Positions 1 to 37,211 of a DNA stretch of 37,211 nucleotides are shown here, in pieces. The DNA lies in contig JAILBR010000034.1 in NCBI GenBank assembly GCA_024680795.1, positions 1 to 37,211 on the forward strand, in the 5' to 3' direction. This DNA is from Bacilli bacterium. Its GTDB lineage: Bacteria > Bacillota_I > Bacilli_A > RFN20 > CAG-826. Made by a program: the position numbers and the translations under genes. Each line of letters starts with the position of its first letter. Positions within the stretch are counted from its first letter, which is position 1. The notes beneath the pieces are model-generated. The model saw only the letters and a list, made by a program, of their open reading frames with translations. It had not been told where the DNA came from and ran no database searches.

Positions 1-161
1 TGATTATTCATGTTCCTATTTTCTATGAGTATTATCACAAGAAGAGGAATGAAGGTAAGGCTCATCGAGTTGCCATTTCTCACTTAGCTCGAAAGCTTGT
101 GAGATTAATTTATAAGTTAGAAACGAGTCACACCCATTTCGACTTATCATCATTTAGATAA
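1..161 (+). CDS. IS110-family transposase, C-terminal end (cut by window edge)
   Basis: Frame 3 is open from the window edge to TAA at 159-161, giving 52 residues. The segment KRNEGKAHRVAISHLARKL followed by a short tail resembles the C-terminal end of IS110/IS1111 transposases (Transposase_20 region), which act through a DEDD-type N-terminal nuclease and a C-terminal serine. Catalytic parts lie outside the window, so it cannot be told whether the element is intact. A perfect 8-bp inverted repeat (GGAGATTA at 219-226, TAATCTCC at 251-258) lies downstream and could mark the element end, although IS110 elements often lack clear inverted repeats. Confidence 0.75.
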   Translation, partial: IIHVPIFYEYYHKKRNEGKAHRVAISHLARKLVRLIYKLETSHTHFDLSSFR

Positions 162-268
162 TTACTGCGAATTATCATATTCTTTCAAAATTCCTTCTAT
201 TTGGAATCTTTTCGACGTGGAGATTATTTTTTTCTTGACTGACTAATAGTTAATCTCCTTATAATCAA

Positions 269-288
269 AAGCGCTCAAAAGAGCGCTT
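269..288. terminator. Hairpin AAGCGCTC-AAAA-GAGCGCTT
   Basis: Perfect 8-bp stem with a 4-nt loop, 9 nt beyond the stop of the minus-strand gene at 298. On the minus strand it is followed by only a short T-rich run (TTGATTAT). It probably ends that gene and may also separate it from the transposase. Confidence 0.6.
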
Positions 289-297
289 AGTTAGATA

Positions 298-2013
298 TTA
301 ATCGTCGTCGTCATCGTTGGACTTTTTCTTGCCAGCAGCCATTTCAGCTTTAAGCTCTTTAGCCCAATTGACTTTTCCGATTTCGCCTTGTTCAAGTCCA
401 TCTTTGTCCATGGTGTCTTGAATAAGTTCTTTACATCTTCTGACTGATAAGCCACTTCTAACTTTAAAGCAAAGTGGAATTTCAGCATACATGCCTTTAT
501 GTCCGGCATTTTGAACAGGAATCTTGCTATTCTTGTAATCTTCTGGATCTAAGGCGAAGTAGAGTTTGAGAGATTTTCCAGCAACGGTAATTCTCACATA
601 CATTTTCTTATGTAAGCGGAATGTATCGCCAACTGCAGAAATTCTTGATTTGACTCCGTATGATAAGATTTCATTCTTTAATTCATTATATAAATCTAAT
701 ATTTCTTTATCAGATTGAAGTAATCTTTCTGCGAATGATAATCTTTCATATTCTTGTTTTGGTTCAGCTGGAGTTGGTTCAGGTGGAACTACTACTGGTG
801 CTGGAGTTGGTTCTGGAAGAGATTCTGGTTCTTTCTTTTCTTCTTCCTTAGCAGGAGCAGGTTCTTCTTTCTTTTCCTCTACTGGTTCAGGTTTTGGTTC
901 TTCTTTCTTTTCTTCAACAGGGGCTGGTGCTGGTGTAGGAGTTACTCCATTGATACCACCATTGAAGTATTGAACAACGAGTGGTCCACCAAAAGTAGCA
1001 CCGGTAAGGGTTTGATTACCATTTTTATCTGTTGATTCGGAAATCTTTGGTTGATTGACGTTATTACGTGCAATTTCATCTCTAACAATATCTCTAACAA
1101 CATCTCTTAATAACGCTGCTAATGAATTAGCGTCAAATTGTTGTTGTTGGCTTTGAGGTGCGGTGTTATTGATGTTGACGTTAACGTGATTATTTGTTTC
1201 ATCAGATTGTGGTTCAGGAATTGGTTCAGGTTCCACTGGAATAGCTTCTTCTGCTGTTTCAGGAATTGGATCTGGTTCTGGTTCTGGTTCCACAGTTGGG
1301 ATATAGTCATTTCCTAATGTTGCTGTTGTTTGATCAGCCTCTTCAATATGTTGTTCGGTAACTTCTGGAGAAACAACTTCTTCTGGAAGAACAGGAGGTT
1401 GTTCATCAAAAATAACCACATGTGTTTCAGAATCATCACCAACAGTTTCTTGCTTACATGTGATGTGATATAAGCCGATTGAGTAGGTGACTACGATAAA
1501 GATTAGGGCCAAACCACCAAATAATAAAGCAAGGAAGCCAAGGATTGCGGCAGTTAAATAAGTAGTATCTTTATCAACAAAGTAGAGATTAACATAGCCA
1601 AATAAGTATGGTCCATAGCCTAATCCAAGGGCAACGATGGCAATAAGAAGTAAAAGCATCACAGCATAAGCGATGTAGCCACCTTTTTTCTTAACAGCTG
1701 CAACAATAATACCAACGACAAGCATGATAAAGATGATGCCACTTAACGCTAGTGCCACGATTGAGAAGATTAATGGATTAGCGCCATTATTAGTGTAGAA
1801 TGTGGCAAAAGCTTGAGAAAATGGTTGAGCTTTGTCAAATGGATAAATATAAGCGCCTAATGAGGTCTCATATAAGAATTTAAAGTTGCCGTTTAATTCA
1901 GCTTGAGGGGTAACAAAAATAGTTCCAATCAAAAGACCCGCAAAAGCTAAAACGCAAATAATGCTAACGATGAGCAAAGTGCGCAATGCAACTTTACGTT
2001 TTGAATCGTTCAT
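298..2013 (-). CDS. Four-TM membrane protein with long Pro/Glu linker and conserved C-terminal domain, function unknown
   Basis: 571 residues. Visible order: basic N-terminus, about four hydrophobic segments (roughly residues 9-31, 80-105, 115-137, 150-178), then a very Pro/Glu-rich region (about 215-425) with two near-identical Lys/Glu/Pro blocks, then a folded C-terminal domain (about 435-560) containing SFAERLLQSDKEILDLYNEL and a GKSLKLYFALDPEDY stretch, ending in a poly-Asp tail. I recall similar C-terminal domains in unnamed proteins of gut Firmicutes, often next to zinc ribbons or TM segments, but know no function. The start is fixed by AAGGAG 8 nt before the ATG. The next gene also joins a Pro-rich linker to TM segments. 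Likely role is envelope-associated; this is inference. Confidence 0.85.
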   Translation of the reverse strand: MNDSKRKVALRTLLIVSIICVLAFAGLLIGTIFVTPQAELNGNFKFLYETSLGAYIYPFDKAQPFSQAFATFYTNNGANPLIFSIVALALSGIIFIMLVVGIIVAAVKKKGGYIAYAVMLLLLIAIVALGLGYGPYLFGYVNLYFVDKDTTYLTAAILGFLALLFGGLALIFIVVTYSIGLYHITCKQETVGDDSETHVVIFDEQPPVLPEEVVSPEVTEQHIEEADQTTATLGNDYIPTVEPEPEPDPIPETAEEAIPVEPEPIPEPQSDETNNHVNVNINNTAPQSQQQQFDANSLAALLRDVVRDIVRDEIARNNVNQPKISESTDKNGNQTLTGATFGGPLVVQYFNGGINGVTPTPAPAPVEEKKEEPKPEPVEEKKEEPAPAKEEEKKEPESLPEPTPAPVVVPPEPTPAEPKQEYERLSFAERLLQSDKEILDLYNELKNEILSYGVKSRISAVGDTFRLHKKMYVRITVAGKSLKLYFALDPEDYKNSKIPVQNAGHKGMYAEIPLCFKVRSGLSVRRCKELIQDTMDKDGLEQGEIGKVNWAKELKAEMAAGKKKSNDDDDD

Positions 2014-2060
2014 AAAAAATTCTCCTTTATAATCATATTATTCACGTATACGCGTGAAAA
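2014..2060 (-). promoter_or_regulatory. 5' region of gene 298-2013: ribosome site and 18-bp inverted repeat
   Basis: On the minus strand AAGGAG sits 8 nt before the ATG. Upstream is TTCACG-TATACG-CGTGAA (2041-2058), a perfect 6-bp inverted repeat around a 6-nt centre, positioned like an operator. No confident -35 was found. Confidence 0.35.
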
Positions 2061-2190
2061 ATAAAGTTTTTTCTTAAAAATTATGCGCAAAACCCCAATA
2101 TTTTCTATTTTTTGACGGTTTTTGTCCCATTAAGAAGGCTGGCCAAGAGTTTGATTTTGCCATAAAAACTGAGATCATTTTTTGATGATT

Positions 2191-2229
2191 CAATAAAAAA
2201 ACACCCTCTCTCAATAAATAAAGGGTGTT
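2191..2229 (-). terminator. Rho-independent terminator of the zinc-ribbon gene
   Basis: Stem AACACCCT (2200-2207) pairs with AGGGTGTT (2222-2229). On the minus strand it is followed by a TTTTTTATTG run. It lies 19 nt after the stop codon at 2248. Confidence 0.85.
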
Positions 2230-2247
2230 GCTATCTAGTTAGAAATG

Positions 2248-3066
2248 TCAGATTGCTTTTGCTCTTTCTCTATTATAAATCAATCTAATAATGAAATACG
2301 CAACATATGCCCCGTAAATGTAAACCATCTGTAGTTGATCAACATATTGAATAACGCCAGTTTCAATAGGGGTATATCCATTCACTATTTGAGGTAAATA
2401 GTAAATCATATTTAATCCCAAAATGGCAAATAGCATAAATGGGGTTACAACAAATTTAGGAGTTCTATTTGTTGGTTGATGTTTTCTAATTAAATTAATA
2501 AGTGAAATTATGAAATCAGCTAACACCATCAAAGCGCCAATACCAATCACTGCCACTAAGAAAAATGTAGAGATTAAAACAACTAAATGCGTTTCAAATG
2601 TTATAGTAGCTTTCCCTAACTCAGTAAAAATATAAACAATGTAGTCAAGACTAGAGAAGAATAATCCAGTTCCAGATACTAATTCACTATAAAAAGGCGT
2701 GATAAATAAACAAGAAGAGAAAAATCCAAGAGCAACAATAGCACAAATTAACGCCAAAATATTATGAGCGACACCTGCATTAGTTATTTTTTGTGGCTGA
2801 GTAGGTGTTGGTGTTGGTGTAGGAGGAACAACAGGTTGAGTGTCAACTGGTTTTTGTTCCGGCTTCTGATCTAATTTAATTGTTTCGTTTGGCTTATTTT
2901 GGTTTTGATTATTAATAAAATTGGTGAGCAAGGTATCTTCTTGCTTAACATCTTTGTTTTCTGGTTTTGGATCCTGAGGCTTATATTTAAGCTTCAAACC
3001 GCATTTTGGGCAATGACCTTCTTCGCCAGAGAAAATAAAACCACATTTAGGACATTTATACTTCAT
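2248..3066 (-). CDS. Zinc-ribbon membrane protein, function unknown
   Basis: 272 residues from the ATG at 3066. It opens with a zinc ribbon (CPKC at residues 5-8 and CPKC at 19-22), followed by a polar Pro/Gln/Thr-rich linker (about 30-105) and four hydrophobic segments to the C-terminus. The open frame extends upstream to a TTG at 3102, but that TTG is the first base of a strong -35 box and the matching -10 ends 7 nt before the ATG. The longer protein is therefore rejected. The layout of cytoplasmic zinc ribbon, flexible linker and TM bundle is common in uncharacterised Firmicutes proteins. No function can be assigned. Confidence 0.85.
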   Translation of the reverse strand: MKYKCPKCGFIFSGEEGHCPKCGLKLKYKPQDPKPENKDVKQEDTLLTNFINNQNQNKPNETIKLDQKPEQKPVDTQPVVPPTPTPTPTQPQKITNAGVAHNILALICAIVALGFFSSCLFITPFYSELVSGTGLFFSSLDYIVYIFTELGKATITFETHLVVLISTFFLVAVIGIGALMVLADFIISLINLIRKHQPTNRTPKFVVTPFMLFAILGLNMIYYLPQIVNGYTPIETGVIQYVDQLQMVYIYGAYVAYFIIRLIYNRERAKAI

Positions 3067-3102
3067 ACGAATAATTTTAGATGTAATAAACTTGATAGTC
3101 AA
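3067..3102 (-). promoter_or_regulatory. Near-consensus promoter giving a leaderless mRNA
   Basis: Minus strand: TTGACT (3102-3097), 17-nt spacer, TAAAAT (3079-3074), then 7 nt (TATTCGT) directly to the ATG at 3066. Transcription should begin at or next to the start codon, leaving no room for a ribosome site, and none is seen. Confidence 0.75.
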
Positions 3103-3136
3103 TTATGAATACTTAATGAATTCATAAGACTGCCAA

Positions 3137-3170
3137 AATAAAAAAGCACCTTGTTTGCAATCCAAGGCAC
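3137..3170 (-). terminator. Terminator of the GH36-GH13 operon
   Basis: On the minus strand GTGCCTT (3170-3164) pairs with AAGGTGC (3152-3146) using two G-U pairs, followed by TTTTTTATT. The left arm is part of a 17-bp sequence (3164-3180) that recurs inverted at 30312-30328. Confidence 0.65.
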
Positions 3171-3199
3171 CTCTGTCGTTATATTTGAAGCAAAATGCG

Positions 3200-4855
3200 C
3201 TATTTTAAAAGCAGACATTCATAAGGCTGAAGCAAATTATCCTTATGGTCTTTATAATTAGAAAGCACTACTTTCTTATCGGCTTTTAAAAGAGAATTAT
3301 ATTTTTGTTCTTGCCTTGTAAAGTTAGCAATAACAATATACTCCCCACTACCACTACATATTTTATAGGCAAATATATTTTTGCTGTTTGGCAATAAATC
3401 TATATACTTTCCATTTTTGATAATGTCTGAATTATCTTTTTTAAATGAGATTAATTTTTGATAAAAATGGAATAACGAATTCTCATCTTCCTTTGACGCT
3501 TTAACATTTATTTTGTCTTTATTATCGTTCACCTTTATCCATGATTGTGAAGTTGAGAAACCAGCAAATTCGCTATTATCCCAGCACATCGGTGTTCTAG
3601 CATTATCTCTACTAACTTCTAGAGCTATTTTTTTCAATTTATTCTTAAAAAATGGGATGTTATCGATAGTTTTATAAATATTTCTAATTTCAACATCTCG
3701 GGTTTCTTCTAAAGATTTGAAATGTGCATTAGTCATGCCAATTTCTTGCCCTTGATAAATAAAAGGGGTACCAACCAATAAGAAATATGACATAGCAATA
3801 CATTTAGATGACTCTAATTGATATTCGCCTTCACTACTACCAAATCTGCCAACGCTTCTTCTTTGATCATGGTTTTCAATAAATAATGAGTTCCATCCTT
3901 TTTGATATAAGCCATCTTGCCACTTTCTCACGACTTTTTTAAGTCTTTTAAGAGAGAACTTCCTATAGAAATATTTAATACCAAAATAATTATCGGTATC
4001 AGTGTGGTCAAAATTAAAAATCATCTCGAGTTCTTGTCTATCAGGAGAGGTTAATTCTATCGCTCTTGGAACCGTTGAAAAAACTGTTTCTCCAACGGTC
4101 ATAGAATCATAATTTGCATAAACATCTTTATACAATTCATGTAGGAACTCGTGCAAACGCGGGCCATTGATAAAATTCTTAAATCCAGTTAGAGCTGGGA
4201 GAGGGAAACTATTTTTAAATTCTTGTCTTTTAGAAATGAGGTTAATTACATCGCATCTAAATCCATCGATTCCTAAGTCTAACCAGAATTTCAAAATTTT
4301 CTTAACTTCTTCTCTAAGTTTAGGATTTTCCCAGTTTAAATCAGGCTGCTCTTTCGCAAATAAATGAAGATAATATTCATCATCGCTATTAGGCAGTTTC
4401 GTCCATGCTTTTTCTGAAAAGAACCCACTCCAGTTGGTTGGAGGTTTTTTGCCATTTTTCTTTCCTTTTTTAATGATGTAATAATCGCGATAAGGAGAAT
4501 CTTTGTGCTCAGATATATCTTTAAACCACTTATGTTGATTACTCGTGTGGTTTACCACTAAGTCCATAATAATTCTAATTCCTCTATCATGGGCCTCTTT
4601 AATCATCTTTTTAGCGTTATCAAGCGTGCCAAAAGGAGGATATATATCATAATAGTTCGAGATATCATATCCATTATCCACTTGTGGGGAATCATATATT
4701 GGTGATAACCAAATACAATTAACACCTAGCTCTTTTAAATAATCCAGTTTAGAGATTATGCCCTTTATATCGCCAAACCCATCTCCATCGGAGTCGCAAA
4801 AACTCCTCGGATATATTTGATAAATAATTGCGTCTTTAAACCAGTTAGTTCTCAT
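3200..4855 (-). CDS. malL: GH13 oligo-1,6-glucosidase / alpha-glucosidase
   Basis: 551 residues, the usual length for GH13 subfamily 31 enzymes that cleave terminal alpha-glucosides from short oligosaccharides in the cytoplasm. Seen: calcium-site loop DSDGDGFGD (21-29), region I DLVVNHTS (98-105), region II GFRCDVINLISK with nucleophile D202, region III GETVFS with acid/base E256, region IV FIENHD with D330. Valine after the nucleophile Asp is the residue associated with alpha-1,6 (isomaltose-type) preference in this subfamily. An oddity is NHDQRR where NHDQPR is usual. Its start overlaps the end of the GH36 gene by 11 bp, indicating translational coupling. Trehalose-6-phosphate or dextran-type specificity cannot be excluded from sequence alone. 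Confidence 0.93.
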   Translation of the reverse strand: MRTNWFKDAIIYQIYPRSFCDSDGDGFGDIKGIISKLDYLKELGVNCIWLSPIYDSPQVDNGYDISNYYDIYPPFGTLDNAKKMIKEAHDRGIRIIMDLVVNHTSNQHKWFKDISEHKDSPYRDYYIIKKGKKNGKKPPTNWSGFFSEKAWTKLPNSDDEYYLHLFAKEQPDLNWENPKLREEVKKILKFWLDLGIDGFRCDVINLISKRQEFKNSFPLPALTGFKNFINGPRLHEFLHELYKDVYANYDSMTVGETVFSTVPRAIELTSPDRQELEMIFNFDHTDTDNYFGIKYFYRKFSLKRLKKVVRKWQDGLYQKGWNSLFIENHDQRRSVGRFGSSEGEYQLESSKCIAMSYFLLVGTPFIYQGQEIGMTNAHFKSLEETRDVEIRNIYKTIDNIPFFKNKLKKIALEVSRDNARTPMCWDNSEFAGFSTSQSWIKVNDNKDKINVKASKEDENSLFHFYQKLISFKKDNSDIIKNGKYIDLLPNSKNIFAYKICSGSGEYIVIANFTRQEQKYNSLLKADKKVVLSNYKDHKDNLLQPYECLLLK

Positions 4856-7190
4856 TTGTGTTTTCTTCTTCTACATAGTCAAATAGATAGAATCTACTTG
4901 AGAAGTCACGCATAACTCTGACTTTTTCATTAATGCCAGAAGCTGACCATTGAGGATTTAGTTTGATGCCATTTGAGTCAAGCACACTACTATCAACAAC
5001 GTATTGATCGATGTCAGCAGGCATTTTTATAAAGTGCGATAATAGTTTTACTAGTCCACCTTTAGGATTGACATAGAAAGGTGAAATCAAATTAACAAGG
5101 TTACCGAACTCACGAATATCGTGTTCAATACCTAAACCATTAACCAAATACTTACCAGGAACAAGCCCTTTTACTGAGAGGTATGTTTCTTGTGGATTAA
5201 TCTCTTGATGGATATAGTTGACTGCAACAACCGCGTGTTTTTTATCTTCAGATAAAACTTGCCACCTTAATGAATGGTCATTGCTATCAAGAGCCCTAAA
5301 TTCACCAAATTGGAAAATTTCTCTTCTCTTTTTATATGTTCCAATAAGGACTTGTGAACGATCTTTATCAAATTTATCAACTTCCGAGAAAAGAAGTTCA
5401 TAACCAATAACACCAAACATCGCTACTGTGAATCTAGTGTTGATTGATATTTCTCTTAGTGTTTGTTGATTTGGAGTACTACTAATGTGATTTGATAAAG
5501 TGCTAAGAGGATAGCCATAAGAATAATTATATTGAATTCTTAGTCTTTCAAACGCATCGGTGTCATCACTAGCCCAAATTTGTGGGAAGAAAGATAAGAT
5601 GCCTAAGTCAAATCTATTTCCACCACTTGCGCAGCCTTCAAATAGAACTTTAGGGAATCTTTTAACTAGTTCTCTCATCACATGATATAAACCTAAAATA
5701 TAGCGATGGAAAAACTCACCATTATTTGGAATGGATGGAATATCAGACATATGTCTATTCATATCCCATTTCACGTATTCAATGTTTGCTCTATTTAAAA
5801 TATTAGAAACATTTTCAATGATATAGTCTTGCACTTCTTTTTTAGATAAATCTAAAAGAAGTTGGTGTCTACCAAGAGATGGTTTAGAAGTTTGATTTGC
5901 TATCACCCAATCAGGATGAGCTTCATAAAGTTTAGATTTTTGATTGATACTTTCTGGCTCGAACCATAGCCCAAACTTTAGTCCAATTTTATTAATTCTT
6001 TGAGCAAGCCCTTCAAGACCATGAGGCAATTTCTTTTTATTGACATCATAATCTCCTAGACCCTCTGAATCATTGTTTCTAGTGGAGAACCATCCATCAT
6101 CAAGAACAAATAGTTCTGCACCATATTTTTTAGCGCTTTTCGCTAAAGATAGAAGTCTAGATTCAGTGAATTTAAAATTGGTGCCTTCCCAGTTGTTGAT
6201 AACTACAGGCCGAAGAACCTCCTTAAACTCTGGGTTGACCACGTTTGCATTAACGAAATTATGCATGTTGATTCTGCCTTGGTTAACACCTTGATTAGAA
6301 TATGTAAATACTGCATAAGGAGCTTCAAATTTATCACCTTTATTTAATTTAAAATCAAAACAGAACGGGGAAATACCACTTGTTACTCTAACAATGCCAT
6401 ATGTTTCAAGTTCAACTTGATTAAAATGGTTTCCTGAATACATAAGGTTGAAAATCATGACTTCACCATGGTCTAGAGATGCATTAGCGTTTCTAATAAC
6501 GAATAATGGGTTGGTTTTATGAGATGAAAAACCAGTTAATGATTCGTGAACAATGCGTCCCGGTTTAACTGGAAGAACATCATCATGCATTTCACTTGCC
6601 CAACCACCAGTAAAGTGAGTCACTGTGTAATTGTTATTAAACATGTCTAGTTGTAAAGATAAAGCCTTCAAAACATCGACAGGTGCTTCTCCGTTATTGA
6701 TGATTACCATGTTTCTTGCGTATACATCGGATTCTTCAAAGACCATGAACCTTACATCCACTCTGACTTGTGATTCTTTTTCGATAAAATGAATGATTAG
6801 TTCTTCATTTGCACCATGAGGTGTTGGAAGTTCGCTTTCGATATGAATATCCTTGTTTAAAGTGTATCCTTCATATTGAAAATCAAACACATATCCATTC
6901 TTCTCGTTTTTTAATAGGATTGGCGTGCCCTTATAATCACCTTTATGTGGAAAGGAGAATTCTAATAAAGTCGTATCCATACTCAAGTTAGGATTAACGT
7001 CTTCTTTATAGATAACAGTTGTTCCTTTTGCGACTGAAATCTTTTGAGAAATTGGTCCTATTTCAAAGTTATCAACTTCAATTCTTTGACCAAAATAGTC
7101 ATGAATAACTAACCCTGTTTCATCAACATGAAAAACATAGGATAAGTCTTTCGTATTTAAAATAAATACTTTATCGTTTGTAATTACCAT
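4845..7190 (-). CDS. rafA: GH36 alpha-galactosidase
   Basis: 781 residues. Hydrolyses terminal alpha-1,6-galactose from melibiose, raffinose and related sugars. Seen: N-terminal beta-sandwich (to about 320), WFEPES (409-414), nucleophile D476 in YVKWDMNRH, the GCASGGNRFD substrate-binding loop (519-528) and acid/base D542 in ASDDTDAFER, as in the bacterial tetrameric GH36 enzymes. It is about 40-50 residues longer than typical, owing to a C-terminal tail that looks unrelated to the catalytic domains. No signal peptide, so cytoplasmic. GAGG lies 8 nt before the ATG. It is first in a two-gene operon with the GH13 gene and is divergent from the GH2 gene, with only 52 bp between. The symbol is by function; an aga/melA name would serve equally. 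Confidence 0.93.
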   Translation of the reverse strand: MVITNDKVFILNTKDLSYVFHVDETGLVIHDYFGQRIEVDNFEIGPISQKISVAKGTTVIYKEDVNPNLSMDTTLLEFSFPHKGDYKGTPILLKNEKNGYVFDFQYEGYTLNKDIHIESELPTPHGANEELIIHFIEKESQVRVDVRFMVFEESDVYARNMVIINNGEAPVDVLKALSLQLDMFNNNYTVTHFTGGWASEMHDDVLPVKPGRIVHESLTGFSSHKTNPLFVIRNANASLDHGEVMIFNLMYSGNHFNQVELETYGIVRVTSGISPFCFDFKLNKGDKFEAPYAVFTYSNQGVNQGRINMHNFVNANVVNPEFKEVLRPVVINNWEGTNFKFTESRLLSLAKSAKKYGAELFVLDDGWFSTRNNDSEGLGDYDVNKKKLPHGLEGLAQRINKIGLKFGLWFEPESINQKSKLYEAHPDWVIANQTSKPSLGRHQLLLDLSKKEVQDYIIENVSNILNRANIEYVKWDMNRHMSDIPSIPNNGEFFHRYILGLYHVMRELVKRFPKVLFEGCASGGNRFDLGILSFFPQIWASDDTDAFERLRIQYNYSYGYPLSTLSNHISSTPNQQTLREISINTRFTVAMFGVIGYELLFSEVDKFDKDRSQVLIGTYKKRREIFQFGEFRALDSNDHSLRWQVLSEDKKHAVVAVNYIHQEINPQETYLSVKGLVPGKYLVNGLGIEHDIREFGNLVNLISPFYVNPKGGLVKLLSHFIKMPADIDQYVVDSSVLDSNGIKLNPQWSASGINEKVRVMRDFSSRFYLFDYVEEENTNEN

Positions 7191-7242
7191 AGTGAAAACC
7201 TCGCAAATATTTTATAATATTTTTGCATTCGGGAGAAGAATT
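7191..7242. promoter_or_regulatory. Divergent promoter region of the glycosidase island with imperfect inverted repeat
   Basis: The 52-bp gap carries TATAAT (7213-7218) for the plus gene and an overlapping A/T box for the minus gene. The 24-bp imperfect inverted repeat at 7203-7226 (GCAAATATTTTA against TAATATTTTTGC) covers both -10 regions. One regulator bound here could control both directions. GGGAGAAG precedes the plus-strand ATG at 7243. Confidence 0.5.
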
Positions 7243-9564
7243 ATGATAAAGAGTTTGAATTTTGGTTGGAATTTTATTCGTGGTTATGAAGACGACTATT
7301 TAAAAAAGCTTGATGAAAGCAAAATAAAAGTCGTTAATATCCCTCATAACTGTCAAGAAGTTCCTTATAACTATTTCAGCGAAGAAAGTTATCAAGACTT
7401 ATTTACATATGAAAAATTATTCGATATTGAAATTGTTGATAAAGATCTCGTTTATTTATTAAGATTTGAAGGCTTTATGTTTAAAGCTAAGATGTATCTT
7501 AACGGACATGATTTAGGTGAACATTATTCAGGCTATCTCCCAGTTGAAATTGATGTTACAGATTATTTAAAAAAGCAAGGCAATAGACTACTAGTCATTC
7601 TCGATTCTAGAGAAGATATCAATTATCCACCTTTCGGTTTTGCATTAGACTATCTAACTTTTTCTGGCATCTATCGTGAAGTTAATCTTATCTCTCATCA
7701 AAAAACATATTTAGATAATTTCTATATTCATGCAGATAATTTAGGTAATGTTAAGGTTATCTACGATAAACACGGTGATAAAGATATCAAAATTGTTAAT
7801 AAAATCTTTTTTGAAAATAAAGAGATTGCCCTGTTTAAAGGAAACGAGTTTAAATTAGAAACATTCAATCTTTGGGACATTGATAATCCTAATCTTTATA
7901 AATTAGAAACAACCATTTCATTTGATAATTGTGTTGAAGTTTATCGCAATACCTTTGCTTTTAGAAAAGCCGAGTTTAAACCAGATGGATTTTATCTTAA
8001 TGATAAAAAAGTCAAATTAATTGGCTTAAATAGACACCAAGGGTATCCTTATATGGGTTACGCCGCCAGTAAGTCTTTGCAAGAAGATGATGCTTTAACG
8101 CTTAAAAAAACTGGCGTTAATATCGTTAGAACAAGCCACTATTCACAAAGTGAGCATTTCTTAAATGCTTGTGACAGACTCGGCTTACTAGTAGTCGATG
8201 AGATTCCAGGATGGCAACATATTGGAGAAAGCGAATGTTGGAGAAATGCATGCGTTGAAAACACTAAAAGGATGGTTTTAAAAGAGAGAAACCACCCATG
8301 TATTATCGCTTATGGAGTTAGGATAGATGAGTCCGTTGATGACCATGATTTATATACCAAAACCAATCAGGTCGCCCATGAATTTGACAAATACCGTCAA
8401 ACTCTGGGTGTTAGGAACTTCACAAATAGTGAGCTTTTAGAAGACATATATTCTTATAATGACTTCGTTTGCGATTCGATGAAAATTGGTTTAATTAATC
8501 CTAAAAAAGTTAAGCATAATGGCAAACCATATATGGTCAGTGAGTATCTTGGCCACATGGATCCAGTTAAACCAACTAGTGATATCGATAAGAAAATCGA
8601 AGTAGCGTTAAGACATGCAAGAGTTATCGATGATAATTTCAAATATGAGAATATCGCTGGTGCGATTGGTTGGTGCTTTGTTGATTATCATAGTCACACT
8701 GATTTTGGTAGCGGCGATCACATCTGTCCACATGGTGTTTACGATTTATATCGTAATCCAAAGCTTTCCAGCTATATTTATGCTTCTCAACAAGAAAAAG
8801 AACCGGTCATTGAATTATTAACGAACTTCAAGCCAGGTGATGTTAAAGAAGCAATCTTTAATGATTTATATATTGCCACAAACGCTGATTATGTCGAACT
8901 CTATAAAAACGGTGAGTTTGTGAAAAGGTTTTATCCTGTAAGCAAAGAATTTCCATATATGAAGCATCCACCAATTCTTATCGATGATATCGTTGGTGAA
9001 ACATTTAAAGAAGATAAATTCCCTAAAAAGAGTTGGCCTACAATCGCTAGAATGTTCTCTTATGCAGCAATGCATGGGTTTAACCACATGCCACTTAAAA
9101 ATAAGCTATATTTAGCTTATATGATGATTAAGCACAAGATTTCTTATACTGACTTAGTCCATTATTGGAACGAATATGTTGGAAGCTGGGGTGGCAAAGC
9201 CAAAACCTATGTTATCAAAGGCTTTAAGGATAATAAGTTGATGAAAGAAATTGAAGTCGGACCATCAAATGAATTCCATTTTGATATATCAACTAATAAG
9301 GAAGTTCTCATTAATGAAGAGACATACGATACATTAAGAGTAGTTATTAAGCATTTAGACGAACACAATAGTCTACTCCACTACTCAAATCGTATTGTTA
9401 AAATCCAAGTCGAAGGTCCAATCGAACTAGTCGGACCTAGCGAACAAGTCCTATTGGGTGGACAATTATCTTTATACTTCAATTCAATCGGAGTAGAAGG
9501 AAAAGCTAAGATTAAATTAACGATTGATAATGTCATAAAAGAACTTGAAATCGAGGTCAAATAA
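7243..9564 (+). CDS. GH2 beta-galactosidase / beta-glucuronidase-like glycosidase
   Basis: 773 residues. Seen: N-terminal jelly-roll sugar-binding domain (about 1-150), immunoglobulin-like domain (about 155-240), TIM barrel starting near GLNRHQGYPYMG (261-272), acid/base E363 in GVRIDESVDD and nucleophile E434 in YMVSEYLGHMD, then C-terminal beta domains. The RIDES form of the acid/base motif belongs to a GH2 branch distinct from LacZ, whose equivalent motif is GNE, so beta-galactosidase is likely but not certain. No signal peptide. An earlier in-frame ATG at 7192 is rejected because the TATAAT promoter lies downstream of it, and GGGAGAAG directly precedes 7243. Its stop is 1 nt from the sirtuin start. 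Confidence 0.9.
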   Translation: MIKSLNFGWNFIRGYEDDYLKKLDESKIKVVNIPHNCQEVPYNYFSEESYQDLFTYEKLFDIEIVDKDLVYLLRFEGFMFKAKMYLNGHDLGEHYSGYLPVEIDVTDYLKKQGNRLLVILDSREDINYPPFGFALDYLTFSGIYREVNLISHQKTYLDNFYIHADNLGNVKVIYDKHGDKDIKIVNKIFFENKEIALFKGNEFKLETFNLWDIDNPNLYKLETTISFDNCVEVYRNTFAFRKAEFKPDGFYLNDKKVKLIGLNRHQGYPYMGYAASKSLQEDDALTLKKTGVNIVRTSHYSQSEHFLNACDRLGLLVVDEIPGWQHIGESECWRNACVENTKRMVLKERNHPCIIAYGVRIDESVDDHDLYTKTNQVAHEFDKYRQTLGVRNFTNSELLEDIYSYNDFVCDSMKIGLINPKKVKHNGKPYMVSEYLGHMDPVKPTSDIDKKIEVALRHARVIDDNFKYENIAGAIGWCFVDYHSHTDFGSGDHICPHGVYDLYRNPKLSSYIYASQQEKEPVIELLTNFKPGDVKEAIFNDLYIATNADYVELYKNGEFVKRFYPVSKEFPYMKHPPILIDDIVGETFKEDKFPKKSWPTIARMFSYAAMHGFNHMPLKNKLYLAYMMIKHKISYTDLVHYWNEYVGSWGGKAKTYVIKGFKDNKLMKEIEVGPSNEFHFDISTNKEVLINEETYDTLRVVIKHLDEHNSLLHYSNRIVKIQVEGPIELVGPSEQVLLGGQLSLYFNSIGVEGKAKIKLTIDNVIKELEIEVK

Positions 9565-9565
9565 T

Positions 9566-10294
9566 ATGTCAGATGCAGAAGTAAAAAAGTTACAATCTCT
9601 TATCGACAACGCGACAAACATCGTCTTTTTTGGCGGTGCAGGCGTCTCTACTGAAAGTGGAATTAAAGATTTTAGAAGTAAAGACGGTCTCTATAAATTA
9701 GAGAGTAAATATGGCGTTCCTTACGAAACGATTTTATCCCACACTTACTATCGCTACCACACAGACACATTCTTTGAATTCTATCGTGAATTTATGATTG
9801 TCACAACCGCTAAGCCAAATCCCGCCCATCTATATTTAGCAGAGTTAGAAAAGAAGAAGAATTTAACAATCATTACTCAAAATATTGATGGGTTGCACCA
9901 AAAAGCAGGCAGCAAAAGAGTTTTAGAATTACATGGCTCAATTGAAAGAAACTATTGCGAAAGATGTGGGAAGTTTTATTCGTTATCTGATATCCTTCAA
10001 CAAAGTGGCACCCCGAGATGCACTGATTGTGGAGCAGTTATCAAACCAGATGTGGTTTTATATGAAGAGCCATTAAATGGTGAAACAATCGATTCCGCAA
10101 TTAGAGCGATGCAAAAAGCAGATTTATTAATCATTGCTGGCACCTCTTTAGCGGTTTATCCTGCTGCTGCATTTATTGACTACTATAATGGGACTGACAT
10201 TGTGGTCATAAATAAAACACATGTACCAGTGAGAAGAAATATAACATTAGAAATCAACGATCCGGTTGGTGAAATATTCTCCAAATTAAAATAG
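9566..10294 (+). CDS. cobB: NAD-dependent protein deacylase, sirtuin family
   Basis: 242 residues. Removes acyl groups from lysines, consuming NAD. Seen: GAGVSTESGIKDFRS (24-38) NAD-binding motif, TQNIDGLHQKAG (104-115), catalytic H123 in LHGS, four zinc cysteines (131, 134, 152, 155), and GTSLAVYPAA near the C-terminus. It has both the catalytic histidine and the zinc site, so it is not the macrodomain-linked SirTM type. The ATG at 9566 follows GAGG by 9 nt and lies 1 nt after the GH2 stop, so it shares that transcript. A TTG at 9545 inside the GH2 gene would give an extension with no ribosome site. Deacylating metabolic enzymes of the sugar island is possible but unsupported. Confidence 0.93.
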   Translation: MSDAEVKKLQSLIDNATNIVFFGGAGVSTESGIKDFRSKDGLYKLESKYGVPYETILSHTYYRYHTDTFFEFYREFMIVTTAKPNPAHLYLAELEKKKNLTIITQNIDGLHQKAGSKRVLELHGSIERNYCERCGKFYSLSDILQQSGTPRCTDCGAVIKPDVVLYEEPLNGETIDSAIRAMQKADLLIIAGTSLAVYPAAAFIDYYNGTDIVVINKTHVPVRRNITLEINDPVGEIFSKLK

Positions 10295-10315
10295 TAGCAA
10301 ATGCTACTATTTTTT
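10290..10315. terminator. Bidirectional terminator between convergent genes
   Basis: Stem ATAGTAGC-AAAT-GCTACTAT (10291-10310) is followed by TTTTTATT on the plus strand and, in reverse, by a T-rich run. It contains the stop codons of both the sirtuin and the 932-residue gene. Confidence 0.85.
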
Positions 10316-13105
10316 ATTGGCTAGCGACACAAACACAACGTTTCCGTAGTCATAGCATTCTGTTGAATCATCTAGATATGCCATACCAGGATATGAATTT
10401 GGAATGATACACTTATGGAGTTTTAGTAATGATTTACTATATTCTTTTGCATCATACCCAAACTCGTTATAGACCTTGTATTTTTCTTTATGCTTTTTAA
10501 TGTTTGCGACAAATGTTTGTGAATAAATATAACCATTAGACATGTTATATCTCGACCAACGATTATGTTCTAAGAATGATAAATATTTCCATAAAATGCC
10601 ATTCTCGTATTTATCGATATTATTTTCGCCTAAATAATTGACATATGTTGCGATATATTCACCGAAGTTAGCGCTGTTCTTGTTGCTTGATTTTTTATAA
10701 TCACTGATGCGGATGAATCTTCTTCTGCTGTCTTCTTCATCAGCGTTTTTCTTTTCAATTCTAGAAAGTAGTTCTTGTCTAATATCAGGAGAAAGAATTT
10801 TTTCATTCTTTTCTTTTCCGCTTAAAGAATAGTTTGGATCAATTTCATCAAAATAATCTGATAAAACATCATAGATGTTGTTGATCTTAAGATATTTTCT
10901 ATCTTCAATGATGGAGTCGTAAGAATACATATTTTCTCTATTGCCAAAAGGACAAATAGAAACGCCTGGATGTCTTTTTGCTTCAATACCGCTATGCCAG
11001 TTTAAACGTCTGATATTCTTTTCATCTCTAATATTAACAAAGATGGTTTGGTAGAAATATGGATGATTGGAAAAATCAGAATTATATAATTCTTGTCTAA
11101 TGTTTTGCAAGATTGCGTTAGCGACTTTAATATTTTCTTCATCACTACCTAACGCTACAACAATCGCGTTAATCTTGCTTAAATTCTTGCCTGGTGTCTT
11201 TTCTTTTAAATTTCCTGTTCCACCATCAATAGCTTCTAAGAAGTCTAAGTCTTTACAGTTCTTTTCAAAAGCATAAACGAACGGGAATTTTGTGAGTTCG
11301 TCAATTTCTTCAAAATGACCAGGATAATCTTTGCCATAGAATTCTACTAAGCCATCATAATTAAAGAATGGACTTTCCACTGTCTTTTTATCACCCTTAA
11401 TAATCTTCTTAATTAAATAAGATGGGTGAGTTTGAGTAAAAACACCAATGGTTTGGCTGATGTTCAAATCATAAACATAACTAACAAACCTAGAAGGAAT
11501 GTAACGATCTAGATTAATGCCTTTTTCTGGTAGGGATGGCCTAATTGCGGTTGAATCAACAAACAAATTATTCATCGCCATTTGACCAGTTTGTCCAAAG
11601 CCAAGAATTAAGGCTGAGAAGCGATGTTCATCTTCAATTTTCTCAATCTTTTTCACATAGGCGTAGTCTTTTTCTAAACCTTCTGCGACTTGTTCTGGTG
11701 ATAATTTTGATAAATCATATTTCTCCACTTTTTCAGGCACATCAATATCAGGTATCTTTTCTTCTAAAGGCTCACCTTCTTCATGGAAAATTTTGACTCT
11801 ATTAATCGCAAATTTCTTATATCTATATCCATCTGCATCGCTATTTTTGAGATCAGATAAGATATTTTGCACTTCCACTTCATGTCGTTTAGCAATCAAA
11901 TCTTCGCCAGCAAGATATCCTTCATTAACAACATGAATTTGGAACATGCTTCTAAAATATGTATAAATAGATAGTTTTGGAGAATCACTGTCTTCGAACC
12001 TTACTTTATTATTTTCAATAACAATTTGCTTTTTTAATAACTCTGGGGAAATGATGTCTCTAATCTTTTCTAAGATGATATTATCGTAGAATTCATAGTT
12101 AATCGTGCTATTGGAGAGTAGATAATAATCTAAATAGATGAGCTCTGGCTCTTTAACGTCAACAACTTTGGTTAAGTCTCCACCTCTTTCTTTTTCTACT
12201 TTGATATTGACATGTTTTTGAATGAATTCTTCTAGCTCTTTCTGTTCAATCACTCTTTGAGCTTTTCCTTCAAAGAATTCAACACGAATCATTTCATCAA
12301 TATCATCAAAAACTGCATTACTATTTTTGCTCTCAAGACCATAAGCCTTAGAGTCATTCTCTAAAGAGAAAATTCTAATTTTTTTCTTTGATAGAGATTC
12401 AAATGGTTCTTTTTTACTAACAAGGCCAAGGAGTACTGTGATAGGCATTTGCATCGATTTATCTTTAGCCTTATAAAATGATTGATAAATATATCCGTTT
12501 GCCATCACTTCACGATGCAATTCATTTTCTTTATCATATGGTTCTAAATCAGTACCCGCAAAAATGATTAATGGCTCAGTTCCATCTTTTTTATGATGTT
12601 CTTCTATCGAGTTAGCAAGGACTAAAGTATCTTCAGTCACGGAAGTAAAGACATAAACAAACTTAGCTTTTCTTCTTCTTAACACCAATCTATATTTGCT
12701 AGATAGTTCGTAGCTCAATCCTAAAGAGATAATGAAAATATAGGTTGATGCCAGCCAAAGCATTGACCCATAGTAAAAAATAGAGGCAAGCGGGGTTAAA
12801 TAATATAGTTCGTAAGCATCTTGTCCTTCAAAAGTTAAACCACCACCGGTAACATAGAGCAAATTTATTGCTCTATAAAGTCCTTCAACGAATGATTCAT
12901 CCGAAAAATTATAACTGGCGATAGCGCAGATACAACCAAATCGAATAGCGAAAGAGATAACAAAAATTACGACAAGATAGATAAAGGAGAAACTCTTTCT
13001 GCCGATATTTTTTGGTAGTTGACTAAGTTTTAAAAATAATCCAATTGTGGCTAAAAAGGCTAAGCCTAATAAAACCACAGTAAGTATAAATGCAATTATA
13101 AACAT
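10307..13105 (-). CDS. Channel-like membrane protein with two TrkA/RCK-like Rossmann regions and a degenerate RyR-like C-terminus
   Basis: 932 residues. Seen: three TM segments (about 3-27, 39-63, 106-130) with a re-entrant-like loop between the last two (about 74-94) containing TGGGLTF, placed where K+ channels carry the filter; a first Rossmann-like strand-helix after the membrane (148-185); a charged middle; a second Rossmann fold with LGFGQTG (501-507, GxGxxG nucleotide-binding loop) and VVALGSDEENIK (649-660); and a C-terminal LEHNRWSRYNMSNGY segment (845-859) plus a distal LHKCIIPNSY (896-905), matching the spacing of bacterial RyR domains. AGGAG precedes the ATG, 12 bp after the RyR gene stop, so the two form an operon. 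Inference: a pore-type protein gated by nucleotides or another ligand. The ion filter is not canonical, so transport is unproven. Confidence 0.75.
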   Translation of the reverse strand: MFIIAFILTVVLLGLAFLATIGLFLKLSQLPKNIGRKSFSFIYLVVIFVISFAIRFGCICAIASYNFSDESFVEGLYRAINLLYVTGGGLTFEGQDAYELYYLTPLASIFYYGSMLWLASTYIFIISLGLSYELSSKYRLVLRRRKAKFVYVFTSVTEDTLVLANSIEEHHKKDGTEPLIIFAGTDLEPYDKENELHREVMANGYIYQSFYKAKDKSMQMPITVLLGLVSKKEPFESLSKKKIRIFSLENDSKAYGLESKNSNAVFDDIDEMIRVEFFEGKAQRVIEQKELEEFIQKHVNIKVEKERGGDLTKVVDVKEPELIYLDYYLLSNSTINYEFYDNIILEKIRDIISPELLKKQIVIENNKVRFEDSDSPKLSIYTYFRSMFQIHVVNEGYLAGEDLIAKRHEVEVQNILSDLKNSDADGYRYKKFAINRVKIFHEEGEPLEEKIPDIDVPEKVEKYDLSKLSPEQVAEGLEKDYAYVKKIEKIEDEHRFSALILGFGQTGQMAMNNLFVDSTAIRPSLPEKGINLDRYIPSRFVSYVYDLNISQTIGVFTQTHPSYLIKKIIKGDKKTVESPFFNYDGLVEFYGKDYPGHFEEIDELTKFPFVYAFEKNCKDLDFLEAIDGGTGNLKEKTPGKNLSKINAIVVALGSDEENIKVANAILQNIRQELYNSDFSNHPYFYQTIFVNIRDEKNIRRLNWHSGIEAKRHPGVSICPFGNRENMYSYDSIIEDRKYLKINNIYDVLSDYFDEIDPNYSLSGKEKNEKILSPDIRQELLSRIEKKNADEEDSRRRFIRISDYKKSSNKNSANFGEYIATYVNYLGENNIDKYENGILWKYLSFLEHNRWSRYNMSNGYIYSQTFVANIKKHKEKYKVYNEFGYDAKEYSKSLLKLHKCIIPNSYPGMAYLDDSTECYDYGNVVFVSLANKK

Positions 13106-13117
13106 GCTGTTTATCTC

Positions 13118-13444
13118 CTATTTTGTTATCTTGTATCCTAAAGCAATAATGCTTTTAATGGTTGTTTTGGCGGTGTTTCGATCATATTCCTTTTCGATTT
13201 CAGGTAGTTCTTCATAAGGAACTAGACATGGGGTTTCTTTCTTTTCGTCATTTCTAACTGGCCCAAAAGTCCATCCTTCTTGCATACGATTAAAAGCCCA
13301 TCTCTCATGGATGTTTTTTGCAACTATCTCAATAATGTCTAAATAATCACCATCGAAAGATAAGTCATCAATATCAACTGGATTAGGAATATATTTTTTC
13401 ATCGACAATATATTATTATACACGTAATCAGTATCTTTTTTCAC
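13118..13444 (-). CDS. Stand-alone bacterial RyR-domain protein
   Basis: 108 residues. Almost the whole protein is one RyR (ryanodine receptor repeat) domain: YIPNPVDIDD (18-27), then HERWAFNRMQEGWTFGP, the acidic RNDEKKETP turn, LVPYEELPEIEKEYDR, and the final helix ending ALGYKI. In animals this domain builds the RyR calcium channel; bacterial copies are known but their ligands are not established as far as I know. Start is uncertain: GTG at 13444 has no ribosome site, and ATG at 13402 would give 94 residues beginning exactly at the domain, with an A/T-rich TATAATAATAT stretch just upstream. It is co-transcribed with the channel-like gene, which has a degenerate form of the same domain. Confidence 0.85.
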   Translation of the reverse strand: MKKDTDYVYNNILSMKKYIPNPVDIDDLSFDGDYLDIIEIVAKNIHERWAFNRMQEGWTFGPVRNDEKKETPCLVPYEELPEIEKEYDRNTAKTTIKSIIALGYKITK

Positions 13445-13489
13445 TTAATATTGAAAAAACAAATACATTATATGTCCGATAAAGAATAG

Positions 13490-14308
13490 TTATTTAATAT
13501 TTTCGCCTAATGCGTAAACGCCTTGAGAAAAAATCTTTTTAAAACCTAAAGAAGCATATAAACGGTTACTGATTGGGTTCTTTTGATCAACGTTAAGAGT
13601 GGCAATATATCCTGAATCAATAATTTCGTTTAAAACAGTGCCCACTACTTTTCTTGCATATCCTTGTCCACGATATTCTTGCCTTGTGAAAACATAGGAG
13701 ATTTTTTTATCTAAATCAGTCCAAATATGCGCTTTAGCCATCGAAACTATTTTTCCATCTTTTCTAATGATTCTAAAATCGTGAATTTTCGCAATTATCT
13801 TATCGATATCAATCTTATCGGTTAGGCCACAATCTTTTGCAAATTGGCAAGTGCACTCATATATTTCATTTACATCATCTTCTGTTGCCGCTTCAACTTC
13901 ATTAGAGCAAACATCACATCTTTCTTTCGCTTCCATAAAATCCATTCCTAATTGAAGATGACTATCGTAGCCATGTTTATTTAAAAACAAAGCAATTTCA
14001 TCCCCAAGCTCAGTTGGACATAAATAATCTTTCACTTCATATTTATTTTCGAAAATGAAGTTAAAAAGTTCTCCAATTAACTCTTTGTCGCCAAAAAGAA
14101 GTAAATTAAATGGCTCTTTTTTAAGCACTAAAAGAGTATGTTTTTCATCATGAGCTTTAAGGGCGTATTCTTTATCATTCACTTCTAAAAGCAAAGGGGC
14201 ATCAAAACGATAAAATGCCTCCGTATATTTGTTAGTTAATAGAAATTCTCTATTATCGTTATAGAATTCGTCGCCATTTTTATATATTTTTATCATTTCT
14301 TTTTCCAT
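13490..14308 (-). CDS. GNAT-family N-acetyltransferase
   Basis: 272 residues. The C-terminal half (about 135-265) is a GNAT fold with acetyl-CoA motif A seen as QEYRGQGYARKVVGTVL, a preceding beta-strand pair, and NRLYASLGFKKI near the end (motif B). The N-terminal half (1-130) is an alpha/beta domain without a family I recognise; this two-part build resembles acetyltransferases whose first half is a degenerate GNAT copy. Substrate unknown. It has no ribosome site: TATCAT ends 6 nt before the ATG, indicating a leaderless mRNA. The stop lies 46 bp before the RyR gene, so a common transcript with the RyR pair is possible. Confidence 0.87.
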   Translation of the reverse strand: MEKEMIKIYKNGDEFYNDNREFLLTNKYTEAFYRFDAPLLLEVNDKEYALKAHDEKHTLLVLKKEPFNLLLFGDKELIGELFNFIFENKYEVKDYLCPTELGDEIALFLNKHGYDSHLQLGMDFMEAKERCDVCSNEVEAATEDDVNEIYECTCQFAKDCGLTDKIDIDKIIAKIHDFRIIRKDGKIVSMAKAHIWTDLDKKISYVFTRQEYRGQGYARKVVGTVLNEIIDSGYIATLNVDQKNPISNRLYASLGFKKIFSQGVYALGENIK

Positions 14309-14320
14309 ATGAATATGATA
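14309..14320 (-). promoter_or_regulatory. Leaderless promoter of the GNAT gene
   Basis: TATCAT (14320-14315 on the minus strand) followed by ATTCAT and the ATG at 14308. The upstream T-rich spacer resembles that before the phosphorylase gene. The -35 region falls in the preceding terminator hairpin and is weak. Confidence 0.6.
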
Positions 14321-14322
14321 GC

Positions 14323-14357
14323 AAAAAATAAAAGGACTGACACTATTGTATCAATCC
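14323..14357 (-). terminator. Terminator downstream of the phosphorylase gene
   Basis: GGATTGA (14357-14351) pairs with TCAGTCC (14340-14334) with one G-U, followed by TTTTATTTTTT. Its upstream arm belongs to the 28-bp repeat shared with the tRNA terminator. The U-tract runs directly into the promoter of the next gene. Confidence 0.7.
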
Positions 14358-14373
14358 AATTATCAACTAATGG
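14346..14373. repeat. 28-bp direct repeat, distal copy (other copy 15418-15445)
   Basis: Identical over 28 bp to 15418-15445, where it covers the CCA end of tRNA-Glu and the first terminator arm. At this copy the tRNA body is absent. The two copies bracket about 1.04 kb holding the phosphorylase gene and a decayed gene. Confidence 0.85.
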
Positions 14374-14396
14374 CTGGTTTACAGCGTTTTGATACA

Positions 14397-14426
14397 GCCG
14401 AACACTCCATCATACCTGCCGAACAC
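14397..14426. repeat. Two 9-bp direct repeats GCCGAACAC, 21 bp apart
   Basis: GCCGAACAC at 14397-14405 and 14418-14426. The 21-bp period is two helical turns, as for a protein binding one DNA face. They lie between the phosphorylase stop and the GNAT promoter and are G+C-rich for this region. Confidence 0.5.
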
Positions 14427-14430
14427 CTGT

Positions 14431-15177
14431 TTAAATCTCTTCAATTATCTTTAGTCCAATATCTAGTTTGAGCAAGTCATGATTGGCGGCATGTAAAAGG
14501 CTTTTGTCATAGTTTCCTTCCATTAGAACATCACCAGGTTGTAAGAAGTCATAGAGTTCGAGTTTGAAATAGTTTGCTACTGCTTGGCATGCAGCAAGCT
14601 CCATCTCCACCACTAAACAGCCTTCTTCTTTTCTCTTTTTAACTTTGTTAACCGTTTCCATTAAGAAGCCATCAGTTGTCCAAACCTTACCTTTAACATA
14701 AGGAATGTTTAGTTTTTTGAAAATAGATTCAACTTTATTGGCGTTATTGATTTCCACAAAATCGCTAGGAGGCATGAAATGATATGAAGTACCCTCATCA
14801 CGATATGCTTCTGTCGGAATAACAAATTTGCCTCTTGTTGCTTCTTCATCAAGGGTTCCACAAGAACCAAACATTACATATTTAGTTGCGCCTGTAATAT
14901 GAGCACATTCACAAATTTCTCCAGCACATAATACCGAACCCATCGATGAAAGATATGCACCGATAAGTTCGCCTTTATATTCAAAAGCATAAATAGGAAT
15001 CTTGTAAGATGAGCCACCAATTAAACCAATTTGTTTCAATTCATAATGTGATTGGAGATGATTGAACAAATTGTCAGATAAAAGAACAAGGCATTTCTCT
15101 AATATATGCCCTTTCTTTCCATAAAAATGTTCTAACTTTAAAATTGGTTCGCTAATATCAAATGAATCAATAATCAT
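14431..15177 (-). CDS. Nucleoside phosphorylase (uridine/purine phosphorylase family)
   Basis: 248 residues from the ATG at 15177. Family PNP_UDP_1: splits nucleosides with phosphate to base and ribose-1-phosphate. Seen: GLIGGSSYKIP (51-61), a Ser/Gly-rich stretch SSMGSVLCAGE (77-87), GSCGTLDEEATRGKFVI (104-120) and VVEMELAACQAVA (189-201), whose EME is the ribose-binding signature. Uridine, purine and AMP-nucleosidase-like members cannot be told apart by eye. The longer reading from a GTG/ATG-like start near 15207 is rejected because TATCAT (15189-15184) ends 6 nt before the ATG. The gene lies between 28-bp direct repeats and beside a decayed gene, so it may be an acquired or rearranged piece. 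Confidence 0.88.
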   Translation of the reverse strand: MIIDSFDISEPILKLEHFYGKKGHILEKCLVLLSDNLFNHLQSHYELKQIGLIGGSSYKIPIYAFEYKGELIGAYLSSMGSVLCAGEICECAHITGATKYVMFGSCGTLDEEATRGKFVIPTEAYRDEGTSYHFMPPSDFVEINNANKVESIFKKLNIPYVKGKVWTTDGFLMETVNKVKKRKEEGCLVVEMELAACQAVANYFKLELYDFLQPGDVLMEGNYDKSLLHAANHDLLKLDIGLKIIEEI

Positions 15178-15189
15178 GCTTATATGATA
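15178..15189 (-). promoter_or_regulatory. Leaderless promoter of the phosphorylase gene
   Basis: TATCAT (15189-15184 on the minus strand), then ATAAGC, then the ATG at 15177. The same -10 hexamer and spacing occur before the GNAT gene. Confidence 0.6.
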
Positions 15190-15213
15190 ACAAAAAAATA
15201 AAAACATTAATAT

Positions 15214-15390
15214 CTAGGTTATCATTAATATTTTTAAATGAGAATTAAGTAACTCAATATCAAAAGGAACATAATCATTTGCTTTGAAGGTTTCAAATGC
15301 TTTAATTGCCTCTTTTTATTCCCAAGATTGATTTTGCGTATCATGTCTATATTATTAAATTTATGTAATAACTTATCATTGTTTTTTGTA
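15214..15390 (-). pseudogene. Frameshifted remnant of an unidentified gene
   Basis: Reading the minus strand, about 26 protein-like codons (NNDKLLHKFNNIDMIRKI...) run to an A-rich GGAATAAAAAGAGG stretch near 15310-15325. The sense then continues in another frame as EAIKAFETFKANDYVPFD and on to TAG at 15214. Neither frame alone is a gene, and no start or ribosome site remains. The parent family is not recognised. It directly follows the tRNA terminator. Confidence 0.45.
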
Positions 15391-15401
15391 GAAAAAGACA
15401 A

Positions 15402-15429
15402 GAAAAAAGGATTGACTTTGTATCAATCC
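15402..15429 (-). terminator. Terminator of the tRNA-Asn/tRNA-Glu transcript
   Basis: GGATTGA (15429-15423 on the minus strand) pairs with TCAATCC (15415-15409), followed by TTTTTTCT. It begins 13 nt after the tRNA-Glu CCA. Confidence 0.85.
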
Positions 15430-15442
15430 AATTATCAACTAA

Positions 15443-15519
15443 TGGTGATCTGCATGGGATTCGAACCCATGAATGCCACCGTGAAAGGGTGGTGAGTTAA
15501 GCCGCTTCTCCAGCAGACC
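15443..15519 (-). tRNA. tRNA-Glu (anticodon TTC)
   Basis: Complete cloverleaf with encoded CCA: acceptor GGTCTGC/GCAGATC with one G-U, anticodon stem CCACC/GGTGG around the loop CTTTCAC, T-loop GGTTCGAATCC, discriminator A. Confidence 0.95.
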
Positions 15520-15526
15520 ACTTGAT

Positions 15527-15602
15527 TGGCGCCTACCGAGGGACTCGAACCCACGACCGATCGGTTAACAGCCGATAGCTCTACCGACTGAGCTAGGTAG
15601 GC
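15527..15602 (-). tRNA. tRNA-Asn (anticodon GTT)
   Basis: Complete cloverleaf with encoded CCA: acceptor GCCTACC/GGTAGGC, D-loop AGTCGGTAGAGC, anticodon loop CTGTTAA, T-loop GGTTCGAGTCC, discriminator G. It is 7 bp upstream of tRNA-Glu on the same transcript. Confidence 0.96.
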
Positions 15603-15632
15603 ACCTAGTTACGCTTTTTCAGCGCAAGAATG

Positions 15633-15662
15633 ATATTAGCATAGAACTTTTATTAAAATCAA
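15633..15662 (-). promoter_or_regulatory. tRNA operon promoter
   Basis: Minus strand: TTGATT (15662-15657), 18-nt spacer ending TGC (extended -10), TAATAT (15638-15633), about 30 nt before tRNA-Asn. Confidence 0.6.
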
Positions 15663-15703
15663 CAACAAAAACGTTTATTTTTCAAAAGTTACTATGTAAT
15701 TCG

Positions 15704-15928
15704 TTACTTTGCCTTTTTAACGATAAGATTTAAGACGTCTTTAAGTGTTTTGCATCCTTCAATTTCATCACTTGAAAATTCAATGCCAAACACCTCTTCA
15801 ATCTCTAACATAACTTCAACGAGATCCAAAGAGTCTAAACCTAATTCAGATAAATTGTCTTCTTCTTTTAAATTTGAAATATCAACTCTTTTAGCGATAA
15901 TCTTACTGACTTCATTTTTGATGTCCAT
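15704..15928 (-). CDS. acpP: Acyl carrier protein
   Basis: 74 residues, the normal length. Carries growing acyl chains on a phosphopantetheine arm during fatty acid and phospholipid synthesis. Seen: ELGLDSLDLVEVML with the attachment serine S33 in DSLD, and a net acidic four-helix layout. AGGAGG precedes the ATG by a normal distance. It stands alone between the tRNAs and the pilus-like operon, separated from the latter by that operon's terminator, so no functional link to the pilus is implied. A second, specialised ACP cannot be excluded since no fatty acid genes are nearby. Confidence 0.95.
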   Translation of the reverse strand: MDIKNEVSKIIAKRVDISNLKEEDNLSELGLDSLDLVEVMLEIEEVFGIEFSSDEIEGCKTLKDVLNLIVKKAK

Positions 15929-15980
15929 AGATGTATCCTCCTGTAACTAGTTTATTTTACAATTTGTAAAGTATGCAAGC

Positions 15981-16033
15981 AATAAAAAGGCACATATTTA
16001 TCTGCCTATCGTGATAAACGATAATATGTGCCT
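15981..16033 (-). terminator. Terminator of the Tad-like operon
   Basis: An 11-bp stem (AGGCACATATT at 15988-15998 with AATATGTGCCT at 16023-16033) encloses a smaller hairpin (TATCGT/ACGATA, 16007-16023). On the minus strand it is followed by TTTTTATT. It lies 7 nt after the pilin stop. Confidence 0.85.
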
Positions 16034-16039
16034 AATTAG

Positions 16040-16225
16040 TTAGTCGTTGTTATAACTTAGTAATGGCCTTTTAAGCGTATTTTCAACACCTGTGGTCATG
16101 TCTGTGGATTTTTCGGTAATCTTTTCTCTTGTTGAGTAGAAGATTCCGGCGATTGTTCCACTGACAGCGCCGAAGATGATTAACACCATGACGATACCAA
16201 GTAGCTGTCCCTTGATTTCTGACAT
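16040..16225 (-). CDS. Small Flp-type pilin candidate
   Basis: 61 residues: a short polar leader MSEIKGQ, one hydrophobic helix (about 8-31, LLGIVMVLIIFGAVSGTIAG), then a short polar tail. This is the size and layout of Flp/Tad major pilins and class III signal peptides, which are cut after a Gly by a prepilin peptidase; here the cut could fall after G6. The usual Glu five residues after the cut is not evident, which is a deviation. AGGAG lies 5 nt before the ATG at 16225, so that start is preferred over the GTG at 16231. It is last in an eight-gene operon with TadA/B/C-like genes, and context is the main support. Confidence 0.65.
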   Translation of the reverse strand: MSEIKGQLLGIVMVLIIFGAVSGTIAGIFYSTREKITEKSTDMTTGVENTLKRPLLSYNND

Positions 16226-16237
16226 TTTCACTCCTTT

Positions 16238-16579
16238 CTATCCATAATATCCAACGACGGTCGTCCTCGAGGCTTTTAACGTCATGACGTCGCTAGATAA
16301 TATAAGTGGATCGTAATTTTGATATATAACAAAGTCCACGACATCCCCATAACTAGGGTTAGATGGACTAATTGTTAGAAATTTAACTTTGTAGTTTTCT
16401 TCAATAACCGATAAAAATTCTTCATCGACTCTTCCACTTTTAGCGATGAGATAACCAATGGTTATACTTTTACTATCTAAATCACTATATGCATAAGAGA
16501 GGCAAATCATATCTCCTCCAATAAGAAGAAACGCTACTACAAATAACATTGATAAAATCATTCCAAGTTTATAAGACAT
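16238..16579 (-). CDS. Pseudopilin-like secreted/membrane protein of the Tad-like operon
   Basis: 113 residues with one N-terminal hydrophobic segment (about 5-30, KLGMILSMLFVVAFLLIGG) and a soluble, mainly beta-looking remainder. The form matches minor pilins of TadE type, but no family is recognised by sequence. Its start overlaps the TadC-like gene by 11 bp and its stop is 12 bp before the pilin start. Likely role: minor subunit or assembly factor of the filament. A plain anchored extracytoplasmic protein is the alternative. Confidence 0.65.
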   Translation of the reverse strand: MSYKLGMILSMLFVVAFLLIGGDMICLSYAYSDLDSKSITIGYLIAKSGRVDEEFLSVIEENYKVKFLTISPSNPSYGDVVDFVIYQNYDPLILSSDVMTLKASRTTVVGYYG

Positions 16580-17252
16580 CGATCAAATCCCCCACGATAG
16601 TTAATATCGACATTGCTAGAACAATCGTTATGGCACCAGCTCCAAATAACGGAAGTGAATCGAGTGTGTCTAGTTTGTTCTTTTTTTGCTCAATAAGATG
16701 AGTTTGATGCTCTTTAGAAATGGTAGAGAATAAAACACTAAATTCGTCAAATTGACCACTGTTTTCCCCATTATCGACCATTTGATAAATCGAGAGCATC
16801 AGCGACTCTATGACATGGTTATCAAACTTTGAAGCAAATGTGATAAATGGCCCTACAGTTTTGTCGCTGTCGATTTGGTTAAGCATTGAAGTAACTGCAT
16901 CTTCCATAAATATTGATGAATATGGAATAAGCAGTTTGAAAGAGTTATAGACATTGTTTCCGTTGGAAATAAATAATTCGAAATATGATAGAAGAGAAAT
17001 GAGTTCATCGAGATGCTCTTTTTTAACGTTTCTCTCCATCGCACTATATCTAGAAACATATAAGTAATTTGCGCCTAATAGCAGAGCTGCACCAATGATA
17101 AATACAATTATTTTCTTTAATAAGAAAAGATAAATAGCGGCGGTTCCTATTAACAAGATGAAATTTATAATTATTAGGAAAGCCATTTCCTTTTGATAAG
17201 ATAGGCCTAAAGCAGTAACACGGTCTTTAAATGATCTTTTCATGTTCATCAT
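16569..17252 (-). CDS. tadC: TadC-like inner-membrane platform protein
   Basis: 227 residues. Two hydrophobic segments near the N-terminus (about 22-42 and 45-68) and one or two at the C-terminus (about 198-225) bracket a helical cytoplasmic region (70-195) with the T2SF-like pattern (LISLLSYFELFISNGNNVYNSF; MVDNGENSGQFDEF). With the TadB-like protein it would form the membrane platform on which the ATPase acts. Shorter than classical TadC (about 300). The start overlaps the TadB-like gene by 26 bp; three nearby ATGs (17252, 17249, 17243) are possible after AAAGGAT. Confidence 0.75.
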   Translation of the reverse strand: MMNMKRSFKDRVTALGLSYQKEMAFLIIINFILLIGTAAIYLFLLKKIIVFIIGAALLLGANYLYVSRYSAMERNVKKEHLDELISLLSYFELFISNGNNVYNSFKLLIPYSSIFMEDAVTSMLNQIDSDKTVGPFITFASKFDNHVIESLMLSIYQMVDNGENSGQFDEFSVLFSTISKEHQTHLIEQKKNKLDTLDSLPLFGAGAITIVLAMSILTIVGDLIDVL

Positions 17253-17946
17253 ATCCTTTGATTTTTATTTTGGTTGCTTCACGAATTAGTAAAAAAATCG
17301 ACACCATTAGGAATAAAGAAATCACTCCCAATGAAACGATAAATATCAATTGATTTTTGATGTAAGAATAGAAGTCAGTTAATGTAAATCTTAATAAAAC
17401 TAATATCGATAAAGATATAGCCCATAAGGTTCCAAAATTAACATACTTTCTATTAGCAAGATTTATAGAACTGGTAACGTATTCTTCGCCATAACGGCAC
17501 TGTTCTAGCAAGTATTTGGTACTTTCTAAGATGTCCCCACCTTCTTCGAGATATAAATCTATAACTTGCAAAAATAACCTATAAATATGAAACGGAAAGT
17601 AATCAGTGTTTAGATATCTTAACTTCTCCATATCGTTCATATTTTCTAAAGATGACATCATGTCAACAAATTCAGAATTCATACTTAATGTTGTATTTTC
17701 TAAAGAAAGAGCAATTACTTTCTTGATTGAAAGAGAAATAACAAAGTTACTAATAAAGTGATAACATTCATGGAATCTTTTCGTCACTTTAGAAAATTTG
17801 ACGATATTAGGAACGTACGCCACAAATGTGAATAAAAGGAAAGCAACAAGCACAGCAGCTGTTAAAAAGATGTTTTCACTTGCGATAAAAATAATGGCGC
17901 TGGTAATAACTGATATGACTATAAAAATTACATGCGTTTTATTCAT
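17227..17946 (-). CDS. tadB: TadB-like inner-membrane platform protein
   Basis: 239 residues. Two hydrophobic segments at the N-terminus (about 5-48), a helical cytoplasmic part (50-165) with the T2SF-type segment VIDLYLEEGGDILESTKYLLEQC, and two more TM segments (about 172-225). T2SF proteins sit in the cytoplasmic membrane and couple the secretion ATPase to pilin assembly. The gene overlaps the ATPase stop by 8 bp and is followed by the similar TadC-like gene, as in tad loci. Confidence 0.78.
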   Translation of the reverse strand: MNKTHVIFIVISVITSAIIFIASENIFLTAAVLVAFLLFTFVAYVPNIVKFSKVTKRFHECYHFISNFVISLSIKKVIALSLENTTLSMNSEFVDMMSSLENMNDMEKLRYLNTDYFPFHIYRLFLQVIDLYLEEGGDILESTKYLLEQCRYGEEYVTSSINLANRKYVNFGTLWAISLSILVLLRFTLTDFYSYIKNQLIFIVSLGVISLFLMVSIFLLIREATKIKIKGYDEHEKII

Positions 17947-19000
17947 TGATTATTCCCGATATAAACCCAGTGTTTTCTAGCTTATTTCCTTTCTTGATTC
18001 TTAATTCTTCAGCGATTTCTTTTGTGAACGGAAAATATGTTTTTTTATCTCCATCCCTTTTAAATAAATGATATGTTTCTCCTTTGTTATTAACATAGTT
18101 AATTTCTGATATGTATCTCATAACTTTTCCTTCTTTTTCTTCCTTGGTTAGGTAGATGTAGAAATGGAAATGATAATAGATATCGTTAAGTACTTCTTCG
18201 TAAATGAGATTATCACCATTTTGCATAACCATTCTGCCCATACGATTTGGGAGAGATTCCGCATCTTTAGAGTGTATGGTTGTTATAATTGGTAGACCCG
18301 TCATGGCACTAGTTAGAACATCTTGCATTTCTTTGCTTCTAGCTTCTGCTAAAATAAGCCAATCAGGGTTATTTCTTAATGCGTTTTTAATAAGAAATGA
18401 TGTTGTGGCGTACGTGTTATTTTCGTCGATTTGCCAGCAAGTAAGATCTAGATAATCATTTCTTACTCGATCAAGTTCCATAACGTTATCAATAACAATC
18501 ACTCTTTCATTTTCTTTCATGTTCATTAGTAGAAACTTTTGAAACTCAGTTTTTCCTGAACTCGTTAAACCTCCTATCACTATTGAGTTTCTAGAATTAA
18601 TTATTTCTCTAACTAGGTGAACTATGCCTTCTGAGAAGAAATTGCTCGTTGGATCAATACGTATTTCTTCACTTCCAATTCTTATAGAGAAAGTTATCAC
18701 TCCCTCATCGTCTATTCTTCCGATTGATTGATGAGTGGCGTTAATACGATATCTACCTACCGAGATATCTAACACTGGGCTTGTAAATGAAAACTGTTTT
18801 TCTGCTATATTGGCTACTTGCCTTATAAAGTCTTTTGCAATCTGATGTTCAATAATAATATCGCTTTTCTTTCTACCTTCACGGTTCGAAACGTAATATA
18901 TGTCCTTTCCGTTATATGAAATATCTGTGACATCCTCATCATCAAGCAAACTCGCGAGAAATGAATTCTTGATGTAAAACAATGCTTTCAATTTATCCAT
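17939..19000 (-). CDS. tadA: Secretion/pilus assembly ATPase, TadA (GspE/VirB11 superfamily)
   Basis: 353 residues. Hexameric motor ATPase that powers filament assembly at the inner membrane face. Seen: N-terminal domain with DISYNGKDIYY (26-36), RYRINATHQSIG (83-94), Walker A GGLTSSGKT (143-151), Asp box VIVIDNVMELD (167-177), Walker B-like WLILAEAR (214-221) with Glu, and His box ITTIHSKDA (239-247). The arginine and glycine patterns fit the TadA/CpaF branch rather than PilB/PilT, whose tetracysteine motif is absent. It lacks the long N-terminal extension of typical CpaF. Neighbours are TadB- and TadC-like proteins. Overlaps the upstream gene by 8 bp. Confidence 0.9.
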   Translation of the reverse strand: MDKLKALFYIKNSFLASLLDDEDVTDISYNGKDIYYVSNREGRKKSDIIIEHQIAKDFIRQVANIAEKQFSFTSPVLDISVGRYRINATHQSIGRIDDEGVITFSIRIGSEEIRIDPTSNFFSEGIVHLVREIINSRNSIVIGGLTSSGKTEFQKFLLMNMKENERVIVIDNVMELDRVRNDYLDLTCWQIDENNTYATTSFLIKNALRNNPDWLILAEARSKEMQDVLTSAMTGLPIITTIHSKDAESLPNRMGRMVMQNGDNLIYEEVLNDIYYHFHFYIYLTKEEKEGKVMRYISEINYVNNKGETYHLFKRDGDKKTYFPFTKEIAEELRIKKGNKLENTGFISGIINE

Positions 19001-19376
19001 TGGAACTCCTATATAATTCGTAATACATCACTCTATGATAGTTGTAGGTTAGAATAAGATGAGCGTCTATTGTCACTTCTACGGCTTCACAATATTTTTC
19101 TATGCACATTGAATGATCGCTTGGTTCGTAGAAGTAATAATCAATTTCATAACTCCTAACATATTTACCTAAAGACTTTTGATAATATTCGTTAAGATGA
19201 TCCTCTATTTCTGAAACCGTGAATTTGCCGTGCCCCGACACACTTTCGATATCTTGATAAAATAATTCAATCGGAGTTGATATAACTGCGCGATTCAAGC
19301 CTTGAATGGTGAAATTCAAATAGAAGAACTGAACAGCAAATAATCCAATAATCGCCGCCATAAATATCATCATCAT
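18993..19376 (-). CDS. TadE-like minor pilin candidate
   Basis: 127 residues with one N-terminal hydrophobic segment (about 2-27) and a polar extracytoplasmic part containing MCIEKYCEA, a CX4C pair that could form a disulfide outside the cell. This is TadE-like in layout, but there is no clear sequence match. ATGA overlap with the preceding gene (4 bp) and 8-bp overlap with the ATPase show tight coupling. Confidence 0.6.
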   Translation of the reverse strand: MMMIFMAAIIGLFAVQFFYLNFTIQGLNRAVISTPIELFYQDIESVSGHGKFTVSEIEDHLNEYYQKSLGKYVRSYEIDYYFYEPSDHSMCIEKYCEAVEVTIDAHLILTYNYHRVMYYELYRSSNG

Positions 19377-20329
19377 TCTTTTAGCCCTCCTTTAATGCAA
19401 TAGTTTGAGTTTGAACAAAAACCAGTAAAATTTTTGTCTTTATAAAACTGCAAAGGAATGTGAATATTATTTAATCCTCTTCCAAAAGAAGGCATATATA
19501 TTTCGAAATCGTACTTTTCTAGCAGTGATAAAGATGATTTTGGGAGATAAAAACTATTTGTTGGTGAAAACCCATTTTGATTTGTGAGAGACATTTGAAA
19601 CGAAGAAGGATCATAAAACATTTCGTTTTTATAAAGGAAAGAAATGGTCTCATCACTTTGTGTACAAGAAAGAGGTATTTGCTTATATGAATTGCTTCCA
19701 GCTGGAATATAAGGGAAGAGATTATATTCGTCTTTAAATCTCAGATACTTGTTATCCGACAATCCAATTAATGGCTTTCCGTCGTCATATTTAAATGTTA
19801 TTTCATCAAGTTCAAGCGTGTTATTTATCGAATTAGTGATGTAATCGACTGTATCTTTAAAACTGATTTTTTCATAGTTTTTTACTGACGTTCTACCAGT
19901 AAACTGAAAGACGGTGTTATTTGTATAAAAATCATTTTCTTTATATAAATATGAGTAAACTTCAGCAGGATTAGTAGGATAAATAATAAATGTTTGTGTC
20001 CCGTCTTTTATTTCGTTTGTCATCGTGAATTCGACGCGTAATCCATCACTGCTCATCCTCCCTTTAGTTCTTAAAGTATAATTAAGATGTGTATCGTTTT
20101 CGGCCAAGCTATAAGACTCAACCGCCAAGCGAGAATTAGTGCGATTGTTATAATATTTGGCTGAGAGAGTAACCGGTTCGGATATACTTAATACACTAAA
20201 ACTGATTGAATAATTTTTTGTGTTTTCAAATGGCCCATAAACTTCACTATTAAATAAATAAGGTAATGAAGGAGAGACAGGCTTTCTCGGTATCATGGCA
20301 AGCGATAGTAACAACCTACTAACTCGCAT
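19373..20329 (-). CDS. Unknown beta-rich protein of the Tad-like operon, possible surface subunit
   Basis: 318 residues from the ATG at 20329, chosen because AGGAGG lies 6 nt upstream; a TTG at 20335 overlaps that site. The N-terminus (MRVSRLLLSLAMIP) is short and only weakly hydrophobic, so export is uncertain. The rest is rich in Ser, Asn, Tyr and Thr with alternating polar/hydrophobic stretches, typical of beta-sandwich surface proteins. The end has FCSNSNYC, a CX5C pair. No family recognised. Position as second gene, before the TadE-like and ATPase genes, suggests a tip, adhesin or assembly component. Confidence 0.7.
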   Translation of the reverse strand: MRVSRLLLSLAMIPRKPVSPSLPYLFNSEVYGPFENTKNYSISFSVLSISEPVTLSAKYYNNRTNSRLAVESYSLAENDTHLNYTLRTKGRMSSDGLRVEFTMTNEIKDGTQTFIIYPTNPAEVYSYLYKENDFYTNNTVFQFTGRTSVKNYEKISFKDTVDYITNSINNTLELDEITFKYDDGKPLIGLSDNKYLRFKDEYNLFPYIPAGSNSYKQIPLSCTQSDETISFLYKNEMFYDPSSFQMSLTNQNGFSPTNSFYLPKSSLSLLEKYDFEIYMPSFGRGLNNIHIPLQFYKDKNFTGFCSNSNYCIKGGLKE

Positions 20330-20624
20330 AAACAAGCCTCCTAAAATGTCTAACTGCCATTCTTCTTTTTCTTAAATATTCTGTTTTAGTAAAAACTATC
20401 TTCCACCACCCATAGTAATCGTTATAGAAGAAATCGTTATTGATGATTAATTTTTCATCATAGCAAAGTTTAGAAAACGCTAATTCAACACGCTTATAAA
20501 ATTGATAATATGGATTATATAAGTCTTCTTCACCGCTCGAGAATCCGGTCAACATGCACTGCTTTTTGCTCGTAAAATAACATTTAACTATTTCTTGAAC
20601 TTCATCTTCATAATCTAATGGCAT
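20319..20624 (-). CDS. Small basic protein leading the Tad-like operon, possible transcription regulator
   Basis: 101 residues from the ATG at 20624, fixed by AAGGAGGTGAG directly upstream. An upstream ATG at 20738 would add 38 Lys-rich residues read from an A/T-rich leader and is rejected. The C-terminal half (YDEKLIINNDFFYN...WWKIVFTKTEYLRKRRMAVRHFRRLVY) looks like the sigma-region-4-like helix-turn-helix of small Mollicutes/Firmicutes proteins such as the MG284/MPN403 group; I hold that comparison loosely. No TM segment. Its stop overlaps the next gene by 11 bp. Autoregulation through the upstream palindrome is plausible. Confidence 0.7.
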   Translation of the reverse strand: MPLDYEDEVQEIVKCYFTSKKQCMLTGFSSGEEDLYNPYYQFYKRVELAFSKLCYDEKLIINNDFFYNDYYGWWKIVFTKTEYLRKRRMAVRHFRRLVYAS

Positions 20625-20849
20625 AATTCTCACCTCCTTATTCTTTTTTTCGAGGGAACATTTTTTCCTCTCATAAAACAAATAGGTGTTTTTTTTAATT
20701 TTTTGACCGATTTTTTTAAATATTTTTTCTTGAAGCATGCTTAATCAACTTGTTGATTACTTTTTTTAAAAATTTTAGTCATTTTTTATCAGTAAAGAAT
20801 TTGAAGCTGCATAAGTTGATTTTTTGAAGAGATAAAATATAATAATTGC
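20625..20849. promoter_or_regulatory. Divergent control region between the Tad-like operon and gmk, with near-perfect palindrome
   Basis: TAATCAACTTGTTGATTA (20742-20759) is an 8-bp inverted repeat with a 2-nt centre, directly beside AAGCATGCTT (20733-20742). A GTTGATT half-site recurs at 20815-20821 and overlaps the gmk -35 (TTGATT, 20816-20821). The gmk -10 TATAAT (20838-20843) ends 6 nt before its ATG. The remainder is very A/T-rich and includes the AAGGAGGTGAG ribosome site (20631-20641) of the minus operon. Confidence 0.55.
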
Positions 20850-21383
20850 ATGATAGTTCTTGCTGGCGCTAGTGCATCCGGAAAAACTGAAGTTGCTAAA
20901 TTATTAGCGGCAAAATACGGCATCACCAAAATTATCACCACCACCACAAGAGACAAAAGGGTTGGCGAAGTTGATAAGAGGGATTACTTTTTCATTACCA
21001 AGGAAGAGTTTGAAAAGAAAATAGAACATGGCGATTTTGTTGAATACACTTTTTATAATGGAAATTTATATGGTTCAACCAAAGATCAAATTGCGCCAGA
21101 TAAATGCGTAGTTATTGATCCAGCCGGATTAAGAAGTTATATTGCCTTAAATGACCCATCAATTATTACTTTCTACCTTGAAACAGATGAAGAAACTAGG
21201 ATTGCTAGAATGAAGTCAAGAGGCGATGATCTAGAGAAGATCAAATCACGTATTGAAAACGACAGAATCGCCTTCAGAAAAGACAATATTGCTAAAGTTG
21301 ATTACGTGATAGATAACTCCTCAAAACACACTTTAGAAGAGATTGCGGAAGAAATTTACAGCCTATATATGAGCAAAAAGTAA
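20850..21383 (+). CDS. gmk: Guanylate kinase
   Basis: 177 residues. Phosphorylates GMP/dGMP to GDP/dGDP with ATP. Seen: P-loop GASASGKTE (6-14), TTTTRDKRVGEVDKRDY with the GMP-binding TR and the RDY element, FVEYTFYNGNLYGS, and IARMKSRGDDLEKIKSRI (lid). It is shorter than the usual 200-210 residues, mainly at the C-terminus, so a guanylate-kinase-like paralogue is a minor alternative. The mRNA appears leaderless: TTGATT, 16 nt, TATAAT, 6 nt, ATG. The -10 to fifth codon region shares 16 bp with the ABC gene promoter at 30149. Confidence 0.92.
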   Translation: MIVLAGASASGKTEVAKLLAAKYGITKIITTTTRDKRVGEVDKRDYFFITKEEFEKKIEHGDFVEYTFYNGNLYGSTKDQIAPDKCVVIDPAGLRSYIALNDPSIITFYLETDEETRIARMKSRGDDLEKIKSRIENDRIAFRKDNIAKVDYVIDNSSKHTLEEIAEEIYSLYMSKK

Positions 21384-21402
21384 AAATTTGCTCTTTTTTT
21401 TA
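21371..21402 (+). terminator. Terminator of gmk
   Basis: GAGCAAA (21371-21377) pairs with TTTGCTC (21387-21393), then a run of T. The stop codon is in the loop. Confidence 0.85.
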
Positions 21403-21454
21403 TTCATTTTTTAACTTTTCTTACAAAATATTAATATTTTTAATGAAAGTTAGT

Positions 21455-22790
<1,336 letters not shown>

Positions 22791-22804
22791 TCACTGATTA
22801 ACCA

Positions 22805-22840
22805 TAAAGAAAACCAGAATCAATTGATTCTGGCTTTTTT
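22805..22840. terminator. Bidirectional terminator between eno and the lipoprotein gene
   Basis: A 20-bp perfect palindrome (CCAGAATCAATTGATTCTGG, 22814-22833) with CTTTTTT on the plus side and TTTTCTTT on the minus side. Confidence 0.9.
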
Positions 22841-22854
22841 GTTAGTTTGAATAT

Positions 22855-23439
22855 TTATTCAACGTGTTTCCAAGTCGCACTTATACTATCAGCAGAGAGA
22901 TATTTAGCTAGCACTTCTTTCTTGCTATTCTCTTTAACGACACTGAAACGTAAAACCGAAGAAGTTGGAAGTCCATCGCTATTATAGAAAGTCACATAAG
23001 AGAAAGCATAACCAACAGCTAAATTGTCGGCCTTGTCTTGATCGTTTGTGATTGTTTTACTATAGACAAACGTTGTTTCGACTCCACCATCTTTTAACTC
23101 ATATGTAAACTCGCTATTATATTTGGCCTTGAATGAATTTGCTTCCGCATCTGCAACTGCATTGAAATTAACGTTTGTAGGTGTAAAGGATGTGTCTATA
23201 TGACTTAATAATGTTCCTTCAACAGAAAGCAATTTATAATTATCGACATAATCAGCAATAATAGTTTGATCGCCTGTTGTTTCTGGAACAGATTCCTTCA
23301 CAAAGGTTGCTTTTTGATAATTTGAATAATCCTTATCTTTATAAAGATTCTTTGCGTCATCGATAGATTTTGCAGAACTATTACAAGCAGAAAGTAGGAT
23401 AGTTGAAATGCCTAGAATGGCTAATAATTTCTTTTTCAT
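22855..23439 (-). CDS. Lipoprotein of unknown function linked to a GPH transporter
   Basis: 194 residues. A classic lipoprotein signal: MKKKLLAILG, hydrophobic core and lipobox LSAC with the lipidated Cys at residue 19. The mature part is small, mixed alpha/beta and rich in Thr, Asp and Lys, with no family I recognise. The ATG shares one base with the transporter stop (TAATG), so the two are translationally coupled. Likely anchored on the outer face of the membrane, where it may help the transporter or bind its substrate; this is inference from context only. Confidence 0.85.
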   Translation of the reverse strand: MKKKLLAILGISTILLSACNSSAKSIDDAKNLYKDKDYSNYQKATFVKESVPETTGDQTIIADYVDNYKLLSVEGTLLSHIDTSFTPTNVNFNAVADAEANSFKAKYNSEFTYELKDGGVETTFVYSKTITNDQDKADNLAVGYAFSYVTFYNSDGLPTSSVLRFSVVKENSKKEVLAKYLSADSISATWKHVE

Positions 23440-25082
23440 TATTTTGCTTCTCCTTCCGCTACTTGTTTCTTTTCGCTTAAGTCTCTGACAATGACATCCA
23501 TTTGTTTCTCATCTAACTTGTATCCAAATCTTAACGAAATATATGAAGTAATAAATAAGATTAAGATTGTACCAATGATCAACCCTCCAAAAAGTGTTAG
23601 CCTCCAAGGCTCTACACTTGTAGTAACTTTTGCAATATTTGCAGAAACCACGGCAGAAATGGCAGTTTTTTCAGCATTTGAACTAGCAGCATTAGCAAGA
23701 GCATTAGAAATACCTTCCCAGTTGCTGATTGCATTAATTGCTAAAACCGTGCCAGTAATTCCGAAGACTGCGAACTGTAATCCTCTATTTAATCCACTTG
23801 CGATTTTGACATCTAATGGTCTCCAAGCGAAGCAAATCGATTCTTTTCTTTCGCCATTTTTCCATTCACCATAATCGATAGCGTCTTGGAACATGACCAA
23901 ACATGTAAGATAGAAAATACCTGAAGCCCCAAAGAAAACGAAGGATAAAACATAAAGGATTGACATTGTTCCACCAAATACCCAGAAAATATTATTTGGA
24001 TCAACTGGTGCATCTGCTAATGGTCTAGCTCCAAAAACAGGGAATGCAGTAAAGAAGAACCCTAAATACGCAACGACAATGATAATTGTTGTGATTGTTA
24101 AGATTTTCTTTCTAGATAATTTTTTGGACAACATTGGATAAAGCGCTTGCGCCACTACCGTTCCAATCACATAAAATACTGCAATTATTGTAGCGACCAT
24201 ACCACCTTGGTTTCCACCATATCCAACTTCAATATAATAATAATTTTGTCCGATTCCAGTGAGAATCATGCTCGCAAAATAATATAGGAACATGCCAAGA
24301 GCGGCGTATCTTAATTCTTTGTTTTTAGCTACAACTCTAAACAAATCTAAAATTGATGATTTTTCAGATATTTCTTCTTGTGCTTCATCTCTTGCTTTTT
24401 CTTTGCACAGGAAATAAATCAGCGTTTGAGAAATAAGAAACAAGACAGCGATTGAAATACCGGCGATTGCGTAAACTTGAATTGTACTTCCTAGACCAAT
24501 TCCTGGAAGAACAAACATAGCAATATTCATTAAGAACGCACCAATAGAAGCTGCGATCGCGGTTGAAGTTGTAAGCTTTGCTCTTTGAGCAGGATCGCTG
24601 GTTAACGCTGGAAGCATACTCCAATAACCAATATCGTTCATGGTGAAAAGTAAATCCCATAAAAGATACATGGCAATCATAAAGCCGACATATCCCCAGC
24701 CCCATCCGGCACCAACTAGCATCGGAATAACAAACATGGCTACAACTACGACAGCGTTACCGATTGCACCAATTTCAATCCATGGTTTGAATTTTCCGGC
24801 TTTGAAATGACATTTTTCAAGAATAAAGCCCATAATTGGGTCATTAATACCATCCCATAATAAAGCAATCATCATGGCAACAGTAATAACACCATATTGT
24901 GCTTGGAATTCAGAAGGATTACTGGATAAGACGCCAGAAGCAATCGCGTATTGCATTAAAAAAGTACCGATTAATGCATAACAAGCATCACGAAAGATTC
25001 CACTCCAAGGGTAAATAATCCTCGTTAGTTTTGGCACATCATTACCAGTAAAGGTCGAACCCACTAGTGATTTTTGTGACAT
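23439..25082 (-). CDS. GPH-family (MFS) glycoside:cation symporter
   Basis: 547 residues with about 12 TM segments. The glycoside-pentoside-hexuronide (MelB/LacS/XylP-like) family imports sugars with H+ or Na+. Seen: LWDGINDPIMGF (MelB-type helix II, NDP), NDIGYWSMLPALTSDPAQRAKL after helix IV, and a loop with GEWKNGERKESICFAW near the end. It has no C-terminal EIIA domain, unlike LacS, but the segment between the last two TMs is extended. AAGGAG precedes the ATG. Its substrate may be the oligosaccharides handled by the glycosidase island at 3200-9564, but they are 16 kb apart. Confidence 0.9.
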   Translation of the reverse strand: MSQKSLVGSTFTGNDVPKLTRIIYPWSGIFRDACYALIGTFLMQYAIASGVLSSNPSEFQAQYGVITVAMMIALLWDGINDPIMGFILEKCHFKAGKFKPWIEIGAIGNAVVVVAMFVIPMLVGAGWGWGYVGFMIAMYLLWDLLFTMNDIGYWSMLPALTSDPAQRAKLTTSTAIAASIGAFLMNIAMFVLPGIGLGSTIQVYAIAGISIAVLFLISQTLIYFLCKEKARDEAQEEISEKSSILDLFRVVAKNKELRYAALGMFLYYFASMILTGIGQNYYYIEVGYGGNQGGMVATIIAVFYVIGTVVAQALYPMLSKKLSRKKILTITTIIIVVAYLGFFFTAFPVFGARPLADAPVDPNNIFWVFGGTMSILYVLSFVFFGASGIFYLTCLVMFQDAIDYGEWKNGERKESICFAWRPLDVKIASGLNRGLQFAVFGITGTVLAINAISNWEGISNALANAASSNAEKTAISAVVSANIAKVTTSVEPWRLTLFGGLIIGTILILFITSYISLRFGYKLDEKQMDVIVRDLSEKKQVAEGEAK

Positions 25083-25236
25083 AAGTTTGTCTCCTTATAA
25101 CAAATGTACAAGATTATTCTAAACCTATTTTTAGCTATTAACAACAACCATAAAATTATATTTTATAGTTTGTAGAAATTATCTACTTTTTTGTTGAACA
25201 TAAATAATATAAAATATCTAATCGAGGAAAAGAAAT

Positions 25237-25545
25237 ATGCCTGAATTCACAGCTAAACAAATCGTCTTAATGGCCTATGGGGCCTATCTAATCTTATTAT
25301 CTATAATTACTTTCTTTGCTTACCATGCTGATAAGAAAAAAGCAGAAAAAGGAAAATACCGCACAAAAGAAAAGACATTGCTCCTTTTATCATTCTTTGG
25401 CGGCGCTTTTGGAGGATATCCAAGCATGCTTATCTTTAGACATAAAACAAAAGGTGAGCACTGGTACTTCACCTTCGTTAATATTCTCGGTATTTTAATT
25501 CACGGAACACTTTTAGTGTTAATCGCTTTTGTTTTTAACTTTTAG
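25237..25545 (+). CDS. DUF1294 membrane protein
   Basis: 102 residues, two or three TM segments (about 7-28, 45-62 and 80-101). The pattern YHADKKKAEKGKYRTKEKTLLLLSFFGGAFGG followed by FRHKTK (split here at the GG) is that of the DUF1294 family of small inner-membrane proteins, function unknown. GAGG lies about 10 nt before the ATG. The last 4 bp overlap the end of the convergent gene at 25542. Confidence 0.88.
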   Translation: MPEFTAKQIVLMAYGAYLILLSIITFFAYHADKKKAEKGKYRTKEKTLLLLSFFGGAFGGYPSMLIFRHKTKGEHWYFTFVNILGILIHGTLLVLIAFVFNF

Positions 25546-25967
25546 TCAATATTAATATTATATTTTTCAAAGAGGTCACGATTCTTATCAATGATTTCTT
25601 TGTTGAAATAATAAACAACAACATCGACATCATTATTATCTAAGAATCTCTTCATATTAGATAACTCAACTTCTAAATCGCTTCTTACATCTTGATATAT
25701 AAAGAAAGGGACAGCGATTTTTTTATATTTTTTACTTCTAACAAAGCCAAATATTTGTTCAATGTTTCTAGTATCGTTTCCTCTTTTGGTGAAGAGGATG
25801 TCTTTGGAATTTATTTTATTAGATTGGGCTTTTATGATGCCGTCACTCGTATTGATATAGATATTACGGCAATATTTATTGGCAGGCGTGACATACTTTC
25901 CATAAAAGACGATAAGGTCACACTCTATTTGGTAAACTTTAGGATTATGTATAAATGAAATGTTCAT
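25542..25967 (-). CDS. Hypothetical protein, possibly a divergent macro-like fold
   Basis: 141 residues from the ATG at 25967, set by AGGAGG upstream; the earlier in-frame start at 25991 lies before that site. Alternating strands and helices: ECDLIVFYGKYVTPANKYC near the N-terminus, a central DILFTKRGND, then KKYKKIAVPFFIYQD and a last helix-strand. The order faintly recalls macro domains (ADP-ribose binding), but the usual NAAN motif is not clear, so this is a weak suggestion. No TM segment. Tail-to-tail overlap of 4 bp with DUF1294. Confidence 0.75.
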   Translation of the reverse strand: MNISFIHNPKVYQIECDLIVFYGKYVTPANKYCRNIYINTSDGIIKAQSNKINSKDILFTKRGNDTRNIEQIFGFVRSKKYKKIAVPFFIYQDVRSDLEVELSNMKRFLDNNDVDVVVYYFNKEIIDKNRDLFEKYNINID

Positions 25968-26032
25968 GATGCTTCCTCCTATTTTTATCATAATTTATAT
26001 TCTTATTAGTAGTAAAAGGCAAGTCTTTTTTT

Positions 26033-26059
26033 ATAAAAAAAGATGGCCGAAGCCATCTT
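26033..26059 (-). terminator. Terminator of the TerB-like gene
   Basis: AAGATGGC and GCCATCTT (26040-26047 and 26052-26059) close a TTCG tetraloop on the minus strand, followed by a run of T. Confidence 0.92.
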
Positions 26060-26083
26060 CCTTTATGATCTTTCTTATTCTAA

Positions 26084-26512
26084 TTAAGCAAGAATTTTTT
26101 CGAAAACTGCGATTTCTCTTTGTGTTAATTCACCATCTGAAGCTAAGAATGTTAAGCCTAAGATGCAAAGAGCGTTTTTGTCGTCTTCTGGCATAGAGTC
26201 GATGATTTCATCCATTGCATTGATGAATTCAACGCTTGCGCTTCTAGCAAAACCATTTGCTAAATCTTGTCCACTTAATTCTGTACCTAAAAGTTGATTG
26301 AATAATTCGGCTTCTGCGTCTGTAACTTTGCCATCAGCAGCAACGAATAAACCGACTGCTGAGAAGAAGAAGTTTAATTGGTCTTCATCTTTTAAACCTG
26401 ATTCGCCTAAGAAGTGAATGACGACGCCAGCAGCGTTACGAGCTAATTCTAATCTTTCTTCTTTTGAGTGATTTAAGAATTCACGATAAATGTCTTGAAT
26501 GCTATTTGCCAT
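26084..26512 (-). CDS. TerB-like (tellurite-resistance/DjlA-N fold) protein
   Basis: 142 residues, all helical. TerB-type proteins bind divalent metal through acidic turns; two such turns are visible, FVAADGKVTDAEAELF (about 51-66) and FLASDGELTQREIAVFEK (about 121-138), the typical spacing. Despite the name, most members do not confer tellurite resistance and work in membrane-linked stress or surveillance complexes. AAAGGA precedes the ATG, and a UUCG terminator follows. It lies downstream of the MORN and ABC genes on the same strand, 71 bp from the former, and may be co-transcribed. Confidence 0.85.
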   Translation of the reverse strand: MANSIQDIYREFLNHSKEERLELARNAAGVVIHFLGESGLKDEDQLNFFFSAVGLFVAADGKVTDAEAELFNQLLGTELSGQDLANGFARSASVEFINAMDEIIDSMPEDDKNALCILGLTFLASDGELTQREIAVFEKILA

Positions 26513-26583
26513 TTTGTATTTTCCTTTCCGATTTGAAATGCTACCACTATTATCTATTAACCTTATCTTTTTTACAAGATAAT

Positions 26584-27780
26584 TTATTTTATTTCATTCG
26601 TTATAATGTCACGGTTATATTTAAGATAAAAATCTAATGGAGTGTAATTTTCTTCACACTTTCCTTCGATAGCAACATTGCCCTTTATAAGCCGCCACCC
26701 GTTAATTGCGTCATACTTGTATAAAAGAGATAGGCCAGCATTGACACCATTTATAAACTCGCCAGCCAACAAAAGGTTTCCATCTTCGTAATCTGATCCG
26801 ACCACTTTTGGTAAGGCATCATAATCTGAATCTTTATAGTAATATAGGCCACATCCATCGGGGATTTTGCCTTTTAATTCGCCATAATAGTTTCCTTCTT
26901 GGAAGTCGATTTTTTTATGTTTTGTCTTAAAGTTTTTAGGAATATATAGATGGTCTTCTTCAAACTTATTTTCTAACAATATTCCTTTTGCGGTTTTGTC
27001 TATAAAATTGCTTGCTCCAAAAAGAAGTTTACCACTATCAAAGATTCCAAATTGTTTTTCTTCTCCTTTTAGCATATATCCAATTCCGTCAAGTCTATTG
27101 TGGACATCAATATAACCTTCATATTTTTTTCCATCATCATAAAGGACACCATATTTTCCACCGATATTCTTTAATGATTTGGAACGTTTATAAGGATTAG
27201 AAAACCTAGCAGAAACTATTCTTAAAAATACCCACTCGTTGTTAGATAAGCCACTTTCATTAGGGTAATGAACGTCCTCGAAGCTATCTTTTCCAATTTG
27301 ATAAATAAAAAGGCCAGTTCGATATCCTTCCTCTGTCCAACTACCAAAATATAGTGTTTCACCATCAAAGATGGTGCCAACGCCTTTAGGGTAGCCGTCT
27401 TCAGTTAAATCACCATAATAAATAACTTTATGAATGTTTTCGTATTTTCTGACTCTAGAAATCCACTCTATCTCATGTTTTGGGTATGTTTCTCTAATAA
27501 CATCTAAAGGAATTAACTCATCATCTTTAAAGATTCCGGCGATAACATCAAAGGACTCATCACTATTTTGATAAATAATACCCAATCCATTAAGCTTGTC
27601 ATCAACAAAATGCCCACGAACAATATCGTCTCTAACACCATTTTCGGTATTAACTCGATAACATTTAATACCCCAGCCGTTTAATTTAGAATTCTTAAAA
27701 GAACCAATGTCATAATTAAAGGCATCTTTTATTCGATAATTAAATCCGTCGCAGATATATCCACTTTCTCTAATTTCCAT
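26584..27780 (-). CDS. MORN-repeat protein
   Basis: 398 residues. Repeated YxGxxxxGxxxGxGxxxx units are visible, for example RGHFVDDKLNGLGIIYQ, YYGDLTEDGYPKGVGTIF, KYEGYIDVHNRLDGIGYML and YYGELKGKIPDGCGLYYY. MORN repeats form beta-hairpin ladders that bind proteins or membranes. No signal peptide or TM segment. The ATG lies 2 nt after the stop of the ABC gene, so it is probably coupled to that gene, which is an unusual partnership. No enzyme domain is attached. Function unknown. Confidence 0.85.
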   Translation of the reverse strand: MEIRESGYICDGFNYRIKDAFNYDIGSFKNSKLNGWGIKCYRVNTENGVRDDIVRGHFVDDKLNGLGIIYQNSDESFDVIAGIFKDDELIPLDVIRETYPKHEIEWISRVRKYENIHKVIYYGDLTEDGYPKGVGTIFDGETLYFGSWTEEGYRTGLFIYQIGKDSFEDVHYPNESGLSNNEWVFLRIVSARFSNPYKRSKSLKNIGGKYGVLYDDGKKYEGYIDVHNRLDGIGYMLKGEEKQFGIFDSGKLLFGASNFIDKTAKGILLENKFEEDHLYIPKNFKTKHKKIDFQEGNYYGELKGKIPDGCGLYYYKDSDYDALPKVVGSDYEDGNLLLAGEFINGVNAGLSLLYKYDAINGWRLIKGNVAIEGKCEENYTPLDFYLKYNRDIITNEIK

Positions 27781-27782
27781 AA

Positions 27783-30149
27783 TTATTCATTCATTGCCCT
27801 AGCAGGGTCCTTTCTCGAAGCGATAACAGCAGGAATCAAAGCTGAAATAAAGGCTGTTAATAACGCTAAGCCGATAAGGATAGGAGCAACCCACCACTGG
27901 AATCCAGACAAAGTAAATGTTGTTTTACTTAAAAGATAGAAATTCCATCTATAGATTAAATAAATTAGCCCCTCATTTAATGGGATGACTAAAATCGCAG
28001 CAATGGCCACACTTAAAACGCCACCCAAAAGTCCCATAATCAGTGATTCCGTTTCGATCATCATGCCAATATCTTTCTTTCTAGCACCAAGAGAACGCAA
28101 CAAACCAATTTCATTGGTTCTTTGATGAACAGAAATATAAGTTAAAATCGCATTTAATAAAGCACTAATTAAAACTGAAATAATAGCGAATATGTATAAA
28201 ACTGTAGTAATAAGTTCCATCAAACTAGAAAATTCATGGCTGACTTTATCGATATAATCACTATAAGTGATTCTTGTAACATCAACCGTCTCATCTGGCA
28301 CATATTGATTGAAATAATAATTGATCTTTTCACGAGAAATGAAATCCTCGGTGAAATAGGCAAGGGTTGTGATACGAGGAACTGCCCCAATGCTATACAA
28401 AGTATTCTCATAATTATATTCGGCAGAATATTGAACATTTCCACTTGTGGTTGTGGTGAATGGTTGACCGGTCAAAACACTCTTATCCAATCCGTTTTCA
28501 TATTGTTTAACCACTATTTCGCTTTGTGCAGCATTAGCTAATATGAAATCCTCAAGATCTTGATTATAAATAACGCCTGTACGATAATACGCGCTTAAAT
28601 TGGTCTCTTTTTGTCTGAGTATGCCAACGATTTTTAATTCTAAAATGCCTGCCTCATAAAACTCTTTGTTTGTTAATGGGGCCTTTTCGAATTTATCTTT
28701 CGTTGTGTTGAATTTGTAATAAGTATCATTTTGAACATATTGATATGTTTTCCCAATTATTTGATCATAGGTGAGAGGATATTTCTTTGTTAAATCTTCA
28801 GGATCAACAGAAATTAAACTCGAATCAAATCCTAAATTATATAAAACACCTCCATCAATCCTATTGTAAATATCTACAATTAAAGCAACTTCATTTTTGC
28901 CTACAGGATATTTACCACTAAGGCAATCATATTCATCGGTGTTATAGTTTGGTGAATTAACGCTCTTATAGAAGATTGAACCAACACTGATATCGGTGTA
29001 CGATGTGTCTGTTTTTTGAGTATAAAGTTTAAAGTTCGTAACAGATGCATTGTATTTATATTTATAGTAACTTTCTGGCATATCATTCATGTACTTCACA
29101 AAACGATCACTCATTGTGTTGTAGTGTTCTTGTTTTGAGTAATTGCCTAAATCAACATAGACAACTTGTTCTGTTGTGTATTCTTCATATTCAATTTCTA
29201 AGCCCTCGGAAGATTGCTTTGAGTAAGAATTTATGGTGACCGGATATTGGGAAAGAGAATTCTTTTCTGCTTCAGCAAAGGCGACACGGACGCTACTACT
29301 CATTGAAATAATGAGGCCAACGCCAGTCAAACCTAGAGAACATGCCAATATCGTAGATATTGTAGAAGACTTTTTGGCAAATAAATTCTTAAATCCCCAC
29401 TTTAAAGAAGTGAGTAATGGGAATGAAACTTTTGATAATTTCTTGTCTTCGATGACAACATCTACATTAAAAGGATTGGAGTCAGAAAGAATTTGGCCAT
29501 CCTTTAATTCAATAATTCGATCACTATATTGTTCAGCATACTCTCTATTATGAGTAACCATGACCACTAGGTGCTCTTTTGATAGTTTTTTTAAAATCTC
29601 CATGATTTGTTCACCGGTTTTACTATCAAGCGCACCAGTAGGTTCATCCGCTAATAAGACAGTTGGCTTTCCTACGATAGCTCTAGCGATTGCTACTCTC
29701 TGTTTTTGACCACCAGAAAGTTGATTTGGTTTATCTTTTCTTTTATCGTATAAATCAACATCTCTTAATGCTTCTTCCACCATCCCATTAATGTCTTTAA
29801 ACTTTCGATCAGAAATTTGAAGTTTTAAAGCCACATTTTCTTCAACGGTAAGATGTGGAATTAAAAAACAGTTTTGTAAAACAAAGCCAATCTTTTCATT
29901 ACGATATGAGTTCCAGTCCACGCTTTTAAATGTTTGTGTGGAAATGTTATCAACAATCATGTTTCCACTAGTTGGAGCGTCTAATCCACCAATGACATTA
30001 AGTAAGGTGGTCTTTCCACAACCGGAAGGTCCAAGAATGGAAATAAAACCCTTATCAGGCAAGTCTAAAGAAACATCGTTAAGGGCAACAACATCCTCAG
30101 CAACTTGCTTTCTAGAATAGATACGAGTAATGTTTCTTAAAGAAATCAT
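27783..30149 (-). CDS. MacB-like ABC transporter, fused ATPase and FtsX-type permease
   Basis: 788 residues from the ATG at 30149. N-terminal ATPase (1-225): Walker A GPSGCGKTT (40-48), LSGGQ (144-148), Walker B VLLADEPTGALD (164-175) typical of the LolD/MacB branch. A TM segment (about 255-280) and a large extracytoplasmic domain (about 285-620) follow, then three TM segments with FtsX-domain pattern (about 640-785, including LLRSLGARKKDIGMM). Such fusions work by mechanotransmission: they move peptides or lipoproteins, or signal cell-wall stress, rather than importing. Leaderless promoter; the TTG 18 nt upstream lies in the promoter and is rejected. Followed 2 nt later by the MORN gene. Confidence 0.92.
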   Translation of the reverse strand: MISLRNITRIYSRKQVAEDVVALNDVSLDLPDKGFISILGPSGCGKTTLLNVIGGLDAPTSGNMIVDNISTQTFKSVDWNSYRNEKIGFVLQNCFLIPHLTVEENVALKLQISDRKFKDINGMVEEALRDVDLYDKRKDKPNQLSGGQKQRVAIARAIVGKPTVLLADEPTGALDSKTGEQIMEILKKLSKEHLVVMVTHNREYAEQYSDRIIELKDGQILSDSNPFNVDVVIEDKKLSKVSFPLLTSLKWGFKNLFAKKSSTISTILACSLGLTGVGLIISMSSSVRVAFAEAEKNSLSQYPVTINSYSKQSSEGLEIEYEEYTTEQVVYVDLGNYSKQEHYNTMSDRFVKYMNDMPESYYKYKYNASVTNFKLYTQKTDTSYTDISVGSIFYKSVNSPNYNTDEYDCLSGKYPVGKNEVALIVDIYNRIDGGVLYNLGFDSSLISVDPEDLTKKYPLTYDQIIGKTYQYVQNDTYYKFNTTKDKFEKAPLTNKEFYEAGILELKIVGILRQKETNLSAYYRTGVIYNQDLEDFILANAAQSEIVVKQYENGLDKSVLTGQPFTTTTSGNVQYSAEYNYENTLYSIGAVPRITTLAYFTEDFISREKINYYFNQYVPDETVDVTRITYSDYIDKVSHEFSSLMELITTVLYIFAIISVLISALLNAILTYISVHQRTNEIGLLRSLGARKKDIGMMIETESLIMGLLGGVLSVAIAAILVIPLNEGLIYLIYRWNFYLLSKTTFTLSGFQWWVAPILIGLALLTAFISALIPAVIASRKDPARAMNE

Positions 30150-30161
30150 GCAATTATTATC
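30150..30161 (-). promoter_or_regulatory. Leaderless promoter of the ABC gene
   Basis: GATAAT (30161-30156 on the minus strand), then AATTGC, then the ATG at 30149. The stretch ATAATAATTGCATGAT is identical at the gmk start. The -35 region is weak. Confidence 0.6.
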
Positions 30162-30257
30162 TAACAAATCAATACTAAATGTATAGATAAAGGTGAAAAT
30201 AATTCTTTTGAATTAGGTTAGACTTATATTTTTATTTACTAAAAAAAGAAAAAAGAT

Positions 30258-30328
30258 AGCAAAATAAAAGGCACTTTTCGAGCATTCAAATGGGAATTGT
30301 AAGTCAAATTCAACGACAGAGGTGCCTT
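30258..30328 (-). terminator. Terminator of the EAL gene with a long loop
   Basis: AAGGCAC (minus strand, 30328-30322) pairs with GTGCCTT (30274-30268) across a 47-nt loop, followed by TTATTTTG. The right arm (plus coordinates 30312-30328) is a 17-bp inverted copy of 3164-3180. Confidence 0.5.
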
Positions 30329-32885
30329 ATTTTATAATGCTAGTGTTTATAACGTAACGAATATTATCAGATAAGTTTTTAACACAATGGAAATCTAACT
30401 CAACATTTATAAGTTCGCCATTAACATCATTAATTTGTGCGACGAATTTAAAGTCTTTATTAGCTTTGGAATAAAGAACAACATTTTTCATAAACTTGCC
30501 AAATTTTTCTTGATTAAGGACGCGTTTTGCGAATTGCCCATTGTTCATCTGATCTTCTAATTCTTTTGGAGTCAATCCAACGACGTCAGATAAGCCATGG
30601 GAGATAACTTTATAAATCCACTTCTCATTTATGCGTTTAACAAAAATCAAATTGTCTTTCGAATACTTAGTGATTAATTCAATCTCTTGTCTTAAGTCGA
30701 TGATACTAGAAATATCAGCGGCAGCGCCATAATATCTCTTTTTGCCATCGGTTTCACCGATGAAATAGAAGCGAATATAAAATGAACTGGTTGTGCCATC
30801 TATTTTATAGAATCGCAATGCAGCAGAAGAACCATTTAGTCTGTTATCAAATGCTTCTTGAAGTTTACTAAAAAGAACTGGTTGATCTTCTGGTGGCATA
30901 ACTTTTTGAATGCTGGCTATTTTTTCATTGAAATCAGAAACGCCAACAGCCTTATAGAATTGTTCATTGTATCTCACGATGTCAACGTTTTCAGCTCCAT
31001 CCCAATCATAGAATGCAACTGGACCAAGAACATTATTCAACATGGTATCACTATAAATGTTTCCATCTAAGAACTCTCTAATGGTTAGTTGTTCATTGGC
31101 CTTAAATTGTAAGCCGCGATCATCAATCATGCTTCCATCAGCGATAACGTTTTCAAAATCGCTAACCGGAATGCCTTTATAGAAAAAGAATCCTTGGGCG
31201 TAACGACAGCCAAGTTCTTCAAGGAACTTAACTTGTTTTTCATTTTCCACTCCTTCTACGATGATTGGAGTAGAAATTTGTTTTGTCATATTGACAACAG
31301 ATTCTAAAATATGAACACCTTTTTCAAATTCAGAATCGTCAGAGTGCATATTTAGGAAATGTCCATCAAGTTTAATCGCATCGATATTGAGGTTTCTAAG
31401 CATATTCAAAGACGAATACCCAGAACCGAAATCATCCATTAAAACAGCAAACCCCATGCTTCTCAGCATTCTAACTAATTCAACGATGGTTTCAGTAATT
31501 TCAGCATAAGCTGATTCGGTAATTTCGATCTTGATTAAATTATGAGGAATTTTATACTTTCTCGCGAGTTCTTTAAAGAAAGAGGCAATATCGATTGTAA
31601 ATATATCGGTTCTTGAGACATTCACAGAAATAGGAACAGGTTTATGTCCGCGGTCAATCCAACTTCTAAGCCACTTGAAAACGTTATCCCACATGATTTG
31701 ATCAAGGTCGGTGATAAAACCATATTTTTCTAAAATTGGAATAAAGTCATTTGGCCATATGATAGTTCCATCAGGTTTAATCCATCTCGCTAAAGCTTCA
31801 GCACCAACAATTTTCCTATTAGAAATACGAACCTGTGGTTGCAAATAGAAGGTAATTTCATCATTCTTTAGTGCGTGGATAAAATCAGATAAAATGCGAT
31901 ACTCTTTTTCAGTATTAATACGCATTTTTGCATCATATACATATATACGATTCTTGACATCTTTTTTGGCTCTCGAAGAAGCAATACTAGCTCTATCAAA
32001 TGCCTCTTTAACTGTGATTTCGTTATCAACAAAAGAGACACCTATCGCCGGCAAAAAGCCAACAGAAAAACCAAATGATATGACAGCTGAACGAACATCT
32101 TCATAAATTTGCGATATGTTGTTCATGTCAAATGGAAGTAAGAAAACAAAATCATCTTGTCCTAAATAACCACCTAGAGCATTTAGAGATTTTTCATAAT
32201 TAGATAAAACGACACCTATTTTTGCTAGAAGTATGTCGCCCATATTTCTTCCATACCATTCATCGAATAGCTTGAAGTGTTCAATATCTAAGGTGAAAAG
32301 ACACCATTTCACATTTGGCTCATTTTGAATTTTTGTTTCACATAAGCTGAAAAATGTTTCGCTCTTATATAAGTGAGTAACTCCATCTCTTTTTGCAGAA
32401 ATGAGGCCCATCTCATCTGATATATTCTCACCTCTTTGTAGTTTCATTTGGTTTTCAAAATCAAAGACAAACATCAAAACTTTGCCTTTAGAAATACCAT
32501 TTTCTTCACCAGTGATTACGCACTGTTCAACCCATCGATAACCACCAGATTGAATGCGATAACGGAAATGTGCAAATCTAAAATTATGGAAAGGCGATTT
32601 ATCTAGTTTTTCCAAAATAGTTTCCGGATTCATTAAATCTTTATAGATTTCAATGTCATCAGGATGAATAATATCTTGGGCAACAAAACTATATAAAGCT
32701 GAGAATTTATCAGTGATTTTTGGAATAAGATATTTTCCATCGGTGTGGAACATTTGCTTAATGGAGTCATTAAGGATATCAAATTCCATAATTTCATCAC
32801 ACGAGGCATTGTATAAATAATCTATCAAAGACAAACCTTCGCCACTAAAAAACATGCTATAAAATTGTTCACGCTTTTTGTTCAT
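30327..32885 (-). CDS. EAL-domain protein with degenerate GGDEF and PAS-like sensor regions; probable c-di-GMP phosphodiesterase
   Basis: 852 residues. Order: PAS-like sensor with a PAC end (about 20-145), GGDEF domain (about 165-320) whose active-site motif is GQDDF (242-246) instead of GGDEF, EAL domain (about 325-570), a second PAS-like domain (about 590-720) and a C-terminal alpha/beta region (to 852). The EAL catalytic motifs are present: AEALARW (362-368), NVSRTD, KIEITESA, DDFGSGYSSL, KLDGHFL and VEGVE. So it should cleave c-di-GMP while the GGDEF part probably does not make it, and may instead bind GTP as a sensor. No TM segment; cytoplasmic. The hairpin after it carries the stop codon. 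Single-gene transcript. Confidence 0.9.
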   Translation of the reverse strand: MNKKREQFYSMFFSGEGLSLIDYLYNASCDEIMEFDILNDSIKQMFHTDGKYLIPKITDKFSALYSFVAQDIIHPDDIEIYKDLMNPETILEKLDKSPFHNFRFAHFRYRIQSGGYRWVEQCVITGEENGISKGKVLMFVFDFENQMKLQRGENISDEMGLISAKRDGVTHLYKSETFFSLCETKIQNEPNVKWCLFTLDIEHFKLFDEWYGRNMGDILLAKIGVVLSNYEKSLNALGGYLGQDDFVFLLPFDMNNISQIYEDVRSAVISFGFSVGFLPAIGVSFVDNEITVKEAFDRASIASSRAKKDVKNRIYVYDAKMRINTEKEYRILSDFIHALKNDEITFYLQPQVRISNRKIVGAEALARWIKPDGTIIWPNDFIPILEKYGFITDLDQIMWDNVFKWLRSWIDRGHKPVPISVNVSRTDIFTIDIASFFKELARKYKIPHNLIKIEITESAYAEITETIVELVRMLRSMGFAVLMDDFGSGYSSLNMLRNLNIDAIKLDGHFLNMHSDDSEFEKGVHILESVVNMTKQISTPIIVEGVENEKQVKFLEELGCRYAQGFFFYKGIPVSDFENVIADGSMIDDRGLQFKANEQLTIREFLDGNIYSDTMLNNVLGPVAFYDWDGAENVDIVRYNEQFYKAVGVSDFNEKIASIQKVMPPEDQPVLFSKLQEAFDNRLNGSSAALRFYKIDGTTSSFYIRFYFIGETDGKKRYYGAAADISSIIDLRQEIELITKYSKDNLIFVKRINEKWIYKVISHGLSDVVGLTPKELEDQMNNGQFAKRVLNQEKFGKFMKNVVLYSKANKDFKFVAQINDVNGELINVELDFHCVKNLSDNIRYVINTSIIK

Positions 32886-32971
32886 TAAGTTAAACCTTGT
32901 ATAGATACTATATAATCAAAATAGATTATAAGCAACTAGATAAAATAAAAATGGACCATTTAGAAAGAAAA

Positions 32972-33274
32972 TCAGTCGATAAATTCGATATAAAAACTTA
33001 CAGGTCTGATTCCATCATTGCATGAAATAACTGCAGACTTTGGATTTTTCATCCACCCTTCAAAGAAGTCTTCTTCCCCATTAGCGAGTCTATTTGCAAA
33101 TTCTCCGACGGTTTTCCATGCTTCCAGACAAAAGCCTTCTGGAATATTTCCGTCAAACGAAATAAAGCTATCACCCTCATTTAAATCGCAGGAATGCTCA
33201 ATTATATTTTCGTATTTCTTAGAAAGGTCTTCGTGAAAGACTTTTTTCACCACTGTTATTTTTACTTTTCTCAT
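32972..33274 (-). CDS. TIGR04076-family protein
   Basis: 100 residues from the ATG at 33274. Recognised by the family pattern: KVKITVVKK start, EDLSKKYE, GDSFISFDGNIPEGFCLEAW, and C-terminal SCNDGIRPVSFYIE. Biochemical function is unknown. ATGA overlap (4 bp) with the GNAT gene upstream on the same strand indicates coupling. The TTG at 33286 as a start is rejected because it lies within the GNAT end and the ATGA overlap is a typical coupling. Confidence 0.87.
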   Translation of the reverse strand: MRKVKITVVKKVFHEDLSKKYENIIEHSCDLNEGDSFISFDGNIPEGFCLEAWKTVGEFANRLANGEEDFFEGWMKNPKSAVISCNDGIRPVSFYIEFID

Positions 33275-33801
33275 AATTCGATCCAATATCTTTGTTCAAT
33301 ATTTCCACCTTCGTCAACGAATTCGTTTTCTAAAACACCGCCATTGTTGATGATTGATTTAGCGGATCCAATATTTTCTTTGTTACAAATCATTAAAACT
33401 CTATCTATCCCTAATTTCTTACATTCAATTAGAGCCAAGCCAATCATTTTAGTGGCATAGCCTTTTCTTCTTTCACTAGGTCTTATTCCATCTCCAATAT
33501 GGCCGCCTTCTCTTAGAAGTTTTTCATTAAGATAATGCCTAATATTCACTGCGCCAATAAGAATATCTCTTTCTTCATCATATAAGAAGAATGTTGAATC
33601 TGGAACGTAACCATCTTTTGCTTCTTTTAATTCAAGATTACTAAGATAATAATCAAAATCATGGCAGTCATTTTTAAATATTGCCCATGGCGATCCATTC
33701 GTGTGATTGATTTCGATGTCTTGTTTCCATTCTTCAATCATCTCAACCAGTTGCCTTTGATAGTTTTTTGTTAATTTTATTAGTCTTAGTTTTTCTTCCA
33801 T
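33271..33801 (-). CDS. GNAT-family N-acetyltransferase (RimJ/RimL-like)
   Basis: 176 residues. GNAT fold with acetyl-CoA motif A GIRPSERRKGYATKMIGLALIECKKLG (split by me at the strand end), the preceding LIGAVNIRHYLNEKLLREGGHIGDG strands, and VLMICNKENIGSAKSIINNGG (motif B). Substrate unknown; the family modifies small amines, antibiotics or protein N-termini. GATAAT ends 6 nt before the ATG at 33801; the ATG at 33816 lies in the promoter and is rejected. Coupled to TIGR04076 downstream and divergent from the HAD-LRR gene. Confidence 0.9.
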   Translation of the reverse strand: MEEKLRLIKLTKNYQRQLVEMIEEWKQDIEINHTNGSPWAIFKNDCHDFDYYLSNLELKEAKDGYVPDSTFFLYDEERDILIGAVNIRHYLNEKLLREGGHIGDGIRPSERRKGYATKMIGLALIECKKLGIDRVLMICNKENIGSAKSIINNGGVLENEFVDEGGNIEQRYWIEL

Positions 33802-33858
33802 AAAAATATTATCCACTCTAGAGTGTTATTTTTCTATAAGAAGAGTAAAATAAATTTT
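33802..33858. promoter_or_regulatory. Back-to-back leaderless promoters around a 12-bp palindrome
   Basis: Minus strand: GATAAT (33813-33808) 6 nt before the GNAT ATG. Plus strand: TAAAAT (33846-33851) 7 nt before the HAD-LRR ATG. CACTCTAGAGTG (33814-33825), a perfect palindrome, abuts the minus -10 and reaches the plus -35 region, placing it well to control both. Confidence 0.55.
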
Positions 33859-35214
33859 ATGAAACTTTACGATAAAGAGTTCAAATATGCAGTGTTTGAT
33901 TTCGATGGCACGCTCGCTAACACGGTTTGTATTTGGCAAGATGTTTTCGATGAATACTTTGTTAGAAGAAAAATATCCCTTCCAGATGATAATAGTTATG
34001 ACGAAGAACACATCGATTTTGATTTACCTGTTTTAGCAAAATATACAAGAAAAAAGTATTTTCCTAATGAAAAAGAGGAAGACATTTTAAAAGAGTGGCA
34101 ATCGATATTTGAAAACATAATGTCTAGCCAAAAGGATCTAAGACTTTTCTCAATTGATTTGTTAGAAACTCTATTAACTTATGATGTTAAAGTCGCAGTT
34201 ATCACTAAATACGATTTAAATCTTTTCAAAACATTTTTAAAAAGAAATAACATAATTGATTATATTTCATTCATCGCCGAAAAAGACAAAACAGGGGACA
34301 TTTGTTGCGTTTTCGACTCTTTAATCAATAAATTAGGCGGTTCAAAAGAAGACACTATTGTTGTTGAAGCTGAATTAGAAAACCTTAAGACTTTAATGGC
34401 CGATGGATATTTTGTTGTGGGTATGAGTAACTACCTTCTAACAAAAAATAGAAAACAACATGAAAAGAATTGCAACCACTTTTTCAACGAACCACTAGAA
34501 TTAAGTTTTATTCTAAGAGAACAAAACCATTTAGAAGAAACCGAGATTGATAATTATAAAGTTAGAAGATTCATCGATGGTTATGAGCTTTTAGGTTTGG
34601 TTAACGAAAACGTTGATACATTATATGTTCCAAAATTAATTAATGGCAAAATGCTTTATCGAATTGCTAGAGAAGCATTTAAAGAAAAAGCGTTCGATAA
34701 AGTCATATTAGAAGAAGGTTTAATATATATCGATGTCGAGGCATTTGATAATTTTAAAGGCGCTAAAGAAATCGTCTTTCCAAAATCACTACACGAGATA
34801 TCGACATACGGTTTCATCGGATCCAGTTTTGAAAGAATTGTCTTTAAAGGGTATATTCCGATTTGCCTCAGCTGTTTTGGTGGCATGCCAAATCTCAAGG
34901 AAATCGTCTTCTCGCCTGACTTTAAATGTATATCATTTAGATTATTTTGGCTCAATTCTTCTTTAGAAGAACTCAAATTTGTAGAAGGATTAGAACTTAT
35001 CGAAACTCAAGCTTTTAATAAATGTGAAAATCTAAAAGTTATTTATCTACCAAAGTCCATCAAGCGTATCCAAGACAATGCTTTCTACCGCTGCTACAAC
35101 CTTGAAAAGGTTTACTACAATGGCAGTAAGGAAGATAGAGAAAAAATATCAATCGATAATGAAGATGATGGCAATATTAAACTATTAGAAGCAGAGTGGA
35201 TTTATGCAAAATAA
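33859..35214 (+). CDS. HAD-like domain fused to BspA-type leucine-rich repeats
   Basis: 451 residues. N-terminal HAD domain (about 8-200): motif I AVFDFDGTLAN (11-21) with nucleophile D14, motif II AVITKYD, but the motif IV position reads VVEAELENLKTL instead of the usual GDxxxD, so activity is doubtful. A second part (about 230-445) has LRR_5 (BspA-like) repeats: ISTYGFIGSSFERIVFKG, IETQAFNKCENLKVIYLP and IQDNAFYRCYNLEKVYYNG. BspA repeats usually occur on surface proteins, but no signal peptide or anchor is present here. The ATG at 33859 is preferred; the ATG at 33823 precedes the -10. Overlaps the next gene by 11 bp. Confidence 0.85.
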   Translation: MKLYDKEFKYAVFDFDGTLANTVCIWQDVFDEYFVRRKISLPDDNSYDEEHIDFDLPVLAKYTRKKYFPNEKEEDILKEWQSIFENIMSSQKDLRLFSIDLLETLLTYDVKVAVITKYDLNLFKTFLKRNNIIDYISFIAEKDKTGDICCVFDSLINKLGGSKEDTIVVEAELENLKTLMADGYFVVGMSNYLLTKNRKQHEKNCNHFFNEPLELSFILREQNHLEETEIDNYKVRRFIDGYELLGLVNENVDTLYVPKLINGKMLYRIAREAFKEKAFDKVILEEGLIYIDVEAFDNFKGAKEIVFPKSLHEISTYGFIGSSFERIVFKGYIPICLSCFGGMPNLKEIVFSPDFKCISFRLFWLNSSLEELKFVEGLELIETQAFNKCENLKVIYLPKSIKRIQDNAFYRCYNLEKVYYNGSKEDREKISIDNEDDGNIKLLEAEWIYAK

Positions 35215-36145
35215 AAAGAAAGTCATATCTTTTATCGCACTAATAATAATTGTTATTTTATGGGGGATAGTTCCAGTTATAGGAAAATATCTCTTTAATA
35301 ATAACTTTTATTCACCAGCTTTGCTCATTGCTACAAGAGGATTAATTGCCACTGTCATAATGGTGATATTTGTTTTAGTTACAAAACAGTTCAAGGCTTT
35401 AAATAAATCATATTTAATATGTATCCCTGCTGGTATTATTCTTGGCTCGGCATATCTTTTTCAATTCATCGGATTAGAAACAACCACCGCTAGTAAAAAT
35501 ACTTTTTTGGAAGCGTTCTGTGTTATTGCCACCCCATTAACTTTGTTAATCATGATTAAGGAAAAGCCAACAATAGCGTCTATATTTGCTTCCTTATTAT
35601 GCCTAGTTGGTGCATTTATTTTATGTGGAGATGGTTGGGATTTCACTTCACTTTTAAAAGCGCCTTCTCTAGGCGATATCTTTTCTGCAATCGGAGGAGC
35701 TCTATTTGGAGTAAATATTGCTTTCACACAAGTATTTGCTAAAGATAAAAATCCTTTCGTTTATGTCACCATTCAGTTAGCTATTTTATCAGTCATCAGT
35801 TTTATTTATGCTTTCGGCTTTGAAAGGCCTCTATTATTCTCGTGGGATTATAAAAATATCCTTATCGTTTTATTCTTATCAATTTTTTGCACAGCGATAT
35901 GTTGGATTGTGAGAGCGTATGCGGTAAGAAACATATCGGCAACAACGATTGCGGTTATGAACCCGATGAGTGCGGTTATTGCCACCACCATTGCTTTATG
36001 TTTAGGCCAAGAAACATTCAATACAAACCTTTTAGTGGGTGCGATTATTATTGTGATTGCTATCTTAATTTCATCTTTATCTCAAGCAAAAATGGCGACA
36101 GGGGCCGCCTCGATTGCAGAAAAAGATAATAATAATCTATCGTAA
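35204..36145 (+). CDS. EamA/DMT-family permease
   Basis: 313 residues with ten predicted TM segments in two five-helix EamA halves (LWGIVPVIGKYLF near the start; SATTIAVMNPMSAVIAT in the second). Drug/metabolite transporters export small molecules or amino acids; the substrate is not predictable. The start overlaps the end of the HAD-LRR gene by 11 bp, so the two are coupled. The stop overlaps the convergent TfoX-N gene by 9 bp, with no room for a terminator. Confidence 0.92.
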   Translation: MQNKKKVISFIALIIIVILWGIVPVIGKYLFNNNFYSPALLIATRGLIATVIMVIFVLVTKQFKALNKSYLICIPAGIILGSAYLFQFIGLETTTASKNTFLEAFCVIATPLTLLIMIKEKPTIASIFASLLCLVGAFILCGDGWDFTSLLKAPSLGDIFSAIGGALFGVNIAFTQVFAKDKNPFVYVTIQLAILSVISFIYAFGFERPLLFSWDYKNILIVLFLSIFCTAICWIVRAYAVRNISATTIAVMNPMSAVIATTIALCLGQETFNTNLLVGAIIIVIAILISSLSQAKMATGAASIAEKDNNNLS

Positions 36146-36424
36146 GTCGTTAACTATTTTTAATACAATATCTTTAATTTCATCAGGGTCTTCTGAATCA
36201 ATTAAAAGCATGGGTTTACCAGTTGGATATGGTATTTGTTCCTTTAATCCTAGGTCATTTATGGACTTAGTTTTCTTTACTAAAAACCTATTATCGTAAA
36301 TGCCACCAAAAATAACGCCATCCTTATATAAAATATACTCACCCATCATTTTCTTATAAGTGATTCCGTTTATTTCTCTTAAGAGATCAAGTACATAAAT
36401 CAAATAATCTTTGTTTGAAGCCAT
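36137..36424 (-). CDS. TfoX N-terminal domain protein
   Basis: 95 residues. The TfoX-N pattern is clear: MASNKDYLIYVLDLL, ITYKKMMGEYILYKDGVIFGGIYDNRFLVK and PYPTGKPML. In proteobacteria TfoX/Sxy activates competence genes; stand-alone N-domain proteins are widespread in Firmicutes and their role is unknown. The ATG at 36424, 7 nt after the upstream stop, matches the usual start of this family; the TTG at 36460 is rejected. Tail-to-tail overlap with the EamA gene. Confidence 0.88.
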   Translation of the reverse strand: MASNKDYLIYVLDLLREINGITYKKMMGEYILYKDGVIFGGIYDNRFLVKKTKSINDLGLKEQIPYPTGKPMLLIDSEDPDEIKDIVLKIVNDLR

Positions 36425-36431
36425 AACAAAA

Positions 36432-37157
36432 TTAATAATTTCCAAAGAGTAACGCTGCAACTACAAGCATCTGCTTCTTAGATAAAGAATCAGTCATCTC
36501 ATATTTCATCGATAAATCATAAGCGGTGATGTAATTGCCACTGATAGAAGCGTAGAAACCACTAAACACTTTATTTATGTTACTACCGCTTAACTCGTAG
36601 AGATAGCTGCCAAAGGCATCTCTAATTTGATTGCCTCTGATTTCAAAACGAATGCCATATCCATCTTGCATAACACTGTTATTCTCAATTCTATAATAAG
36701 TATTTGTACGCATATCGATTATGCGAGGTCCTTCTATTCTTAAAACTGGTCCATAACCAACTTGCTTAACATAAACGGTTGAATATGAATAAGAACATGA
36801 GGAATGATCACTATATCTCTCTCTTGTTTTAGGAGCTTCATAAACTGGTTCTTTTTCTTTCTCTACTTGTTTTTGTTCTGGTTTCTCTTCTTCTTTAACA
36901 ACAGAGGCCACTTCTTCCTCAGGTTTTTCTTCAACAGTTGGAGTCACGTTGATTTTTCTCTTATTTTGTTGGAAGAGGGTAATAATATATAGCACTCCAA
37001 CCAACACTAATGCAGCTACTCCTAATATTAATAAAACTAAAGCCCAAACCTTAAGACCATTGCCATGAGAAAAATGATAATTTAAAAGATAAGCACCATA
37101 AATGGTACCAACCAGTCCAAATACAGTAATCATCCAGTGTAAATAGCGTCTTCTCAT
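36432..37157 (-). CDS. Two-TM membrane protein with five tandem 16-residue repeats, function unknown
   Basis: 241 residues. Two TM segments (about 8-28, 36-62), a charged Glu/Lys/Pro linker (70-110), then a repeat domain: 138-154, 155-170, 171-186, 187-202 and 203-218 align as five units of 16-17 residues with the pattern (aromatic)-x-I/L-x-G/N-N-x-I/V plus an aromatic/glycine end (for example FEIRGNQIRDAFGSYL and YELSGSNINKVFSGFY). Each unit probably forms one beta-hairpin turn. The C-terminal 20 residues are hydrophobic. No ribosome site; a TAGAAT box is 11 nt before the ATG, so the leader is absent or very short. No known family recognised. Confidence 0.8.
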   Translation of the reverse strand: MRRRYLHWMITVFGLVGTIYGAYLLNYHFSHGNGLKVWALVLLILGVAALVLVGVLYIITLFQQNKRKINVTPTVEEKPEEEVASVVKEEEKPEQKQVEKEKEPVYEAPKTRERYSDHSSCSYSYSTVYVKQVGYGPVLRIEGPRIIDMRTNTYYRIENNSVMQDGYGIRFEIRGNQIRDAFGSYLYELSGSNINKVFSGFYASISGNYITAYDLSMKYEMTDSLSKKQMLVVAALLFGNY

Positions 37158-37211
37158 ATCTATCTATTATTCTATCTTATTAGTCCTTTATTTTTTAGTT
37201 TTTTCCTTGCT

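What the first reader, a model, noticed from the sequence alone, without database searches (positions are those of the whole stretch)
10307..13444. RyR-domain protein paired with a channel-like protein carrying Rossmann folds and its own RyR-like end
A stand-alone RyR domain precedes by 12 bp a 932-residue protein with three TM segments, a re-entrant-like TGGGLTF loop, two Rossmann regions (GFGQTG at 502-507) and a degenerate RyR-like C-terminus (LEHNRW). The layout recalls RCK-gated K+ channels with a ligand sensor. A soluble partner sharing the domain may compete for or deliver a ligand. Such a two-gene sensor and pore unit could serve osmotic, nucleotide-signal or defence roles.
Basis: partly seen in the sequence, partly recalled or inferred. 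Interest (0 to 1): 0.75.

Follow-up and report, generated by a model that had tools for sequence, protein, structure and literature searches.

The report
RyR-sensor ion channel with RyR partner
A gut-type bacterium carries two adjacent genes, one for a probable ion channel whose internal tail ends in a ryanodine-receptor-type nucleotide-binding domain and one for a small free copy of that domain; relatives of the pair sit beside bacterial immune genes, so it may be a nucleotide-gated immune channel, which has not been tested.

Summary
P0002 (13118-13402, minus strand) is a true stand-alone RyR domain (PF02026, E 3.6e-31). P0001 (10307-13105, minus, 12 bp downstream) has three TM helices with a pore-like GG..FEG loop, two Rossmann/RCK-like regions and a divergent RyR domain at its C-terminus. 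Fold matches of a low-confidence model are headed by RCK-gated channels (CASTOR E 1e-3, Slo1/BK, GsuK). The C-terminus aligns with RyR by profile comparison (E about 1e-9) and keeps counterparts of the four ligand residues of the phage cADPR-binding RyR enzyme RyDEP. P0001 belongs to a family without a Pfam, NCBIfam or PADLOC model, present in 46 of 279 genomes of the order. All six stand-alone RyR genes there lie within 9 kb of a family member. Relatives often sit beside TIR genes, and in several with a VirD4-like ATPase and a ClpP pair. Most likely this is a RyR-gated RCK channel of an ADP-ribose-type nucleotide pathway, probably defence, with the free RyR buffering, clearing or delivering the ligand. 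Channel activity, ligand and defence role are inferred. The window has no adjacent TIR gene, and the pore lacks a K+ filter.

The parts
13118..13402 (-).
   Evidence: PF02026 E 3.6e-31; homologues start at the ATG
13181..13309 (-). Ligand positions of P0002 (108-aa numbering): H46, W49, T71, D88, at the spacing of RyDEP H75/W78/H100/D117 (+3/+25/+42); T replaces H100
   Evidence: spacing computed; RyDEP residues from PMC13232231
10307..13105 (-). Channel-like protein P0001, 932 aa: three TM helices, tandem Rossmann/RCK-like regions, C-terminal RyR-like domain
13115..13119 (-). AGGAG ribosome-binding site of P0001, at the end of the RyR gene and start of the 12-bp gap
   Evidence: read directly
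13025..13102 (-). TM helix 1 (residues 2-27)
   Evidence: helix in the model, hydropathy; positive residues in the loop that follows
12908..13000 (-). TM helix 2 (residues 36-66), in the place of S5
   Evidence: aligned with Slo1 from residue 228
12821..12850 (-). Pore-like loop TGGGLTFEGQ (residues 86-95); GGxxFEG-type motif in all nine members of the P0001 subclass
12716..12793 (-). TM helix 3 (residues 105-130), in the place of S6, followed by seven K/R (cytoplasmic side)
11861..12664 (-). First Rossmann/RCK-like region (residues 148-415)
   Evidence: alternating strand/helix, pLDDT up to 80; fold matches CASTOR, Slo1, GsuK
10871..11638 (-). Second Rossmann/RCK-like region (residues 490-745) with GFGQTG (502-507) and invariant D546, the usual adenine-dinucleotide-binding pattern
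   Evidence: TrkA_N hits 3 of 20 relatives, best 9.7e-4
10310..10603 (-). Divergent RyR domain (residues 835-932) with H847, W850, H897, D919
13490..14308 (-). GNAT acetyltransferase gene upstream on the same strand, possibly in the same transcript; not shown to belong to the system
   Evidence: PF00583 E 6.9e-11; terminator-like site 14334-14357 before it

Best explanation
P0001 is a membrane protein built like an RCK-gated ion channel (CASTOR, BK/Slo, GsuK): one extra TM helix, a pore unit of two TM helices with a re-entrant loop, and two tandem Rossmann/RCK regions. It adds a C-terminal RyR-type nucleotide-binding domain. The second Rossmann region carries the GxGxxG...D pattern for an adenine (di)nucleotide, and the RyR domain keeps counterparts of the residues that hold ADP-ribose in phage RyDEP. 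The proposed working is that an NAD-derived, ADP-ribose-type nucleotide binds the RyR and/or RCK parts of a presumed tetramer, moves the gating ring and opens a cation-permeable, non-K+-type pore. P0002 binds the same ligand and either buffers and clears it or presents it to the channel. In relatives the family sits beside TIR genes, which elsewhere make cADPR signals, so the pair is most likely an effector/regulator unit of nucleotide-based defence. Shown here: the RyR family of P0002, the conserved pairing, the conserved ligand-type residues and the neighbourhoods. Inferred: channel fold (moderate), ion conduction, ligand identity, the role of P0002 and the defence role.
For: RyR: PF02026 E 3.6e-31. 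Channel layout: Foldseek's best PDB match is the LjCASTOR gating ring (E 9.8e-4, prob 1.0), and nearly all of the top 14 matches are CASTOR, Slo1, Slo2 or other ion channels; VIA-align Z 9.5 to Slo1 over residues 36-806, Z 8.2 to GsuK; the viral library gave no coherent match. RyR-like end: profile comparison E 1.5e-9; Pfam RyR hits in relatives; H847, W850, H897, D919 invariant in eight subclass members; H-to-H spacing of exactly 25, as in RyDEP, in three members. Nucleotide-binding RCK2: G502, G504, D546 invariant in 20 diverse members. Pairing: 6/6 stand-alone RyR genes near a family gene (rough chance about 1e-9). Defence context: TIR genes within about 5 kb of 7-9 of about 52 family loci, about 1 expected; CHAN-CHAN-RyR-TIR row in L098; RyR gene 16 bp after a Pycsar-like cyclase gene; sporadic distribution. 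RyR domains bind or cleave cADPR (PMC13232231); GsuK is opened by ADP and NAD+ (PMC3510474).
Against: No TIR, cyclase or other signal maker is adjacent in this window (the genome has two TIR matches; the one listed is on another contig). The P0001 model is poor (mean pLDDT 47), and the separate C-terminal model is worse (41), so the channel fold rests on secondary-structure order and on fold matches only about 1.5 Z units above plain Rossmann enzymes. No K+ selectivity filter; other subclasses lack even the GG..FEG motif. Profile searches with the two Rossmann regions found no channel in the PDB by sequence. T71 replaces the phosphate-binding His of RyDEP in P0002 and in all stand-alone RyRs of this order, so ligand or affinity may differ. 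PADLOC has no model that matches.
Confidence: 0.47

Rival explanations
1. An ordinary nucleotide-gated ion channel for housekeeping (membrane potential, K+ or osmotic balance), activated by ADP/NAD+ through RCK2 like GsuK, with the RyR domains as metabolite sensors; no role in defence.
For: GsuK precedent for ADP/NAD+ gating; GxGxxG...D conserved throughout; no TIR next to the window pair.
Against: Sporadic presence: 46/279 genomes of the order, 26/395 of the class, four of the 19 genomes searched in the own genus. The synteny block up to the core sirtuin gene continues into other genes in sibling G128. Neighbours elsewhere are TIR, SLOG-type, HD, STAND/NACHT and Pycsar-like genes.
Confidence: 0.2
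2. A membrane-anchored receptor without a pore: the TM part only tethers a Rossmann-RyR sensor that recruits or regulates other proteins, such as the VirD4-like ATPase and ClpP pair found with several relatives.
For: Other subclasses lack the GG..FEG loop; the co-encoded VirD4-like ATPase and ClpP pair in L020, L076, L077, L081, L028 suggest a protein-processing partner; poor model of the TM part.
Against: TM2-loop-TM3 plus tandem RCK order matches RCK channels over residues 36-806; GG..FEG conserved in all nine members of the P0001 subclass; the window genome showed no VirD4 match (the assembly is 74% complete).
Confidence: 0.18
3. The pair is a defence unit that senses NAD+ loss or another adenine nucleotide directly through RCK2; P0002 is a second sensor subunit or chaperone, not a sponge or enzyme, and no cADPR-type signal is involved.
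For: T71 in place of the phosphate-binding His in all stand-alone RyRs of the order; no signal maker in the window; invariant NAD-type motif in RCK2.
Against: TIR adjacency in several relatives; H-W-H-D set kept in the channel's own RyR domain.
Confidence: 0.12
4. The two genes are neighbours by chance.
For: Different subclasses of the channel family are paired with RyR, in different orientations.
Against: 6/6 co-location, rough chance about 1e-9 even before other phyla are counted; close coupling in L098 (37-bp overlap) and a 4-bp overlap of RyR with an RCK channel gene in L089.
Confidence: 0.03

Closest known systems
RyDEP, phage RyR-domain cADPR glycosidase/sponge (PMC13232231, preprint of May 2026)
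   Same: Same Pfam family as P0002; H, W and D of the binding site at identical spacing (+3, +42); all four positions have counterparts in the C-terminus of P0001.
   Different: Phage-encoded and soluble; P0002 has T where RyDEP has H100; in P0001 the domain is joined to a channel-like membrane protein and carries insertions.
CASTOR/POLLUX/DMI1 plant nuclear Ca2+ channels (PMC6697748)
   Same: TM pore pair followed by two tandem RCK domains; no TVGYG filter; best Foldseek match.
   Different: CASTOR has four TM segments and no RyR domain, and is regulated by Ca2+; P0001 has three TM helices and a RyR-like tail.
GsuK, dual-RCK bacterial K+ channel opened by ADP/NAD+ (PMC3510474)
   Same: Dual RCK layout, adenine-nucleotide site in RCK2; fold match Z 8.2.
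   Different: GsuK is a K+ channel and lacks a RyR domain; P0001 lacks the K+ filter.
BK/Slo channels
   Same: S5-P-S6 plus RCK1-RCK2 order; VIA-align Z 9.5.
   Different: No voltage-sensor helices S1-S4, no K+ filter, extra RyR-like domain in P0001.
Bacteroides thetaiotaomicron RyR protein (PDB 3nrt, 4n05, 6uag)
   Same: Stand-alone bacterial RyR domain, about 1e-27 to P0002.
   Different: Function unknown; its genomic neighbours were not examined here.
Thoeris (TIR signal maker plus nucleotide-sensing effector)
   Same: TIR genes beside several relatives; RyR is a proven binder of Thoeris signals in phages.
   Different: No TIR next to the window pair; a RyR/RCK channel is not among the Thoeris effectors known to me.

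Membership tests
RyR domain family (PF02026), P0002 | Full-length match above the curated cut-off | tested here: met
   107.7 bits against cut-off 27.4, model positions 1-91
RyR domain family (PF02026), P0001 C-terminus | Match above the curated cut-off | tested here: not met
   No hit for P0001 itself; sub-threshold hits in relatives at the same place; profile comparison E 1.5e-9. RyR-like, not a Pfam member.
RyDEP-type cADPR-binding RyR | H75, W78, H100, D117 equivalents | tested here: inconclusive
   P0002: H, W, D met, H100 replaced by T71. P0001: all four have counterparts by profile alignment.
RyDEP-type cADPR-binding RyR | Binding or cleavage of 2'/3'cADPR | not testable with these tools
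   Needs biochemistry
RCK-gated ion channel (CASTOR/Slo/GsuK type) | Pore unit of two TM helices with a re-entrant loop | tested here: inconclusive
   Helices 36-66, 72-87, 105-130 in a low-confidence model, aligned with Slo1 from S5 on
RCK-gated ion channel (CASTOR/Slo/GsuK type) | Two tandem RCK (Rossmann) domains | tested here: inconclusive
   Foldseek E 9.8e-4 to the CASTOR gating ring, Z 8-9.5 to Slo1/CASTOR/GsuK; TrkA_N in 3/20 relatives; model pLDDT only 47
RCK-gated K+ channel | TVGYG-like selectivity filter | tested here: not met
   TGGGLTFEGQ instead
RCK-gated ion channel | Tetramer and ion conduction | not testable with these tools
   Needs structure and electrophysiology
Thoeris defence system | TIR gene next to the effector | tested here: not met
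   None in the window; present beside relatives
Animal ryanodine receptor | About 5000-residue Ca2+ release channel with other RyR-specific domains | tested here: not met
   Only the RyR repeat is shared

The most novel reading that the evidence does not exclude
A bacterial immune effector in which an NAD-derived, ADP-ribose-type signal opens an RCK channel through a built-in RyR domain, while a free RyR domain made from the next gene sponges or hydrolyses the same signal. This would be a prokaryotic case of cADPR-type gating of a RyR-bearing ion channel. In relatives the same channel family would work with a VirD4-like ATPase and a ClpP1/ClpP2 pair as a so far undescribed defence system.
Probability: 0.27. 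Interest if true: 0.87.

Novelty: new variant of a known kind. Interest (0 to 1): 0.66.

Why it matters
Whether cyclic ADP-ribose acts directly on ryanodine receptors has long been disputed. A bacterial channel that carries the same nucleotide-binding domain, with a free copy made from the next gene, would give a small and tractable system in which RyR-domain gating by ADP-ribose-type nucleotides can be tested directly. It would also add an ion channel to the outputs of TIR/NAD-derived immune signalling, and give a family of several dozen detected loci, now without any model in Pfam, NCBIfam or PADLOC, a testable function.

Tried and rejected
No relative of P0001 in plasmids. Profile searches of the two Rossmann regions against PDB sequences gave nothing useful. 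phmmer hits of P0001 to VraR and IspE are single weak stretches and were rejected. The neighbouring Sir2 gene was considered as a partner because sirtuins make ADP-ribose derivatives, but rejected: it is a core gene (18 of 19 genomes of the genus), with the same upstream synteny in sibling G128, which lacks the pair. The VirD4/ClpP system was looked for in the own genome without success (assembly 74% complete). Literature searches for a RyR-bearing bacterial channel found none; the library lacks many journals, so this is weak evidence of novelty.
Full report
WHAT IS THERE. Both ORFs are real and lie on the minus strand. The small gene (13118-13444 as listed; more likely from ATG 13402, 94 aa, because homologues begin there) encodes a complete RyR domain (PF02026, E 3.6e-31). 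Twelve bases further on, with an AGGAG site at the edge of the gap, begins P0001 (10307-13105, 932 aa). P0001 has no hit in Pfam, NCBIfam or PADLOC. A terminator-like hairpin at 14334-14357 and the gene order suggest a possible transcript GNAT - RyR - P0001; a promoter-like site also lies just before ATG 13402.

ANATOMY OF P0001. Three hydrophobic helices (2-27, 36-66, 105-130), a loop with TGGGLTFEGQ (86-95), then two alpha/beta regions (about 148-415 and 490-745) and a C-terminal helical part. Basic residues follow TM1 and TM3, which puts the large C-terminal part in the cytoplasm. The AlphaFold model is poor (mean pLDDT 47; four sequences), yet its best PDB match is the CASTOR gating ring (Foldseek E 9.8e-4), nearly all of the top 14 matches are CASTOR, Slo or other ion channels, and VIA-align aligns residues 36-806 with Slo1 from S5 onwards (Z 9.5), GsuK Z 8.2. 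Plain Rossmann enzymes score up to about 8, so the margin is modest. The viral library gives no coherent list. TrkA_N matches the second Rossmann region in 3 of 20 relatives (best 9.7e-4). That region carries GxG and an invariant D546 in all 20, part of the usual adenine-dinucleotide pattern; GsuK binds ADP/NAD+ in its RCK2 (PMC3510474). A TVGYG filter is absent; CASTOR also lacks it (PMC6697748).

THE RyR-LIKE END. E-H-x-R-W is found in all 26 family C-termini compared. Pfam RyR hits the same position in relatives (6.8e-5, 1.4e-4, 2.9e-4); the family profile's best PDB hits are RyR chains, though weak (E about 0.5); HHalign against stand-alone RyRs gives 96% and E 1.5e-9. In RyDEP the ligand is held by H75, W78, H100 and D117, spacing +3, +25, +42. 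All stand-alone RyRs compared here have H, W and D at exactly this spacing; the +25 position is T in this order (T71 in P0002) and H in G493, the Bacteroides-like contig and Priestia. In P0001, H847, W850, H897 and D919 are the counterparts and are invariant in the eight subclass members aligned; three members keep the H-to-H spacing of 25.

HOW COMMON AND WITH WHOM. The P0001 family is in 46 of 279 genomes of the order and 26 of 395 of the class: a sporadic, accessory pattern. Stand-alone RyR genes occur in six of the 279, all within 9 kb of a family gene, four within 1 kb; a rough density estimate gives about 1e-9 for this, with the caveat that two genomes share a genus. The arrangements differ (co-directional, convergent, divergent) and the partner channels are of different subclasses. 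In another family of the class, G493 has CHAN-CHAN-RyR-TIR in a row, the RyR overlapping the channel gene by about 37 bp. In a Bacteroides-like contig filed as a phage, RyR overlaps by 4 bp a TM-RCK channel gene (Slo-like_RCK 1e-4, just under that model's cut-off). On a Priestia plasmid, RyR follows a Pycsar-like cyclase gene by 16 bp, with a PycTM effector and a TIR gene near.

DEFENCE-TYPE NEIGHBOURS. TIR genes lie within about 5 kb of 7-9 of about 52 family loci where about 1 is expected (P about 5e-5 to 7e-7; two pairs among them are close relatives, so the effective number is smaller). Five loci carry a set of a SEL1-like protein, a VirD4/TraG-like ATPase and an active-looking plus an inactive-looking ClpP. 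HD-RyR-SLOG-like proteins occur beside TIR or channel-family genes in others. In sibling G128 the block that ends with the core Sir2 gene continues without the pair, so the pair sits at a variable place; Sir2 itself is core and incidental.

MECHANISM. The most economical reading is a ligand-gated channel: the RyR and/or RCK2 part binds an ADP-ribose-type nucleotide, the gating ring moves, and a cation pore of unknown selectivity opens. P0002 shares the ligand and may clear it, buffer it or deliver it. Shown: RyR identity of P0002, pairing, conserved ligand-type residues, neighbourhood bias. Moderately supported: RCK-channel fold. Inferred: conduction, ligand, role of P0002, defence.

RIVALS AND LIMITS. 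A housekeeping nucleotide-gated channel, a pore-less membrane sensor, and a defence sensor of NAD+ loss without cADPR remain possible. The window has no adjacent signal maker; TIR genes exist elsewhere in the genome. The structure predictions were too shallow to settle pore or RyR fold.

NOVELTY. RyR domains, RCK channels and TIR signalling are known kinds; their combination in one family of channel-like proteins paired with a free RyR domain was not found described in the library searched. I rate it a new variant of a known kind.

Noticed in passing
L076 9314-15666; L081 8071-14520; L077 9205-15220; L020 4657-12499; L028 2681-11129 with L086: Channel-family gene linked with a conserved set: SEL1-like protein of about 305 aa, VirD4/TraG-like ATPase (T4SS-DNA_transf 2e-37, PADLOC mad8 1.6e-9), an active-looking ClpP and an inactive-looking ClpP paralogue. 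Looks like an undescribed multi-gene system.
   Followed up: partly
L022 8287-10536, L023 9159-11396, L024 4394-6655, L078 8959-11187, L079 8528-10801, L100 9193-11457, L101 9295-11550: Proteins of about 750 aa with an HD-like N-terminus, a central RyR domain and a SLOG-like C-terminus (HD and SLOG read by eye), near TIR or channel-family genes.
   Followed up: partly
L030 2386-5253 (own genome, contig C61): A second family member (955 aa) lies beside an ABC-transporter pair; an orthologous-looking pair (64% and 55% identity) flanks a TIR and an HD-RyR-SLOG gene in L078, which suggests a shared insertion hotspot.
   Followed up: partly
L087 (NZ_CP128553.1) 4653-9279 and 10631-12862: Pycsar-like operon on a Priestia aryabhattai plasmid (PycTM, TPR-S/cyclase) that ends in a stand-alone RyR gene, with a TIR gene nearby.
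   Followed up: partly
L089 (MT836850.1) 7046-8494: Record filed as 'Bacteriophage sp.' looks like a Bacteroides chromosome piece (FecR, sigma factor, TonB receptor genes by eye); RyR overlaps by 4 bp a TM-RCK channel gene cut by the contig end, whose pore region recalls CASTOR.
   Followed up: partly
L074 3332-7936 and L075 1854-6440: Very long family members (1528-1534 aa) with extra C-terminal sequence beyond the RyR-like domain, in loci that also encode a VirD4-like ATPase.
   Followed up: no
L019 9550, L020 9698, L021 9841, L076 15722, L077 8230, window 13232-13234: All stand-alone RyRs of this order have Thr where RyDEP and other bacterial RyRs have the phosphate-binding His, a possible change of ligand.
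   Followed up: no
window 16238-20738: Probable Tad-type pilus cluster (T2SSE/CpaF ATPase at 17939-19000, E 5.8e-16).
   Followed up: no
window 21492-22790; L026 6115-7413; L027 17816-19114: Family genes lie within about 10 kb of the enolase gene in three genomes; weak hint of a variable region near eno.
   Followed up: no
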